Source: Cyclobacterium plantarum (GTDB taxonomy: Bacteria; Bacteroidota; Bacteroidia; Cytophagales; Cyclobacteriaceae). Taken from it: 64,000 bases of DNA. Made by a program: the position numbers and the translations under genes. The notes under the pieces are model-generated. The model was given only the letters and a program-made list of their open reading frames with translations, searched no databases and was not told the DNA's origin. Positions within the stretch are counted from its first letter, which is position 1. Every line of letters starts with the position of its first letter. The DNA lies in contig NZ_JAANYN010000003.1 in the NCBI RefSeq assembly GCF_011290685.1, forward strand, positions 62,001-126,000. The letters are read 5' to 3'. This document shows, one piece after another, positions 1 through 64,000 of the stretch.

Positions 1-1025
1 TGGCAGCGGCAGCTTTGGCCCATGATATCGGCAATCCCCCTTTTGGGCATGCCGGAGAGGAAGCCATTTCAGATTTTTTCAGGTTTCACGCACAGGGGCA
101 GTTGTGGAGGGACCAGTGCGATGAGAAGGAATGGGAAGACCTCACCCATTTCGAAGGAAATGCGCAGGGTTTTCGCATGTTGGTCGACAAAAAAAACGGC
201 ATTTTTATCTCCGCCCCAACACTGGCTGCTTTTACCAAATACCCCAGACCATCCTGGGCAAAAGCCGGCGGCCAAAATCGGCGTAGCCAAAAGAAATTTG
301 GTTTCTTTACCAGCAATTTGGAGAATTATGCACAATTGGCAGAAAAGATGGGTATTTCCCAACTTTCCGAAGACTGCTGGCTTAGACACCCACTTGCTTT
401 TCTGGTGGAAGCTGCAGACGATATTTGTTACAGTATCATAGATCTGGAAGATGGTTGCACCCTGGGATTGGTTTCTCAGGAGGAAACCATTTCCCTTTTG
501 GCCAGCATTATCGGTGATAAATTTGACCCTGAAAAACTGGAAAAGTACGGCAGCAACAGGCAGAAACTGGCCATTATGCGGGCCATGGCCATCAACCAAC
601 TGATTCAGGAGACAACATTGGTTTTTGAGGACCTGGAGCCCCAATTATTGACCGGAGATTTTGACCAGGCCCTCACCGATATTATTCCCTCTGCGAAGGC
701 CCTTACAGCTATTACCAGCCTTTCTGTAAAGCAAATTTACCGCTCCCAACCGGTACTGGAAAAAGAAGCCGCAGGTTATCAGGTATTGGAGGGACTTTTG
801 GAAACATTCGCCGGAGCACTCCATGCCCATCATTTCCAGAAGGATAAATTTTCGGGTCACCACAGAAGCATCCTCAGACTATTGCCTTCCTCCTCAAGGC
901 TGAGAGAAAAGCATGCGGCCAACGTCATAGTAAGGGAGCTTTTGGATTTTATTTCCGGAATGACAGACAAGTATGCCCTTTCACTATACCGTAGGGTCAA
1001 AGGGATTGCCCTACCAGGTCATTAG
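1..1025 (+). CDS. dgt: dGTPase (dGTP triphosphohydrolase), 5'-truncated by window edge
   Basis: The frame is open from the first bases of the window, so the start lies outside it. The visible part begins just before the HD-superfamily motif AHDIGNPPFGHAGE, the His-Asp metal site typical of Dgt. The family hydrolyses dGTP to deoxyguanosine and triphosphate in the cytosol and affects dNTP pools. About 341 codons are present. Full-length relatives are roughly 450 residues, so about the first quarter is missing. The TTG at 15 is an internal Leu codon, not a start. No operon partner is visible: the next gene is convergent. Identification rests on the HD motif plus overall resemblance. Confidence 0.88.
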   Translation, partial: AAAALAHDIGNPPFGHAGEEAISDFFRFHAQGQLWRDQCDEKEWEDLTHFEGNAQGFRMLVDKKNGIFISAPTLAAFTKYPRPSWAKAGGQNRRSQKKFGFFTSNLENYAQLAEKMGISQLSEDCWLRHPLAFLVEAADDICYSIIDLEDGCTLGLVSQEETISLLASIIGDKFDPEKLEKYGSNRQKLAIMRAMAINQLIQETTLVFEDLEPQLLTGDFDQALTDIIPSAKALTAITSLSVKQIYRSQPVLEKEAAGYQVLEGLLETFAGALHAHHFQKDKFSGHHRSILRLLPSSSRLREKHAANVIVRELLDFISGMTDKYALSLYRRVKGIALPGH

Positions 1026-1046
1026 AAAACCCCGGATAAAATTCTC

Positions 1047-1067
1047 TGTGGAAAAACCTGTGGATAA
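1047..1067 (-). other. Two tandem DnaA-box-like 9-mers
   Basis: In the 90-bp gap between dgt and yjbQ the top strand reads TGTGGAAAA (1047-1055, 8 of 9) and TGTGGATAA (1059-1067, 9 of 9), the complement of the DnaA box TTATCCACA. Two more perfect matches fall inside yjbQ at 1295-1303 and 1459-1467, but those coincide with protein-coding codons. Whether DnaA binds here is unknown. Confidence 0.3.
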
Positions 1068-1115
1068 CTCCATCTAAAGCTGTTTAAACCCGCTATTTTT
1101 ATATGTCAATGTGCT

Positions 1116-1538
1116 CTATTCTCCCCAGGTGGTTAGCACCAGTTTTCTGCGACCGCCATGATTTCGGAATTCGCCCAGATAAATTCCCTGCCAGGTGCCC
1201 AAATTAAGTTTTCCACCGGTTACAGGGATTTGAACCGATGAACCGAAAATACTTGATTTTAGGTGTGCAGGCATGTCATCAGGGCCTTCATAGGTGTGGA
1301 TAAAATGTGAATAATCTTCCGGAACAAGGTCATCTACAAAGGTATCAAAATCCTTCCTGACAGTAGGGTCGGCATTCTCATTGATGGTCAACCCTGCAGA
1401 AGTATGTTTGATCCAGACTTGTAGCATTCCTGACTCTATATTTCGTAATTTGGGGAAGTTATCCACAATTTGTTCTGTGATCAGGTGAAAACCTCTTTCG
1501 AAGGGGGGCAAAACCATTTCTTTTTGAAATATTTTCAT
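1116..1538 (-). CDS. YjbQ family protein (UPF0047)
   Basis: A protein of about 140 residues of the YjbQ/UPF0047 family. Some members complement thiamine phosphate synthase activity in E. coli, but the physiological role is not settled. Family hallmarks are visible: the WIKHTSAGLTINENADP segment with the conserved His and Asn, the HTYEGPDDMPAHLKSS segment, and the C-terminal GTWQGIYLGEFR block. The ATG at 1538 is preferred. A longer open frame to 1568 would put translation across the promoter-like box at 1566-1573. It is convergent with dgt, and no operon is evident. Confidence 0.85.
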   Translation of the reverse strand: MKIFQKEMVLPPFERGFHLITEQIVDNFPKLRNIESGMLQVWIKHTSAGLTINENADPTVRKDFDTFVDDLVPEDYSHFIHTYEGPDDMPAHLKSSIFGSSVQIPVTGGKLNLGTWQGIYLGEFRNHGGRRKLVLTTWGE

Positions 1539-1565
1539 TGTTAATAGCTGCTTTTGATGGTTTCT

Positions 1566-1573
1566 CAAAGATA
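1566..1573 (-). promoter_or_regulatory. Putative -7 box for the yjbQ gene
   Basis: The bottom strand reads TATCTTTG, matching the Bacteroidota -7 consensus TAnnTTTG, 27 nt upstream of the ATG at 1538. No clear TTTG -33 element is seen at the expected distance, so only the -7 half is supported. Confidence 0.4.
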
Positions 1574-1636
1574 AAAAATTTAAGAATACCTATTATTTCT
1601 TTATATTTAAGGCTAAACCATTAAAACCACTGAAAA

Positions 1637-2107
1637 ATGAAAAAATTTATATTATCCACCTTTATATTTGCCCTGATAGGAGCCATGCAATTTCCTCTTA
1701 TGGGTCAGGAGATGACCCGGTTGTTGACGCTGGAGGATGCCCAAAGAATTTCTGATGCTGCAGAAGCCAGAGCCAAACAGGACAATTGGAATGTGGTCAT
1801 AGCCGTACTCGATGCCGGAGGCCACCTGATTGCTCTTCGCCGGATGGACGGAACCCAGATTGGAAGCGTAGATGTGGGCATACAGAAAGCATCAACGGCA
1901 TTGAAATTCAAACGCTCCACAAAGGTCTTTCAGGATGGCGTACAGGCGGGGAATGTGCACATCATGAGCCTGGAGGGTGTGGCAGCAGTGGAAGGAGGGC
2001 TTCCCATCAAATCCGGCGATCATGTGATTGGATCCATAGGAGTCAGTGGTGTAACCTCCGCCCAGGATGGCATCATCGCTGCAGCAGGATTGGCCGCATT
2101 TGAATAA
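1637..2107 (+). CDS. Exported GlcG/HbpS-like (DUF336) protein
   Basis: A 156-residue protein with a Sec signal peptide over residues 1-23 (cleavage expected near the MGQ-E junction), followed by one DUF336 domain. Typical segments are LTLEDAQRISDAAEARA, a VAVLDAGG-like strand (here VIAVLDAGGHLIALRRMDG), the ALKF region and the C-terminal GGLPI...IGSIGVSG loop. HbpS binds haem, and other members sit in glycolate or propanediol operons. The ligand here cannot be told from sequence. The gene stands alone, 50 bp before an aminotransferase gene. The export signal suggests a periplasmic role, perhaps haem or small-molecule binding. Confidence 0.82.
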   Translation: MKKFILSTFIFALIGAMQFPLMGQEMTRLLTLEDAQRISDAAEARAKQDNWNVVIAVLDAGGHLIALRRMDGTQIGSVDVGIQKASTALKFKRSTKVFQDGVQAGNVHIMSLEGVAAVEGGLPIKSGDHVIGSIGVSGVTSAQDGIIAAAGLAAFE

Positions 2108-2157
2108 ATTTCATTGAAAGAAAGGATAAAATAGCCCGTACAGGCTGTTTTTTGTTT

Positions 2158-3312
2158 ATGCAAAAAGAAAAAAAATTACCTTCTAAACTCCCTTACGTTG
2201 GAACCACCATTTTCACCGTGATGTCCAAACTGGCTAGTGATGAAGGGGCTTACAATTTATCCCAGGGATTTCCCAGCTTTGATTGTTCACCAAAATTGAC
2301 CGAGCTGGTAAATCATTATGTAAAAAACGGATATAACCAATATGCCCCAATGAGCGGGGTTCCTGCTTTCAGAGAAAGCCTTGCCGAAAAAACCAGTCAG
2401 GTTTATGGAATCGATTATGACCCCGAGGCTGAGGTGACCATTACTTCGGGGGCTACCGAAGCGATTTTTTGTGCCGTAACGGCAGTGGTCTATCCGGGCG
2501 ATGAAGTAATCGTTTTAGAACCTGCCTATGACAGTTATGTGCCAGCCATAGACCTGAATGGGGGAATTCCCATATATGTTGCCCTTGAAGCGCCTGATTT
2601 TAAGATAGACTGGGATGCAGTGAAAGCCAAAATAACGGATAAAACCAAAGCGATTATGATCAATACGCCTCATAATCCGGTGGGCACTGTTTTCAGCAAG
2701 GCAGATCTTGATTCCCTGGCCAATCTGGTAGAAAATACGGATATATATATCATCAGCGATGAGGTGTATGAACATATTGTTTTTGACGGGGAAATACACC
2801 ATTCCATGATGACTCATCCGGTTTTGCAGGAGAGGACCTTTGTTTGTGGATCAGTAGGCAAAACGTACCATACCACGGGATGGAAGATTGGTTATTGCCT
2901 GGCACCAAAGGCACTTTCCAGGGAGTTCAGAAGAATTCATCAATACATTACCTTCAGCACAGTAACACCCATGCAGTATGCCCTGGCTGATTTTTTGAAA
3001 TTACCGGAGCATTACCTGCATTTGGGTGAGTTTTATCAAAAAAAGAGAGATCGTTTCAATGAGGCATTGAAATCCTCACGTTTTACCTTTAGCCCCTCCA
3101 AAGGAAGTTTTTTCCAGGTCGTTTCCTACCGCAACATCACAGAGGAGTACGATTATGACCTGGCTATCAGGCTTACAAGGGAATCTAAAGTTGCTTCGGT
3201 ACCCGTATCCGTATTTTATAAGGACAAGAAAGATGATAAATTATTAAGGTTTTGTTTTGCGAAAGATGATGACATTCTGGATAAAGCAGGGGAGATCCTT
3301 TCTAAACTTTAA
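2158..3312 (+). CDS. PLP-dependent methionine aminotransferase (YbdL-like)
   Basis: A fold-type I, class I/II aminotransferase of about 384 residues. The PLP lysine lies in SVGKTYHTTGWKIGY, a signature of the YbdL/kynurenine-glutamine transaminase branch. Other family marks are NLSQGFPSF near the N-terminus, the TSGATEAIF loop, and NTPHNPVGTVFS. YbdL-type enzymes prefer methionine, and in many bacteria this step closes the methionine salvage pathway, converting KMTB to methionine. The ATG at 2158 is chosen over the TTG at 2152. The next gene starts 12 bp downstream and is probably co-transcribed. Substrate assignment is by family only. Confidence 0.85.
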   Translation: MQKEKKLPSKLPYVGTTIFTVMSKLASDEGAYNLSQGFPSFDCSPKLTELVNHYVKNGYNQYAPMSGVPAFRESLAEKTSQVYGIDYDPEAEVTITSGATEAIFCAVTAVVYPGDEVIVLEPAYDSYVPAIDLNGGIPIYVALEAPDFKIDWDAVKAKITDKTKAIMINTPHNPVGTVFSKADLDSLANLVENTDIYIISDEVYEHIVFDGEIHHSMMTHPVLQERTFVCGSVGKTYHTTGWKIGYCLAPKALSREFRRIHQYITFSTVTPMQYALADFLKLPEHYLHLGEFYQKKRDRFNEALKSSRFTFSPSKGSFFQVVSYRNITEEYDYDLAIRLTRESKVASVPVSVFYKDKKDDKLLRFCFAKDDDILDKAGEILSKL

Positions 3313-3324
3313 AAGATTATAATT

Positions 3325-4248
3325 ATGCTAAAATTAGGTTTTGTAAGTGCCATTTTACCAGAAAATAGTTTCGAAGAAGTCATTGATTTTGCCTCAAAAG
3401 AGCAGTTTTCCTGTGTGGAGATCATGTGTTGGCCCAAAGGAAAAGCCGAAAGACGCTATGCCGGAGTGAGCCATATCGATGTGGGATCTCTGGACGATGA
3501 CGCGGTCCGGCATATCAGGAATTACCAAAGAGAAAAGGGAGTTTTTGTGTCAGGATTGGGCTATTACCCCAATCCTATGGAGCCAGATGATAAAAAAGCC
3601 CAGGCTGCGATTACCCATATCAAGGCAGTGATTGATGCTGCTGAAAAATTGGCTATTCCTGTTGTAAACACGTTCATAGGGAGGAACCCTTCTTTGAATA
3701 TCGATGATAATTTAAAAATATTTGCGGAAAGATTTCCGGAAATAGTGGCCTACGCATCCAAAAGAGGGGTAAAAATAGGCATTGAAAATTGTCCTATGTT
3801 TTTTACCAATGATGAGTGGCCTGGAGGAAAAAACCTGGCCATCTCTCCTGCGGTTTGGGAAAAAATGTTCGACCTTATTCCGGACCCTAATTTTGGATTA
3901 AACTATGATCCTTCGCATTTGGTCTGGATGCAGATGGATCCTGTCCTGCCCCTTTATGAATTCAAAGATCGCTTACACCACATACACCTGAAGGACGTCA
4001 AAGTATACCAGGAGAAACTCAATAGAGTAGGTATTCTTGCGAATCCTTTGGAGTATCATTCCCCCAAAATCCCCGGACTGGGAGATGTGCCCTGGGGCAG
4101 GTTTTTTGCGGCACTTACCGACGTAGGCTATAGGGGCCCTTGTTGCATAGAGGTGGAGGATAAGGCATTTGAAAAATCCGAAGAGGATGTACGGATTGCC
4201 ATACTGACTTCAAGAAACTACCTGAGACAATTTATTCCCTTTGATTGA
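3325..4248 (+). CDS. Sugar phosphate isomerase/epimerase family TIM barrel
   Basis: A 307-residue AP-endonuclease-2/xylose-isomerase-like TIM barrel. Probable metal ligands are visible in order: Glu in IGIENC, Asp and His in YDPSHLVW, the HIHLKD strand, and Glu in CCIEVED near the C-terminus. No signal peptide is present, so it should be cytosolic. It lies 12 bp after the aminotransferase gene and probably shares its transcript. These proteins isomerise or epimerise keto- and aldo-sugars or inositol derivatives. The substrate here is not predictable. Confidence 0.82.
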   Translation: MLKLGFVSAILPENSFEEVIDFASKEQFSCVEIMCWPKGKAERRYAGVSHIDVGSLDDDAVRHIRNYQREKGVFVSGLGYYPNPMEPDDKKAQAAITHIKAVIDAAEKLAIPVVNTFIGRNPSLNIDDNLKIFAERFPEIVAYASKRGVKIGIENCPMFFTNDEWPGGKNLAISPAVWEKMFDLIPDPNFGLNYDPSHLVWMQMDPVLPLYEFKDRLHHIHLKDVKVYQEKLNRVGILANPLEYHSPKIPGLGDVPWGRFFAALTDVGYRGPCCIEVEDKAFEKSEEDVRIAILTSRNYLRQFIPFD

Positions 4249-5328
4249 TCAGATGGTGAGCATATTGGGATTGGCATCTGCAATGGTTTCTTTGGTCCAG
4301 TTTTTTTCGTCTTTTTCCAATTTCTCCTTTTGGTCTTCCTGACCATTACCGGGATTAAGGATCAGGTGGATAAAAATGGGAAAATGATCGGAGGATATGG
4401 ATGGGAGACGTTTGATTTTCTTAAGCTGAAAGTGTTTGGAGTGGAATATATGGTCCAGCGGCCAGCGAAGCAGGTTGTGGTCGGCATGAAAGGTATTGTA
4501 AAAGCCTCTGCCTTTCCTGGGGTCGAGCAGACCGCTGATTTTTTGAAACAAACGCGTGGTCCTGGACCAGGCCACATCATTCAGGTCTCCGAAAACCAAT
4601 ACCGGCAAGTCCGCCTCTTTTACATTTTTCCCCACGATGAGTAGTTCCGCGTCTCTGGGCACAGAAGTATCGCTTTCTGTTGGACTGGGAGGCTCCGGAT
4701 GTACACAATGTATCTGGACTTTTTTTCCGGAAGGCAGGACCACTTCTGAATGAATGGAAGGGATATCATCTTTTACCAAATAATGGACTTTGGTGTTTTC
4801 CAGGGGCAGGTTGGAATACAGGTGCATGCCGTAAAGGTTGTCCAGAGGAATTTTCACCTGATGAGGAAAGTCTTTTTCAAGGGTTTCCAATTGTTTTTCC
4901 CACCATTTGTCGGATTCAAGGGTCAAAACAAGATTTGGCTGGTAAGACTTTACCAAATCGATTAACTTATTTGCCTGTCGGTTAGGTGTCAAAACATTGC
5001 TTACCAGCATTGAAATACCATTTTCCCTGTCAGTTCCCCGAAAGCGTTTGACTTCTTTTTTGGCAAGAATGGTATAGGGATATATTTTTTTTGCCTGGAA
5101 AATAAAGCTAATAATGACCAAGGCTAAAAGTGCCAGATTCCAGGCATGAAATTTTAATGGAGGAATAAAAAACAGGACCATGGCGATAAAAGCCAAACTT
5201 AAAAGTTGAATTCTGGGAAAATCAAATACCCTTATCCACCAGTTTCCCAATTTAATTTTGGAGGCGATTACAGCCAAAATACAAATAATGCTTAGGGTAA
5301 TTCGGGCAATGTTAAGGGCCGTTTCCAT
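4249..5328 (-). CDS. Membrane-anchored endonuclease/exonuclease/phosphatase family protein
   Basis: A protein of about 359 residues with two or three N-terminal hydrophobic segments (roughly residues 5-25, 35-55, 60-80), then an EEP-fold domain. The catalytic pattern is visible: ESDKWW after LVLTLE, FGDLNDVAW, DHIFHS, and SSDHFPI near the C-terminus. Members cleave phosphodiester or phosphomonoester bonds in nucleic acids, sphingolipids or inositol phosphates. Topology suggests the catalytic domain faces the periplasm. The ATG at 5328 is chosen over the upstream GTG at 5361 because it begins just before the first membrane segment. The C-terminal 30 residues are charged and low-complexity. It abuts the previous gene tail to tail. 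Confidence 0.8.
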   Translation of the reverse strand: METALNIARITLSIICILAVIASKIKLGNWWIRVFDFPRIQLLSLAFIAMVLFFIPPLKFHAWNLALLALVIISFIFQAKKIYPYTILAKKEVKRFRGTDRENGISMLVSNVLTPNRQANKLIDLVKSYQPNLVLTLESDKWWEKQLETLEKDFPHQVKIPLDNLYGMHLYSNLPLENTKVHYLVKDDIPSIHSEVVLPSGKKVQIHCVHPEPPSPTESDTSVPRDAELLIVGKNVKEADLPVLVFGDLNDVAWSRTTRLFQKISGLLDPRKGRGFYNTFHADHNLLRWPLDHIFHSKHFQLKKIKRLPSISSDHFPIFIHLILNPGNGQEDQKEKLEKDEKNWTKETIADANPNMLTI

Positions 5329-5362
5329 TGAGATAAATGATTTAATCGGTTGTGAAGGCACT

Positions 5363-5370
5363 TAATTTTG
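5363..5370 (+). promoter_or_regulatory. Putative promoter for the Pif1-like helicase gene
   Basis: TAATTTTG (5363-5370) fits the TAnnTTTG -7 box. A TTTA at 5341-5344, 18 nt upstream, is a weak -33 candidate. It lies 77 bp before the chosen ATG at 5448 and favours that start over the GTG at 5352. Confidence 0.4.
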
Positions 5371-5447
5371 TAATAATCTACAATATATGCGAAAGCAGCA
5401 GATTAATTTATAATTTTATCCGGGAAATCAATAAAATTAAGGTAATC

Positions 5448-7031
5448 ATGAATTTTTTAAAGTCATTTTTCAGGCAAGAGTTTGAATCCAAAGGTTTGGA
5501 CATGGCCAATGAGCCATTCATTCAGGCTTTGGAAATTGCCTTGTACACCCAAAAATCGCTATTTCTTACCGGCAGGGCAGGAACAGGGAAAACCACCTTT
5601 TTGCATACTTTAAGGAAATTAAATGCCACAAAAAATATGGCCGTTGTCGCTCCAACAGGAGTGGCGGCGATAAATGCGAGGGGGAAGACCATCCATAGTT
5701 TTTTCCAAATTAATCCCCGACAGTTATTTTTGCCAGGTGATCCAAGGTTGCAACCCAAAGCTAAAGGAACCAGGGAATCTATTTTTGATACCTTCAAGTA
5801 TTCTGCCAGCAGAAGGAGAGTGATCAGAAGCCTGGATATTTTGGTGATTGATGAAATTTCCATGGTTAGGGTAGAAATATTGGATATCCTTGATCAGATT
5901 CTTCGGGTATTTCGTAAAAAAATGCACCTGCCTTTTGGAGGGGTTCAGCTAATATTGATTGGTGACCCTTTTCAGTTACCACCGGTGGTGCGGGATGGGG
6001 ACTGGTCCATCCTTTCCAATCACTATGAAACCCGGTTTTTCTTTAGTTCTTATGCTTTCAGACAACTCAGTCCTTACCATATTGCCCTCCAAAAAATTTA
6101 CAGGCAAAAAGATGGAACCTTCAAAGATCTTTTGAACAGGATCAGGGAAAGTCGCCATACCTATGAGGACATTCGTTTTCTAAATGATAGGGCAAAAGAC
6201 TATCATTTTGACCTTTTAGACCGCGGTTATATTTTGTTGGGAACCCACAATAATTCCATATTACAAATCAACCAACAGAAACTGCAATTATTACAGACTC
6301 CTTCCAAAGATTATAAGGCCAGCATTGAAGATGATTTCCCTCCCGCTATGGCCCCTTTTGATCCCATTGACCTTACCTTGAAGGTGGGTGCTCAGGTGAT
6401 TTTTATGCGCAACAATACCGAAAAGAATTATTACAATGGCATGATAGGAAAAGTAGTGGAGTTGGAAACCAACAAAATCACGGTTGAAGCAAACAATGGC
6501 GCTTTTTATGAGGTAGAGAGAGAGGTTTGGGAGAATGTTGATTTCCGCTATAATGAAAAGGAAGAGAAAGTGGACTCCGAGGTAATCGGAAAGTTCACTC
6601 AATTTCCCTTAAAACTAGCCTGGGCCATTACGGTACACAAGAGCCAGGGCCTGACATTTGACAAATGTATTGTAGACATAGGAAGGTCTTTTGAAGCAGG
6701 GCAGGTATATGTCGCACTCAGCCGTTGTACCGATTTGGAGGGCTTGGTTTTGAAATCTCCAATAGGGATGCAAAGTGTAAAGGTGAGCCAGGATAGTGTG
6801 AATTTCAGCCTGCAGCGGCATGAAGAAGCAGAGATTGAGGAGGAGTTAAAATTGCAAAGGGCTTTGGCATCCCTTCCTTATGCCATGGATGCGTATATTA
6901 AGGGAGATTTTGAAAAGGCAAAAGCCATTTTTGAAGCCGTACAAAAAATTCATGACATCACCGCTTATGCCAAATGGAAACAGTTTCTAGTGGTAAAGCC
7001 CTGGCTGGAGGAAAGACAGAAAAGACGCTAG
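5448..7031 (+). CDS. Pif1/Dda-like superfamily 1 DNA helicase
   Basis: A 527-residue helicase. Walker A is GRAGTGKTTFL (near residue 45), Walker B is VIDEISMV, motif III is GDPFQLPPV, and the C-terminal RecA-like domain has the AITVHKSQGLTFD motif and the VALSRC segment typical of Pif1/RecD2-type 5'-3' helicases. The last 60 or so residues look like a small helical, TPR-like addition following the helicase core. It is expected in the cytoplasm with a role in DNA repair or replication-fork processing. The ATG at 5448 is chosen; an upstream GTG at 5352 would add 32 residues resembling non-coding sequence. Confidence 0.88.
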   Translation: MNFLKSFFRQEFESKGLDMANEPFIQALEIALYTQKSLFLTGRAGTGKTTFLHTLRKLNATKNMAVVAPTGVAAINARGKTIHSFFQINPRQLFLPGDPRLQPKAKGTRESIFDTFKYSASRRRVIRSLDILVIDEISMVRVEILDILDQILRVFRKKMHLPFGGVQLILIGDPFQLPPVVRDGDWSILSNHYETRFFFSSYAFRQLSPYHIALQKIYRQKDGTFKDLLNRIRESRHTYEDIRFLNDRAKDYHFDLLDRGYILLGTHNNSILQINQQKLQLLQTPSKDYKASIEDDFPPAMAPFDPIDLTLKVGAQVIFMRNNTEKNYYNGMIGKVVELETNKITVEANNGAFYEVEREVWENVDFRYNEKEEKVDSEVIGKFTQFPLKLAWAITVHKSQGLTFDKCIVDIGRSFEAGQVYVALSRCTDLEGLVLKSPIGMQSVKVSQDSVNFSLQRHEEAEIEEELKLQRALASLPYAMDAYIKGDFEKAKAIFEAVQKIHDITAYAKWKQFLVVKPWLEERQKRR

Positions 7032-7222
7032 TATCCATTCAAGCCTGAACCAACGGCCAATCCCGAGCGATTTTTTACTGTCTTTATCGATCAAGCTTGC
7101 CTTAACTAAGCTACCTCAATACCTGGCTCAAAATCCGGTACTCCCTGTTCAAGCCCTGGCATGATTGTAGGTGAATGCACATTGATTTTCAGTTGATTGG
7201 CTTATAATTTTTTTCATTTCTA

Positions 7223-7254
7223 TTTGGAATACAATTTTTAAATATATAAATTTG
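7223..7254 (+). promoter_or_regulatory. Bacteroidota consensus promoter (TTTG-N20-TAAATTTG)
   Basis: TTTG at 7223-7226 and TAAATTTG at 7247-7254 are separated by 20 nt, a full match to the primary-sigma consensus of this phylum. Transcription should start near 7260, giving a leader of about 50 nt before the TTG start at 7313. The rest of the 281-bp gap after the helicase gene shows no gene or convincing terminator. Confidence 0.65.
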
Positions 7255-7312
7255 TATTTAACAGCATCAAAAACGCTTTTCAATTATTTTTATTTTTAAA
7301 ACAGGAGGGGCT

Positions 7313-9430
7313 TTGAGAGTAATTAAACAGCAAAAGGAATTTCCAATATGCGGGATTCTTATCACTTTGGGCATTTGGTTTAGTGCCATAGGAACGGGTT
7401 TTGCCCAATTGGCCTGTGAGGATTCTGTACCTGATAATTTCATGAAATACTGGGTTAGGCCTGCAGATAACTGGGATGGCTATGTTTTTCAAATATCTCC
7501 GGATTTCAATCCTCATGAAAATTGGGATTGGAATAAGAATTTTACGGGTAATTCTGGTGCTGATCCTACTTTCAAAGGATATTTACTCAGAGATAATAAT
7601 CATTTTCTTTCCACTTCCGGGCTTAATTTTGATACCAGGTTTTCGGATTATAGTGTAGACGGGTTCAGCAGGGATAGCGATTTTTTTCCTACGGGAACTA
7701 GTCAGACAGTGGCCGGAGGCTGCGATACCCAACTATCCAATTTTGGAGTGATTTTAAGGAGTAAAAAGACGATTGATGAGCCTGGTATATATAAGGTACA
7801 GATAGGAAGTGATGACGGATCTTTTTTCAGAATGTTTGAAAATGGAAAAGCTTCTGATTTAACTGAGGACGTTAACGGAGACCCTGTCGAGCATAACAAT
7901 TGGTTCAAAAATGGAAGTGATGGCCTTTATAACTACGTATACAACCAAAATATCAGAAATTATTACGTTCCCTTTGAAGGTGGAGAATCAATTTGGATGG
8001 ATTTACACTATTATGAGAAGGCAGGAAATAACCGGTTGAGTTTTAGTTTTGAATTGTATTTTGGTCCGGGTGAGGTTGCCAATCCTGGAAATTCCGAAGG
8101 TATACGCTCTTATTGTGGCATTGCTCCCGATCCGGAACCATTCGAATCACTGGGACCCGCGGTTTTTGCTGAAGGCACAGATCCAGAATACCAATGGCAG
8201 TTTACCTCACTTCCCAATCCTGATGAAGGAGATTGGAACGATATTTCAGGTGCTACCGGCCTGACCTATGACGTACCTCGGTATGATGAAAATGACCCGG
8301 ACAATAATTGGACAGGAACGCGGTACTATAGAAGAAAAGCGCAGAATACCGCAGTAGACATAGAAGGAAATACACTGGTCAATTCCTTTGCCTCAAATAT
8401 TCTGGAAGTTAACATAAGTGTGATAGATGATTTGGACCAAAATGAATATGGCATCGACGAATGGATTGGCCACATTTATTCCGGAAAGAAAAATTTCGAT
8501 CCGCAGGATTACCTAGGAAGAATGGTTGAAGAGGAAATCTTCAATCAGAATTTTGACTACAATGGTTTGTCCCCGGTAACCTTTAGTCCCGATTACGGTT
8601 GTCCTTTTCTTTCAGACAGGTTTTCGATCAGGTATAAAATGCGGTTGGGCGTGGAGCCAGGGACATTGAGTTTTAGTGTAAAAGTCGATGATGGATTTCG
8701 CTTAAGTGTAGATGGGGGAGTTACCTGGCTGGTTTCCGGACAATGGGAATCAGGTGGCAGTACTGCCAAAACCTATACAGCACAGTACGACGTTCCGGCA
8801 GGTGTTGAGACCTTGGATATAGTAATGGAGTATTATGAAGCGACAGGCGGTAATGCCATAAATTTTAATTATGACCTGGAAAGTTTGGTCCTGCCATTAC
8901 AGTGGGGAGATTTTTCAGGACAAGCATGTGGGGAAAGGAATTGCCTGAATTGGACCACGGTTCAGGAGAAAAACACCAGTCATTTTGTGATAGAAAAATC
9001 CTTGAATGGGCACGAATGGGAAGCCTTGCCAACTACCGTTCCTGCTGCTGGTCAAAGCAATTCATTACTGGCCTATCAGGCCGAGGACGGTTCCGTGGCA
9101 GACAAACAAGTATTTTACAGACTCAGACAGGTGGATTTGGATGGAACATTTGTTTATTCTGATGTGATCAGAATAGAAAATCATTTTCTGAAAAAGAAGC
9201 CGCTACCTTTTCCAAATCCCACCATGGATTTCATACATTTTGATTCTGAGGCAAAAATTCTCAGAGTGAGGCTCAGCAGTCAGGATCAGCGGATCAATAC
9301 AATAGCAAAAATAGAGCAAATTGGCGAAGGCAGGTACCGGATTGATATGAGAGATTATCCAAGTGCCCACTATTTGCTAATTCTTGAAACGGATAAAGAA
9401 AGAATAGCCCATAAAATAATGAAGCGCTGA
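7313..9430 (+). CDS. Secreted PA14-like protein with type IX secretion sorting tail
   Basis: A 705-residue exported protein. The only start that keeps the signal peptide (ending near TGFAQ, residue 31) is the TTG at 7313, preceded by AGGAGG at 7303-7308; the next in-frame Met is residue 44. Two PA14/GLEYA-like sandwich regions are suggested by DDGSFFRMFENG (about residue 165) and VDDGFRLSVDGG (about 460), separated by an Ig-like stretch with PNPDEGDW. The C-terminus has the PFPNPTMDFIHF motif followed by a beta-rich segment ending in KIMKR, as in T9SS type A sorting domains. It is probably released or anchored at the cell surface, with a binding role in glycan contact. No catalytic motif was seen. 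Confidence 0.75.
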   Translation: MRVIKQQKEFPICGILITLGIWFSAIGTGFAQLACEDSVPDNFMKYWVRPADNWDGYVFQISPDFNPHENWDWNKNFTGNSGADPTFKGYLLRDNNHFLSTSGLNFDTRFSDYSVDGFSRDSDFFPTGTSQTVAGGCDTQLSNFGVILRSKKTIDEPGIYKVQIGSDDGSFFRMFENGKASDLTEDVNGDPVEHNNWFKNGSDGLYNYVYNQNIRNYYVPFEGGESIWMDLHYYEKAGNNRLSFSFELYFGPGEVANPGNSEGIRSYCGIAPDPEPFESLGPAVFAEGTDPEYQWQFTSLPNPDEGDWNDISGATGLTYDVPRYDENDPDNNWTGTRYYRRKAQNTAVDIEGNTLVNSFASNILEVNISVIDDLDQNEYGIDEWIGHIYSGKKNFDPQDYLGRMVEEEIFNQNFDYNGLSPVTFSPDYGCPFLSDRFSIRYKMRLGVEPGTLSFSVKVDDGFRLSVDGGVTWLVSGQWESGGSTAKTYTAQYDVPAGVETLDIVMEYYEATGGNAINFNYDLESLVLPLQWGDFSGQACGERNCLNWTTVQEKNTSHFVIEKSLNGHEWEALPTTVPAAGQSNSLLAYQAEDGSVADKQVFYRLRQVDLDGTFVYSDVIRIENHFLKKKPLPFPNPTMDFIHFDSEAKILRVRLSSQDQRINTIAKIEQIGEGRYRIDMRDYPSAHYLLILETDKERIAHKIMKR

Positions 9431-9503
9431 CCGGCAGAATCATGGAGGCGTAATCGGGGCCTTATTTTTCAATAACAATTTATCATTTCTAGGGTTGGGT
9501 TGG

Positions 9504-9511
9504 TATCTTTG
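9504..9511 (+). promoter_or_regulatory. Putative -7 box directly before uvrA
   Basis: TATCTTTG matches TAnnTTTG and ends 6 nt before the ATG at 9518, so the mRNA would have almost no leader. No good -33 element is seen. Confidence 0.35.
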
Positions 9512-9517
9512 CAAGTT

Positions 9518-12346
9518 ATGGGGACAAAGCATACCGAGAATACAACCGAACTGGAAAAACTGGATCCAAAATCCTTTATTATCATTAAGAATGCCCGGGT
9601 AAACAATCTTAAAAACCTGAGCATTGCCATTCCCAGAAATAAGCTCGTGGTGGTTACCGGTTTATCTGGATCGGGAAAATCTTCCCTGGCCTTTGATACC
9701 TTATTTGCCGAAGGGCAGCGGATGTACGTAGAAAGCCTGAGTTCTTACGCCAGACAATTTTTAGGGCGCATGGAAAAGCCAGAGGTGGAATACATCAAAG
9801 GGGTTTCCCCAGCCATAGCCATTCAACAAAGTGTAAACACCAAAAATCCGAGATCCACTGTAGGCACTACTACCGAAGTGTATGATTACCTGAAACTCCT
9901 GTTCAGCAGGATTGGCAGAACCTATTCGCCTGTTAGCGGAGAGGAGGTTAAACACCATACTGTTACAGATGTGGTCGATTTTATCCACAGTTTTGGGGAG
10001 GGCGAAAAAGTCATGATCAGTTGTCCCCTGCATTTTAATGAAGGAAGAGATAAGGAGAAGGAATTGGAAATACTACTTCAAAAGGGCTATACCAGAATAT
10101 TGATAGATGGACAAGCTTATTTTGTAGAAGATATTCTGGAAAGAAAGGATTTTCCCCAGGGAAGTTATGAGATCCTGATAGACAGGGTTTCAGTTATAAT
10201 TGAAGACGAAGACAATCAATTCAGGATTGCAGATAGTGTTCAGACCGCATTCTTTGAGGGACACGGGGCCTGTACCATCGTGGTTCCCGAAAAAGCAAAA
10301 AGAACCTTTAGTGATAAGTTTGAATTGGATGGAATCAGGTTTGAATTGCCGTCTGTTAATTTTTTTAGCTTTAATAATCCATATGGTGCCTGCAGGACAT
10401 GTGAAGGGTTTGGTTCTGTTTTGGGCATTGATCCCGATCTGGTAATTCCTGATAAAACCCTTTCTGTTTTTGAAGGTGCCATTGCACCCTGGAGAGGGGA
10501 AACTACCAAAAAGTGGCTGGAACCATTGTTGAAGAACGGCATTCGGTTTGATTTTCCCATTCACAGACCATTTGAAGATTTGAATGAGGAGGAAAAAGAG
10601 GTATTATGGACGGGTAATTCTTATTTTAAAGGTATCGATGACTTTTTTGCTTTTATAGAAAGCAAACTTCACAAAATTCAATACCGGGTAATGCTGTCCA
10701 GGTTCAGGGGCAGAACTACCTGTCCGGATTGCAAGGGAACTAGGATCAGGAGAGATGCTTCCTATGTAAAGATTGATGGCAAGTCCATTACCGACATGGT
10801 CTTGCTTCCTTTGGAAAAAGCTTTAACCTTTTTCCAAAACATCAACCTTACTCCCGCTGAGGAGAAAGTAGCACAAAGGTTATTAAAAGAAATCATTAAC
10901 AGGCTGGAATACCTTGATCAGGTAGGTTTGGGATATCTTACCTTAAACAGACTTACAGCCTCCCTGTCCGGGGGAGAGTTTCAACGGATCAAGTTGGCCA
11001 CCTCATTGGGAAGTGCTTTGGTGGGTTCCATGTATATTTTGGATGAGCCAAGCATAGGTCTCCACCCCAGAGATACCATGCGCCTGATAGAAGTGCTGAA
11101 AACCCTTCGGGATCTGGGAAATACGGTCATCGTAGTAGAACATGAGGAAAAAATAATCAGATCGGCCGATCAGGTGATTGATATAGGTCCGGATGCAGGC
11201 ATTCATGGTGGGGAGCTTGTTTTTCAGGGTAGCCTTGAGGAATTGTTACGCGATGGCAAAACCTATACGGCCAAATATATTAATGGTCAGGAGTCTATAA
11301 GCCTGAAAAAGGAAAACCGGAAATGGGACAAATATATTTTGGTCAAAGGGGCAAAAGAAAATAATCTGAAAAACATTACCGTGAAAATTCCTCTCGGTGT
11401 GCTAACAGTTGTCACCGGTGTCAGTGGCTCGGGAAAATCCACCCTGGTCAAGAAAGTGCTCTACCCGGCCTTAGGTAAAATATTGGGGAGCGTATCGGAT
11501 GAGTCAGGAAAACTGGAAAAGCTGGACGGAGATTACCGGCTGATAAATCGTGTGGAGTTTGTGGATCAAAACCCAATTGGCAAATCATCACGATCCAATC
11601 CGGTGACCTATGTAAAGGCCTATGATGGCATTCGGGCCTTATTTGCTGACCTACCCCTTTCGCGGCAAAGGGCTTATAAGCCAGCTTTTTTCAGCTTTAA
11701 TGTAGATGGTGGCAGGTGTGAAGCCTGCCAGGGAGAAGGCACCCAAAAAATTGAAATGCAATTTATGGCCGATATTTACCTTACCTGTGAATCGTGTAAA
11801 GGGAAAAGATTTAAGAATGAAATCCTCGATGTCAGGTACAATGAAAAAAATATTGCTGATGTGTTGGCCATGACCATTGATGAAGCGATGGAGTTTTTTG
11901 TGGGCATCAATGGAGTTATCCAAAAGCTCAAGCCCCTTCAGGAGGTCGGTCTTGGATATATAGGCCTTGGACAATCCTCCAATACCCTCAGTGGAGGCGA
12001 AGCGCAACGTGTAAAATTAGCCTCATTTTTAGGTAAAAATGATACCCGGGCGAAGGATAATATTTTGTTTATTTTCGATGAGCCGACTACAGGACTTCAT
12101 TTTCACGATATTAGAAAACTTTTGCATTCCATCAATGCCTTGATCGATCAGGGGCATACCGTACTTATAATCGAACACAACACGGAGGTGATCAGTGCAG
12201 CCGATTGGGTCATTGATCTTGGACCCGAAGGAGGAGAAAAAGGAGGAAAGGTAACCTTTGAGGGCATCCCTGAAGAATTAATTCACCAAAAAGGAAATTT
12301 TACAGGGGAATTCCTCAGGGAGTTGAAGAAAAACGGCTCTGCTTAG
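9518..12346 (+). CDS. uvrA: Excinuclease ABC subunit UvrA
   Basis: A 942-residue protein with the doubled ABC ATPase layout of UvrA, the damage-recognition subunit of nucleotide excision repair. The first Walker A is GLSGSGKSS (residues 49-57), with the UvrB-contact region following ([10 protein letters not shown]). The signatures [12 protein letters not shown] and [12 protein letters not shown] and two Walker B DEP motifs are present. The second zinc module is complete (CEAC and CESC, about 20 residues apart). The first module keeps only CRTC; the partner CxxC is replaced by an FSDKFELDG stretch, a variant I associate with Bacteroidota UvrA. The ATG at 9518 is chosen over the TTG at 9500. 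Confidence 0.95.
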
Positions 12347-12730
12347 GGATTATATAGACCCTGAAATAGGGCTGGGCACCTGATCTAAAGTTCTTTTCTT
12401 ATTATTGGATTTTTATCGGTGAAATGGCTTCAAGAATAAGCTATAATTTTAAAGATTCCGAGCACTTTACACATAAGGTTGCCGGTAAAACTCACAAATG
12501 GATCAGGTCCTGGTCCCCAAAAAACTGTGCTTTATAAAGATATTGCTTTGCGTTTATTAATATATAACTGATAGAAAATCACTTACTGGAACTGAACCGT
12601 AAATATTGGGTTATCGCCATCTTTATGATTGTGCTTTCAATTATTAAAAATTAACAGTAAATTCCCAACCTGATGTAAAGTCAGGGAAAAGTTTATAATA
12701 ATCAATACAAGCAATTCTTTAATTTAGTTC
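12347..12730 (+). other. 384-bp intergenic region, no gene seen
   Basis: AT-rich non-coding sequence between uvrA and the FGE-like gene. Only a weak CCCT/AGGG hairpin without a T-tract near 12359 was noticed, and no consensus TAnnTTTG box precedes the downstream gene. Its promoter must be somewhere here but is not recognisable. Confidence 0.5.
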
Positions 12731-13711
12731 ATGTTTAAAACCTTAAAAGCAACGGGTGTCTTAGGGGCATCATGTTTGGCATTGCTATTATTCAGTGCTT
12801 ATCAGTCAGAGCGAACTTTTGACCCTTATCAACAAAAAATTCCTGGCACTGGATTGTCATTTGATATGGTCCCAATACCTGAGGGTACTTTTAAAATGGG
12901 GAGTAATGGCGGAGAATCGGATGAGCAACCTGTATATGAAGTTGAGATAGCCCCTTTTTGGATGGCTTCACATGAAGTTACCTGGGATTTATTCGAATTG
13001 TTTTTGGATAAGGGATTTGAAGCATCGATCAGTGAAGGGCCCTTAAATCCGGAAGTGGATGGGTTGAGCAGACCTTCCATACCCTATCTGGACATGACTT
13101 TTGGGATGGGTAAGGAGAACAAACCAGCCATAGCCATGACCCAATATGGCGCAATTCAATTTTGCAGGTGGCTTTACCTCAAAACGGGTGAATTTTACCG
13201 GTTACCAACTGAGGCCGAATGGGAGTATGCTGCAAAGGCGGGATCAGAAACGAAGTATTTTTTCGGAGATGATCCTGGAGAACTTGAAAAGTATGCCTGG
13301 TATGCGGCCAATAGCGATGGCACCACGCATAAAGTAGGTCAGAAAGAACCGAACCCCTGGGGCTTGTATGATATTCTGGGAAATGTGAATGAGTGGACAC
13401 AGGATCATTATCATGCAGATGCTTACCAAAAAAGGGGAAACAAATCAGTGAATCCCTCCTTTGAATCAGAGGAGCTATACCCCAAAGTTATACGTGGGGG
13501 CAGTTACAAAAGTGAGGCGGACATGTTGCGTAGCAGCAAGCGTTTTGCCAGCACGCCTGAATGGAAGCGGATTGATCCACAAATCCCCAAAAGCCAGTGG
13601 TGGTTTCCGGAAGCACCGTTTTTGGGAATGCGGGTGGTACGGCCGCTCAACCCTCCCAGCCCCGAAGAGATAGAAAAATATTACGGCACTACGCCGATGG
13701 AAGATTATTAA
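12731..13711 (+). CDS. Formylglycine-generating-enzyme-like (SUMF1) exported protein, lacks catalytic cysteines
   Basis: A 326-residue protein with an N-terminal hydrophobic export signal (residues 1-25) and one FGE-sulfatase fold: PIPEGTFKMGSNGGESDEQPVYEVEIAPFWMASHEVTW, FCRWLYLKTGEFYRLPTEAEWEYAAK, WGLYDILGNVNEWTQDHY and IRGGSY. True FGE oxidises a sulfatase Cys with a C-terminal cysteine pair just after GGSY. Here that stretch reads KSEADMLRSSKRFAST, with no Cys, so sulfatase activation is unlikely. Such FGE-like proteins are often binding or structural. It precedes an oxidoreductase gene by 19 bp and probably heads that operon. Confidence 0.82.
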   Translation: MFKTLKATGVLGASCLALLLFSAYQSERTFDPYQQKIPGTGLSFDMVPIPEGTFKMGSNGGESDEQPVYEVEIAPFWMASHEVTWDLFELFLDKGFEASISEGPLNPEVDGLSRPSIPYLDMTFGMGKENKPAIAMTQYGAIQFCRWLYLKTGEFYRLPTEAEWEYAAKAGSETKYFFGDDPGELEKYAWYAANSDGTTHKVGQKEPNPWGLYDILGNVNEWTQDHYHADAYQKRGNKSVNPSFESEELYPKVIRGGSYKSEADMLRSSKRFASTPEWKRIDPQIPKSQWWFPEAPFLGMRVVRPLNPPSPEEIEKYYGTTPMEDY

Positions 13712-13730
13712 TTACCTAACTCAAAATAAT

Positions 13731-15050
13731 ATGAAAATTATCAAGAATAACCAGAGAAGGGATTTCCTTAAAACTTCTGCCCTCATTACAGGTGGAGCAA
13801 TGCTTAGTCCTTTTTCCCTTCCGGGAGCTTATGCTGCCGGTGAGGATGCCATTAAAATTGCCGTCATTGGATGTGGCGGCAGAGGAACAGGCGCTGTTTT
13901 TCAAGCCTTTGAAACGGGACACAATATCAAACTGGTGGCCATGGCAGATGCTTTTAAGGACCGACTGGACCAAAGTTACGAGCGCATCTTTAAAAAGTAT
14001 GGCAAGGACAAGGTGGTCGTGCCCGAGGAGATGAAACTGGTTGGTTTTGATGGATACAAGAAAGCCATCGAGGCGGCAGATGTGGTCCTTATTGCCACTC
14101 CTCCCGGATTCCGCCCGGATCATTTTGAAGAGGCGGTAAGACAGGAAAAGCAAATATTCATGGAAAAGCCGGTTGCCACAGATGCAGTGGGCATACGCAG
14201 GGTATTGGCAGCTGCGGAAATAGCCAGGGAAAAGAAATTGAATGTGGTGGTCGGTTTGCAAAGGCATTACCAGGACAATTACATACAGACCATTGACCGT
14301 ATCCATGATGGGGCTATAGGCGATATCATTGGAGGCCAGGTTTTCTGGAATGATGGCGGGGTCTGGGTAAGAGAGCGGCAACCCGGACAAACCGAGATGG
14401 AGTATCAGATGAGAAACTGGTATTATTTCAACTGGCTTTGTGGTGACCACATTACCGAACAGCATGTGCATAACATTGATGTGGCCAACTGGGTGAAGAA
14501 TGGTTACCCTGTCAAAGCGGAAGGAACTGGCGGAAGAACGGTGCGCAGAGGCAAAGACCACGGAGAGATATTTGACCACCATGTGGTGCTATTTACCTAC
14601 GAAGACGGCACCGTCATCCATAGCGAATGCCGTCATTTTCCCGGCGCCACCAACAGGGTCGACGAAGGGTTCCAGGGTACAAAGGGAAGAGCTTACATGA
14701 ATGCCGGACATACCGGAAGATTGAGCGATTACAAAGGAAATAGCTTGTACGAGCATGATGGTGAAAACAACGCCAATCCCTATCAGGTAGAGCATGATAA
14801 ATTATTTGCGGCCATTGTAAAAGGAGAATACAAATTTGCAGATGCCGAAAATGCGGCTAAAAGTACCATGACCTCCCTGCTGGGTAGAAATGCGACCTAC
14901 TCCGGTAAGGTGATCACCTGGGATGAAGCCATCAATTCAGATATCAGCCTGATGCCGGAACGCCTTGCCTGGGATGCCATGCCAAAGGTGGTGCCCAATG
15001 AAGAAGGATATTATGCTTTTGCCGTACCAGGAAAAACCAAAGTAGTATAA
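13731..15050 (+). CDS. Tat-exported Gfo/Idh/MocA family oxidoreductase
   Basis: A 439-residue NAD(P)-dependent sugar oxidoreductase family member. The N-terminus carries the twin-arginine motif NQRRDFLKTSA and a hydrophobic stretch ending near AYAAGE, so it is predicted to be exported folded with its cofactor. The Rossmann loop is IGCGGRGTG (residues 46-54) and the family EKP motif is in FMEKPVATD, with a catalytic-type His in the EQHVHNIDVANW block. It sits between an FGE-like and a TIM-barrel isomerase gene with 19- and 5-bp gaps, indicating an operon. Substrate is unknown; exported members have been linked to glycan or cyclitol processing. Confidence 0.88.
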   Translation: MKIIKNNQRRDFLKTSALITGGAMLSPFSLPGAYAAGEDAIKIAVIGCGGRGTGAVFQAFETGHNIKLVAMADAFKDRLDQSYERIFKKYGKDKVVVPEEMKLVGFDGYKKAIEAADVVLIATPPGFRPDHFEEAVRQEKQIFMEKPVATDAVGIRRVLAAAEIAREKKLNVVVGLQRHYQDNYIQTIDRIHDGAIGDIIGGQVFWNDGGVWVRERQPGQTEMEYQMRNWYYFNWLCGDHITEQHVHNIDVANWVKNGYPVKAEGTGGRTVRRGKDHGEIFDHHVVLFTYEDGTVIHSECRHFPGATNRVDEGFQGTKGRAYMNAGHTGRLSDYKGNSLYEHDGENNANPYQVEHDKLFAAIVKGEYKFADAENAAKSTMTSLLGRNATYSGKVITWDEAINSDISLMPERLAWDAMPKVVPNEEGYYAFAVPGKTKVV

Positions 15051-15055
15051 GTTTT

Positions 15056-15976
15056 ATGGAAAGAAGAAAATTTATCAGGAATGTTTCCCTGGGTACAGCA
15101 GCAGCTGGTTTTGCAGGAGTAAGTGGTATTCAGGCCGGACAGCCTTTACAGGTAAAGGCAGATGAAACCTTTAATCTCGACTATGCCCCTCACTTTGGGA
15201 TGTTCAAACATCATGCTGGTGAGGATCTTTTGGATCAGATTACTTTCATGCATGAAAGGGGCTTCCGTAGCCTGGAAGACAATGGCATGATGAGAAGGAC
15301 GCCGGAAATGCAGGAAAAAATTGCCAACCACATGTCCAGGCTGGGCATGACCATGGGTGTTTTTGTATTGGACAAAGGTGGAAACGGGGCCAACACCCTG
15401 GCAGCCGGCAATCAAGAGCATGTGGACATTTTCCTGGATGGCTGCAGAAGGGCCGTAGAGGTAGCCAAAAGGGTGAATGCCAAATGGACCACTGTCGTTC
15501 CGGGAGATTACCAGAGAGACTTACCATTGGACATACAGACTGCCAATGTCATAGAGGCACTGAGAAAAGGGGCTGAAATTCTTGAACCACATGGACTGAC
15601 CATGGTATTGGAGCCCCTGAGTGATACCCCAAACCTGTTTTTGAGGTATTCTCCCCAAACTTACATGATCTGTAAAGGGGTCAATAGCCCGAGCTGCAAA
15701 ATCCTTTATGACATATACCACCAGCAAAAAAATGAAGGGCATTTGATTACCTTAATGGACATGTGCTGGGAGGAAATCGCCTACATACAGATTGGCGATA
15801 ACCCGGGAAGAAAGGAGCCGGGTACTGGAGAAATCAATTACCAGAATGTATTCAAATACATTTATGAGAAGGGGTTCAAAGGTGTTTGTGGTATGGAGCA
15901 CGGAAATGCCAACCCTGGTATTGAAGGAGAAATGGCCGTGATTGAAGCCTATAGAAAAGCAGATAGTTTTCTTTGA
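15056..15976 (+). CDS. Exported hydroxypyruvate isomerase-like TIM barrel
   Basis: A 306-residue protein with an N-terminal ERRKFIRN twin-arginine-like motif and hydrophobic stretch to about residue 28, then a xylose-isomerase-like TIM barrel. Metal-site segments are MVLEPLSD (Glu), ILYDIYHQQ (Asp and His), IQIGDNPGRKEPGTGEINY and GMEHGN (Glu), the pattern of Hyi-type isomerases. It is the last gene of the three-gene line starting at 12731 and is followed by a strong terminator. Together the oxidoreductase and isomerase suggest periplasmic conversion of a sugar or sugar acid. Confidence 0.83.
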   Translation: MERRKFIRNVSLGTAAAGFAGVSGIQAGQPLQVKADETFNLDYAPHFGMFKHHAGEDLLDQITFMHERGFRSLEDNGMMRRTPEMQEKIANHMSRLGMTMGVFVLDKGGNGANTLAAGNQEHVDIFLDGCRRAVEVAKRVNAKWTTVVPGDYQRDLPLDIQTANVIEALRKGAEILEPHGLTMVLEPLSDTPNLFLRYSPQTYMICKGVNSPSCKILYDIYHQQKNEGHLITLMDMCWEEIAYIQIGDNPGRKEPGTGEINYQNVFKYIYEKGFKGVCGMEHGNANPGIEGEMAVIEAYRKADSFL

Positions 15977-16002
15977 TAGGTTCAATTTTTAAAATACAAA
16001 AA

Positions 16003-16037
16003 GGGAAAGGCACCGATAGCCTTTCCCTCTTTTATTA
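16003..16037 (+). terminator. Rho-independent terminator after the 12731-15976 operon
   Basis: A perfect 9-bp stem, GGGAAAGGC (16003-16011) with GCCTTTCCC (16019-16027), 7-nt loop, followed by TCTTTTATT. An A-run on the left side could let it work for the convergent gene too. Confidence 0.8.
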
Positions 16038-16054
16038 TTAGTGCAGGGGAAGCT

Positions 16055-16528
16055 TTAATCTAAAAAGCCTTTTCTTTTTAAGATGGTTTCCACAAATTTT
16101 ATTTCGTTCGGGCTGTTGAAGATTTTAAAAGGCAAGTGAATAAACTGGGCCTTGGATAATACTAGAATATACGCATCTTTTTTTACCTGAGCATCCTTGA
16201 CCATTTCCCATTTTATGGGCATTCCTTGTTTTGAATTGATTTTCATCATTACCTGCCGGCTGTCAATTTCGTAGGAAAGCTTTTCAAACATGACCTTATT
16301 TTGCTCCATCTGGGTCACTCCTGCAAACTGTATTACCCAGAAAAGCCAATAAAGGGCATATGCCAGCAATGCCATGCTGATCCACCACCAGGAGGCAATC
16401 CAAAAATAACCGCACGCAATTGCAACGGCAATAAGGGCTACCCACCATTGTTCTTTTAAAATATTTTTTAATCCCTGTTTGATATAGGTTCCGGTTTCGA
16501 GCTTATATTTTTTTGTTTTGACAATCAT
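16055..16528 (-). CDS. YcxB-like membrane protein
   Basis: A 157-residue protein with two adjacent membrane segments (about residues 28-48 and 50-68, Trp-rich) and a C-terminal PH-like domain resembling the YcxB C-terminal domain: IKWEMVKDAQVKKDAYILVLSKAQFIHLPFKIF. Function of the family is unknown. It is transcribed convergently to the isomerase operon and divergently from the small membrane protein gene. No catalytic residues are visible. Confidence 0.7.
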   Translation of the reverse strand: MIVKTKKYKLETGTYIKQGLKNILKEQWWVALIAVAIACGYFWIASWWWISMALLAYALYWLFWVIQFAGVTQMEQNKVMFEKLSYEIDSRQVMMKINSKQGMPIKWEMVKDAQVKKDAYILVLSKAQFIHLPFKIFNSPNEIKFVETILKRKGFLD

Positions 16529-16695
16529 TATTCAGTTTTCATTTTGATGGGCAAATATCTTATCTAATCCTTTAGATAGCAAGTTTATTTTGTTTCCCTT
16601 GGGAATTTTATTTTTTTCTAACAAAGCTCCCAATCTTAAGGTTAACTTGTTGATTTATTAAAAATTATATTGTAATTTGATTCAAATCTTTCGGA

Positions 16696-16926
16696 ATGAT
16701 GAGTAGCCTGGTAATCGATTTAATATTGTGTGGAGTAGCCTACGTGGTCTTGATTTACTTTGTGGCTACCCTGACAAAAGCTAAAATTAAAAGAAATAGG
16801 AACAACAACGATGATGACGGTGATGGAGGAGTAGAAGACCTCACACCTCCTAAAATAGATTTGCCACCGGGTATCGTCTGGCCCGGGGAAGATCAGGACA
16901 AATCTAAAAAACCGGTAACCCTTTGA
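16696..16926 (+). CDS. Small single-pass membrane protein, uncharacterised
   Basis: A 76-residue protein with one N-terminal membrane helix (about residues 4-25), a short basic stretch (KAKIKRNRNN), an acidic Asn/Asp/Gly run (NNNDDDGDGG) and a Pro-rich tail with PPKIDLPPGIVWPGE. The positive-inside rule places the tail in the cytoplasm. I do not recognise a family. It ends 4 bp from the convergent Fur-family gene. The clean boundaries and plausible topology support it as a real gene. Confidence 0.6.
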   Translation: MMSSLVIDLILCGVAYVVLIYFVATLTKAKIKRNRNNNDDDGDGGVEDLTPPKIDLPPGIVWPGEDQDKSKKPVTL

Positions 16927-16930
16927 TATT

Positions 16931-17347
16931 TTAACTGCAATTTTTACACGTCCCCTGTATCAATAAGCTCATTTCCTTGGGTAAATACCCTTTTGGAAGT
17001 TCAATTTTAGGTAAGGATATTTCTTCCAGGCAATTGGTGTTTCCACATATCTCACACTTAAAGTGAACATGCTCATGATCATGGTGCGGTTCTTCGGCAC
17101 TATGATGGCATAGGGCATATTTTGCAGCACCAGTGTCATCGAGCACTTTGTGAATCAGGTCGTTCTCTAAAAAAGTCTTCAAGGTTCTGTATATGGTGAC
17201 CCTGTCAAAGTTTTCTTTCAGGGCATCTTCCAGATCGGAATGGGATAAGGCCACCTGTCTTCCCAAAAATGTTTTTAAGACGTCTCTTCTACAACTGGTA
17301 ACCCTTAAATTACTTTCCTTTAAAATATCAGCTGTATTAACTGCCAT
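16931..17347 (-). CDS. Fur family transcriptional regulator
   Basis: A 138-residue Fur-superfamily repressor. The N-terminal winged helix includes LRVTSCRRDVLKTFL and the recognition-helix segment FDRVTIYRTLKTFLENDLIHKV. The C-terminal half has a His-rich sensory site (HHSAEEPHHDHEHVHFKC) and structural zinc cysteines CEICGNTNC and CKNC. The metal sensed (Fe, Zn, or peroxide via PerR-like chemistry) cannot be decided from sequence. The ATG at 17347 is used; the extra upstream codon is GTG. It is not next to a metal-uptake gene. Confidence 0.88.
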   Translation of the reverse strand: MAVNTADILKESNLRVTSCRRDVLKTFLGRQVALSHSDLEDALKENFDRVTIYRTLKTFLENDLIHKVLDDTGAAKYALCHHSAEEPHHDHEHVHFKCEICGNTNCLEEISLPKIELPKGYLPKEMSLLIQGTCKNCS

Positions 17348-17462
17348 CACATCAGGTTTATTGCGATTAAATCAGGTCCATTTGCGGGCCAATTTCTTTG
17401 TTTAACTCTTTTTTTCAAAGAATAATTCCCGTTTCTTTTGATCAACAGCCCTGCTTGGACCT

Positions 17463-19238
17463 TTATCTCATTTTTTTCCATCCTCTAAATACAAGGAAAC
17501 CGCCAATAATGGCTATTAACGTGGCTGTGGATGCTGCGATTACCTGACCATAAATCCAGAATCCTGCGGCAAATAGGGCAGCATATACCATGATCGAAGC
17601 AATCAACATAAGTCCGATTTCCATAGGCAGCTGACCTACTTCTTCTTTCTCATCCGGGTATTTGGCCAATAGTTTTTTCCAACCCCAGGAGGCAGGTCTA
17701 ACTTTACGGTAGAAACTGAGGAGGACCTTATCGTCTTCTGGTTTTGTCAACAGGGTGACAGCTACCCAGGTAAGGGTGGTCAATGATACCCCAAATACCA
17801 GTTTAAGGTAAGCCATTTCATCAGGAATGGGCCAAAAGCCGAGTTTATTGTGAATGGATTCAAAATAAATGGCGACAATAAAGGAAACAATCATTGCCGA
17901 AATTTCCGTGTAAGCATTGATTCTCCACCAAAACCACCGAAGAATAAATATAAGTCCTGTTCCTGCTCCGATCTGTAGTAATATATTAAATGCTTCCAAC
18001 GCATTGGAAAGTACAGTAGCCAATAATGCGGCCAATACCATTAAACCAACAGTGGAGATCCTTCCTACCGCTACCAATTCTTTATCGGAAGCCTGAGGCT
18101 TGATAAATCGGGAGTAAAAATCATTTACAACATAAGAAGAGCCCCAGTTAAGGTGAGTAGAAAGGGTAGACATCACTGCGGCAATCAAAGAAGCGAGTAC
18201 AACGCCTGCCAGGCCAGAAGGCAAAAAGGTCAGCATGGCTGAATAGGCAAGGTCATCTCCTAATTTTCCTTCTTCAATGTTTGGAAAAGCTTCCTGCATG
18301 TCACTCAACTGCGGGAATAAAACCAGGGATGATAAGGCAATGATAATCCAGGGCCAGGGTCTTATGGCATAATGGGTGATGTTAAACAAAAGGGTTGCAC
18401 CAATAGCATTCTTTTCATTTTTTGCAGATAACATTCTTTGGGCAATGTATCCCCCTCCCCCAGGCTCTGCGCCGGGGTACCAGGTGGCCCACCACTGTAC
18501 AGCCAGCGGCATGATAAACAGGGGAATCAATAAATTCCAGTCACTGAAATCCGGAATAATATTTAATTTTCCAACCACATTGGGATGGGTAAGTAGATTG
18601 TTCAGACCACCGATTTCAGGTAGGCCTACCACATATATGGCGGCACCAAAAGCACCTGCCATGGCAAAGAAAAATTGAAAAAAATCAGTTAATAGTACAC
18701 CTTTTAATCCTCCCAAAGAACTGTAAAAAACCGTAACTACCGAAACGATCAGCAGGGTTTCCCAGGAGCTTAATCCCAACATCACCCCGAAAATTTTTAT
18801 GGCCGCAAGTGAAACAGTAGCCATGATTACTACATTGAAAAATACGCCCAGGTAGACTGCCCTGAATGCCCTGAGAAAGGCGGCTCCCTTTCCTCCATAC
18901 CTCAGTTCATAAAATTCCAAATCGGTGGTAACTTCGGAGCGTCTCCATAATTTGGCATAAACAAACACCGTTAACATTCCCGTTAACAAAAAGGCCCACC
19001 ATACCCAGTTTCCGGAAACACCGTTCTTTCGGACAATATCGGTGACTAAATTTGGCGTATCTGCGGAAAATGTGGTCGCTACCATGCTGACACCCAAAAG
19101 CCACCAGGGCATGTTTCTACCCGAAAGGAAAAATTCTTTTGCGTTTTTTCCCGCAGTTCTGGAGGCAATGACACCAATCAACAAGGAAACGACAAAAAAT
19201 AGAACGATGATGACCCAATCGATAATCGAAATATGCAT
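17463..19238 (-). CDS. Sodium:solute symporter (SSS) family transporter
   Basis: A 591-residue inner-membrane protein with about 14 predicted helices, typical of SSS transporters that couple solute uptake to Na+. Family features are the N-terminal VSLLIGVIASRTAGKNAKEFFLSGRNMPWWLLGVSMVATTFSADTPN region, which includes the Na+-site helix, and the GLAGVVLASLIAAVMSTLSTHLNW helix. Substrate could be a sugar, amino acid or vitamin. The kinase-like gene 289 bp away in the opposite direction suggests a sugar. No operon partner is seen. Confidence 0.88.
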   Translation of the reverse strand: MHISIIDWVIIVLFFVVSLLIGVIASRTAGKNAKEFFLSGRNMPWWLLGVSMVATTFSADTPNLVTDIVRKNGVSGNWVWWAFLLTGMLTVFVYAKLWRRSEVTTDLEFYELRYGGKGAAFLRAFRAVYLGVFFNVVIMATVSLAAIKIFGVMLGLSSWETLLIVSVVTVFYSSLGGLKGVLLTDFFQFFFAMAGAFGAAIYVVGLPEIGGLNNLLTHPNVVGKLNIIPDFSDWNLLIPLFIMPLAVQWWATWYPGAEPGGGGYIAQRMLSAKNEKNAIGATLLFNITHYAIRPWPWIIIALSSLVLFPQLSDMQEAFPNIEEGKLGDDLAYSAMLTFLPSGLAGVVLASLIAAVMSTLSTHLNWGSSYVVNDFYSRFIKPQASDKELVAVGRISTVGLMVLAALLATVLSNALEAFNILLQIGAGTGLIFILRWFWWRINAYTEISAMIVSFIVAIYFESIHNKLGFWPIPDEMAYLKLVFGVSLTTLTWVAVTLLTKPEDDKVLLSFYRKVRPASWGWKKLLAKYPDEKEEVGQLPMEIGLMLIASIMVYAALFAAGFWIYGQVIAASTATLIAIIGGFLVFRGWKKMR

Positions 19239-19527
19239 GGTTAAACTAGGTTAATATGTAATTTATATGTTGCCGGGTGTTTTCTTGAAAATATTCCTTT
19301 TAAGTTTTAGGAAAATTTTCCCAAATAAATAAAACATTTTTAATTATTTTAAATAATTCAGATAAAATTTGACCTGCAATATTTCCAGGTCCATTTCCGG
19401 AGATGCTTTTGTTCCCTGTTGGTAAATATAAAGCCTTTCAATTATATATATTTAAAAGTATTGTAATTTTACCATTCTCATCCCTTATTAAATTTGAATA
19501 TAAAGATTAACCAACCATTTACATGAT

Positions 19528-20601
19528 ATGAAGGAAGGTATTTTGAATGCATTGAAAGGGACATATGGTCTGGCCTCGCAAACGATTAACGTAGAGAGGT
19601 TTGGTTCCGGGCATATCCACAAGACCTACCGTGTTTTTGCGGGCTCGGAATCCTATATATTACAGGCGTTTAATGATCTGGTATTTAAGTATCCCGAGCG
19701 GATTTCCGGTAACCAGCAGTATTTAATGGATTACTTTGATCCAAAGGATTTGCCCTTTTCCCTTCCTTTGCCCATAGTCAATGATAAAGGGCATTTTTTT
19801 ACCGATCTGGGAGGGGAATTATACCGCCTATTTCCTTTTGTCAATGGTATTACAAAAGATGCCATAGAGCAGGCCGATCAGGCAGAAAGAGCCGCAGAGG
19901 CTTTCGCTTATTTTATTCTGGTGTTTTTGCAGGCGGATGCGAAAAAATTAGCCGACACCATTGTTCATTTTCATGACTTGAATAAACGTTTTGAGCAGTT
20001 TGATGCCGCGCTGAAGTCTCCAAAGATTCAGCCCGATGGCATTACCCTGAAAATGATTGCTTTTTACGATGAAATGAGAGCCTTGCAGGAAAAATACCAG
20101 GCTTACCGCCGGGAGCTTCCCCTGAGGGTGACCCATAATGATACGAAGATCAATAACCTGATTTTTGGTGAAGATATGCAAAAAGTAAATGCATTGATTG
20201 ACCTGGACACCATCATGGCGGGTTACGTTTTTTATGACTTTGGGGATTTGGTACGGACGGTGGCTTGTACGCAGGATGAATCTTCTCTGGAATGGGATAG
20301 CATTCAGGTGGATATGAATAAGTATGAAGGGCTGTTAAAGGGGTTTTATGGAGTATTGGGAGGAAAGTTGTTGCCAGAGGAATTGGAATCCCTGCCATAT
20401 GGAGGAGAAATGATGACATTGATCATGGGGCTTCGGTTTTTAACGGACCACCTCAATGGGAATGTGTATTATCAAGTGGATTATCCGGAGCAAAACCTTC
20501 ACCGGGCCCAAAACCAGGCTGCCTTGCTCAGGGCATTGATAGGTAAAAGGGGGGAGATTGAGGCTCTGGAGGGTAAACTAAAACATAGATTATCTTTGTA
20601 A
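19528..20601 (+). CDS. Phosphotransferase (APH/NahK-like sugar kinase)
   Basis: A 357-residue aminoglycoside-phosphotransferase-fold protein. The catalytic loop is VTHNDTKINNLIF and the Mg2+-binding segment LIDLDTIMAGYVFYDFGDLVR, which is the pattern of N-acetylhexosamine 1-kinases (HNDTK...N, then DLDT). The N-terminal FGSGHIHKTYRV is the nucleotide-binding strand-loop region. It probably phosphorylates a sugar such as GlcNAc or GalNAc at C1, but that is inferred from motif resemblance only. It is divergent from the SSS transporter. The 289-bp gap between them has a TAAATTTG at 19489-19496 but no well-spaced -33 element. Confidence 0.75.
   Translation: MKEGILNALKGTYGLASQTINVERFGSGHIHKTYRVFAGSESYILQAFNDLVFKYPERISGNQQYLMDYFDPKDLPFSLPLPIVNDKGHFFTDLGGELYRLFPFVNGITKDAIEQADQAERAAEAFAYFILVFLQADAKKLADTIVHFHDLNKRFEQFDAALKSPKIQPDGITLKMIAFYDEMRALQEKYQAYRRELPLRVTHNDTKINNLIFGEDMQKVNALIDLDTIMAGYVFYDFGDLVRTVACTQDESSLEWDSIQVDMNKYEGLLKGFYGVLGGKLLPEELESLPYGGEMMTLIMGLRFLTDHLNGNVYYQVDYPEQNLHRAQNQAALLRALIGKRGEIEALEGKLKHRLSL
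20591..20598 (+). promoter_or_regulatory. Putative -7 box for recG
   Basis: TATCTTTG lies in the last codons of the kinase gene, 26 nt before the recG TTG start. No matching -33 element was found. Confidence 0.35.
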
Positions 20602-20624
20602 AAATGGGACAAAAGCTGTAAATC

Positions 20625-22718
20625 TTGACCGGATTTTTTGAAACCAAAATCGAATACCTGAAAGGAGTGGGCCCCCAAAAGGGAGCCTTACTGAATAAGG
20701 AGCTGGATATTTTCACTTTTGGTGAGATGTTGCAGCACTATCCTTTCAGGTATGAGGACAGGACAAAGTTTTATAAAATAAGGGAAATCAAACCGGAACT
20801 GCAGCAGGTGCAGGTTATCGGAAGGATAATCTCCGTGCAGGTTATAGGTGAGGGCAGGAAGAAAAGACTGGTGGCGCAATTTGCCGATGAAACAGGAATC
20901 ATGGAGCTCACCTGGTTTAAGGGCATACAGTGGGTGAATAAGAAGCTGGTAAAAGGAGTGGCCCTGGTGGCTTTTGGCAAGCCCCAGCTTTTTGGCAGTC
21001 GATTCAGTATGGCACATCCCGAGCTTGAACCCCTGACAGGAAAGCAGGACAAAGGGCCATATTTTCAACCCGTTTATCACACAACGGAAAAGTTGAGAGC
21101 CAAATTTCTTGACAGTAGGGGAATTTCCCGGATTCTGGCCGGCTTGTTGCCCCTGGCTTTTTCTAAGATACCCGAAACGCTACCTTCAAGGCTTTGTGAG
21201 TCCATGCAACTGGTTTCAAAGCAAGTAGCCATACAGGAAATCCACTTTCCTTCCAGCCCCGGGAACCTCAGGAAGGCCAGTTATCGGTTGAAATTTGAAG
21301 AGTTTTTCTTTTTGCAGCTACGCTTATTGAAATTGAAGTTGGCAAGGACGGAGAAATTCAGGGGCAAGGTTCTGGGTCAGACCCAATTATTAACGCAATT
21401 TTACAAAGAACACCTGCCTTTTGAGCTTACAGGGGCACAAAAAAGGGTCATCAAAGAGATTTACGCCGACCTCAAGTCCGGATTGCAGATGAACCGCCTC
21501 ATCCAGGGGGATGTAGGTTCCGGTAAAACCATCGTAGCCTTTATTTGCCTGTTGGTTGCCGTAGACTCAGGTTACCAGACCTGCCTTATGGCTCCTACTG
21601 AGATTTTAGCCAACCAGCATTACGAAGGTTTGAAGCCATTTACCGAACAGATGGGACTTAAAATTGCCTTACTGACTGGCTCAAGTACCAAAAAGCAACG
21701 AGAGGCCATTCACAAGGAGCTGGCATCAGGAACGCTTCACTTATTGATCGGGACACATGCTCTCTTGGAAGATGTGGTGGTTTTTCAACAATTGGGCCTT
21801 GCCATAATAGATGAACAACACCGTTTTGGAGTGGCCCAGCGGGCAAAATTATGGGCTAAAAACAAGGATTTTTATCCCCATGTACTGGTAATGACAGCCA
21901 CACCTATTCCCAGGACGCTGGCCATGACCTTGTATGGAGACCTGGATATTTCAGTAATTGATGAATTGCCTGCAGGAAGGAAAGCCATTCAAACCGTGCA
22001 CCGGTATGACAAAGACCGGCTAAAAGTTTTTGGGTTTCTTAAGAAGGAAATAGCCAAAGGCAGGCAGGTGTATATTGTTTATCCTTTGATTGAGGAATCT
22101 CTGAAAAGCGATTTGAAAAGCCTGATGGATGGGTATGAGAGCATTTGCAGGGCTTTCAATGGACTTCCCATCGGCATATTGCATGGGAATATGAAAGCTG
22201 CCGACAAGGACTTTGAGATGGCGCGGTTTGTAAAGGGGGAGACCAAAATTATGGTTGCTACCACCGTGATTGAGGTAGGTGTAAATGTACCCAATGCCTC
22301 GGTGATGGTGATTGAAAATGCGGAACGCTTCGGGCTTTCCCAGTTGCACCAGTTGAGGGGTAGAGTAGGTCGGGGATCTGACCAATCCTATTGTATCCTT
22401 ATGAGCAAATACGAGTTGGGCAAGGACAGCAGGACCAGGTTGGAGACCATGGTCAGAACCAATAATGGTTTCGAAATTGCCGATGTTGATCTGCGTTTAC
22501 GAGGGCCTGGAGACCTTTCCGGAACCCAGCAATCTGGAATAATGGATCTAAAATTGGCGGATTTGGGAAGGGATGGCGGAATATTGGTTCAGGCTAGGGC
22601 AGCAGCCAAGGCAATATTGGAAGCGGATCCCGGTCTTATCCAGCCTGAAAACCGGCCAATAGCGGATCAGGTATCCCGGCTCAGGAAAAATGAACTCAAC
22701 TGGAGCAGGATTTCCTGA
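20625..22718 (+). CDS. recG: ATP-dependent DNA helicase RecG
   Basis: A 697-residue RecG, which reverses stalled replication forks and branch-migrates Holliday junctions. The wedge (OB) domain begins near residue 60. Helicase motifs are GDVGSGKT (Walker A), IIDEQHRFGV (DEQH box), TATPIPRTL, and QLRGRVGRG. The start is the TTG at 20625: an in-frame TAA at 20619-20621 blocks any upstream start, and the next Met is well inside the conserved LKGVGPQK-containing domain. It follows the kinase gene by 23 bp. Confidence 0.95.
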   Translation: MTGFFETKIEYLKGVGPQKGALLNKELDIFTFGEMLQHYPFRYEDRTKFYKIREIKPELQQVQVIGRIISVQVIGEGRKKRLVAQFADETGIMELTWFKGIQWVNKKLVKGVALVAFGKPQLFGSRFSMAHPELEPLTGKQDKGPYFQPVYHTTEKLRAKFLDSRGISRILAGLLPLAFSKIPETLPSRLCESMQLVSKQVAIQEIHFPSSPGNLRKASYRLKFEEFFFLQLRLLKLKLARTEKFRGKVLGQTQLLTQFYKEHLPFELTGAQKRVIKEIYADLKSGLQMNRLIQGDVGSGKTIVAFICLLVAVDSGYQTCLMAPTEILANQHYEGLKPFTEQMGLKIALLTGSSTKKQREAIHKELASGTLHLLIGTHALLEDVVVFQQLGLAIIDEQHRFGVAQRAKLWAKNKDFYPHVLVMTATPIPRTLAMTLYGDLDISVIDELPAGRKAIQTVHRYDKDRLKVFGFLKKEIAKGRQVYIVYPLIEESLKSDLKSLMDGYESICRAFNGLPIGILHGNMKAADKDFEMARFVKGETKIMVATTVIEVGVNVPNASVMVIENAERFGLSQLHQLRGRVGRGSDQSYCILMSKYELGKDSRTRLETMVRTNNGFEIADVDLRLRGPGDLSGTQQSGIMDLKLADLGRDGGILVQARAAAKAILEADPGLIQPENRPIADQVSRLRKNELNWSRIS

Positions 22719-22803
22719 ACTTATTATTGCAAAAGTAGTAAAATTTTAGGGGAAGGATTTAAATTGGTATGTTTATAGTGGTAAATGGATAAAGTACGGA
22801 TAG

Positions 22804-23643
22804 ATGATGAAGAAAAGTTTGATAATAGGTGGTTGTTTTCTTGGGATATGTCTGATCAGTTCTTGTGTACCCCAAAAGAAATACCATGCAGTGAATGTAA
22901 GGAATGCGGAAATGATGCGTTCTTTAAGAGACACGGAAAGCGATTTGGATAGCACCCGACAAAGCGTAGAAATGCTTCAAAAATCCATTGCCAACCTGAA
23001 AGATTCCCTGGCTAGGGAACAGCAGGAAAAGGCAGAATTGGCCTCCAGGCTGGAATCGGCCATGTCAGCCTCTTCTTCAGTTCGCCAGGAACTATCAGAT
23101 AAAGAGCAAAGGCTGATGGAACAGCAGGAGAGACTGGATATGCTCCAACAGCTATTGGATGAGCAAAGGGCCATAATGGAAAATTTAAAAACAACCATGG
23201 ACAAAGCCCTGGTGCAATATCAATCTGATGAACTACAGGTTTACGAGCAAGATGGTAAATTGTACGTTTCCATGCAGGACAAATTGCTCTTTCCTTCAGG
23301 AAGCGCCACTGTAAACAAAGATGGAAGAGAGGCATTGGGTAAATTGGCGGAAGTGTTGAACAATAGTCCTGATATTCAGGTCATGGTAGAAGGACATACA
23401 GACAATGTACCGATAAAGGGGAGATTTGAAGATAACTGGGCCCTGAGTACGGCAAGGGCATCAGCGATTGTGCGGATTCTGACAGATACGTATGATGTAA
23501 TCCCGGAGAGGGTAATTGCTGCAGGCAGGAGTTATTATTATCCCAAGGCTTCCAATGATACGGAAGAGGGAAGGTCCATGAACAGGAGGACAGAAATCAT
23601 CCTTACCCCACGATTGAATGAATTGTTTGAGTTGTTGCAATAA
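22804..23643 (+). CDS. OmpA-family lipoprotein
   Basis: A 279-residue protein with a lipoprotein signal (LISSC, lipid-modified Cys at residue 21), a long coiled coil over about residues 35-125, and a C-terminal OmpA-like peptidoglycan-binding domain: VEGHTDNVPIKG, NWALSTARA, and NRRTEIIL with the conserved Asp and Arg. It probably links the outer membrane to peptidoglycan. Two adjacent ATGs (22804 and 22807) are possible starts. The pseudouridine synthase gene follows after 9 bp. Confidence 0.88.
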   Translation: MMKKSLIIGGCFLGICLISSCVPQKKYHAVNVRNAEMMRSLRDTESDLDSTRQSVEMLQKSIANLKDSLAREQQEKAELASRLESAMSASSSVRQELSDKEQRLMEQQERLDMLQQLLDEQRAIMENLKTTMDKALVQYQSDELQVYEQDGKLYVSMQDKLLFPSGSATVNKDGREALGKLAEVLNNSPDIQVMVEGHTDNVPIKGRFEDNWALSTARASAIVRILTDTYDVIPERVIAAGRSYYYPKASNDTEEGRSMNRRTEIILTPRLNELFELLQ

Positions 23644-23652
23644 TAGAAACGG

Positions 23653-24309
23653 ATGGATTACAGGTATTATTTGGTATACAAGCCATACGGCACGCTAAGC
23701 CAATTCAGTGGAGAAGACCACACATTGGGTGAACTTGCGGATTTTCCTGATGATGTATATCCTGTAGGGCGTTTGGATAAGGACAGTGAGGGACTGCTAT
23801 TGCTTACAAATGATAAATACCTTAATCACCGTTTACTGGATCCGATTTATGGCCATAAACGAACCTATTGGGTTCAGGTGGAAGGTGAAATAACGCCTGA
23901 GGCGGTCAAGGAACTGGAAGATGGGCTCAGGATTAACATCAATGGAAAAGACCATCAAACGGCTAAAGCAAAAGTTGGGGTTTTGGACAGGGCTGGATCG
24001 GTTTTGCCGGATAGGGATCCTCCCATTCGGTATAGAAAGAATATTCCTGAAACGTGGATTGCGCTGACTTTAAATGAGGGGAAAAACCGACAAGTCCGAA
24101 AGATGACAGCAGCTGTGGGCTTTCCGACACTCCGGCTTGTGCGATGGGCGATTGAGGGATTGACCCTGGAAGGTTTTCAGGTAGGGGAAGTTCAGAAAGT
24201 TGAGCAAGAGATTATATATGGATCTTTGGGCATTCCTGTACCGGAGGGCAGGATATTGACCGGGCACAGGCCCAAATTTCATAAAACAAAAAAGAAGAAA
24301 AGGTTCTGA
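23653..24309 (+). CDS. RsuA/RluE-type rRNA pseudouridine synthase
   Basis: A 218-residue pseudouridine synthase. The catalytic Asp is in VGRLDKDSEGLLLLTND, and the C-terminal NEGKNRQVRKMTAAVGFPTLRLVR block is typical of the RluE/RluF/RsuA branch. There is no S4 RNA-binding domain at the N-terminus, as in RluE, which modifies U2457 of 23S rRNA. The exact target is inferred. The C-terminus is strongly basic. Confidence 0.87.
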   Translation: MDYRYYLVYKPYGTLSQFSGEDHTLGELADFPDDVYPVGRLDKDSEGLLLLTNDKYLNHRLLDPIYGHKRTYWVQVEGEITPEAVKELEDGLRININGKDHQTAKAKVGVLDRAGSVLPDRDPPIRYRKNIPETWIALTLNEGKNRQVRKMTAAVGFPTLRLVRWAIEGLTLEGFQVGEVQKVEQEIIYGSLGIPVPEGRILTGHRPKFHKTKKKKRF

Positions 24310-24409
24310 ATTGTTATAGACCGCGAATTATTCTAATTTAGGCTTCTATTTTGAACAGAGTTCTTAATTTTAGATAGAAAAAACACTATTGAAATAATTA
24401 GATTCCACT

Positions 24410-25381
24410 ATGCATCAGGAGAAGATACAAGAAGTTATCAATGAAGTTAAAAAAGTCGTTGTCGGTCAGGACAAGATGGTGAACAGGTTACTGATAGGCT
24501 TATTTACCAATGGGCATATTTTATTGGAAGGTGTACCGGGCCTTGCCAAGACATTGACTGTTAATACCTTATCAAAGGTGCTTCATTTAGATTTCAAGAG
24601 GATACAGTTCACTCCTGATTTATTGCCTTCCGATTTGGTGGGCACCATGATCTATAACCAGCAAAATGCCAATTTTGAAGTAAAGAAAGGGCCGATTTTT
24701 TCCAATATAATCCTTGCAGATGAGGTAAACCGATCACCAGCCAAAGTGCAGTCTGCATTGCTGGAGGCCATGCAGGAAAAGCAGGTTACCATAGGCGAAA
24801 CCACTTATACCCTGGACAAGCCATTTCTGGTCCTTGCCACTCAGAACCCAGTAGATCAGGAAGGAACCTATCCACTCCCTGAAGCCCAGGTAGACCGGTT
24901 TATGATGAAGGTGAATATCGATTACCCCTCAAAAATAGATGAATTGGAGGTTATGCGGCGAATGACAAATGCTCATTTTGCCTCTGAAGTTAATCCTATT
25001 CTGGATAAGGAGGATATTTTTTCTATTCGGAATGCCATCAACGATGTTCAGATTGCCGAAGCTTTGGAAAACTACATAATCGAGTTGGTTTTTTCGACCA
25101 GATTTCCAGAAAAGTATGGCATGCAGGAAGAGGCAAAATACATTCAGTTTGGAGCCTCGCCAAGGGCTTCAATCAACCTGAATCTTGGAGCAAAGGCGAT
25201 CGCTTTCCTGGATGGCAGGGATTACGTGCTCCCCGAAGATATCAAGTCTATAGCGGAGGATGTTCTGAATCACCGGATTATCCTGAACTATGAGGCAGAA
25301 GCAGATAATGTAAGTACCAGGGATTTGATCCACAAAATCCTCGAAAAAATACCCTTGAATAAGACCATTGGCGCCCGATAG
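24410..25381 (+). CDS. MoxR family AAA+ ATPase
   Basis: A 323-residue MoxR ATPase. Walker A is GVPGLAKT, Walker B is ILADEVNRSPAK, the sensor 1 region is ATQNPVDQEGTYPLPEAQVDRF, followed by a small lid domain. MoxR proteins act as chaperones for maturation of complexes, usually with DUF58 and VWA genes alongside. None follow here: the next gene is a histidine kinase after 30 bp, so this MoxR is detached from the usual operon. Confidence 0.9.
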   Translation: MHQEKIQEVINEVKKVVVGQDKMVNRLLIGLFTNGHILLEGVPGLAKTLTVNTLSKVLHLDFKRIQFTPDLLPSDLVGTMIYNQQNANFEVKKGPIFSNIILADEVNRSPAKVQSALLEAMQEKQVTIGETTYTLDKPFLVLATQNPVDQEGTYPLPEAQVDRFMMKVNIDYPSKIDELEVMRRMTNAHFASEVNPILDKEDIFSIRNAINDVQIAEALENYIIELVFSTRFPEKYGMQEEAKYIQFGASPRASINLNLGAKAIAFLDGRDYVLPEDIKSIAEDVLNHRIILNYEAEADNVSTRDLIHKILEKIPLNKTIGAR

Positions 25382-25411
25382 CTGATAGGGTCTGGACCTG
25401 TGGGGATTTGA

Positions 25412-26461
25412 ATGGAAAAGTATAAGCTATATTGGTTGTTACAAATTTTCGGCTGGCTGAGTTTTGCCTTGGTCAACCTGTTCTTTGTATCCCTGGCAAG
25501 GGGAATAACTCCCATACAAATTGGTGCGTATTTTTCGCTGGCCATATTCTATTTCCTTTCTACCCATTTTTTCAGGTTTTTGATCAAAAACAAGAATTGG
25601 CTGGAATACCCGTTGACCAAATTGATCAGTCATGTATTGATTGCGGTTTTGGTGTTGAGCATATTAAACACATTTGCCCAGATCATTATTAACTGGATAT
25701 TTGGCACCTTACACATGTTGGAGGATTTCAGGCCTCTGGTATTGCTTGCCAATCTGTTTACCAGTTTTCTTTATTATTCGCTCTGGTCCCTGATGTATTT
25801 TTTGTTTTATTTTTTGGATAACTATAACGCCAGCTTGAAATATCAGGCAAGAATCAATGAAATCAAATTGATTCATCTAAGAAATCAACTGAATCCTCAT
25901 TTTATATTTAATGCATTAAATAGTGTCAGGGCCCTGGTGGATGAAAATCCCGCCAAGGCAAAATCTGCGATTACCCAATTATCCAATATCCTTAGGTATT
26001 CGCTTATCATGGATAAACACAAAACCATTCCGCTTTCTGAGGAAATGAATACCGTTAAGGATTACCTGAATTTGGAATCTATAAGGTTTGAGGAGCGGCT
26101 GAAGGTGATCTATGATATCGAGAAAGAAGCTCAGCAATACAGGATACCCCCCATGATGTTGCAGACAATTGTAGAAAATGGAATCAAACATGGTATTTCT
26201 AATTTGATCAGGGGGGGCTTGATTGAAATCAAATGTACGATTGGCTTACTGGACGATTTGTATATTTGGGTTCGGAATAGTGGGCACCTCAAGCAGGACG
26301 GCAACACAAAAAAAAAGGGAGAAGGTCATGGGATTTCCAACACCATACAGCGATTAAAATTGATATATGGAAACCGGGCCAGCTTTAAAATTTTCAACTA
26401 TGGAGACGAATTTGTGGTGACAGAATTAAAAATTCCAAAACAAAGCCTTAATTTAGACTAA
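25412..26461 (+). CDS. LytS/YehU-type sensor histidine kinase
   Basis: A 349-residue membrane kinase with four predicted helices in residues 1-130, a short coiled linker, and a His_kinase domain: LRNQLNPHFIFNALNSVRALV contains the phosphorylated His, and the ATPase part has IVENGIKHG and a Gly-rich KGEGHGISNT. It is paired with the LytTR response regulator that starts 13 bp downstream, forming a two-component system. The signal is unknown. Confidence 0.9.
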   Translation: MEKYKLYWLLQIFGWLSFALVNLFFVSLARGITPIQIGAYFSLAIFYFLSTHFFRFLIKNKNWLEYPLTKLISHVLIAVLVLSILNTFAQIIINWIFGTLHMLEDFRPLVLLANLFTSFLYYSLWSLMYFLFYFLDNYNASLKYQARINEIKLIHLRNQLNPHFIFNALNSVRALVDENPAKAKSAITQLSNILRYSLIMDKHKTIPLSEEMNTVKDYLNLESIRFEERLKVIYDIEKEAQQYRIPPMMLQTIVENGIKHGISNLIRGGLIEIKCTIGLLDDLYIWVRNSGHLKQDGNTKKKGEGHGISNTIQRLKLIYGNRASFKIFNYGDEFVVTELKIPKQSLNLD

Positions 26462-26474
26462 AATTAAAAGAAAT

Positions 26475-27209
26475 ATGCGTGTATTAGTAGTAGATGATGA
26501 ACGATTGGCCAGGAAGGAACTCATTAACCTCTTGAATCAAAATCAGAATATTGAGGTTTTAGGAGAGGCTGCCAATGTGGATGATGCAAAGGAAAAGATT
26601 GAGTCATTGCAGCCGGATGTACTTTTTCTGGATATTCAAATGCCTGAAAAAACAGGTTTTGACCTGCTTGAGGAGTTGGATCATGTGCCTCTTGTCGTTT
26701 TTATCACTGCCTATGACGAGTTTGCACTACAGGCTTTTCAAGTCAATGCGCTTGATTACCTGCTGAAGCCCATTGAACCTGAAAGATTAACCGAGACGCT
26801 TAAAAAGCTGGAAAAAAAGCTGGAAGAACTCAAGAAGGAGGAAGAGACTTCCGAAGATACCCCCAAATCCAAACTTTCACTGAATGATCAGGTGTTTGTC
26901 AAAGATGGTGACAAGTGTTGGTTTGTGAAGCTTTCCAATGTGAGGCTTTTTGAATCAGACGGTAATTATATCAAAGTATACTTCGAAAACAACAAGCCGA
27001 TGATTCATAAATCCCTTAATGCACTGGATGAGCGATTGGATGAAAAATCTTTTTTCAGGGCCAGCAGGAAACACATCATCAACCTGAGTTGGGTAGAGAC
27101 CATAGAACCCTGGTTTAATGGAGGCCTGGTCGTTACTTTGAAAGGTGGTGAACGAATTGAAGTGAGCAGAAGACAGGCAGCCCGGTTTAAAGATTTGATG
27201 AGTTTATAG
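26475..27209 (+). CDS. LytTR-type response regulator
   Basis: A 244-residue regulator. The receiver domain (1-115) has the acidic pocket DDE, phospho-acceptor Asp in DVLFLDIQMPEK, the ITAYDEFA Thr-site region, and the Lys in YLLKPIEP. A charged linker (about 115-140) leads to a LytTR DNA-binding domain including VRLFESDGNYIKVYF and the final EVSRRQAARFKDL. It is the cognate partner of the preceding kinase. Confidence 0.92.
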   Translation: MRVLVVDDERLARKELINLLNQNQNIEVLGEAANVDDAKEKIESLQPDVLFLDIQMPEKTGFDLLEELDHVPLVVFITAYDEFALQAFQVNALDYLLKPIEPERLTETLKKLEKKLEELKKEEETSEDTPKSKLSLNDQVFVKDGDKCWFVKLSNVRLFESDGNYIKVYFENNKPMIHKSLNALDERLDEKSFFRASRKHIINLSWVETIEPWFNGGLVVTLKGGERIEVSRRQAARFKDLMSL

Positions 27210-27335
27210 CAAAAGTTTTAGAAATCAACCAATATTAATGCAGTTTACTGGTAGTTCTTTGCTTTAGTTTGTATTTTAATTTGTAAATTAGTCGAAACAG
27301 CTTTTATTTAAATTTTTCCCTTAAATAATTAAACC

Positions 27336-28091
27336 ATGAAAGAAGAAAGGATACTGATAGTAGAAGATGACATTAATATTTCCGAAAACATTGAGGAAAT
27401 TTTACAACTTTTAGGTTATGTAAACATCGATATTGCCAATTCTGCTAACCAGGCTATCAAAGTGGTCAAGAAATACCGGCCAGACATGGTATTTATGGAT
27501 ATCAAACTGAAAGGCGATAAAGACGGTATTGAACTAGGGGAGATCATTCAACAGATGGTGGATGCGCCAATTGTTTATGTTACTTCCTACAGCGACCCTG
27601 CCATTATAGAAAGGGCAAAACGAACCCACCCGGCCGGTTTTATTGTAAAACCCTTTAACAGCAACGATATCCATGCCATGGTGGAGATCGTACTTTACAA
27701 CCAAAGAACCAGACCGGCTTTGTCGGAGGGGGTGAGCACCAAGCTTGTAGAAAGCCCCTACCTGGTAGTGGATGCGGTTTATATCAAAGCGGACAATAGC
27801 TTTGAGCGAGTGGATTACGGAGATATTTATTATGTTGAGGCCAATGGCAACATGGTAACCATATTTACCAAAAACAGGAATTTTACCATCCGCAAATCCA
27901 TGAAGGATATGGAAGAAAAATTACCTGCTAACCTGTTCCTTAGGGTACAAAAATCCTATATTGTGCAGCTGGGCCAGATAGAAAGTTTCAATACCAAAGA
28001 AATCAATCTCAAAACAGGTGATGTGGTGCAGGTTGGAAGGCAATACTACAATAGCTTTTTGGCAAAACTCAATACCATTACGGAGAGTTAA
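27336..28091 (+). CDS. Orphan LytTR response regulator
   Basis: A 251-residue protein with a receiver domain (VEDDINISENIEEILQ, phospho-acceptor Asp in DMVFMDIKLKG, Lys in FIVKPFN) and a C-terminal LytTR DNA-binding domain (YVEANGNMVTIFT, FLRVQKSYIVQL, QVGRQYYNSFL). It is separated from the upstream two-component pair by 126 bp and is probably transcribed on its own. No adjacent kinase is present, so it may receive phosphate from the upstream kinase or from one elsewhere. Confidence 0.9.
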   Translation: MKEERILIVEDDINISENIEEILQLLGYVNIDIANSANQAIKVVKKYRPDMVFMDIKLKGDKDGIELGEIIQQMVDAPIVYVTSYSDPAIIERAKRTHPAGFIVKPFNSNDIHAMVEIVLYNQRTRPALSEGVSTKLVESPYLVVDAVYIKADNSFERVDYGDIYYVEANGNMVTIFTKNRNFTIRKSMKDMEEKLPANLFLRVQKSYIVQLGQIESFNTKEINLKTGDVVQVGRQYYNSFLAKLNTITES

Positions 28092-28103
28092 TACCACACT
28101 GTT

Positions 28104-29465
28104 TTACAATAAGTCGTTTGCCAGATTTGCCAGTTCGGAACGTTCCCCTTTTTCCAATTTGATATGTGCATAAAGGGGATGCTTTCTGACCCTGTCAATG
28201 AGGTAAGAAAGCCCGTTGCTCTGGCTGTCCAGATAAGGGGTGTCTATTTGAAAGACATCTCCTGTAAAAATAATTTTAGTGTTTTCACCAGCCCGGCTGA
28301 TGATGGTTTTTACCTCATGGGGGGTAAGGTTTTGGGCCTCGTCTACAATGAAGAAAATATTGGATAGCGACCGGCCACGAATATAGGCCAGGGGTTGTAT
28401 GACCAATTTTTCCTGGTTGACCATTTCCGTTATTCGCTGATATTCCTTGTCACTTTCTTTATATTGATTTTGAATGAACTTCAGGTTATCCCATAGTGGC
28501 TCCATATAAGGATTAAGCTTGGACTTGATGTCCCCTGGCAAATACCCTATATCTTTGTTGCTGAGCGGAACAATGGGCCGGGCAAGAAATATTTGTTTAA
28601 AATTACTGCGTTGCTCCAATGCACCGGCCAGAGCCAAAAGCGTTTTGCCTGTTCCCGCTACCCCCTGAATGCTTACCAGCTTGATATTCGGATCCAAAAT
28701 GGCATGCAGAGCAAAAGCCTGCTCGGCATTTTTTGGATTGATATTGTAGGCTTTGGTTTTGGAAATCTTGTGGAAACTGTTGTCTGATGCCTGGAAGAAA
28801 GCCAAAATGGAGGCACTATTTGAAACACCTTTCAAAATGAAATAAGTATTGTTTTGGGGAATATTTTTTTTGCTTCGTCCAAAGATAGCTTTTGCCTCCA
28901 GGGTACTGTGTTCGTACAGGTCATTGATCGTTTCCGGATTGATGTTTTCCAAGGTCTCCTTGCCTGTGTTTTCTATTTCTGAAATGTTTTTGATTTTTCC
29001 GGTTTCGTAATCCTCCGCCAGAATGTCAAGTGATTTCGCTTTTAGCCTGAGATTGATATCCTTACTGACCAAAATCACTTTTCTGTTTATTTCTGTTTGT
29101 TTCAGGCTTAAAGCAGCATTCAATATTTTGTGGTCATTCTTTTCCTCTCCAAAAATCTCGTTGGCATTCAAGGCATTCTCAGGGTTCATCATCACTTTAA
29201 AGGACCCTTTGTTTTTCCCGTTGAGGGCTGTCCAGTGCTGGATCATTTGGTCTTTTGACAGTTTGTCCAAAAGTCGGATAAAGCCCCTGGCTTCAAAATT
29301 TTTGGTGTCGTTCCCTTTCTTAAACTGATCCAATTCCTCAAGCACGGTAATTGGAATGACCACATCATGCTCTGCAAAGTTCATGATGGACTGGTGATCG
29401 TACAGGATGACAGAGGTGTCAAGAACAAAAATTTTTCTGGAAGGAGTAGCTGCTTTCTTCACCAT
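28104..29465 (-). CDS. PhoH family protein with N-terminal PIN domain
   Basis: A 453-residue PhoH2-type protein. A PIN nuclease-like domain occupies about residues 10-150 (FVLDTSVILYD with the first acidic residue, LVSKDINLRLKA later), and a PhoH ATPase follows with Walker A QGVAGTGKTLLAL and Walker B IFFIVDEAQNLTP. PhoH2 proteins are reported to be RNA helicase/RNases. It is convergent with the LytTR gene, 12 bp apart. The 194-bp gap upstream of it holds no gene. Confidence 0.92.
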   Translation of the reverse strand: MVKKAATPSRKIFVLDTSVILYDHQSIMNFAEHDVVIPITVLEELDQFKKGNDTKNFEARGFIRLLDKLSKDQMIQHWTALNGKNKGSFKVMMNPENALNANEIFGEEKNDHKILNAALSLKQTEINRKVILVSKDINLRLKAKSLDILAEDYETGKIKNISEIENTGKETLENINPETINDLYEHSTLEAKAIFGRSKKNIPQNNTYFILKGVSNSASILAFFQASDNSFHKISKTKAYNINPKNAEQAFALHAILDPNIKLVSIQGVAGTGKTLLALAGALEQRSNFKQIFLARPIVPLSNKDIGYLPGDIKSKLNPYMEPLWDNLKFIQNQYKESDKEYQRITEMVNQEKLVIQPLAYIRGRSLSNIFFIVDEAQNLTPHEVKTIISRAGENTKIIFTGDVFQIDTPYLDSQSNGLSYLIDRVRKHPLYAHIKLEKGERSELANLANDLL

Positions 29466-29659
29466 AAAATCTGATTGAAGTTGAATGAGGCTTAATAATA
29501 ATTATTTTAATCCATATTGCTTAATGAAATCCCCTAAATAAAAGTGGTGAACAATGAAGTTTTTTTTTTAAAAGCTAACTTGTTTAATCCCTGTATTTTA
29601 CCTTTAGCCTCAAACAGGTATATTTTTGAAGGAAACCAAATCTCAAAAAAGGTGATATG

Positions 29660-30406
29660 CTATTCATTCCATATTTCCCAGGCAGCCTCAGCCTGTAGGT
29701 GAAGCATCTCTAATCCGTTTTTGGTTTTTGCCCCTCTCTTCTCAGCTTCCCGCATGAAGACTGTTGTTGTTGGGTTATATACCAGGTCATATACCCAATG
29801 GTTCTGGTTGATGGATGCAAGAGGTATATCGGCCATTTCCTCTGTTTTAGGAAAAGTACCCAGAGGCGTAGTATTGATAAGCAAAGGAAATTCTTTCATC
29901 AGTTCTGGGCTTTCCCGTAGCTTTTTATAGGAAAGCATATTATTTGAACCCTGTTGGGTATCCCTGGATACTTTCATGAAAGGGATGTTCAGGTCTTTTA
30001 AAGCCTGGGCTACGGCTTTTGATGCACCGCCCGTCCCAAGTATCAAGGCTGCAGGCCTATTAGGTCCCAACCAGTTTACCAGTGAGGTTTTAAAACCAAA
30101 ATAATCGGTATTGAATCCTACCAGCTCTTCAGCTGAAATTTTGATACAATTAACCGCCCCAATGGCTTTGCATGCGGGACTCAATCTGTCGAGGAAAGGA
30201 ATCACCTGTTCCTTGTATGGGATGGTTACATTCAGGCCAATGAGGGTTGGTTCCTTCACCAATACAGCAGGGAATGCCTGAATGTTGGGGATTTCATACA
30301 GTTCATATTGACATTCAGATTTGCCTTCCCGTTCAAATTTATCTGTAAAGTATTTTTTGGAAAACGAATGTGTCAGGGGAAATCCAATCAAACCAAATTT
30401 TTTCAT
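29660..30406 (-). CDS. aroE: Shikimate dehydrogenase
   Basis: A 248-residue AroE, reducing 3-dehydroshikimate to shikimate with NADPH in aromatic amino acid synthesis. Key marks are GFPLTHSFSKKYF, the catalytic Lys in NVTIPYKEQ, NTDYFGF, the nucleotide loop ILGTGGASKA, and the C-terminal NGLEMLHLQAEAAWEIW. Its start overlaps the DUF368 stop by 4 bp, indicating translational coupling. It is the last gene of the leftward line that begins at 33587. Confidence 0.93.
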   Translation of the reverse strand: MKKFGLIGFPLTHSFSKKYFTDKFEREGKSECQYELYEIPNIQAFPAVLVKEPTLIGLNVTIPYKEQVIPFLDRLSPACKAIGAVNCIKISAEELVGFNTDYFGFKTSLVNWLGPNRPAALILGTGGASKAVAQALKDLNIPFMKVSRDTQQGSNNMLSYKKLRESPELMKEFPLLINTTPLGTFPKTEEMADIPLASINQNHWVYDLVYNPTTTVFMREAEKRGAKTKNGLEMLHLQAEAAWEIWNE

Positions 30407-31338
30407 TCTTTACTTATGCTTTGAGCCAGTCTTTCTATTCCCACTACCAATACGACCCCGATCAGAAAAGCGAGTATGGCAACTAAAAAGGCTGGTTCTT
30501 CCCCGGTTTCAGCAAGGTAAATATGGGGAAGAATGTTTTCAGTCAATAGCGGCTTTTGAATACCCATACTCGAAATTCGGTAAGTAAGTACTTTCTTCCA
30601 AGGCCAGATTTTATTGATGGAGCCAATCATAAAGCCGGACAAAAAAGAAAGGGTCAGCCCATGAAAGTTTTTTAAAAACCAGGAAATGACCCTGCTGAAA
30701 AGCAAAAGGCCGGTGACACATCCCAGGGCGAAGATGCCCAAAACCAGAAAATTACGGTCATTGACCGCCATTAGGATATATTCGTACTTGCCTAAAATTA
30801 ACAGTAAAAAACTTCCCGAAATACCCGGCAAGATCATGGCGCAAATTGCAATGGCACCCGATATGAATGTCAGCCAAATATTATTAGGCAGAGAGATCAT
30901 TGGTAGTTCTGTAATGAAATACGCAAGGACTATCCCAACAGGAAACATGAATATCGCCATGAGGCTCCAGCGCTTGATATCTCTGAGTATGATGATGGCA
31001 CTGATCAGAATCAGTCCACAGAAAAAGGACCAAAGAGGAATAGGGAAATGTTCTATTAGAAAAGTTATGGCTTTTGAAAAAGCGAAAATGCTGGTAAATA
31101 TTCCCAGAACCAGGGGAAATAAGAAGCTGCCGTTGATTTTTTTCCAGAATCCTAGAATATTAAACTGAATTAACAACTTTAGTGCTGCCAGGTCGAAAGA
31201 ATTAATGCTTTCCAGTAACTCTTCATAAATTTTGGTAACCAAAGCAATAGAACCACCGGAAACCCCCGGCACGATATCCGCACTTCCCATGCCCATTCCC
31301 TTAAGGAATAAAATAATCCTCTCACCTATCCTATTCAT
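30403..31338 (-). CDS. DUF368 family membrane protein (undecaprenyl-phosphate translocase family)
   Basis: A 311-residue inner-membrane protein with about 8 helices. Two internally related motifs are visible: SADIVPGVSGGSIAL near the N-terminus and CAMILPGISGSFLLLILGKYE in the middle, the duplicated signature of DUF368. Recent work identified DUF368 proteins as undecaprenyl-phosphate flippases for carrier-lipid recycling in envelope synthesis; I apply that by family. It is 38 bp after the ComA-like gene and overlaps aroE by 4 bp. Confidence 0.87.
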   Translation of the reverse strand: MNRIGERIILFLKGMGMGSADIVPGVSGGSIALVTKIYEELLESINSFDLAALKLLIQFNILGFWKKINGSFLFPLVLGIFTSIFAFSKAITFLIEHFPIPLWSFFCGLILISAIIILRDIKRWSLMAIFMFPVGIVLAYFITELPMISLPNNIWLTFISGAIAICAMILPGISGSFLLLILGKYEYILMAVNDRNFLVLGIFALGCVTGLLLFSRVISWFLKNFHGLTLSFLSGFMIGSINKIWPWKKVLTYRISSMGIQKPLLTENILPHIYLAETGEEPAFLVAILAFLIGVVLVVGIERLAQSISKE

Positions 31339-31376
31339 TACCTGGCCTATTATTTACAGGATAAAATCAGTTTAAT

Positions 31377-32138
31377 TTATTTGTTCAGGAAGAAATCAAA
31401 AGTATCTCCCCGGAGTCCCAGTCTCAGGGTTTCAAGGGGTATGATTTCATTTGGTGCAATGTTTCCCAAATTGACATTTGAGCCCAATAATTTGATAAAC
31501 CAAACTTGCTGTTCTTTTTGAGGGGCCTCCCAAATGATCTTTTCTTCTGGCACCTGGGTAAGAATTTCTTCTACTAAACCTTGCCTTACTTCTCCGGAAT
31601 CCCTGAATAGACCTACTGTCCCCCCTTCCCTGGACTCACCGATCACTTTCCAGGCACCTGCATTAAGTTCCTTTTGCATTTGATCGATCCATTTATAAGG
31701 AGGAATAATTTTAGCGGCATCTTTTGATCCTACTTCGGAGAGGACTGTAACCTCCTTGGCTAAAGTCTCTATATATTTGCATTTAATATCGTGATCCAAA
31801 GTAATCGATCCATCGGATACTTCTGCAAAAGTAAGTTGGTACTCGTTCAGCAAGTTAATATAATCTTCAAATTGATCGCGAATGACAAAAGCTTCAAAAA
31901 GAGTGCCCCCAAAATAAACAGGAATACCTGCTGCCCGGTAGATTTCAATTTTTTCTTTGAGTTTCTTGGTGACAAATGAGGTTGCCCATCCTAATTTCAC
32001 AATATCTATAAAATCTCCGCTGGTTTCAATAAAATCCTCCACTTCCCGCAGACTCAATCCTTTATCCATGGCCATTGTAAATCCGGAATTTCTGGGCTTG
32101 GCTGTCCTCGAAGGGATGCTATTAAGCATGTAATTCAT
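31377..32138 (-). CDS. Phosphosulfolactate synthase (ComA) family protein
   Basis: A 253-residue TIM-barrel protein. ComA-family features include DKGLSLREVEDFIETSGDFIDIVKLGWATS, PVYFGGTLFE, EVSDGSITLD, VLSEVGSKD, and WKVIGESREGGTVGLF. The founding enzyme adds sulfite to PEP to give phosphosulfolactate in coenzyme M synthesis; plant HSA32 and Bacillus YitD are relatives. Bacteroidota do not make coenzyme M, so the role here is open; a link to sulfonated lipids is speculative. ATG at 32138 or 32129 may be the start. It lies 36 bp after the TPR gene, in the same direction. Confidence 0.85.
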   Translation of the reverse strand: MNYMLNSIPSRTAKPRNSGFTMAMDKGLSLREVEDFIETSGDFIDIVKLGWATSFVTKKLKEKIEIYRAAGIPVYFGGTLFEAFVIRDQFEDYINLLNEYQLTFAEVSDGSITLDHDIKCKYIETLAKEVTVLSEVGSKDAAKIIPPYKWIDQMQKELNAGAWKVIGESREGGTVGLFRDSGEVRQGLVEEILTQVPEEKIIWEAPQKEQQVWFIKLLGSNVNLGNIAPNEIIPLETLRLGLRGDTFDFFLNK

Positions 32139-32174
32139 TCAATAAAATTTTGGTAAAATAGATTAATAGGAATC

Positions 32175-33587
32175 TTATCCTTTAAAATCTTCTCTATACT
32201 GATTGATAATTTTGTAAATTGCTTTCTGTTGTTCCAGTTCAGGCATCAGATCGAAAAGCAAAATGTGTTTTTCAAAGTCCAAAGTTAATGCATTTTCCAA
32301 AATTGAAAAGGCTTCTTTGTATTTACCGGTCTTAATCAGGTAAACCACCAGGCGGTAATACAGTTCTGCTTCTTCTGGTAACTCCTCCATACCTTCTTTT
32401 ATCACGTCTTCCGCTTCTTCAAACCGGTTTTGGTCAAAATAGATCAGGGAGAGATTGATATAGGTTTCGATTATCCCTGGTTCCAGGTTGATGGCCTCTT
32501 CATAAGCTTCCGAACTGGCCTGAAGATTGCCCAGTTGGTACTCAGCGCCTGCAAGCCCGACCCAATAGTTGGCGTTTTCGGAAGTCAGTTTCAGGGCTTT
32601 TTTAAAATAATGGATCGCTTCGAAATACTTTTTCTTTTTGATCATGCACATTCCCAGGCCAAACCAGGCATCATCATACTCGGGATCCAGTTTGGCGGAT
32701 TTTTTGAAATACTTGAAAGCCATATCAATTTGGTCAAGTTTTTCATAGGATGCAGCCAGGTAACAGCAATTCTCTGCATTGCTCCCTTCACAATTGATGG
32801 TATTCTGATAGGCCTCCAATGCTTTTTCATACTGGTTGGTATTCATCAGGGCATTTCCCAAATTGAAATAAGCCGAAGCAAAAGCATCATCTATCAAAAG
32901 GGCATAATCGTAAGCTTCAATGGCTGCTTCGAATTTGCCCAGTCTGTTATATACCACTCCCAAATTATACCAGGCATTGGCATTATAAGGATCCTGATCT
33001 ATAAACTCCTGGTAAAATTTTAAAATTTCATCAAAAGAGCCTTCCTCCTCGGTCATCATGGCCAGCTGAAACAAGGCATCTTCATGATTGATTTTTAATT
33101 TAACCGCTTCTTTAAAACAGGAAATTGCCTCGCTGTCTTTTTTCTCTATGCGATAAAAGTTGCCCAATAAGTAATACACCTCCGCCTTGTCCTCTGCCAG
33201 GGGTAAAAAACCATTGAGCAATATAATTGCTTCTGCACTTTGGTCCAGAAGTGAGAGCGCATTGGCCATGGTCAAAACGATCTCTTCATTGTTTGGAGAG
33301 AGGTTGTTAAGGTTTTCAAGCATGTCCAGGCTTTCTTCCACTTCATCCATGAACAAAAGCGATTGGGCCATCAATAGTTTGATTTCCATGGAAAAAGGAA
33401 ATTTTTGGAGTGCCAATTCACAGGTTTTGAAAGCCTTTTTGTACTGTAAATGGTCATGGTAATACCTGACTATGTCCTCCAATTCCTCCTCCCCAAAAAA
33501 TATTTCCAGGTTTGATTTAAGCGAATTTTCAAACCTTTGTACCAATTCTTTTTCCTGATCCGAATGATTGTCAAAATCTCCTGTCAT
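32175..33587 (-). CDS. TPR repeat protein
   Basis: A 470-residue cytoplasmic protein made almost wholly of about 12 tetratricopeptide repeats between residues 40 and 440, for example NAWYNLGVVYNRLGKFEAAIEAYDYAL and DDAWFGLGMCMIKKKKYFEAIHYF shortened here to their consensus W-LG-Y-A-F pattern. No signal peptide is seen. TPR arrays mediate protein contacts, and the partner is unknown. It begins the leftward line TPR-ComA-DUF368-aroE with gaps of 36 and 38 bp and then an overlap. Confidence 0.87.
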   Translation of the reverse strand: MTGDFDNHSDQEKELVQRFENSLKSNLEIFFGEEELEDIVRYYHDHLQYKKAFKTCELALQKFPFSMEIKLLMAQSLLFMDEVEESLDMLENLNNLSPNNEEIVLTMANALSLLDQSAEAIILLNGFLPLAEDKAEVYYLLGNFYRIEKKDSEAISCFKEAVKLKINHEDALFQLAMMTEEEGSFDEILKFYQEFIDQDPYNANAWYNLGVVYNRLGKFEAAIEAYDYALLIDDAFASAYFNLGNALMNTNQYEKALEAYQNTINCEGSNAENCCYLAASYEKLDQIDMAFKYFKKSAKLDPEYDDAWFGLGMCMIKKKKYFEAIHYFKKALKLTSENANYWVGLAGAEYQLGNLQASSEAYEEAINLEPGIIETYINLSLIYFDQNRFEEAEDVIKEGMEELPEEAELYYRLVVYLIKTGKYKEAFSILENALTLDFEKHILLFDLMPELEQQKAIYKIINQYREDFKG

Positions 33588-33683
33588 AGGTTTGATATAA
33601 ATTTATTGCTTAAGATACCAAATATTTTCAATGCCGGTAATATTCCCCGCTTTAATTTATTATCCATTAATAGAAATTTTAAT

Positions 33684-34694
33684 TCAGGTTTTATCCATTG
33701 CCCATTGTAAGGTGTCCCTTAACGGGGTAAAGGAAAAACCAGTAATGTTTTTTATTTTACCATTGTCATAGACTATTCTGGATTGAGCTGCCCGTATGGT
33801 TTGACGGCTGATGGGGATTTTGTTATTGCTAAATCTGTTCTGAAAGCTGGCCCAGCTGACCACCAAACTGGAAAGCCAATTGCTGAGAGGCTTTTGGGGC
33901 GCTTTTTTTCCGAATACAGCGGCCATCTCCCTGAAAAAGGTCTCATAAGAAAGACTCTCTTTGCTGATGATATAGCGTTCATTCCATTCTCCCCTATCTA
34001 TCAGCTGAACCATGATATTTACTGCGTCTCTGATGTCAATATAGTTTACATTTCCAAGGGGGAAATACCTGTTTTCATCCAACACATAACGGTAAATCTG
34101 ACTGCTACTTCTTTCATCTTCAACCTTCCCCAACAAAACTGATGGGTTAAACACCATAACCTGCAATCCTTCCTGAGCGCCTCTCCATACCTCAAGCTCA
34201 GCAAGGTGCTTGGATATGCCATAGGGTGTATTCATTTTAGAATTGACCCATTTTTTTTCTTCGTTTATAGGCGAGTCATTACCCTCCCTACCCAATGCTG
34301 CGACCGAACTGATAAATACCAATTTTGGTTTTTTCAGCGTTAACAATGCATTCACCAGACAGGCCGTAGCATAGGTGTTGGTTTTGAGCAAAGCCTCTTT
34401 TTTTGAATCGTCAAAGGATACCAATCCGGCAGAATGGATTACCAGATCCTGTTCGCTACAGGCCTCTGCCAGCATTTCCACGTCTGTGATTTCACCTTCG
34501 TACCAATTAATGTTTTCCGCAAGCCCACCCAATAAATGGGTAGAGCTACCAGGTCTTTTTATCCCCGATAACTGTGCTTCTCCGGCTAATTTTTTGGCCA
34601 GATAACTTCCCAAAAGCCCCGTAATGCCGGTGATTAATATTTTTTTCACTGGTTCATCAGGTTCCGGGCTTGGGTTTACAGGTTTTTGTTCCAA
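33684..34694 (-). CDS. NAD-dependent epimerase/dehydratase (extended SDR)
   Basis: A protein of up to 336 residues with the extended-SDR fold. The nucleotide loop is ILITGITGLLGSYLAKKL, and the catalytic tetrad is visible as Ser in FISSVAALG and YGISK. These enzymes modify NDP-sugars or reduce related substrates. The start is uncertain: TTG at 34694 overlaps the previous gene by 19 bp, while GTG at 34649 begins right before the first beta strand and fits better. It is the third gene of the rfbC-phosphatase-epimerase line. Confidence 0.83.
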   Translation of the reverse strand: MEQKPVNPSPEPDEPVKKILITGITGLLGSYLAKKLAGEAQLSGIKRPGSSTHLLGGLAENINWYEGEITDVEMLAEACSEQDLVIHSAGLVSFDDSKKEALLKTNTYATACLVNALLTLKKPKLVFISSVAALGREGNDSPINEEKKWVNSKMNTPYGISKHLAELEVWRGAQEGLQVMVFNPSVLLGKVEDERSSSQIYRYVLDENRYFPLGNVNYIDIRDAVNIMVQLIDRGEWNERYIISKESLSYETFFREMAAVFGKKAPQKPLSNWLSSLVVSWASFQNRFSNNKIPISRQTIRAAQSRIVYDNGKIKNITGFSFTPLRDTLQWAMDKT

Positions 34695-35431
34695 AGGTCC
34701 ATGTCCTTTAATTTTTCGAAATATTTTTCACCGGGTAATCTTTCCAACGCATCCAGGTACTTTTCATTGTGGCAATCTGTGCCCACCAATTTGACCAGGC
34801 CCATATCGATGATCTTTTCAGCAAATTTCTTTACACCTTTGGAATAATAACCGGTCAGGGAAAGCAAATTTAATTGAAAAGGGATGTTCCGATCTGCCAA
34901 AGCCTCTAGCGTGTCGCTTTCCTGATGTAAATAGATATACCTCTCGGGATGGGCAAATACCGGTTGGTACCCTGCCATTTCGAGCCGGAAAAATGTCTCC
35001 AGTAGTATGTGGGGCTTACTCATAAATCCTGTTTCGAGGAGCAACATTTTATTTTCCCCGAAGAAAAGAAGTTGCTCGTTTTTTTCTACCTTCTCAAAAA
35101 AAATTTCATCCAGGTAATATTCTGCTGCTGCTTCCAGTTCAATGTTGATTCCGGCAGACGCAGTAGCTTTTTTTAGATCATTCAGCCCATCTGTGATGAT
35201 TTCAGGGGTGTTTCTGAAAAACTCGCTCATGATATGAGGAGTAATGATAAGCTTTTTTAATCCAAAAGAGGCCAGCCTCCCGATCAAAACCAGCGATTCA
35301 TCCATGGTTTGAGCCCCGTCATCAATTCCTGGTATCAGGTGGCTGTGCATGTCAGCCTGCATCCAGGCAAGATCCAGCTTTTGGCCATCGGCAGATTTTT
35401 GAAATTTGTTGAATATATCGAATATAGACAT
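34676..35431 (-). CDS. CpsB/YwqE-type tyrosine-protein phosphatase (PHP domain)
   Basis: A 251-residue PHP-fold metal phosphatase. Metal ligands are visible in ADMHSHLIPGIDDGAQTMDESL, in LIITPHI, in VFAHPERY, and in LVGTDCHN. Bacterial members dephosphorylate tyrosine kinases that control capsule and exopolysaccharide length. Its ATG shares one base with the rfbC stop, so the two are translationally coupled. The neighbours support a polysaccharide role. Confidence 0.88.
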   Translation of the reverse strand: MSIFDIFNKFQKSADGQKLDLAWMQADMHSHLIPGIDDGAQTMDESLVLIGRLASFGLKKLIITPHIMSEFFRNTPEIITDGLNDLKKATASAGINIELEAAAEYYLDEIFFEKVEKNEQLLFFGENKMLLLETGFMSKPHILLETFFRLEMAGYQPVFAHPERYIYLHQESDTLEALADRNIPFQLNLLSLTGYYSKGVKKFAEKIIDMGLVKLVGTDCHNEKYLDALERLPGEKYFEKLKDMDLWNKNL

Positions 35432-35982
35432 TAAAGTCCTCCTCTGCTTATTTCATGAAATTTTTTCAGATCGGGCCAGTTCTGATCCTTTTCTGACAGG
35501 AGCGGATCATCCACTCCCCAATCTATGTTTAACTGTTTATCATTCCAAATGATTCCACCTTCGCTCTCTTTATGGTAGAGGTTGGAGCATTTGTAGGTAA
35601 AGACGGCATCTTCCCAAACCGCAAAACCATGGGCAAAACCAGTGGGCACATAGAGCATGTTTTGTAACGATTCATCCAAAATCACGGTATGGGCCTTGCC
35701 GAAAGTAGGGGAATTTTTGCGTAAATCTACACACACATCCAGTACTTTTCCGGAAATCACACGCACCAACTTGGCCTGGGCATGGTGGCCGGTTTGGAAG
35801 TGCAATCCCCTGACGATCCCTGCCGTGGAATAAGATTGGTTATCCTGAACCCATTTGGTGTTCATGCCATGCGCTTCAAACAGGTCCTCCCTGTAGCTTT
35901 CCAAAAAATACCCCCTTGGATCTTTAAAAATTTTTGGATAGATTTCATATACATCGCTGATTGGCGTTTCCCTGATTTCCAT
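35431..35982 (-). CDS. rfbC: dTDP-4-dehydrorhamnose 3,5-epimerase
   Basis: A 183-residue cupin enzyme of dTDP-L-rhamnose synthesis. It has the RmlC blocks IVRGLHFQTGHHAQAKLVRV with the catalytic His, GKVLDVCVDLRKNSPTFG, MLYVPTGFAHGFAV, and IIWNDKQLNIDW. Start is the ATG at 35982. The other rml genes (rfbA, B, D) are not in this window. It is the first gene of the leftward surface-polysaccharide line; the 233-bp gap upstream separates it from hflX. Confidence 0.92.
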   Translation of the reverse strand: MEIRETPISDVYEIYPKIFKDPRGYFLESYREDLFEAHGMNTKWVQDNQSYSTAGIVRGLHFQTGHHAQAKLVRVISGKVLDVCVDLRKNSPTFGKAHTVILDESLQNMLYVPTGFAHGFAVWEDAVFTYKCSNLYHKESEGGIIWNDKQLNIDWGVDDPLLSEKDQNWPDLKKFHEISRGGL

Positions 35983-36215
35983 GTTTACTGATTATTATGT
36001 CTAAAAACATTGCAATTTGGCAAATAAGTAGTGAAAATATATCAATTATAAACGAATTTTAACAAGATGTATCGCCTTGAAGTTATGGATCCCTTAGCGA
36101 AGGAAAACAAATGGCATCATTGACTTTACCAATGATTTTGAAATTGAATCTATTTTTGGGCTTTTACGTTATTATCCTTCTGGTAATGGATTAAAAGTTA
36201 GATGAATCACATTGA

Positions 36216-37481
36216 ATGAGTAAATACAGTAGAAAACTTGCAAAATTAACAGATACGGCGCCCAAACAGGAAACGGCAGTTTTGGTAGCGCTGATTCACC
36301 AGCATGAGTCAGATGTATTGGTGCAGGAACATCTGGATGAGCTGGCCTTCCTGACAGAAACCCTGGGGGCGAAAGCCATACATCGTTTTACCCAGAAAAT
36401 GGAAAAACCGGATGCAAGGACTTTTGTTGGTTCCGGAAAACTGGAAGAGATCAAATCCTATATTGAATATTTTGCCGTGGACATGGCTATTTTTGATAAA
36501 GATTTAAGCCCGTCTCAGGTTAAAATTCTGGAAAATGAGCTCAAAATAAAAGTATATGACAGGTCCATGCTTATCCTGGATATCTTTCTGAGCAGGGCTC
36601 AAACCGCCCAGGCAAAGACTCAGGTAGAACTGGCACGGTACCAATACCTGCTGCCAAGGCTGACCCGTATGTGGACGCACCTGGAAAGGCAAAGAGGTGG
36701 AACGGCAACCCGGGGTGGAGCCGGTGAAAAGGAGATCGAAACCGATAAAAGGGATATACGGCAAAAAATAGACCTGCTCAAAGGGAAACTCAAGAAAATT
36801 GAAAAACAGGGAAATACCCAAAGAAAAGGTAGAAAAGGTATCGTTAGGGTAGCACTGGTGGGATATACCAATGTCGGAAAAAGTACGCTCATGAACCTGT
36901 TGACCAAAGCAGATATCCTGGCAGAAAATAAATTATTTGCCACCGTAGATGCTACCGTAAGGAAGGTTGTATTGGAAAATATCCCCTTTCTGATTTCCGA
37001 TACGGTAGGATTTATTCGCAAACTTCCTACCCATCTCATTGAATCTTTTAAATCAACCCTCGCAGAAATCAAGGAGGCAGATCTTTTGGTTCATGTAGTA
37101 GACCTATCCCATCCCGGGTATCAGGATCAGATTTCGGTAGTAAACCAGACTTTGAATGAAATGGGAGCCGGAGATAAACCTGTGATTATGGTCTTTAATA
37201 AAATAGATATCGCACCTAAAATGCCTTCAGAGGCTGAATTGATGCTGATGTCTGAACTTGAAGTAGAAAGTGCAAACTTTATTGATTTTGGAAAACTTGA
37301 GGAAAGCTATACCAGGAAATCTGCTATAAAACCTGTTTTTATGTCTGCAGGCAATGGTACCAATATTGACGAATTCAGGAAGGTGATCACGGCAGAGGTG
37401 AAAAAAATTCATCAGAAGATCTATCCCCATTATCTGGAAGACGAAGTTTTTGATTTAAGCAGTTTTGGGATGGAAGAATGA
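36216..37481 (+). CDS. hflX: GTPase HflX
   Basis: A 421-residue ribosome-associated GTPase that splits stalled or heat-damaged 70S ribosomes. The N-terminal HflX domain contains TFVGSGKLEEI and DRSMLILDIFLSRAQTAQAKTQVELA, followed by the Gly-rich GGTATRGGAGEKEIE segment and a coiled linker. The G domain has GYTNVGKST (G1), DTVGFIRKLP (G3) and FNKID (G4). A TATTTTTG at 36151-36158 is a weak -7 candidate. A terminator follows at 37578. Confidence 0.94.
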   Translation: MSKYSRKLAKLTDTAPKQETAVLVALIHQHESDVLVQEHLDELAFLTETLGAKAIHRFTQKMEKPDARTFVGSGKLEEIKSYIEYFAVDMAIFDKDLSPSQVKILENELKIKVYDRSMLILDIFLSRAQTAQAKTQVELARYQYLLPRLTRMWTHLERQRGGTATRGGAGEKEIETDKRDIRQKIDLLKGKLKKIEKQGNTQRKGRKGIVRVALVGYTNVGKSTLMNLLTKADILAENKLFATVDATVRKVVLENIPFLISDTVGFIRKLPTHLIESFKSTLAEIKEADLLVHVVDLSHPGYQDQISVVNQTLNEMGAGDKPVIMVFNKIDIAPKMPSEAELMLMSELEVESANFIDFGKLEESYTRKSAIKPVFMSAGNGTNIDEFRKVITAEVKKIHQKIYPHYLEDEVFDLSSFGMEE

Positions 37482-37577
37482 TCAGTTGCCCCGGTTGGCC
37501 AATCTTTCTGATAATTGATTGATCGGTGAACCTGGTGCTTGATCCAAATGGTATTCAAACCCCTATGTTTGACCAAC

Positions 37578-37620
37578 ACCCATCCCCTGTCTTTTACCGA
37601 CAGGGTGATGGGTTTTTTTA
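37578..37620 (+). terminator. Rho-independent terminator after hflX
   Basis: ACCCATCCCCTGTC (37578-37591) pairs with GACAGGGTGATGGGT (37599-37613), one bulged base, 7-nt loop, and is followed by a run of T. It is 97 bp after the hflX stop. Confidence 0.85.
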
Positions 37621-37873
37621 AGAATGAAAATATCACCTTCCGGGATAGTTCTGGGAAGAATAGGATTGAGATGAGTCAGAAACTTGCCATAGGACCGGAT
37701 TTTGGCTACTATTAATCACTAACCGCTTGAATTGTCCCTGAGGATCAATTTCGGTAAGGTTAAAGTGAAAAAGTTCTGGCATTCACTTTGGTATCTGCAT
37801 GCCATGGGCTTTACAGGATATAGCTTTTATATATACTTTCCAATACCTATTCGATGAAATTTATTGGTGCGGA

Positions 37874-37907
37874 TTGAAATTTTGGATCAGCCATATCCGT
37901 AACTTTG
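37874..37907 (+). promoter_or_regulatory. Putative promoter for mtgA
   Basis: TAACTTTG (37900-37907) fits TAnnTTTG, with a TTG 23 nt upstream (37874-37876). It ends 44 bp before the GTG at 37952 and supports that start over the longer frame beginning at 37799. Nothing else was seen in the 470-bp gap after hflX besides the terminator. Confidence 0.45.
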
Positions 37908-37951
37908 CAAACAGTACATGGAAGAATAAAATAACTAATTCTGTCGTCTTT

Positions 37952-38656
37952 GTGAAAAAACAGGTAAAAAAAATATTTCATTGGGTCTTTTATTTTCTGT
38001 TTGGACTTTGTCTTTTCTCTATCCTTACTGTAATTTTCTATGCCAGTATTCCTGTTTTATTCACCCCTTTAATGGGCTTGCGGGCAATAGAGCAGGGTTT
38101 TGATGAAAATAGGGATTTCCGGTTAAAAAAGGACTGGGTCAACCTTGATGAGGTCTCACCTCATTTGTATCGGGCGGTAATTGCAGCCGAAGACCAAAAA
38201 TTTTTGGAACATCAGGGATTTGACTGGGAGGCCATAGAAAAGGCTTTTGAGGGAAACCGTGCTGGTAAAAGGATTAAGGGGGGAAGTACCATTAGCAATC
38301 AAACGGCAAAAAATGTTTTTTTATGGCCTCAGCGGAATTGGCTAAGGAAAGGCCTGGAGGCCTATTTTACTTTTCTGATAGAATTTTTCTGGTCTAAGGA
38401 AAGGATTATGGAGGTTTACCTTAATGTCATTGAAATGGGCGATGGCATTTATGGGGCTGAAGCAGCAGCTCAATTTTATTTTGGTAAGGCAGCAGCCGAT
38501 CTTAGCAGGCAGGAAGCAGCTTTGATAGCAGCCGTTTTGCCCAATCCGCTGCGGTGGCGCCCGGATCAACCTACCATCTATATCAGGGAAAGGCAGAAAT
38601 GGATCCTCAGAAACATGAATAACCTGGGAGAATTGGAAATCAGCGAGAAAAATTAA
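37952..38656 (+). CDS. mtgA: Monofunctional biosynthetic peptidoglycan transglycosylase
   Basis: A GT51 glycosyltransferase of about 234 residues that polymerises lipid II into glycan strands. One membrane anchor is at residues 8-30. Catalytic motifs are VIAAEDQKFLEHQGFDW (first Glu), GGSTISNQTAKNVFLWPQR, and KERIMEVYLNVIEMGDGIYGAEAAA (second Glu). The GTG at 37952 gives the usual family length; the open frame runs back to 37799, but those 51 extra codons contain the promoter-like element and no recognisable domain. Confidence 0.9.
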   Translation: MKKQVKKIFHWVFYFLFGLCLFSILTVIFYASIPVLFTPLMGLRAIEQGFDENRDFRLKKDWVNLDEVSPHLYRAVIAAEDQKFLEHQGFDWEAIEKAFEGNRAGKRIKGGSTISNQTAKNVFLWPQRNWLRKGLEAYFTFLIEFFWSKERIMEVYLNVIEMGDGIYGAEAAAQFYFGKAAADLSRQEAALIAAVLPNPLRWRPDQPTIYIRERQKWILRNMNNLGELEISEKN

Positions 38657-38659
38657 GCC

Positions 38660-39262
38660 TTATTTTCTAATAAGATTACGGAGCCGGCTGGTGAATCTGG
38701 GACGATCTTCCATGACATTCAAATCATCTTCAGAAATTCTTTTCACACTCTCAATGGTGTAAAAGGCCTTTTCATTGCTCTCTTTTAGTTTACCAATGAA
38801 ACCAGGCAAAAACTCTCTTTTAATAACAGTAAACATCAAAATCACCTTTCCATATCTGCCCTCAGCACCGACAGAGGTAAAACGGTATTCTTTATCTTTC
38901 ATGTATTCTACCAACTCGGGCAAAGGTTCGGGAGTAATTATCCTGACAAGTACCCTCCCTAAGGCGAGCCTCTCCTCTATCACCATGCCCACATAGGTTC
39001 CCATGGCATACCCTCCCGCATAGGCAACATAAGACATGGGGTTGTTGATGTTTTGAAAAATCTGCCCAATGGCGAGCAGCCAGATAAGGGCTTCAAAGAA
39101 ACCCAGAACGGGAGCCACCGTCTTTTTGCCGTTCAGGACGAACATGATTCTCAGGGTATTGATGGACACATCTACTACCCTGGCTAAAAATATAAATAAA
39201 GGCATGAGCAGATAATCGAAAATAGGCTGCGAAATGCCAAAGGACGCAAAGAATTCCTGCAT
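38660..39262 (-). CDS. UPF0316 / DUF2179 membrane protein
   Basis: A 200-residue protein with three N-terminal membrane segments (about residues 15-35, 45-70, 75-95; DUF5698) and a C-terminal DUF2179 domain (YMKDKEYRFTSVGAEGRYGKVILMFTVIKR), which resembles small-molecule-sensing domains in other membrane proteins. Function is unknown. It is convergent with mtgA (3-bp gap). A TAATTTTG on the bottom strand at 39288-39295 may be its -7 box. Confidence 0.83.
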   Translation of the reverse strand: MQEFFASFGISQPIFDYLLMPLFIFLARVVDVSINTLRIMFVLNGKKTVAPVLGFFEALIWLLAIGQIFQNINNPMSYVAYAGGYAMGTYVGMVIEERLALGRVLVRIITPEPLPELVEYMKDKEYRFTSVGAEGRYGKVILMFTVIKREFLPGFIGKLKESNEKAFYTIESVKRISEDDLNVMEDRPRFTSRLRNLIRK

Positions 39263-39343
39263 GTATCTTAGGATCTGTTAGACTTCACAAAATTAATTAA
39301 TCCTTGAGATTTATGGTCATAATCTGAAAATACTTGAAGAAGA

Positions 39344-40510
39344 TCAGATGGTTCGGTTTTTACCCGCAAAGTACCCAAAGAACATAAAAAAGAAAGAAGC
39401 ACCCAGCATCAGGTAAATCAATAGGTTCCAATCTTGCCATAGATCAAAGGCAATGCCAAACAGCATGGGACCAAAGGCTGCCAAAAAATATCCAGCAGAT
39501 TGTGCCATTCCTGAAAGACCCGAAGTGTAAAGGTCATTCCTGGTCCGCAAGGCAATAAGGGTATAGGCCAGGCTGAGGCTGGCTCCCATGCCCAATCCAA
39601 CCAGGCCTATTCCCATTACATTCAACCATATCTCATAAGAGAAGAGACTGCTGAAACCTAAAATATAAATGACACCAATCGCTACTGCCATTCCGGATTG
39701 CTGGCTGAACTTGATGGCAATGACCGGAGAAAGGAAGGTACCTATCAGCCCAACCACCTGCATCATGGAAGCTATCAGGCCTGCCTGTGCAGCACTTAGC
39801 CCTCTATCGATCATCATGTCGGGAAGCCAGGTGATGAGGGTAAAGAAAAGCAGCGACTGCACCCCCATGAACAAACTTACCTGCCAGGCCAAAATGGAGC
39901 GCCATACAGATGTTCCTGATTCCTGTTTTTGACCTGAGGGTTTGGGGCTTAATTTTAATTGTGGCCACCAGACTAGCAGGGCCAAAAAAAGAAAAACGGT
40001 CCAAAACAATAGGGAGCCTCTCCAACCTAGATTTTCGGCAAGGGGCACGCTGAGGGCCGTAGCTATGGCTGCCATTAAAGACATACCTGTACTGAACATG
40101 CCCATTACTTTCCCGGTTTTGGACGGCATCCTGGATTTCAGCAACGGAATCAGCAGTACATTGCAAATAACAATTCCAATGCCGGTAAGGGCAGTGCCCA
40201 GGTAAAGTGCAAACGGCCCGGCAGATACACGAAGTACCGAACCCGCTCCTAAAACCAGCAAACCTACAAAAATGGCTTTTGCCTTTCCCAAACGATTGCC
40301 TATAGCCGCTGAAAAAAGAGAAAAAGTGGCGAAAGTCAATAGGGGCAAAGTAGTAAGGAAGCCGGCCAGTCCGTTGGACAGATTCATGTCCTCCCTGATA
40401 AATGGTATCAGGGGACCTACGGCGGTAATGGAGGGGCGGAGATTAAAAGACACCAACAAAATGCCTAAAATCAGCCAGTTATTGCTGGATTTGTCTTTCA
40501 CATGAATCAT
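39344..40510 (-). CDS. MFS transporter, CynX/NimT-like
   Basis: A 388-residue major facilitator with 12 predicted helices. The N-terminal NLRPSITAVGPLIPFIREDMNLS block is typical of the CynX/YeaN branch (cyanate/nitroimidazole resistance type), and the loop between helices 2 and 3 has GNRLGKAKAI. The substrate is not predictable. It follows a decayed gene fragment on the same strand. No regulator is adjacent. Confidence 0.87.
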   Translation of the reverse strand: MIHVKDKSSNNWLILGILLVSFNLRPSITAVGPLIPFIREDMNLSNGLAGFLTTLPLLTFATFSLFSAAIGNRLGKAKAIFVGLLVLGAGSVLRVSAGPFALYLGTALTGIGIVICNVLLIPLLKSRMPSKTGKVMGMFSTGMSLMAAIATALSVPLAENLGWRGSLLFWTVFLFLALLVWWPQLKLSPKPSGQKQESGTSVWRSILAWQVSLFMGVQSLLFFTLITWLPDMMIDRGLSAAQAGLIASMMQVVGLIGTFLSPVIAIKFSQQSGMAVAIGVIYILGFSSLFSYEIWLNVMGIGLVGLGMGASLSLAYTLIALRTRNDLYTSGLSGMAQSAGYFLAAFGPMLFGIAFDLWQDWNLLIYLMLGASFFFMFFGYFAGKNRTI

Positions 40511-40541
40511 TAAAGCTGAGCTGCAGGTCGAAAAAAGAGGC

Positions 40542-40881
40542 TTATCCAGGTGCTTTCTCTTCCGTTAAAAAAGAAGCATCCTGGTATTGGCTGCGAATTT
40601 CAACAATTTCCTGCTTTTCTCCTATGATTGACAATTCATCTTTTGGGAAAGTTTTCATTGTCCAGGATTTCTGCCAGATGGGCCAGCATTCTCAGATATT
40701 GGCCGGAATGTTTCTTAAAACTGATTAAAAAATTCATATTTTTATTTACTTCTCCTATAAAAACCAAGGTAAGACCTGATTGGTTTTTATTTTCTCCATC
40801 AAATACAAAGTCTACTACCCAAGCAGGAAGAAAGCACTTTATTTTGTAACTCATTTTTATGTCTATAAATTTGTATTTCAA
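40542..40881 (-). pseudogene. Remnant of a PTS EIIA type-2-like domain, frameshifted
   Basis: An 81-codon frame (40881 to 40636) contains MNFLISFKKHSGQYLRMLAHLAEILDNENF, here read in pieces, resembling the region of PTS-IIA type-2 domains found at the C-terminus of some cation antiporters and permeases (FLIxPxxHSGQxLRxLAxLAxIL). It stops at TGA. The next frame, one base off, continues with DELSIIGEKQEIVEIRSQY and ends at the TAA at 40542-40544, again family-like. A one-base change in the T-run at 40641-40644 would join them. No transporter portion and no active-site His region are recognisable upstream. It is most likely a gene fragment; the alternative is a short unrelated ORF. Confidence 0.45.
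40843..40873 (+). promoter_or_regulatory. Bacteroidota consensus promoter (TTTG-N19-TAAATTTG)
   Basis: TTTG (40843-40846) and TAAATTTG (40866-40873) with 19 nt between them match the phylum consensus fully. Transcription should begin near 40880, about 50 nt before the ATG at 40929. It overlaps the start of the decayed fragment on the other strand. Confidence 0.65.
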
Positions 40882-40928
40882 ATAAATTATTATGTAATTT
40901 GAAATATTATTATTTCAACAGACAGCAT

Positions 40929-42302
40929 ATGAGGGCGGTGGTGATTTTTACTTTGATTTTTCTTTTGATCAGCAGTACCTGGTTGGATGCCAGACAAAAT
41001 GCTTGCAGTGTCAACCAAATGGCTGTGCAACGGCAAATAGTGGACCTTGATCAAAATGGCAGCCTGGAAGGTTTTGCGGGTGATAGGGGACAGTTTACCC
41101 TGATGCAATACCACAGCAATGGGCAAAAACTTTGGGAGCTTCAACTTCCTAAAACATCGGCGAATTCCAAATTTGATCTGATTGCTTCCGCGGATGGCGG
41201 GGAGATTTTTGTGCTTGCCATAAGCCCGTCTTTAAAAGGACCGGGAACAGCGCTCATTCACCAGATCCGTAAAGGTAAGTTGATCCGGACCCTGGCTTTT
41301 GAAGACCAGCAAATACTGATGGGCGAATCACTGCATGCCGTATTTGCGGATAAAGCGTATCTGTATTTTTTGACCGCGGATCAGGATCCGGACAAATTCA
41401 GGATGGGTAAGGCCCCGAAAATGAGCTTTTTGCTCAACCGTTTCAGTACCAAGGATCTTTTCTTTGATCAGGTCAGGGTTGAACTTCCCCAAATTCCGGA
41501 CAGCAGGTGGAATCCGCAATGGACTTTTGCCGGGCAGCTGGGTCAGGAAAAGTACATGGTTCTGAAAGATGCAGATTTGGCTTCAAATACACTCCATTGC
41601 GAGGTAATCAGTTTTGACCCTGATGGGCATTTAATGAGGAATTTTGAGTTGAATTATACTCCGGAAAAACAATCCATACGCCCTTCTTTCCATGTGGATG
41701 ACAATGACCGCAATTTTGTCCTGGCAACGGACTACAATTACCTGGGCTATGCTTCCTTCGGTCCTGCTCCCTCCGTAAAGGCATACAGGATAGGTGCATT
41801 TTTTGGCTTTACACTTGATGAACAAACAGGGGCTTTTTATATAAGCGGGCTTTCGGGGGAAGAATCTTTTGGAAAAAATCCATTTCACTTTAAAGCTCAG
41901 AATTACAACGGGTTTTACCTGAGCAAATTCAATGCAAACGGAGACTTGCTCTGGGAAGCTGGTCATGTGGCAGACGGAAAACACCTCTCGGAGACTGATT
42001 TCAGGAAGCGCCAACGGCCGGTTCAAAAATATTCCGCTATTGAACTGATTGCAGCTACCCGCGAAGTCAATTATTCCATACGGGTAGGGGGCAACGATTT
42101 CAGTTTTTTGATGGATGACAAGGAAGGGGAGCTGATGGCGATCAACGGCATGCTGATTTCCGGTCAGGGAAAAGCATTGACTGAGGCAGGCAAATCACTT
42201 CCAGTTGCAGAAGAGGAGGGTCTTTTCCGGATGGTAACAAATCCTGCAAAGCAGGGGAAGGAACAAGCTCAGGCGGGCAGCAAACCTGTTCTCGCCTTTT
42301 AG
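40929..42302 (+). CDS. Exported protein of unknown function
   Basis: A 457-residue protein with a Sec signal peptide (VVIFTLIFLLISSTWLDA, cleaved near residue 20). The ATG at 40929 is the only sensible start before it. The rest is rich in short beta-strand repeats with the patterns GQKLWELQL, GEIFVLAISP, YLYFLTADQD and GDLLWEAGH, suggesting a propeller-like or WD/PQQ-type fold, but I do not recognise a family. A consensus promoter sits directly upstream. No catalytic motif was seen. Confidence 0.7.
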   Translation: MRAVVIFTLIFLLISSTWLDARQNACSVNQMAVQRQIVDLDQNGSLEGFAGDRGQFTLMQYHSNGQKLWELQLPKTSANSKFDLIASADGGEIFVLAISPSLKGPGTALIHQIRKGKLIRTLAFEDQQILMGESLHAVFADKAYLYFLTADQDPDKFRMGKAPKMSFLLNRFSTKDLFFDQVRVELPQIPDSRWNPQWTFAGQLGQEKYMVLKDADLASNTLHCEVISFDPDGHLMRNFELNYTPEKQSIRPSFHVDDNDRNFVLATDYNYLGYASFGPAPSVKAYRIGAFFGFTLDEQTGAFYISGLSGEESFGKNPFHFKAQNYNGFYLSKFNANGDLLWEAGHVADGKHLSETDFRKRQRPVQKYSAIELIAATREVNYSIRVGGNDFSFLMDDKEGELMAINGMLISGQGKALTEAGKSLPVAEEEGLFRMVTNPAKQGKEQAQAGSKPVLAF

Positions 42303-42346
42303 GTTAATTTTGCTCAACCGGCTTTTTCCTCAATCCAAAGGACTTA

Positions 42347-43807
42347 TCAGGAGAGGATTTCTTTGATCACATTTCCGTGCACATCGGTCAGCCTGAAGTT
42401 CCTGCCCTGGAATTCATAGGTCAATTGCTCATGGTCGAATCCCAGCCTTTCCAGAATGGTGGCTTGCAAGTCATGCACGTGGGTTCTCCCTTCAATACCG
42501 TAATAACCTATTTCATCAGTCTCTCCATGCACTTTTCCCTTTTTGATACCTGCTCCTGCCATCCACATGGTAAAGGCTTCCAGGTGGTGGTCTCTACCGT
42601 CAAAACCTACTCCTGTTCGCGCTTCCATCATAGGGGTACGCCCAAACTCTCCTCCCCAGACCACCAGGGTTTCTTCCAAAAGACCTCTTTGTTTCAGATC
42701 CTTTAGTAGGGCTGCAATGGGTTGATCAATGGCTTTGCAGGACCGGCGCATCCCATCTCCTACACCATTTCCGGCACCCACGCCATGGGTGTCCCAACGG
42801 TTATCAAACAATTGAATGAACCGCACGCCTTTTTCTACCAACCTTCTGGCCAGCAGGCAATTGTTGGCAAAGGAGGCTTTTCCCGGAGAAGTTCCATACA
42901 TCTGATGGATGTAGTCCGGCTCATCATTGATATTCATGGTTTCCGGTACAGAAGTCTGCATGCGGAATGCCAGTTCATATTGGGAAATCCGGGTGAGTAT
43001 TTCGGGATCCCCTGATTGTTGATACTCCATTTCATTGATCTTGTTGATGGCCGCTATGGATTTTTTCCGCAAAGGGGCATCTATGGAGTTTGGATTGGAT
43101 AAAAAAAGTACCGGATCGCCCTCCGAGCGACACTGTACACCCTGATAAACGGTAGGTAAAAAGCCAGATCCCCAGGCACTTTTTCCGGCACTGATGGCAC
43201 CACCACCGGAAGTCAATACCACATAGCCTGGCAAATCTTTATTTTCAGATCCCAAACCATAAACAGACCAGGCGCCGATGCTTGGTTTGCCAAGTCTTGG
43301 GCTACCGGTATGCATGAAAAGCTGTGCAGGGGCATGATTAAATTCATTGGTATGCATGGCCTTCAGCAAACTTACCTCATCCACCATTTGGGCAAATTCG
43401 GGCATGTAATCTGATACATAAGTTCCAGACTGTCCGTGTCTGTCAAAGTTAGCCTGAGGGCCAAGTAGTTTAGGAGTTCCTTTCAGGAAGGCAAATTCCT
43501 TCCCTTCCATGAGGGATTTGGGGGTATCTTTGCCATTCAGCTGCTGAAGGGTCGGTTTAAAGTCAAAAAGCTCCAGATGAGATGGCCCTCCCGCCATGTG
43601 CAGGAAGATGACACTTTTTGCTTTTGGGGCAAAATGGGGGCCTTTTCCTGCCAGGCCTGCTCCGGATTTAGCTCCGGGATGCTGTTCCCCGCATCCCATT
43701 ATGGATCCGAGGGCCAATGCACCCAGTCCAGATGTACATTTTTTTAAGAAATGTCTCCTGCTGTTGTATTGTGCCTTGCGGATAAAAGCTTCTTCCCAAA
43801 TGTTCAT
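42347..43807 (-). CDS. Tat-exported DUF1501 lipoprotein
   Basis: A 486-residue DUF1501 protein; the family belongs to the alkaline phosphatase/sulfatase-like superfamily, with unproven activity. A twin-arginine motif NSRRHFLKK precedes a hydrophobic stretch and a lipobox-like SIMGC, so export in folded form and lipid anchoring are likely. Family segments are SVIFLHMAGGPSHLELFD, HTNEFNHAPAQ, RFIQLFDNRWDTHG, WGGEFGRTPM and GRDHHLEAFTMW. It begins one base after the stop of the cytochrome-type gene, with which it forms a two-gene operon. Confidence 0.88.
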   Translation of the reverse strand: MNIWEEAFIRKAQYNSRRHFLKKCTSGLGALALGSIMGCGEQHPGAKSGAGLAGKGPHFAPKAKSVIFLHMAGGPSHLELFDFKPTLQQLNGKDTPKSLMEGKEFAFLKGTPKLLGPQANFDRHGQSGTYVSDYMPEFAQMVDEVSLLKAMHTNEFNHAPAQLFMHTGSPRLGKPSIGAWSVYGLGSENKDLPGYVVLTSGGGAISAGKSAWGSGFLPTVYQGVQCRSEGDPVLFLSNPNSIDAPLRKKSIAAINKINEMEYQQSGDPEILTRISQYELAFRMQTSVPETMNINDEPDYIHQMYGTSPGKASFANNCLLARRLVEKGVRFIQLFDNRWDTHGVGAGNGVGDGMRRSCKAIDQPIAALLKDLKQRGLLEETLVVWGGEFGRTPMMEARTGVGFDGRDHHLEAFTMWMAGAGIKKGKVHGETDEIGYYGIEGRTHVHDLQATILERLGFDHEQLTYEFQGRNFRLTDVHGNVIKEILS

Positions 43808-43808
43808 G

Positions 43809-46553
43809 TTATCTTCTGGTTATAAATTCATCTAAATTCAGCATGGCATTGCTCACCAAACGCATGGCGGCCAATTTTGGGTTTGCGTCCAGGTCTTTGC
43901 CTTCCTGCTCGTAATACGCCAAAGACTCCTGATAAAGCTGGTGTAAGACTTCCACCTTTTCCTGCTCAGGAGGTTTTGCTGTAACCAGCTGAAGGTTTTT
44001 TTCAATACCTGCTTTGATATCTTCCCCGCTTTCTTCCAAAATTCTCTTTGCCCAGGCACTGGCAGCCTCTACATATACAGGGTCATTCAATAAAACGAGG
44101 GATTGCAGCGGCGTGTTTGTCCTTACTCTTCTGGAGGTACATACTTCCCTGGATGGACTGTCGAAAGTCACCATGGAGGGGTAGGGATGTGTTCTTTTCC
44201 AATAGGTGTAAACTGCTCTCCGGTATTTGTCCTGGCCCTCGCTTTCAAACCAGAACCTTCCACCGAAACCGATGATATTTTCCGGTTGGTAAGGCATTAC
44301 GCTAGGGCCGTAAAGTTCCCTGTTCAGCAAACCGCTGATAGCCAGTGCCTGATCCCGAATGGTTTCCGCCGGGAGCCGGGTCCGGGATCCCCTGGAAAGG
44401 TATTTGTTGTAAGGGTCCTTGGCTAATTTTTCATCGCTGCTGACCGAACTCTGACGGTAACTTGCCGACATCACGATCATTTTGATAAGGGATTTCATGG
44501 ACCAGTTGTGGTCCTCTCTGAAGGTCACCGCCAACCAGTCCAGTAGCTCGGGATGGGTAGGAGCTATGCCCTGGCTGCCAAAATCTTCCATACTTTCCAC
44601 AATGCCGAATCCAAATAGCTGTTCCCAGATGCGGTTTACCATTACCCTTGCCGTTAATGGGTTTTCTTCACTCACCAGCCAGGCGGCAAAATCCATCCTG
44701 TCCGGGTTTGACTCGTTAATGCTGCCCATGATTTCGGGAATACCAGCCCGAACTTCCTTACCTTCGGACCTCCAATCTCCGCGCTCAAAGACATGGGTCT
44801 TCCTGGATTTATTTGCTGGCAAATCACGTAAGATTGGCGTTTGAACTGCTTTTACAGCCAATAGCTCATCCAATTTTTGTTGCAAGGCTTGAGGATACTG
44901 GTCTTTTGCGGGAGCCTTTTCATGGTAATACAGCCAATCCACCCTTACCAGATCCTGGGCAAAAATCCGGTCTTTTTTAAAATAGTAATAAACATCTCTT
45001 TTACCCTTTACAGGGGTAATGGGTATTTTTAACGTATTCCATTTTGCGGGACGGTTACCGGGGAAGCCCTGACCAGTTACCTGAAAAGTTCCTTCTCCAA
45101 TTTTGCTGCCCAGTATGGAATCCAGCCTTATTTCTACCCTGGCACCTGTAAGAGAGGCATAGCCCAGGGAAATGGCTTCCACCTCCGTCAGGTCTACCTG
45201 CTCAAACTTGATCCAGGAACTGTCCTGTACCTGCCATATCGAAGCCTGATCGTGGGCAACCAATTCGATGAAGCGGCTTTTGTCCTGAAACTCCTCTGCT
45301 TCCACCCTGCGGTGCCCCAGGGTATAAAGCAATTCCTGCTTTTGCTGATGCAGGAATTCATCAGAGACCTGGGCTAATTTATCTGCTGGTTCCAGCTGTT
45401 CATTTACCCAGGTAAGCAGCTTTTTGACCTTTTCCTTTTCGGCAGGTTCATAGGTAAAAACCTTGGGTTGTTCATTATAGAGGTCCTTGTCCTGCGTATT
45501 ATTAAAAAAGGCCATGGATTTATAAAAATCCTCATGCCGGATGGGATCATAAGGGTGGCTGTGGCATTGCACACAGGCCATGGTGGTGCCCTGCCAGACT
45601 TCAAAAGTAGTGCCCACTCTTTCCATAGTGGCAGCAACCCTGAATTCCTCATCATTGGTGCCCCCTTCATCATTGGCCATGGTATTTCTGTGAAAAGCAG
45701 TGGCAAGCAGGTCCTTTTCCCTGGCTTGGGGCAATAGGTCCCCGGCGATCTGAGCAATGGTAAAAGTATCGTAGGGCATGTCCTTGTTAAAAGCCTCAAT
45801 CAACCAGTCCCTGTATTTCCAAATTTCCCTGTGGAGGTCTTTTTCATATCCTTTGGAGTCCGCATACCTGGCCAGGTCCATCCAAAAGGAAGCCCATTTT
45901 TCACCGAAGTGGGGCGAATCGAGCAAACGGTCCACCGCAGTTTCATAGGCCTCGGGAGAGCTGTCATTTTTAAAAGCCTCATAGTCTTCTAGACTGGGAG
46001 GAATGCCGGTAACATCCAGGGCGAGTCTTCTCAGGAGGATTTCTTTGGAGGCTTCCGGATTGGGCGCAAGTTCCATTTCTTCCAGCTTGCCGAATATAAA
46101 ATGATCGATTCCATTCTTTGCTTCCATACCCTTTGGAATGGAGGGAGGGGTAATATCATCATCAGGAGGGATGTAGGCCCAGTGTTTTTCCCAGACCGCA
46201 CCCTGGTTGATCCATTTTTTAATCAGCTCTATTTCCTGATCGGACAAAGGTGCTTTACCCAGTGGCATGCGCATTTCCGGATCATGATGACTCAAGCGTT
46301 TTACCATCTCGGATGCGGAGGCGTCTCCCGGTACAATGGCCGGTTTACCGGATTCTGTGGGCATTTTTGCCTCAGATTCAAATAGCAATGAAAACCCTCC
46401 GGATTGCTTGACTCCACCGTGACAGGAGATGCACTTATTATTGACAATAGGACGTATGTCCCGGTTGTAACTTATCTTGTCGTCCTTTGGCCATGCCCAA
46501 TAAATGGCCAAGGCAAAAAGGGGTAATACAAATATCAGGTTCCGGTTCTTCAT
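43809..46553 (-). CDS. Cytochrome c-type DUF1549/DUF1553 (PSD1 family) protein
   Basis: A 914-residue exported protein. An N-terminal hydrophobic anchor (residues 5-21) leads to a planctomycete-type cytochrome c domain with haem motif CISCH (41-45) and candidate Met ligand in MRMPLGK. DUF1549 follows (about 140-340) with a second motif CVQCH (327-331), then a central carbohydrate-binding-like sandwich (about 430-560), and C-terminal DUF1553 (about 600-880) with VNRIWEQLFGFGIVES and RRVRTNTPLQSLVLLNDP. Function is not established; a redox enzyme on polysaccharide or its degradation products has been proposed. It is followed by the DUF1501 gene. Confidence 0.88.
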   Translation of the reverse strand: MKNRNLIFVLPLFALAIYWAWPKDDKISYNRDIRPIVNNKCISCHGGVKQSGGFSLLFESEAKMPTESGKPAIVPGDASASEMVKRLSHHDPEMRMPLGKAPLSDQEIELIKKWINQGAVWEKHWAYIPPDDDITPPSIPKGMEAKNGIDHFIFGKLEEMELAPNPEASKEILLRRLALDVTGIPPSLEDYEAFKNDSSPEAYETAVDRLLDSPHFGEKWASFWMDLARYADSKGYEKDLHREIWKYRDWLIEAFNKDMPYDTFTIAQIAGDLLPQAREKDLLATAFHRNTMANDEGGTNDEEFRVAATMERVGTTFEVWQGTTMACVQCHSHPYDPIRHEDFYKSMAFFNNTQDKDLYNEQPKVFTYEPAEKEKVKKLLTWVNEQLEPADKLAQVSDEFLHQQKQELLYTLGHRRVEAEEFQDKSRFIELVAHDQASIWQVQDSSWIKFEQVDLTEVEAISLGYASLTGARVEIRLDSILGSKIGEGTFQVTGQGFPGNRPAKWNTLKIPITPVKGKRDVYYYFKKDRIFAQDLVRVDWLYYHEKAPAKDQYPQALQQKLDELLAVKAVQTPILRDLPANKSRKTHVFERGDWRSEGKEVRAGIPEIMGSINESNPDRMDFAAWLVSEENPLTARVMVNRIWEQLFGFGIVESMEDFGSQGIAPTHPELLDWLAVTFREDHNWSMKSLIKMIVMSASYRQSSVSSDEKLAKDPYNKYLSRGSRTRLPAETIRDQALAISGLLNRELYGPSVMPYQPENIIGFGGRFWFESEGQDKYRRAVYTYWKRTHPYPSMVTFDSPSREVCTSRRVRTNTPLQSLVLLNDPVYVEAASAWAKRILEESGEDIKAGIEKNLQLVTAKPPEQEKVEVLHQLYQESLAYYEQEGKDLDANPKLAAMRLVSNAMLNLDEFITRR

Positions 46554-46938
46554 TTAATCGGGCTTTCCTTAGATTCACAAAGTAGCAAATTATGCCATCA
46601 TTGTCAAAACCCAATCCTGTACTGTGCTGTAGAGCAGGTATAAAACAGTTTGCTATTTAATGTTGTTTTATTTATATTTTGAGTTATAGACAGGATAGTA
46701 CAGGCTAGTATTGTCCACCAATTTAATTATAATTGTAATGCTTTATTTCCAGTCGGTGAGGGCAGAACATCATTTTACGCTTATCCTGATCTGAAAAGTT
46801 GATTTGAAGCGAAAATAAAAAGTCTTGTAAGAAAGAAATGAATTTCATGAAATCGAGCACAATGGAGGCGACAAACAGAGGGTTGAGTACCGAATATGCG
46901 AGATTCCATGTGACCATTAAAGAACAAATTATTGACAC
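46554..46938. promoter_or_regulatory. Shared divergent intergenic region with repeat elements
   Basis: The region separates two divergent cytochrome-type operons. It contains a tandem decamer CAGGATAGTA/CAGGCTAGTA (46691-46710, 9 of 10 identical) and an 8-bp inverted pair CCTGTACT (46616-46623) and AGTACAGG (46697-46704), suggesting a regulator site. No consensus TAnnTTTG box was found for either gene. A 34-codon frame at 46838-46942 ends in ATGA overlapping the next start; it may be chance. Confidence 0.35.
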
Positions 46939-48213
46939 ATGAAACATAGAATAATGGCCATTATATGGCTGATAGCAGCTGTTTTGCTAATTACAATTCC
47001 GGGAGATGGATTGCTGGCTGCAGCACTTCAGGAACAGGCTGCAGAAAGCGAACCTTTCTGGTTATGGAAATTTTTGGGTCGATTGCATCCGCTGGCAGTT
47101 CACTTTCCGGTGAGTTTATTGTTGTTTGCGGCTGTTCTGGAACTATTTACGCTGAAAGATTTCAACCACAAGCTGAGGCCGGGTATTGATTTGCTGGTAT
47201 GGGCAGGGGTAGCCGGAGCGGTGCTTGCCGCTGTACTTGGCTGGGTCCTGGCTACAGTGGAGGATTATGGGGGCAATACCCTGGATGTACATCAGTGGAC
47301 AGGTATTACAACTGCATTCTTTGGTTTGTTGCTCATTTATTTTTTGAGAAAATCCGAAAACGGGAATAATCTGCAGGCAGTTAAGGCATTTCGTTCTCTG
47401 TTATTTATCTCAGCCATTGGGGTATCCGTGGCCGGTCACTTCGGTGCTTCTCTTACCCATGGGGAAGACTACCTTACCAGTACATTTCCCTGGAATGAGG
47501 ATGACTATTCCCCCGAAGATCTTAATATTGATTTGGTAGCTTTTGGAGAAGAAGGTGAGCTCAGTGAACAGAAGCAGGTGGAGCTGGTGGGAAAAGTAAG
47601 GGCTGTTTTTGCCCATAATTGTTACAAATGCCACAGTGATGCCAAGATCAAGGGAGAATTAAGGCTGGATGAGCGGGAATATGTTTTTGAAGGAGGGGAA
47701 TCCGGTCCTGTGATCGTTCCCGGAAATCCTGCTAAAAGCGACCTGGTAAGAAGGATCAAGCTGCCAAAGGACCATGAAGACGCCATGCCTTCCAAAGGTA
47801 AGGTGCTTTCAACCGATGAAATTGCCTTGATTTCTTTTTGGGTCGAAAGAGGTGCACCATGGCCAGATGCGGCCAGTGAGGTAAGTGAATACAGGGTAGC
47901 AGCACTGGAACCAAGAAGACCCAATGTACCCGCTCCAAGAAAAGGTATGAACCAGCCCATAGATATTTGGGTGGATGAATATTTTCAGGAACAGGACATT
48001 ACATGGAAAGATCCGGTAGATGATAAGACTTATCTGAGAAGAATATATCTGGATATCATCGGGTTGCTACCAGACCCGGAGACCTACAAGGCTTTTCTGG
48101 AAGATTCCCGACCAAATAAAAGGGCTGCCTGGGTAGAAGAATTGCTCAACCGAAATGACGATTACGCCACCCATTGGATGACCTTCTGGAATGATGCTTT
48201 AAGAAACGATTAA
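46939..48213 (+). CDS. 5' part of an interrupted cytochrome c DUF1549/DUF1553 protein (DUF2231 fusion)
   Basis: A 424-codon frame ending at an in-frame TAA. The N-terminal half is a DUF2231-type membrane module with four helices and conserved His residues (RLHPLAVHFP, VHQW, GHFG), expected to bind haem b. A periplasmic c-type domain with CYKCH (228-232) and the candidate Met ligand region AMPSKGKVLS follows, then the start of DUF1549 (RRIYLDIIGLLPDPETYKAFL). The frame stops at RND, where relatives continue with YTGTGYI. The rest of the gene continues in the same frame after the stop. If real, the product would lack most of DUF1549 and all of DUF1553. Confidence 0.8.
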   Translation: MKHRIMAIIWLIAAVLLITIPGDGLLAAALQEQAAESEPFWLWKFLGRLHPLAVHFPVSLLLFAAVLELFTLKDFNHKLRPGIDLLVWAGVAGAVLAAVLGWVLATVEDYGGNTLDVHQWTGITTAFFGLLLIYFLRKSENGNNLQAVKAFRSLLFISAIGVSVAGHFGASLTHGEDYLTSTFPWNEDDYSPEDLNIDLVAFGEEGELSEQKQVELVGKVRAVFAHNCYKCHSDAKIKGELRLDEREYVFEGGESGPVIVPGNPAKSDLVRRIKLPKDHEDAMPSKGKVLSTDEIALISFWVERGAPWPDAASEVSEYRVAALEPRRPNVPAPRKGMNQPIDIWVDEYFQEQDITWKDPVDDKTYLRRIYLDIIGLLPDPETYKAFLEDSRPNKRAAWVEELLNRNDDYATHWMTFWNDALRND

Positions 48214-49422
48214 ACCGGTACGGGATACATTACCAAGGGCAGGTACGCTATTACCGATTGGCTATATACCTCTTTGAGAGAAAACAAGCCTTATGACCAG
48301 TTTGTCAAACAACTGCTTGATCCTGATGAAAAGTCCAAAGGATTTATTGAAGGTATTCGCTGGCGGGGAGATGTGAATGCCAGCCAGGTTACGGAAATGC
48401 AGGCAGCGCAAAATGTGGGGCAGGTGATCCTTGGCCTGAACCTAAAATGTGCATCTTGCCATGACAGTTTTATCAGTGATTGGAAATTGGAAGAGGCCTA
48501 TGCCTTTGCCAATATATTTGCTGATACCACCCTTGAAGTAAGCCGCTGCGAAACCCCGATAGGAAAAAAGGCCAGCACAAAGATTTTATGGGAAGAATTG
48601 GGAGAAATTGACAGCACAGCAAGCAGGGACAAAAAACTGGAGCAACTGGCAGAATACCTCGTCCAACCTGCCAATGGCAGGATGTACAGGACTATTGTAA
48701 ACCGGATATGGAAGCAAATGATGGGCAGAGGTTTGGTGGAACCTGCTGATGAGATGGACAATTTACCCTGGAGCCAGGATTTACTGGATTGGATGGCTAC
48801 TGATTTTGAAGACAATGGTTATGATTTGAAAAACCTGATATACAAAATTGCCATATCAAAGGCTTACCAGCAACCTTCGATAGGTGTGGAAGATCCACAG
48901 TACCTGACAGATGATGATTTTGTATTCGAAGGAGTGGTGAGAAGGAGATTGACGGCTGAGCAATTTGCCGATGGTGTGAGTCAAAATATCCATCCGCTTT
49001 TTGAGATGGAGGCATTGAAATACAATCCCAATGAGTTGGCAGTATCGGAAGAGTCATCTATGCCTTTTGCCAGGGCATCACTGGTAGCCAATAATGACTT
49101 CCTGAAAGCACTGGGCCGACCAAACCGTGAGGTAGTATCGACCAGCAGGGACAGCCAGGCCAGCTTGCTACAAGCCCTGGAGCTTACCAACGGAGAAACC
49201 CTGAATGAGGCCTTAAAAGATGGTGCCATGAAGTGGAAAGAGAAATACAATGATGGTGACATTATTGTGCATGAAACCTATCGCCAACTTCTGGGAAGAG
49301 ACCCCCATCAAAATGAATTCAATGTGGCCATGGAGGTTTTGGGAGAAGATCCCGAGCCCGCAGCCATTCAGGATTTATTTTGGGCAGTTTTGTTGTTGCC
49401 TGAATTTCAATTAATTTACTGA
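48214..49422 (+). pseudogene. 3' part of the interrupted cytochrome c DUF1549/DUF1553 gene
   Basis: The same reading frame resumes directly after the TAA at 48211-48213 with TGTGYITKGRYAITDWLY, then LRENKPYDQFVKQLL, a haem motif CASCH (from 48448) and DUF1553 (VNRIWKQMMGRGLVEP, then VVSTSRDSQASLLQALELTNG). Only one base separates TAA from a Tyr codon, the residue expected there. It has no start of its own in a suitable place; the TTG at 48274 is an internal Leu. The 3' part is otherwise intact, so the lesion is recent, a sequencing error, or read through. The DUF1501 gene follows after 16 bp. Confidence 0.75.
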
Positions 49423-49438
49423 TCAAAAGCAATTAGCG

Positions 49439-50866
49439 ATGAATTATAACTGGAAAAGAAGGGATTTTCTAAAAAAAACAAGTGCAGCGAGCATAGCAGC
49501 CATGGCGGCAGGCATGCCCATGTCGGGCTTGCTTTCTTCATGTTCCACAAAGGAGAAAATAGAAAGTTCCGCTGATACGGTAATCCTGCTTTACATGGCG
49601 GGGGGCATGGCCCATACAGAGACTTTCGACCCAAAGAAATATACGCCATTCCGTAAAGGAATGGAATCGAAGGAGGTATTGAGTACCTTTCCATCCTTTC
49701 CTACAGCCCTAGATGGTATTGAATTTTCAGAAGGTTTGGAAAATATCGGGCAGATAATGGATCGGGGTACACTTATCCGATCCTATGTGGCTGCAGATTT
49801 GGGGCATATCCTGCATACCCGTCACCAATATCATTGGCACACTTGTTATGAACCGCCCCAATCAGTGGCCGTTCCGCATATGGGATCCTGGATGGCCAAG
49901 GAACTTGGCCCTGTTAATCCCGTTATTCCCCCCTTTATCAATATCGGACAAAGGTTTACTGTGGGTGAAGGAGAAGAGTTAAAGGCTTTCCACAGTGCGG
50001 GATTTTTAGGCAGTGAATATGGCCCTTTTCTGATACCCGACCCCACTTCCGGGCTGGATAGTGTGAGGCCGCCTGTGGGCATGTCCAATAAACGGTTTGA
50101 AGCCAGAAACCAATTGTATGAGCGCCTGGTTCAGGAAAGTGCCATGGGTGAGTTTGGCTCTGATTACCAAAAGGAATCGCTGAAGAGATCCATGGAGCAA
50201 GCCTACAGACTATTGAACTCCCCTGAGGCAAAAGCCTTTGACCTCAGCCAGGAGCCCAAAGAGAAATACGATATCTACAATACAGGTAAGTTTGGACTAG
50301 GTTGTCTGATGGCCAAAAGGCTGGTGGATCAGGGAGCACGTTTTATTAGTGTAACTTCAGAATATGAACCCTTTGTAGGCTGGGATACCCATGAGAATGG
50401 ACATACCCGCCTGGTGGACATGAAAAAATTGATTGATGCCCCCATAGCCCAGCTGATCAAGGACCTGGATGAAAGTGGCCGTCTGGACCGTACCATGGTC
50501 ATTGTGGCCAGTGAATTTAGCCGGGACATGCTTACAGAGGGCAGACCCGGAGCAAAGGTAAAGGACCAGGTGGTGGTACCCGATATTATCGATGACATGA
50601 AAAATTATGGCATGCACAGGCATTTTACGGACGGTTGTTCTGTATTGATGTTTGGTGGAGGCGTCAAAAGGGGACATGTGTATGGAAAGACAGCAGATGA
50701 GCGGCCATGTAAGAGCATTGAGAAACCCATAAAAATTGCTGCTTTGCACCAGACCATTTATCATGCACTGGGCATAGACCCTGAAACCAATTACGAGATT
50801 GAAAAGAGACCTTTCTATACCACTCCGGATGGAGAGGGAGAGGCAGAAATGGATTTACTGGCTTAA
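49439..50866 (+). CDS. Tat-exported DUF1501 lipoprotein
   Basis: A 475-residue DUF1501 protein, second copy in the window. WKRRDFLKK is the twin-arginine motif, followed by a hydrophobic stretch and lipobox LLSSC. Family segments are VILLYMAGGMAHTETFDP, RTRHQYHWH-type block (here HTRHQYHWHT), VTSEYEPFVGWDTHENGH, VASEFSRDM and HRHFTDGCSVLMFGGGVKRG. It differs clearly from the copy at 42347 and so is an old duplication. It lies 16 bp after the cytochrome-type gene, mirroring the arrangement of the left arm. Confidence 0.87.
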   Translation: MNYNWKRRDFLKKTSAASIAAMAAGMPMSGLLSSCSTKEKIESSADTVILLYMAGGMAHTETFDPKKYTPFRKGMESKEVLSTFPSFPTALDGIEFSEGLENIGQIMDRGTLIRSYVAADLGHILHTRHQYHWHTCYEPPQSVAVPHMGSWMAKELGPVNPVIPPFINIGQRFTVGEGEELKAFHSAGFLGSEYGPFLIPDPTSGLDSVRPPVGMSNKRFEARNQLYERLVQESAMGEFGSDYQKESLKRSMEQAYRLLNSPEAKAFDLSQEPKEKYDIYNTGKFGLGCLMAKRLVDQGARFISVTSEYEPFVGWDTHENGHTRLVDMKKLIDAPIAQLIKDLDESGRLDRTMVIVASEFSRDMLTEGRPGAKVKDQVVVPDIIDDMKNYGMHRHFTDGCSVLMFGGGVKRGHVYGKTADERPCKSIEKPIKIAALHQTIYHALGIDPETNYEIEKRPFYTTPDGEGEAEMDLLA

Positions 50867-50875
50867 TTTAAAAAA

Positions 50876-51943
50876 ATGAAAAACAACTTAAACCCAAGAA
50901 GGGAATTTATCAGGAAAACCGGACTTACTGTATTGGCAGGTGCGGTGGTTCCCAATATCATCATCAACAAATCCTACGCCATGAAGAAAGAAACTATATT
51001 GGGACACGGATCTCACCGGTACCGGGTCATTGAAGGTTGGGGAAACCTGGACCCTTCCAAAAACCCCGTTAATGATTGCCACGAAATGGTTGAAGACGCA
51101 AAGGGCCGATTGATTTTGCTGACCAACGAAACCAAAAACAATGTCATCATTTATGACAAGTCCGGTAAATTACTTGAAACCTGGGGGACCAGTTACCCCG
51201 GTGCCCATGGCCTGACCATCAGTGATGAGGGAGGGGAGGAGTTTTTGTACATTGCCGACAATACCCGTAGTCAGGTTATCAAAACCGATCTGAAAGGGAA
51301 TGAAATCATGGTGCTGGATTATCCCAAGGAAACCGGGAATTACGACTATCCCCGGCAGTTTGTGCCTACCGAAACGGCCATCAACCCGGCCAATGGAGAC
51401 ATTTACATCGTCGACGGTTATGGAAGGAATTACGTCACGCAGTATGATGCCAAAGGGAAACTGATCCGGCAATTTGGTGGTTCCGGGGAAACAGACGAAA
51501 CATTCAACTGCTGTCATGGTATTCTGGTGGATACCCGAGACAAAGCCAATCCCACCTTGCTGATTACAGACCGGGGTCATATGCAGTACAAAAGGTTTAC
51601 CCTTGACGGCAAATACATCAAAACCATACCCATGCCAGGCTCATTTGTCTGCAGGCCTGTTTTGAGAGGGCAAAATGTCTATGCCGCTGTATACCGCAGC
51701 ACATCCCAATCCTACCCCAACTCCGGTTACATCACCGTATTGGATACCAATGACCAGGTAGTGTCGACACCCGGAGGAACGGCTCCTGAATATGTGAACG
51801 GAAAACTACAGGAGCAGCGAAAAGATCTGAGTTTCCAGGGCTTTATGCATCCACATGACGTTTGTGTGGACCGTGACGAAAACATTTACGTGCCTCAGTG
51901 GGCTTCTCAAAAAACCTATCCGGTGAAGTTGGAGCGGGTTTAA
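50876..51943 (+). CDS. Tat-exported NHL-type beta-propeller protein
   Basis: A 355-residue protein with the twin-arginine motif NPRREFIRKTG and a hydrophobic stretch ending near KSYA, then a six-bladed NHL-like propeller: repeats with GRLILLTNETKNNVIIYDKSGKLLETWG, GDIYIVDGYGRNYVTQYDAKGKLIRQFGG, and MHPHDVCVDRDENIYVPQW, shown by the D-G-x-I-Y/V pattern. NHL propellers bind ligands or act as lyase/amidating domains. It starts 9 bp after the DUF1501 gene and is probably co-transcribed. No catalytic assignment is possible. Confidence 0.83.
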   Translation: MKNNLNPRREFIRKTGLTVLAGAVVPNIIINKSYAMKKETILGHGSHRYRVIEGWGNLDPSKNPVNDCHEMVEDAKGRLILLTNETKNNVIIYDKSGKLLETWGTSYPGAHGLTISDEGGEEFLYIADNTRSQVIKTDLKGNEIMVLDYPKETGNYDYPRQFVPTETAINPANGDIYIVDGYGRNYVTQYDAKGKLIRQFGGSGETDETFNCCHGILVDTRDKANPTLLITDRGHMQYKRFTLDGKYIKTIPMPGSFVCRPVLRGQNVYAAVYRSTSQSYPNSGYITVLDTNDQVVSTPGGTAPEYVNGKLQEQRKDLSFQGFMHPHDVCVDRDENIYVPQWASQKTYPVKLERV

Positions 51944-51964
51944 TCATTATTGATAAATCGATTT

Positions 51965-52627
51965 ATGGGGAATAATTTTTCGTATCATCAAAAATCCAGA
52001 TCGGAAGTAGATTTTAATAAGCAGGAACCTGATTTAAGCCATGAAAATATTTGGGTGGCTTTTTTAAGTGGTAGCAATAAGGCCCTTGCTGATCTGTATA
52101 AATTGTACAGCAATAAACTTTTTGTTTATGGCAGACAGTTTACTCATTGTAATGAACAAATTTATGATACGATTCAAGACGTTTTCTTTTACCTGACAGA
52201 ATCCCGTGAAAAGCTGTCAATGGCAAGATCCGTCAAACTTTATTTGTTCTCTGTCTTTAGGAGGATGTTATTAAAATCCATTGAAAAAGAACGACTGCTG
52301 GTTTCGGGAAATGCCTCGGAAATAGAAGGATTTCAAATTATTGTAGATGAGGCATTTTTCCCCGTGCATGCGCAATTGGACAACAGGCAAAGAAAAAGGA
52401 TTGAAGTCGCCTGTAACCAATTACCTGCAAGGCAGAGGGAGATGTTGATATTGCGGTTTTTTGAAGGGATGAGTTACGAGGAAATTGCGGATATCATGGG
52501 GCTTGCCAATTCAAAAACGGTAAGAACCATGTTATACCGCTCTTATCATAAATTGTCAGAGATTTTAGCTCCCCATAAGCATGAATTGAGTGCTTTGGCA
52601 GCTGTTTTTAACACCTTCCAATACTAA
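51965..52627 (+). CDS. ECF RNA polymerase sigma-70 factor
   Basis: A 220-residue sigma factor of the Bacteroidota FecI/SusC-operon type. Region 2 is recognisable in LADLYKLYSNKLFVYGRQF and DTIQDVFFYLTESREKL, and region 4 in LPARQREMLILRFFEGMSYEEIADIMGLAN followed by KTVRTMLYRSYHKL, shown as the D-F/R-Q-R-M and EIAxxMG patterns. ATG at 51965 is preferred over TTG at 51950. It lies 21 bp after the propeller gene, so it may share the transcript of the cytochrome/DUF1501 operon while acting on the downstream SusC operon. Confidence 0.88.
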   Translation: MGNNFSYHQKSRSEVDFNKQEPDLSHENIWVAFLSGSNKALADLYKLYSNKLFVYGRQFTHCNEQIYDTIQDVFFYLTESREKLSMARSVKLYLFSVFRRMLLKSIEKERLLVSGNASEIEGFQIIVDEAFFPVHAQLDNRQRKRIEVACNQLPARQREMLILRFFEGMSYEEIADIMGLANSKTVRTMLYRSYHKLSEILAPHKHELSALAAVFNTFQY

Positions 52628-52706
52628 CAGTGAGTTTTTTTCAATTGGTTTTGCCCACACTTATTTTTTAGTAGTCTGGTTAAAAGATTCCATAAGTTCT
52701 ATTCCT

Positions 52707-52747
52707 AAATAAGCCGCGCATAATTTTATGCAGTGGCTTTATTTTTT
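52707..52747 (+). terminator. Rho-independent terminator after the sigma gene
   Basis: AAGCC (52711-52715) pairs with GGCTT, enclosing the inner palindrome GCATAA-TT-TTATGC, followed by TATTTTTT. It separates the sigma gene from the FecR operon. Confidence 0.7.
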
Positions 52748-52756
52748 GGGTTTTTT

Positions 52757-52806
52757 GGCAAATTTAAATTGTTTGCCCTCGAGCAATTTACCTTTTGGTA
52801 ATTTGG
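52757..52806. promoter_or_regulatory. Two adjacent inverted repeats upstream of fecR
   Basis: GGCAAA (52757-52762) with TTTGCC (52772-52777), and a second imperfect palindrome centred on ACCTTTTGGT (52783-52806, 8 of 10 pairs). They lie between the sigma-gene terminator and the FecR start, and could be operator or promoter elements. Function is inferred from position only. Confidence 0.4.
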
Positions 52807-52918
52807 CTTATAGTGATGAGCAGCAATAATTAATTTGAAAAAAAATTATTTTTTTAGTGGTTGTTTGCCTTTTGATAGTCACTTTAGTTGTAGTGACGAT
52901 AGACCTTATTCCGCAAAC

Positions 52919-53974
52919 ATGAAATTTGATCCAAAATCCGAGGCGGATTTTTTCGAGAACGAATATTTTATCCATTGGGTAATTTTCCCTGATAAGGAAT
53001 CTTCCCGCTATTGGAAAAATTGGCGAAGCATGCACCCTGAGAAGCGGGCATTGATGGACAGGGCGGTGGAAACCCTTAAATCTTTTAGACTGAAAGTGGA
53101 CACCAGCATGGATAATACCATTTCCGAAATCCTATTGGACAGGATCCTTATCCATCACCAAAATCAGAAAGGGAAGCCTTTCCGGCCCGAAAAACCCAAG
53201 GCATATATTAAGGTTAAGGACCGGACAATATGGGTTTTGGTTGCGGCCTGTCTGGCAGTTATAGTCACCTTCATATTACCCCATTTAGGACTCGAATTTA
53301 TGGAAAATAGGGTCAAGGAGGACCCGGTGCAATGGATTACCAAATCCACCAAACCTGGAATTAAATCCATTTTTTACCTTCCCGACGGAAGTATGGTGAA
53401 ACTAAATTCATCAAGTGAAATTACTTTTCCGGAAAGCTTTTCTGATTCTGTGCGACTGGTTAAACTCTCTGGACAGGGATATTTTGATGTGCAGCGGGAT
53501 GAGGACTTGCCATTTATTGTCCAGGCTGAGGGTTTTCAGGTTCAAGTGCTTGGAACCTCCTTTGATATAAAATCCTATTCCAGAAATGAGGAGCATAATG
53601 TGGTGGTACTCACAGGAGAGGTAGCTGTTGAAACAGAGTTTGGCGACTATTTAAACGTACTTCCTACAGAAATGCTTCGCTTTAATGAGACTGATGGAAA
53701 AATTTTGAAAAAGAAGGTGGATCTCGAAAGGTATACCGGATGGAAGGACGGAATCATCATTTTTCAGGAAACTCCATATCAAGAAGTGTTTGAGATTTTG
53801 AGTGAATGGTATGGGGTGGAATTTTATTTAAGCAACGAAATAAACTGGAAAGGTACTTATAGTGGAAAGTATGAAAATGAATCGTTGAAAAATATCCTTC
53901 TGGGTATTTCTTATGCCAAAAATTTTGAATTCAAACTGAACCGAAAAAAAGTAAATATCTATAAACCCAAATGA
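52919..53974 (+). CDS. FecR-type anti-sigma regulator
   Basis: A 351-residue membrane protein: cytoplasmic N-terminal region (1-100), one membrane helix (about 103-121), periplasmic FecR domain (about 145-245; GIKSIFYLPDGSMVKLNSSSEITFPE and VKLSGQGYFDVQRD, shown as the LPDGS-V-LN-S pattern) and C-terminal DUF4974/STN-like domain. It relays substrate binding by the SusC STN domain to the ECF sigma. The ATG at 52919 is chosen over TTG at 52835. Its stop overlaps a small ORF. Confidence 0.9.
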   Translation: MKFDPKSEADFFENEYFIHWVIFPDKESSRYWKNWRSMHPEKRALMDRAVETLKSFRLKVDTSMDNTISEILLDRILIHHQNQKGKPFRPEKPKAYIKVKDRTIWVLVAACLAVIVTFILPHLGLEFMENRVKEDPVQWITKSTKPGIKSIFYLPDGSMVKLNSSSEITFPESFSDSVRLVKLSGQGYFDVQRDEDLPFIVQAEGFQVQVLGTSFDIKSYSRNEEHNVVVLTGEVAVETEFGDYLNVLPTEMLRFNETDGKILKKKVDLERYTGWKDGIIIFQETPYQEVFEILSEWYGVEFYLSNEINWKGTYSGKYENESLKNILLGISYAKNFEFKLNRKKVNIYKPK

Positions 53975-54084
53975 CTATGAAAAAGACCAAAGTTAACCAG
54001 ATTATTAAGTTCACAAAGCATCAGTTCCGATTACTGGGATGGTGTTTTCTATTTGTTAGTAAACCCATAAATGTGAAATTATGA
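53971..54084 (+). CDS. Short coupled ORF before susC
   Basis: A 37-codon frame starts at ATGA overlapping the fecR stop and ends with ATGA overlapping the SusC start at 54081. It encodes a basic then hydrophobic peptide (MTMKKTKVNQIIKFTKHQF then RLLGWCFLFVSKPINVKL), similar to the extended N-termini seen on many STN-containing SusC proteins. It could be a leader peptide for translational coupling, or the relic of an older SusC N-terminus. Confidence 0.4.
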   Translation: MTMKKTKVNQIIKFTKHQFRLLGWCFLFVSKPINVKL

Positions 54085-57000
54085 AAAAATTTGTACTCAC
54101 CTATTTGAAATTCCTTTTGGTATTTGGTACCCTTATTTTTTCAGGGTCAGATCTGGGTGCCGAACAATATGCTTTCAGAGGAGATGCTGGCCAGGTCAAT
54201 TTGAATGTGATGGAGACCAGGATTTCTATCCGGGCAGAGGCTGCACCAGTGCTGAAAGTCTTAAGGGAAATTGGTGCACAATCCGATGTATTCTTCGCAT
54301 TTGAAGATCAACTGGCTGAGCAGATTCGTCCTTTGAATATTGATGTAAAGGATCAGAAACTCCAGTTTGTTTTAGAGGAATTATCGGCAAAATATGGGCT
54401 GAAATTCAAACAGGTAAACAAAACCATCCATGTTGCCATAGCCAATAATTTAAAGGATCAAAAACAAAAAATTGGAGGATTGCGGGAAAAAACCATTACG
54501 GGTAAAGTTGTCGCGGATGATGGAGAAGGTATCCCCGGTGCTAATATTCGCATTAAAGATACGACCATTGGCACAGTTACGGACCTGGAGGGCAACTATT
54601 CCATTACAGTTCCCAATGAAGAAGCTGTGTTAATCTTTTCTTTTATCGGTTTTGTTACCCAGGAAGAAGTAGTTGGCAACCGCAGCGTGATCAACATCAA
54701 CCTATCTACAGATTTATCCTCCCTGGATGAGGTAGTAGTGGTTGGATTTGGCACCCAGAAAAAAGAAAGTATCGTTGGTGCCATGACCTCTATTAATCCT
54801 TCCGAATTGAGGATCCCTTCCAGTAACTTAACTACCTCCTTGGCTGGAAGAATTGCCGGTTTGGTTTCTTATCAAACAAGTGGTGAACCTGGGGCCGACA
54901 ATGCGCAATTTTTTGTTCGGGGCGTTGCTTCTTTTAACGGTCAAAATGGCCCCTTAATTTTGATTGACGGCGTGGAACTTACTACAGACGACCTGGCAAG
55001 GCTTCAACCTGATGATATTGAAAGCTTTGCTGTCCTGAAAGATCCTACAACCACTGCTATTTATGGTGCCAGGGGGGCTAATGGGATAATTTTGGTGACC
55101 ACCAAAACAGGAAAAGAGGGACCTGCAGTGGTCAACTTAAGAATAGAGAGTTCCCTCAGCCAGCCCATTGGTCTGGTAGATCTGGCAGATCCGGTGACCC
55201 ACATGAGGTTACAGAATGAAGCCAACCGAACCAGGGGGGATTTTGCCACTTTTACGGAAGAACAGATCGCAGGAACCCTAAGGGGAGGAAATCCCAATAT
55301 TTATCCTGCTACCGATTGGTACAAACAATTATTCAGGGATTATGCCAACACTTCCCGGGTAAATTTAAATGTCAGAGGCGGTGGCCAAAAGGTGAGGTAT
55401 TATGTAGCAGGGTCATTTAATAAGGACAACGGCTTATTGCAGGTGAACAAAACCAATAATTTCACCAATGGCATTGATTTAAAACGGTACTTATTAAGGT
55501 CCAATATCAATATTGATTTGCATAAAAATACGGAAATGATCGTCCGGTTACATTCCACCATAGATGATTACCGAGGTCCCCTACAGGGAGGAAATGCAAT
55601 TTATAATGCGGCCGTTCGTACCAGCCCGACTCGTTTTCCCGCCATTTATGAGCCGGATCCTACACTGGAAGGTGTACCTCATATCTTATTTGGAAATGGG
55701 CTGCCCCCTAGGGGTGAAGGAACGGCGAGCGGAGGAGATGATAGCACGGTCCCGGTTTGGTTTAACCCTTATGCAGAACTTCAACGGGGTTATCGGGATA
55801 CCAGGCGACAATTATCTTTGGTTCAGTTTGAAATGAAACAGAATCTTAGCGGAATAATTCCAGGTCTGACAGCCCGGTTGCTTGCCAATTCCAATACTAC
55901 TTCTTATTTCGAAAACCGTAGGGGATATACGCCATTCTTTTACAGAATGTCTACTTTTGACCCTTTTACAGAAGATTATCGTCTGGTAAGGACTGCTCAG
56001 GGTTCGGGAGATGAGTCTCTTTCGCTATTGGGTGGGCAGCGTACAAACAATTCCGTGTTTTATATGGAATCTGCCGTCAATTATAACCAAACTTTTGATA
56101 AGCATACAGTGGGAGGCCTTCTCGTTTTTGTGGCCAGAGAATACCTGGACGGTAATGCTAATACGGTGCAGCTCTCATTGCCCAGTAGAAATCTTGGCGT
56201 TTCCGGACGGTACAATTATGATTATGATAACCGGTATTTCGCAGAATTTAATTTCGGTTACAATGGTTCGGAGCGCTTTGCCAAAAACAACCGATTTGGC
56301 TTCTTCCCGTCTTTTGGTCTGGCTTGGCTGCTTTCCAATGAACCCTTCCTGAGTGGATTATCCCCAAGAGTTAGCCGGGTAAAACTTAGGGCCTCCTTTG
56401 GATGGGTCGGAAATGACCGTATAGGCGATGACCGGAATGACCGCTTTTTTTACCTATCAGAGGTAGACCTGAGCAGTAATCAGAACCAAGCTACTTTCGG
56501 AAGAGAACTGAATACTACCTTCCCGGGAGTAATCATCAGAAGATATGCCAACCCAATGGTGACCTGGGAAAAATCCAGAAAAGCCAACCTGGGTCTGGAA
56601 CTTAACTTTTTAGATGATGCAATCCAATTCAGGGTGGATGCTTTCAATGAAATTCGAACCAGTATATTACAAGAACGGGCTGACATTCCTTCTACGCTGG
56701 GATTACAAGCCAATCTGAAGACCAATGTGGGAGAGGTTACCGCCAAAGGCATTGATGCCTCCCTGGATGTAAACCATTATATCAACAACAATTTTTGGAT
56801 AACGGGAAGGGGTACCTTTACTTATGCTGACAATGAATTCCGTGTGTATGAAGAACCCAATTATGCCGCCGTCGGTGCTCCATGGAGGTCCAATGTCGGC
56901 AACAATGTGACCGTCTCGCAGGGCTATATAGCAGAACGGCTTTTTGTGGATGATGAAGAGGCAATGAATTCTCCGGCACAGTTTGGATCTCCTGGAATTG

Positions 57001-57641
57001 ACTATGGCGGCGGTGATATAAAGTACAAAGACCTCAATGGCGACGGAGTGATTACCACACTTGATCAGGCTCCTATTGGTAAACCCCAAATACCCAGGGT
57101 CATTTATGGACTTGGGCTTTCGGCGGGGTACAAAAGGTTTGATATTAACTTCTTTTTTCAGGGATTGAGCGATGTTTCATTTTTTATCAATCCGGTTACC
57201 ACCGGTCCATTTGTCAATTCCATTCAAGATGCAGGAATTAATGCCGTTACCGATGGGAGCGGGAATGGATTTGGCAATGGTATCTTAAGCGAAAATGGCA
57301 TGCTTCAGGCTTATGCTGATAGCCATTGGTCGGAAGAAAACCGGGATATCTACGCATTGTGGCCCAGGTTGTCATCAAACGTGGTTCCCAATAACACGGT
57401 GAGAAGTACCTGGTGGTTACGGGATGGCTCCTTTTTAAGGCTTAAACAAGTGGAGGTAGGCTATAATTTGTTGAAAAATCCTGAAAATAAAATTGGCTTG
57501 ACCAATCTTCGGCTTTATGCCACCGGGACCAATCTTTTTACCTGGAGTAAGTTTGACCTATGGGATCCGGAGTTGGGCGGCAATGGGCTGAATTATCCCT
57601 TGCAGAGGGTAATTAACTTGGGGATTCATATCGGATTTTAA
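54081..57641 (+). CDS. SusC/RagA-type TonB-dependent outer-membrane transporter with STN domain
   Basis: A 1186-residue transporter. Signal peptide to about residue 28, STN domain (about 45-115; VLREIGAQSDVFFAFEDQL, LEELSAKYGLKF), a carboxypeptidase-regulatory-like domain (about 135-210; ITGKVVADDGEGIPGANIRIK), the TonB-box-like region DEVVVVGFGTQKKE, a plug (IDGVELTTDDLARLQPDDIESFAVLKDPTTTAIYGARGANGIILVTTK, pattern only) and a 22-strand barrel. The C-terminus ends GIHIGF, as expected. With SusD it imports an unknown ligand, and the STN signals to FecR. Confidence 0.95.
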   Translation: MKKFVLTYLKFLLVFGTLIFSGSDLGAEQYAFRGDAGQVNLNVMETRISIRAEAAPVLKVLREIGAQSDVFFAFEDQLAEQIRPLNIDVKDQKLQFVLEELSAKYGLKFKQVNKTIHVAIANNLKDQKQKIGGLREKTITGKVVADDGEGIPGANIRIKDTTIGTVTDLEGNYSITVPNEEAVLIFSFIGFVTQEEVVGNRSVININLSTDLSSLDEVVVVGFGTQKKESIVGAMTSINPSELRIPSSNLTTSLAGRIAGLVSYQTSGEPGADNAQFFVRGVASFNGQNGPLILIDGVELTTDDLARLQPDDIESFAVLKDPTTTAIYGARGANGIILVTTKTGKEGPAVVNLRIESSLSQPIGLVDLADPVTHMRLQNEANRTRGDFATFTEEQIAGTLRGGNPNIYPATDWYKQLFRDYANTSRVNLNVRGGGQKVRYYVAGSFNKDNGLLQVNKTNNFTNGIDLKRYLLRSNINIDLHKNTEMIVRLHSTIDDYRGPLQGGNAIYNAAVRTSPTRFPAIYEPDPTLEGVPHILFGNGLPPRGEGTASGGDDSTVPVWFNPYAELQRGYRDTRRQLSLVQFEMKQNLSGIIPGLTARLLANSNTTSYFENRRGYTPFFYRMSTFDPFTEDYRLVRTAQGSGDESLSLLGGQRTNNSVFYMESAVNYNQTFDKHTVGGLLVFVAREYLDGNANTVQLSLPSRNLGVSGRYNYDYDNRYFAEFNFGYNGSERFAKNNRFGFFPSFGLAWLLSNEPFLSGLSPRVSRVKLRASFGWVGNDRIGDDRNDRFFYLSEVDLSSNQNQATFGRELNTTFPGVIIRRYANPMVTWEKSRKANLGLELNFLDDAIQFRVDAFNEIRTSILQERADIPSTLGLQANLKTNVGEVTAKGIDASLDVNHYINNNFWITGRGTFTYADNEFRVYEEPNYAAVGAPWRSNVGNNVTVSQGYIAERLFVDDEEAMNSPAQFGSPGIDYGGGDIKYKDLNGDGVITTLDQAPIGKPQIPRVIYGLGLSAGYKRFDINFFFQGLSDVSFFINPVTTGPFVNSIQDAGINAVTDGSGNGFGNGILSENGMLQAYADSHWSEENRDIYALWPRLSSNVVPNNTVRSTWWLRDGSFLRLKQVEVGYNLLKNPENKIGLTNLRLYATGTNLFTWSKFDLWDPELGGNGLNYPLQRVINLGIHIGF

Positions 57642-57652
57642 AGAAAGAAATT

Positions 57653-59557
57653 ATGAAGATTAAATTGATAAAATTTATTGTAAGTCTGAGCCTGGTTTTT
57701 TCAATGGGTTCCTGTGGCGATTTTATAGATGTGGTTCCTGATAACATTGCTGTGATCGAAGGGGCCTTTGAAACCCGGGAAAGTGCCTTGAGGTTTTTAG
57801 CGACTCTTTACAATTACCTGCCTCCTTATTCCAGTATAAATAATCCTGCCTTGGCCGCAGGTGATGAAATATCTGTGAATGATAATGTGTCCAGGAACTG
57901 GCAATCGAGAATTATTTCCAGAGGAGGGCAAAATGTCACCTCTCCAAGTCTGGGCTATTGGGGAAACACCGGAACGGTAAGTAACATGTTTATCGCATTG
58001 AGAGACTGTAATATTTTTCTGGATAATGTGGACAGACCATTTAACCTCACCGAGACGGAGAAGGTAAAATGGATCGCGGAAGCCAAATTTTTAAAGGCTT
58101 ATTTTCATTTTTACCTGATGAGGATGTACGGTCCTATTCCCATTATCCGTGAAAATATCGAAGTCAGCAGTGGAGTGGAAGCTGTAAGGGTAAGAAGAAA
58201 TTCCGTGGATGAAGTAACCGATTATATTGTGGAATTATTAGATGAAGCCATTCCGGATTTGCCTTTGATCATTGAGGATAGAGGACTTGAATTAGGAAGG
58301 ATAACTGCCCCAGCAGCAGCTGCGATTAAGGCGAAAGTTTTGGTGACATCTGCCAGCCCACTTTTCAATGGCAATTCAGATTATAGTAACTTTCTTGACC
58401 ATGAGGGAAATAACTTTATCAGTACCACTTTTGATGAAACCAAATGGGTGAGGGCTGCAGAGGCCTGCAAGGAAGCCATCGATCTAGCCCATGAAGCTGG
58501 GCATTTACTTTATCGTTTTGAAGGTGCACCATCAGATTGGTCTGATACCACAGTTGTAAAACTCAGTGTGCGCGGTAGTGTCACCGAAAGGTGGAATGAT
58601 GAATTGATCTGGGGCAGTTCCGACAGCCCGGCTGGTGGAGAACTTCAAAGTTGGGCCCAGGCAAAAATAGCACCTGGCCTTACAGCAGAAAACCGGGAAA
58701 GCACCCAATCCTGGTGGTCACCACCCCTACAGATTGCCGAAATGTTTTACTCTGAAAATGGAGTGCCCATCGATGAAGATGTGAGTTACAATTATGCAGA
58801 TCGCTATGAAGTAGCTGAGGCGGGTATTGCTCATAAACATTACGTTCAACCTGGGTTCAATACCGCCCGGTTGAATTTGAACCGGGAAATAAGGTTTTAT
58901 GCTTCCCTGGGTTTTGACGGCGGTGTTTGGTTTGGCCATGGGGTAAACAGTGATGATAATGCATTGATTGTGGAAGGAAAAAGAGGAGAGAAAGCCGGAA
59001 GGTTGGATGCCAACAGATGGTCCCAAAGTGGATACTGGGCAAAAAAGCTGGTATACTACGAAAATGTTCAAGCCACTTCCGGATCAGGCTACACCAGCCG
59101 GGCTTACCCCTTTCCTATTGTTCGGTTGGCGGACTTATACCTGATGTATGCCGAAGCCCTCAACGAATCCTCAGGCCCGTCCAGCGCCTACGAATGGATT
59201 GACCTGGTAAGAGAAAGGGCAGGATTGCAAGGAGTACTGCAGTCCTGGAGTGAATTTTCCAATCAGCCGTCAAAACCCACCACTCAAGAAGGTTTTAGAG
59301 AAATCCTGCAGAATGAAAGGATGATCGAATTGGTTTTTGAAGGGCAAAGGTTTTGGGACCTTAGGCGCTGGAAAAGAGCTGCCGAGTTTTTAAACCGCGA
59401 CATACAGGCCTGGAATGTAGAGGGTGAAACCACTGCTTCTTACTATAATGTAATCAATGTTGGAACTTATAAATTCTTGAATAGAGATTACCTATGGCCT
59501 ATTGCAGAAGAAGATCTTATTGCCAATTCCAATCTCGTACAAAATCCTGGTTGGTGA
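57653..59557 (+). CDS. SusD/RagB-type surface lipoprotein
   Basis: A 634-residue SusD-family protein with lipoprotein signal (lipid Cys 21 in MGSCGD). Typical segments are AKFLKAYFHFYLMRMYGPIP in TPR-like helices, the C-terminal RLADLYLMYAEALNE, GFREILQNERMIELVFEGQRFWDLRRWKRA, and the final WPIAEEDLIANSNLVQNPGW. It captures ligand on the cell surface for the SusC pore. It lies 11 bp after susC and is in the same operon. Confidence 0.93.
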   Translation: MKIKLIKFIVSLSLVFSMGSCGDFIDVVPDNIAVIEGAFETRESALRFLATLYNYLPPYSSINNPALAAGDEISVNDNVSRNWQSRIISRGGQNVTSPSLGYWGNTGTVSNMFIALRDCNIFLDNVDRPFNLTETEKVKWIAEAKFLKAYFHFYLMRMYGPIPIIRENIEVSSGVEAVRVRRNSVDEVTDYIVELLDEAIPDLPLIIEDRGLELGRITAPAAAAIKAKVLVTSASPLFNGNSDYSNFLDHEGNNFISTTFDETKWVRAAEACKEAIDLAHEAGHLLYRFEGAPSDWSDTTVVKLSVRGSVTERWNDELIWGSSDSPAGGELQSWAQAKIAPGLTAENRESTQSWWSPPLQIAEMFYSENGVPIDEDVSYNYADRYEVAEAGIAHKHYVQPGFNTARLNLNREIRFYASLGFDGGVWFGHGVNSDDNALIVEGKRGEKAGRLDANRWSQSGYWAKKLVYYENVQATSGSGYTSRAYPFPIVRLADLYLMYAEALNESSGPSSAYEWIDLVRERAGLQGVLQSWSEFSNQPSKPTTQEGFREILQNERMIELVFEGQRFWDLRRWKRAAEFLNRDIQAWNVEGETTASYYNVINVGTYKFLNRDYLWPIAEEDLIANSNLVQNPGW

Positions 59558-59579
59558 GCTACATATAAAATAAGGAACT

Positions 59580-60794
59580 ATGAAATTGAACAAATTTATT
59601 ATTTGCACATTTATAGCAGTTTGCATGGTACTTTCTGCATGCGAAGAAGAGGAAAGGGGTCCTCTGACCAATGATGGTGTACCTCCCTCCCCGGTGACTG
59701 AAGTCACGGTAACCAACTTGCCAGGTGGCGCCAAAATCACTTACAGTGTTCCTGCCGATCAGGATGCACTGCTGGTTCAGGCCACCTATAAACTCGACAA
59801 TGGGAAAATAGTGACTTCTAAATCTTCTATATTCAAAAACCATATTGTTGTAGAGGGACTAAGGGAAATAAAAGAACAGGTAGTGGAATTGGTGACAATA
59901 GACAGGAGCAACAATCAATCTGAACCGGTAAATGTCACCATTTTGCCAGAAACAGCCCCCATTGATAAATTGTATGCCAGTTTTGAACTGGATGAAGATT
60001 TTGGGGGAGTTAGGTTGAAATACAACAATGAAGACCAGATTGCAGCCGAATTACTATTGTATGCCGAAGATGAAAGTGGGAACCTGATTTACCAACAATC
60101 TACATTTATCAGTGATGACCAGAGAACACATCAAACCTTTAGGGGATTTCCACCTTTGTCAAAGAAATTTGGTGTATCAGCGATAGACCGTTGGGATAAT
60201 TCCACTGAAATCATGGAAGCGGTAAAGACCCCTCTGGAAGAAGTAATACTGAATATTGAGAATTTCAGGGACGTGTTTTTAACCGGAGATGAGTCCGATG
60301 CCTTTGGATGGACAAAGTCAAATTTATGGAACGGGTCCATTGCAGGATCAGGATTCCATACAGCACAAGGACAGCCTGGCACAGTTGTCCCTCCTTATTC
60401 CGAAGGCTACCATATATTCACCCTGGACCTTGGGGTCCTTGCAAAACTCAGTCGGTTTAAATTCTGGCAAAGGCAGGATTCCTGGATTTTTACCCACGGC
60501 AATCCTAGGCACTTCGAAATCTGGGGAATTGATGAGCTTCCTGAAGACAATGGCGCGTCCCTGGAGGGGTGGACCAAAATGATAGAAAACGGAGAAGTGG
60601 TAAAACCATCGGGAGGACCCCTGGGCACAAACAGTGCAGAAGATGTGGCTCAAGCTGCAGATGGGGAGGAATTTGAGTTTCCCATCGACGCTCCGCCCGT
60701 TCGCTATATTCGGTTTGTAAACCTGGAATCCTGGTCAACAGGGAAATTTATGCATTTGATGGAGTTAAACTTTTGGGGACAAATAGAGGAATAA
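59580..60794 (+). CDS. Surface lipoprotein with DUF4959/DUF5126/DUF5000 domains
   Basis: A 404-residue protein with lipobox (Cys 21 in LSACEEEE). An N-terminal fibronectin-like DUF4959 (about 35-130), a middle DUF5126 (about 130-230; KLYASFELDEDFGGVRLKY) and a C-terminal discoidin-like DUF5000 module (about 255-400; FTLDLGVLAKLSRFKFWQRQDSW, PVRYIRFVNLESW). It follows susD and probably binds glycan at the surface, like SusE/SusF. The overlap with the next frame is only 24 bases of non-coding start region. Confidence 0.83.
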   Translation: MKLNKFIICTFIAVCMVLSACEEEERGPLTNDGVPPSPVTEVTVTNLPGGAKITYSVPADQDALLVQATYKLDNGKIVTSKSSIFKNHIVVEGLREIKEQVVELVTIDRSNNQSEPVNVTILPETAPIDKLYASFELDEDFGGVRLKYNNEDQIAAELLLYAEDESGNLIYQQSTFISDDQRTHQTFRGFPPLSKKFGVSAIDRWDNSTEIMEAVKTPLEEVILNIENFRDVFLTGDESDAFGWTKSNLWNGSIAGSGFHTAQGQPGTVVPPYSEGYHIFTLDLGVLAKLSRFKFWQRQDSWIFTHGNPRHFEIWGIDELPEDNGASLEGWTKMIENGEVVKPSGGPLGTNSAEDVAQAADGEEFEFPIDAPPVRYIRFVNLESWSTGKFMHLMELNFWGQIEE

Positions 60795-60796
60795 AC

Positions 60797-62011
60797 ATGA
60801 AAAATTTATCAGTTAGCAATATCCTGTTTTTGGTTTCCTTCTTTGCTCTTATTGTAATGTCCACGGCTTGTGAGACTACATTGGAAACTTATGATGAGTT
60901 CGTCAAAGAAGGTGAAACCGTTTACATCGGTGCCGCCGATACCGTATTTGTAGGTTCGGGATTCAATAAATTACGGTTCTGGGTGGCCATCAATGCTGAT
61001 CCGAAGATAAAAAAGGGATTTCTGGAGAGTTCGAATGGTGAAATCAGTCATGAATTTGAAATTCAAAGAAATAAGCCCGGAAACGATACAATCAGCTTTG
61101 ACCTTGACCTTCCCGAAGGAGAATATACATTCGGACTTTTCCTTATGGACGATGCCGGCAATAGCTCCGTCAGGAAGGAAGTTCCCGCCACCGTTTATGG
61201 AGAAAAATACAGGGAAAACCTGATCAACAGAACCGTGCAGAAAATTTCGGCTTATAAAGACCATGCGGTAGTGAGTTGGTCGGAAGCCGAGCCGAATACG
61301 CAGACTACCACCATCACCTATGAGGATCGTCAGGGTGTTTCACAATCAATTCACGTAGAAAATGAGAGCATGGAAACCATCCTTTCTGACTACAAAAGAG
61401 GAAGTGTGTTTTCTGTGACCAGTAGTTTCCTGCCCAATGCAAATGCCATTGAAAGTTTTCAGGCAAGCCCAATAGAAACGGAATTGCCCGAGCAGTATAT
61501 GATCAACAAAGCCAATATCACGGCTTTAAAGTTGCCTTTTGATGCATCTGACGGTTGTTATGGAAGCAGCTACACCAGGCTAACTGATGGTTCGACTGCG
61601 GAATTCTGGCACAGTTGTGAGGATCCGGAGACAAATGCTGAAGACCTGTATCCCTGGGTTATGAGTTTTGATTTGGGGGATCCCGCCCTTATCAGCAAAT
61701 TCAGGTTGGATGAAAGAGCGGGTTGCTGCGGGGAAAGAAGTCCGGCGGAATACCAAATTTGGGTAACAAATGATATTGATGGGGCTGCTACAGGCAATAT
61801 TGACGAAATGTCTTTGGAAGATTGGGAAGAGGATGCCCAAGCCAAAGGCTGGACCAAGGCATTGGAAGTCACAGGAAACAGCCAACCAACATTTGAAGTA
61901 ACCATTAGCAACCTGGCGTCCGAATATCAGTATGTGCGGCTAGTGGGGATTGCTTCTATAGGGGGCGGCCTGGCAGGAAATTTCAATGAATTTACCTTTT
62001 GGGGCAAATAG
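60797..62011 (+). CDS. Surface lipoprotein with DUF4998 and discoidin-like (DUF5000) domains
   Basis: A 404-residue lipoprotein (Cys 25 in MSTACE). DUF4998 spans about residues 30-190 (YIGAADTVFVGSGFNKLRFWV, LPEGEYTFGLFLMDDAGNSS) and a C-terminal DUF5000-like sandwich about 255-400 (MSFDLGDPALISKFRLDERAGCCGERSPAEYQIWVTNDI, pattern; YVRLVGIASIGGG). The ATG at 60797 is chosen over the start at 60773. Its last residues FNEFTFWGK parallel the end of the previous protein, so the two are distant relatives in the same operon. A strong terminator follows. Confidence 0.82.
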   Translation: MKNLSVSNILFLVSFFALIVMSTACETTLETYDEFVKEGETVYIGAADTVFVGSGFNKLRFWVAINADPKIKKGFLESSNGEISHEFEIQRNKPGNDTISFDLDLPEGEYTFGLFLMDDAGNSSVRKEVPATVYGEKYRENLINRTVQKISAYKDHAVVSWSEAEPNTQTTTITYEDRQGVSQSIHVENESMETILSDYKRGSVFSVTSSFLPNANAIESFQASPIETELPEQYMINKANITALKLPFDASDGCYGSSYTRLTDGSTAEFWHSCEDPETNAEDLYPWVMSFDLGDPALISKFRLDERAGCCGERSPAEYQIWVTNDIDGAATGNIDEMSLEDWEEDAQAKGWTKALEVTGNSQPTFEVTISNLASEYQYVRLVGIASIGGGLAGNFNEFTFWGK

Positions 62012-62426
62012 GCCAGCACTAATTTTAGCTTATGGGAATTTCAACCCCTTTTTGTTTCAGGTTAAGAACTTAAACAAAAAGGGGTTTTTAAAAGATAAAG
62101 TTGATAACCGAGTCCTGATTTCTTTTGGTAGCGAGTTGTTTATCAACCCACCTACTCTTCGACGGCACTACTATGTTACTGGTGCCATCAGGCTTGAGGG
62201 AGAAAAGATCGCTTTTGAGGCTGAACAGGTTCTTTTTATCGGATACGAAGCGGCCTGGGGAATCATGGAAGAGTTTACTGAAATGAAAATTAATTCCGAG
62301 GCCCAGCCCTTGCGCTCAACGGTTGATTACAGGGAGGAGGGGTCAAAATTGGCCCTTATTACGGCATGCAATGATGTAATATTATCTATGTGTGCACCCC
62401 ATCCGGTATATTCATCAATAAGCTGA
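61986..62426 (+). CDS. Unrecognised open frame after the SusCD operon
   Basis: A 146-codon frame whose first part overlaps the end of the previous gene and a terminator, so only the part after about 62090 could be coding. In-frame later starts are TTG at 62136 and ATG at 62265. It shows patches such as EGEKIAFEAEQVLFIGYEAAWG but no family I recognise. It may be a gene remnant or chance. Confidence 0.2.
   Translation: MNLPFGANRPALILAYGNFNPFLFQVKNLNKKGFLKDKVDNRVLISFGSELFINPPTLRRHYYVTGAIRLEGEKIAFEAEQVLFIGYEAAWGIMEEFTEMKINSEAQPLRSTVDYREEGSKLALITACNDVILSMCAPHPVYSSIS
62043..62090 (+). terminator. Rho-independent terminator of the SusCD operon
   Basis: AACCCCTTTTTGTTT (62043-62057) and AAACAAAAAGGGGTT (62072-62086) form a perfect 15-bp stem, 14-nt loop, followed by TTTT. 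It is 32 bp after the last lipoprotein gene. Confidence 0.88.
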
Positions 62427-62452
62427 AATGTAATAACTGACCTTTTCAATGG

Positions 62453-62719
62453 TCATTTAATCAATTTCAATCCTTCCAGGGCTGATTTATCGTCAGGATT
62501 GTTCATCAGTACCTTTTGAAAAAGTACTGACGCCTCTCTTGTCTTCTGAAGATTTAATTTGTTCCAGGCCAGAAGAATCAAACCATCGTAATCAAAGGGG
62601 TATAGATTGACTACTTTTTCTAAGTATGGATCGGCTTTGTCATAGATACCCTGATTGTAATAAATCAGCCCCAACCTGTAGTTAACCAGGGAATTTTGAG
62701 GATCCGATTGCAGGATTTT
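62453..62719 (-). pseudogene. 3' part of an interrupted exported TPR protein gene
   Basis: The same frame as the 5' part resumes directly after a TAG at 62720-62722: KILQSDPQNSLVNYRLGLIYYNQG, then DPYLEKVVNLYPFDYDGLILL and a final TPR ending GLKLIK. In TPR repeats the position of the TAG is usually Glu, Lys or Gln, each one base away. It has no own start except a chance GTG/ATG at 62674. Confidence 0.65.
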
Positions 62720-63112
62720 CTAATATATCCCTATGATCTGATTCCAGTCTCCCTGCATGGATAAGGGTAAAACCAAACCCAATTTTGGTTCAATGGCATA
62801 AGGCTTCAAGTTGACTGCTTTTTGGTAATAATTCACGGATTCTTCGAGCTGCCCTGCCTGGAATTGGAGCCAACCCAGTCTCAAATTGATCTCATAGCCG
62901 TCTGATTGGTAGATAGCTTGTAACGCTTCTGCCGCTGCCTTGTAATTCCCAGTTTTTTCAAGCGCATAACTTTGCTTGAAAGCATTGATGACATTATCCT
63001 GCGCATGCACTTGTAAAGATAGCAAAAGCATAAAAGCCAGTAAGTAGCTTTTGATTAAGGGCCTTGAAGCTGCCAGGACGCCTTTCTTGCGGGGGAACGT
63101 TAGAATCTCCAT
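62720..63112 (-). CDS. 5' part of an interrupted exported TPR protein
   Basis: A 130-codon frame with signal peptide (RKKGVLAASRPLIKSYLLAFMLLLSLQVHAQ, cleaved near residue 38) and two to three TPR units (YALEKTGNYKAAAEALQAIYQ, LRLGWLQFQAGQLEESVNYYQKAVNLKP). It ends at an in-frame TAG (62720-62722) within a TPR helix. The ATG at 63112 overlaps the stop of the upstream barrel gene by 13 bp, indicating coupling. With the 3' part the gene would give about 219 residues. Confidence 0.75.
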   Translation of the reverse strand: MEILTFPRKKGVLAASRPLIKSYLLAFMLLLSLQVHAQDNVINAFKQSYALEKTGNYKAAAEALQAIYQSDGYEINLRLGWLQFQAGQLEESVNYYQKAVNLKPYAIEPKLGLVLPLSMQGDWNQIIGIY

Positions 63113-64000
63113 GATGTAATTGCAGTAAGGGAATGTAATTGATAATTTTTTTGATTGAAAGTTTCTCCTGTAAAGGGGGTCTGAATAAACTGGCTTTGGT
63201 TCTTCAAGTAGGTATAATCCACGGTAAAGGACCATTTAGGTGTGGCTTGAAAGATAAAGCGTCCACCAAACCTTTGCTTGACCAAATCCATGCGGTTAAA
63301 GATGACCAACCCGTCTTTCATAAAGTAGTTCTCGATTTCCCCAAAGGTGCCATAGGCTTCCAACCAAAGCCATTCAGTCGCCTTCAATCCCAATTGTTGA
63401 TCAATGACCAGCCTGTTATTATTGCTTCCGTCTATGAAGTCCTGGTTTTGATAAGAGGCTGTTGTAATGGTGTATAAATGGAGGTTGCCCAGGGGATAGG
63501 TGATCAGTTTAAAGTAAGTTTGATTTTGAATGAAATCGGAAATGTTTCCTCTATAATAGCTAGCTCCGAGGCTGATGTATTCAAATCGCTTGTAAACCGA
63601 GACAAAACCAACCCAATTATTAGTGTTGACGGTAGTAGCAACTGTGCGAATGGAAGGCCGGCCTGGAGATCCGGTCAATATCTCAGTCAATGTCTGGTAA
63701 TTTGAATTGACATAATGTAAGCCTCCGGAAAGGGTAAGTCCTTTCGTAACCAGAAAGCTCATATGGCCGTAATATTGATGCAATTCCGATTGGAAATCAT
63801 TCTCCAACTGCGACTCATTGGAAGCCTGGGTGTACCGGAGTTGATTCACTTGAAGGTTGGAATATCCGTGGTAGAAAGACCAACGTGGATCTATTTGATG
63901 CTGAAGGCCCAGGAAAAAATAATGATGCTGTTTTGGAATGAATTGAGTACCGTCTTTATCCAAGGGGATATTGGTAGTAAAATTGTCCAAAACACCCGTC
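63100..64000 (-). CDS. Outer-membrane beta-barrel protein, 5' end outside window
   Basis: About 300 codons are open to the right edge; the start is not in the window (the TTG at 63990 is internal). The sequence alternates amphipathic strands: HYFFLGLQHQID, WSFYHGYSNLQVNQLRY, YYGHMSFLVTKGLTLSGGLHYV, WVGFVSVYKRFEYISLGASYY, and ends in TAITSWRF with the terminal aromatic residue of outer-membrane barrels. The specific function is unknown; it is coupled to the TPR gene, which suggests a shared export or surface machinery role. Confidence 0.7.
   Translation of the reverse strand, partial: TGVLDNFTTNIPLDKDGTQFIPKQHHYFFLGLQHQIDPRWSFYHGYSNLQVNQLRYTQASNESQLENDFQSELHQYYGHMSFLVTKGLTLSGGLHYVNSNYQTLTEILTGSPGRPSIRTVATTVNTNNWVGFVSVYKRFEYISLGASYYRGNISDFIQNQTYFKLITYPLGNLHLYTITTASYQNQDFIDGSNNNRLVIDQQLGLKATEWLWLEAYGTFGEIENYFMKDGLVIFNRMDLVKQRFGGRFIFQATPKWSFTVDYTYLKNQSQFIQTPFTGETFNQKNYQLHSLTAITSWRF

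Follow-up and report, generated by a model that had tools for sequence, protein, structure and literature searches.

The window, a stretch of 64,000 nucleotides from Cyclobacterium plantarum that sits on a contig 579 kb long in a genome of 6.17 Mb and 37 contigs, harbors a cluster of planctomycete-type cytochrome genes arranged in two arms (Table 1). The gene under study, hereafter the focus gene, stands back to back with the PSCyt1-PSCyt2-PSD1 gene of the left arm and heads the right arm, where DUF1501 and NHL-repeat genes follow it; an earlier note on this DNA had called it the core of that arm. The defining feature of the focus gene is a TAA triplet that lies in frame at codon 425 of the frame 46939-49422 (827 residues). 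The same note had described family sequence on both sides of this stop and an otherwise intact gene, and both descriptions hold: the residues R-N-D precede the TAA and T-G-T-G-Y-I-T-K-G-R follow it, the protein aligns with that of the sister genome in one piece over residues 1-827 at 99% identity, and the DNA match to the sister that spans the gene extends for 5,006 nt without a gap. The frame carries this single in-frame stop and is otherwise collinear with the sister. Each half of PSCyt2/DUF1549 exceeds the Pfam cut-off alone, but the two are separated by the stop such that no whole PSCyt2 domain is present in one protein; in the sister genome the domain is uninterrupted. A search with NCBIfam profiles returned nothing above the cut-offs.

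Table 1. Features of the focus gene and its neighbors, in window coordinates.
Feature	Coordinates	Strand	Remarks
ORF up to and including the stop	46939..48213	+	424 aa; the product if termination is ordinary
DUF2231 predicted membrane domain	47083..47457	+	residues 49-173; 28.5 bits, cut-off 26.4
PSCyt1 (planctomycete cytochrome c) domain	47620..47790	+	residues 228-284; 52.2 bits, cut-off 22
First CxxCH motif (CYKCH)	47620-47634	+	within PSCyt1
PSCyt2/DUF1549, first part	47956..48207	+	profile positions 1-83; 79.8 bits, cut-off 29.8
In-frame TAA, codon 425	48211..48213	+	Tyr or Phe in all 92 distinct relatives that reach it
Same-frame continuation	48214..49422	+	402 aa, ordinary gene end
PSCyt2/DUF1549, remainder	48235..48528	+	profile positions 96-207; 78.9 bits, cut-off 29.8
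Second CxxCH motif (CASCH)	48448-48462	+	in the PSCyt2 part after the stop
PSD1/DUF1553 domain	48643..49338	+	138.3 bits, cut-off 28.5; behind the stop
DUF1501 gene, right arm	49439..50866	+	directly downstream of the focus gene; 253.7 bits, cut-off 27
NHL-repeat / 6-bladed propeller gene	50876..51943	+	last in the right arm; context
PSCyt1-PSCyt2-CBM6-PSD1 gene, left arm	43809..46553	-	stop-free; divergent to the focus gene
DUF1501 gene, left arm	42347..43807	-	stop-free

Protein family and predicted structure

The focus protein resembles planctomycete-type cytochrome proteins in its PSCyt1 (PF07635), PSCyt2/DUF1549 (PF07583) and PSD1/DUF1553 (PF07587) domains, all above the Pfam cut-offs, and the locus resembles those of such proteins in the DUF1501 (PF07394) gene located directly downstream. 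The protein is distinguished by an added N-terminal DUF2231 membrane part and, in this strain, by the cut that the stop introduces. Its PSCyt2 domain also represents a divergent branch, with scores of 165-173 bits for the orthologues in the 12 genus genomes compared with 241-313 bits for other whole-profile matches. The CxxCH motifs suggest haem binding and a redox role for the focus protein; residues C228, C231 and H232 of the first are invariant in a 44-row alignment and conserved at 90% or more in a second alignment, and C504, A505, S506, C507 and H508 of the second are invariant across the 44 rows. The available text of one source puts forward a function of the family as a suggestion (PMC5615132), and that of another suggests a redox role for planctomycete-type cytochromes (PMC2754498). 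The accessible portions of the literature on DUF1549/DUF1553, on PSCyt1/PSD1/DUF1501 and on PSCyt2 yielded no study that tests function.

Structural models were obtained for the uncut protein of the sister, both at its full 827 residues (mean pLDDT 80.9) and for the last 628 residues (84.7). Long helices are predicted at residues 41-174, corresponding to the DUF2231 region. Neither model gave a Foldseek match in the PDB at E <= 0.001, and the structural similarities described here come from a second look that re-ranked Foldseek's own list. For the 827-residue model this list is composed mostly of helical bundles over residues 43-183, with a designed protein as the best row (8tn1, Z 13.5), and includes one cytochrome, FoxE (5mab; Z 9.8, rmsd 3.4, 104 aligned residues, 20% identity), which covers residues 188-309. 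For the 628-residue model, hydrazine synthase ranks first (5c2v; Z 6.1, rmsd 3.8, 104 aligned residues), matched over the cytochrome part, and further rows are weak, with many phycobilisome entries among them at Z 2.6-4.2. The cytochrome rows of both models agree with the PSCyt1 assignment. A FoxE-like cytochrome fold predicted for the PSCyt1 part is in keeping with a redox role, and we extend no claim to DUF1549 or DUF1553. The loop adjacent to residue 425, at residues 427-433, has a pLDDT below 50, and the model is therefore no guide to the role of that residue. A sequence search of the PDB produced one hit, which was ignored at E 0.71. Phycobilisome linker domains also recur for the last 156 residues (48952-49419, the end of PSD1) with Z scores of 2.8-4.0, under the noise level.

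Codon 425 among relatives and the age of the stop

Relatives of the focus gene were collected at 110 loci, 108 of which gave a tblastn hit. After seven own-genome paralogues were dropped (five below 38% identity and two without a hit) and duplicate loci were collapsed on the basis of the last 300 residues matched, 94 sequences were retained, comprising the window gene with its TAA, one own-genome locus that falls short of the site and 92 relatives, most of them from a collection search in which the best 80 of 156 were kept. Tyrosine, which the earlier note had expected in relatives at the position of the stop, is encoded at the site by 88 of these 92 distinct relatives (52 and 36 with its two codons) and phenylalanine by the other four, with a stop in none (collection search: best 80 of 156). 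Codon 425 lies in one of the most strongly conserved stretches of the gene: across 44 aligned relatives there is no variation at H412, W413, F416, W417, N418, D419, L421, R422, N423, D424, G427 or G429, and almost none at Y425.

The full-length relative that the earlier note wanted sought was found in the sister, whose protein aligns over all 827 residues at 99% identity. Each of 12 Cyclobacterium genomes holds one focus-gene orthologue (E <= 1e-100), and the other 11 are stop-free; across the same 12 genomes the focus gene is the only one of 145 PSCyt2 matches with an internal stop. The nearest public record found was a Cyclobacterium MAG, with a protein 99% identical and DNA 94.7% identical over 23 pieces summing to 121 kb. 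One candidate for a second case, G016/L028, was rejected since its flagged TAA lies at query position 28, ahead of the conserved part, and the site itself holds a Tyr codon. The stop is thus confined to one lineage among open relatives, the pattern of a young pseudogene (0 of 92, collection search limited to the best 80 of 156).

We assessed the age of the stop by polarising the differences between window and sister with a 90%-identical relative as outgroup, setting aside the sites that differ in all three sequences (6 after the stop and 8 before). After the stop, the window branch carries 16 silent and no amino-acid changes and the sister branch 13 and 2, so the relaxed constraint expected of a long-dead pseudogene is absent. 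Absence of constraint along the entire branch would have led us to expect 35-57 amino-acid changes in this region, the figure varying with transition bias, and the unconstrained share of the window branch has a 95% upper bound of 2.4-5.7% (kappa 1-8), a bound that uses a background ratio of 0.03 of our own choosing. The 4-fold sites of the focus gene show 14 transitions and 18 transversions, and low values of transition bias therefore fit best. The complete lack of amino-acid changes beside 16 silent ones indicates that the stop is very young, that it is an error or that the gene is still translated. Before the stop, the window branch has 5 silent and 3 amino-acid changes compared with 10 and 1 on the sister branch, a weak hint of relaxation that is not significant (Fisher p 0.26). 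On the same window branch the DUF1501 gene has 32 silent and 5 amino-acid changes and the NHL gene 30 and 3, and the small number of amino-acid changes in these genes implies that the right arm has had little time to decay.

Origin of the stop

The earlier note had listed a one-base nonsense mutation, a read error and programmed readthrough as causes of the stop; the first emerges as the best supported, with no stop in 92 relatives (best 80 of 156 in the collection search) and only silent changes after the TAA, and the last is disfavored. We consider the TAA most likely to be a nonsense mutation of recent date, at the level of the strain, in a gene of which each of the 11 other Cyclobacterium genomes searched has one open copy. 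The weights given here to mutation and to sequencing error are a matter of judgement and were not computed. A mutation is in line with genuine decay elsewhere in the genome, where a TPR gene has a TAG and a frameshift-like neighbor and a sulfatase match contains a TGA, and with the finding that TAA functions as a terminator in other genes and that the 37 tRNAs found include no suppressor anticodon. It has to be weighed against three points, namely that a wrong base in the consensus would give an identical pattern, that a gene still being translated would also show constraint after the stop, and that the ratio of amino-acid to silent changes before the stop differs from that of the sister only at the p 0.26 given above. 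According to the available text of Belinky et al. (2021, PMC7918605), in-frame stops are a widespread feature of bacterial genes under constraint and mostly live on the time scale of polymorphisms. The focus gene resembles the cases in that text in having one nonsense codon in a gene under purifying selection on such a time scale. It differs from them in that its stop occurs in one genome only, whereas the published cases were restricted to stops common to two or more genomes because a substantial fraction of raw cases was expected to be artefacts (PMC7918605, as far as its available text goes).

The possibility of an artefact, a single wrong consensus base with the gene itself intact in the living strain, is one that we regard as unlikely here. 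A lone substitution in an otherwise intact and constrained gene does have the look of an error, and this is the only clearly interior stop among the 92 genes compared with the sister's contig. Arguing the other way, the site has no homopolymer run, the assembly figures are good (6.17 Mb, 37 contigs, completeness 100, contamination 0.54) and only 2 of 146 own-genome matches in four families searched contain stops (the focus gene and the sulfatase), so the genome is not littered with them. Substitution errors are rare in a deep short-read consensus, and the platform used here may differ. Were the stop an error, the focus gene should be annotated as whole.

An error-ridden genome was rejected, as far as tested, by comparisons of ORFs with the sister and with a second relative, G004, which covered 400 kb of the 579-kb contig and one contig per relative. 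Four of the 92 sister ORFs compared with the window contig met a stop, three of them at residues 5-14 and one, the focus gene, in the interior. The 93 ORFs of G004 gave eight cases with a stop and one frameshift-like split; two of the eight are clearly interior (the focus gene and the TPR gene), five lie within residues 7-18 and one is at residue 33 of 150. We take these last six for ORFs whose listed starts lie too far upstream, since in each the G004 frame has a methionine 2 to 19 residues past the last stop. In the reverse direction, 4 of 95 ORFs met a stop in the sister (residues 4, 7 and 8, and 51 of 167, where the sister's own ORF matches from residue 56 on) and 2 of 94 in G004 (residue 14, and 138 of 144).

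A further explanation for the constraint after the stop is that the stop is tolerated, with low-level, unprogrammed readthrough supplying a reduced dose of full-length protein, so that the TAA would for a time curb a conserved membrane cytochrome instead of knocking it out. The absence of amino-acid changes after the TAA, beside 16 silent ones, agrees with such leakage, and short-term dosage effects of in-frame stops have been proposed for bacteria (PMC7918605, in its available text). We nevertheless judge it very improbable, as youth alone yields the same constraint, TAA is the commonest terminator and ends proteins at the ends of their sister counterparts, and no suppressor anticodon is present among the tRNAs found. 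If true, a leaky TAA would be a natural case of dosage control by a stop codon in Bacteroidota.

Programmed, family-wide readthrough or reassignment of the codon is almost certainly not at work at codon 425. It has only the open frame past the stop in its favor, and it would call for conservation of the stop among orthologues, whereas all 11 of the other genus genomes are open, only 1 of 145 PSCyt2 matches in the genus has a stop, and none of the 92 distinct relatives does (collection search, best 80 of 156). Nor was a stimulating RNA structure found, as the 126 nt from 48205 have a folding z of -0.07, with an equal or better fold in 93 of 200 shuffles. TAA is used in the ordinary manner and closes 47 of 94 orthologous ORFs, among them the interrupted focus gene. 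Of the remaining 46, 45 stop no more than one residue away from the end of the sister's protein; codon reassignment was rejected on these counts. As to a suppressor tRNA, none of the anticodons TTA, CTA and TCA occurs among the 37 tRNAs found, a list that is incomplete, given that scoring covered only 150 of the 346 first-look candidates and that none of the 37 is labelled isoleucine. The focus gene gives no indication of a novel decoding mechanism.

On the preferred reading of a recent nonsense mutation, ribosomes would terminate normally at the TAA after residue 424, leaving a remnant of 424 residues in which the DUF2231 membrane part and the first haem-binding motif are kept and DUF1549 is reduced to a stub. 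The truncated protein would lose the second CxxCH motif and PSD1, and the remnant is most likely non-functional. A restart downstream of the stop would give a product that lacks the membrane and export part. Haem of the c type is attached in the periplasm, which the motif of such a product would be expected to miss because this part is absent. No close spare copy is indicated, as scoring of 16 own-genome candidates gave no second match that reaches E 1e-100. Should the stop be real, nature has provided in this strain a knock-out of a gene kept open by the 11 other Cyclobacterium genomes searched, and comparison of the strain with the intact sister could reveal the role of the right arm.

Flanking DNA and a second broken gene

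Silent divergence from the sister rises along the right arm (46939-51940), from 0.07 in the first half of the focus gene to 0.13 in its second half, 0.20 in DUF1501 and 0.24 in the NHL gene, a gradient that might reflect a recombination tract with its end near 51943, the point at which the sister ceases to match. The stretch that follows (51950-62011), located between the right arm and a 7.3-kb block, contains sigma factor and FecR genes, a TonB/SusC-like receptor (named by eye), a SusD gene and two more ORFs, and contigs G011:C68 and G004:C19 have no match to it. The block itself, at contig C31 124193-131530 (window 62193 to past the window end), is 95.9% identical to G004 compared with 82-83% for the cluster DNA beside it, and is unmatched at the same place on the sister's contig save for 222 nt and the last 106 nt; from these identities it was possibly exchanged between species.

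A TPR-like gene, named by eye, occupies 62456-63235 on the minus strand and carries an in-frame TAG at 62720-62722, residue 172 of 260. It is open in G004 (97% identical) and in G001 (95%), and compared with G004 it shows 7 silent and 3 amino-acid differences before the TAG and 20 and 3 after it. The gene after it (contig 126434-128616), by eye a membrane protein with a peptidase-like end, has a frameshifted look in the window's genome, and elsewhere in the same genome the sulfatase at G000:C22:702733-703757 is matched in two pieces, one of which has a TGA inside.
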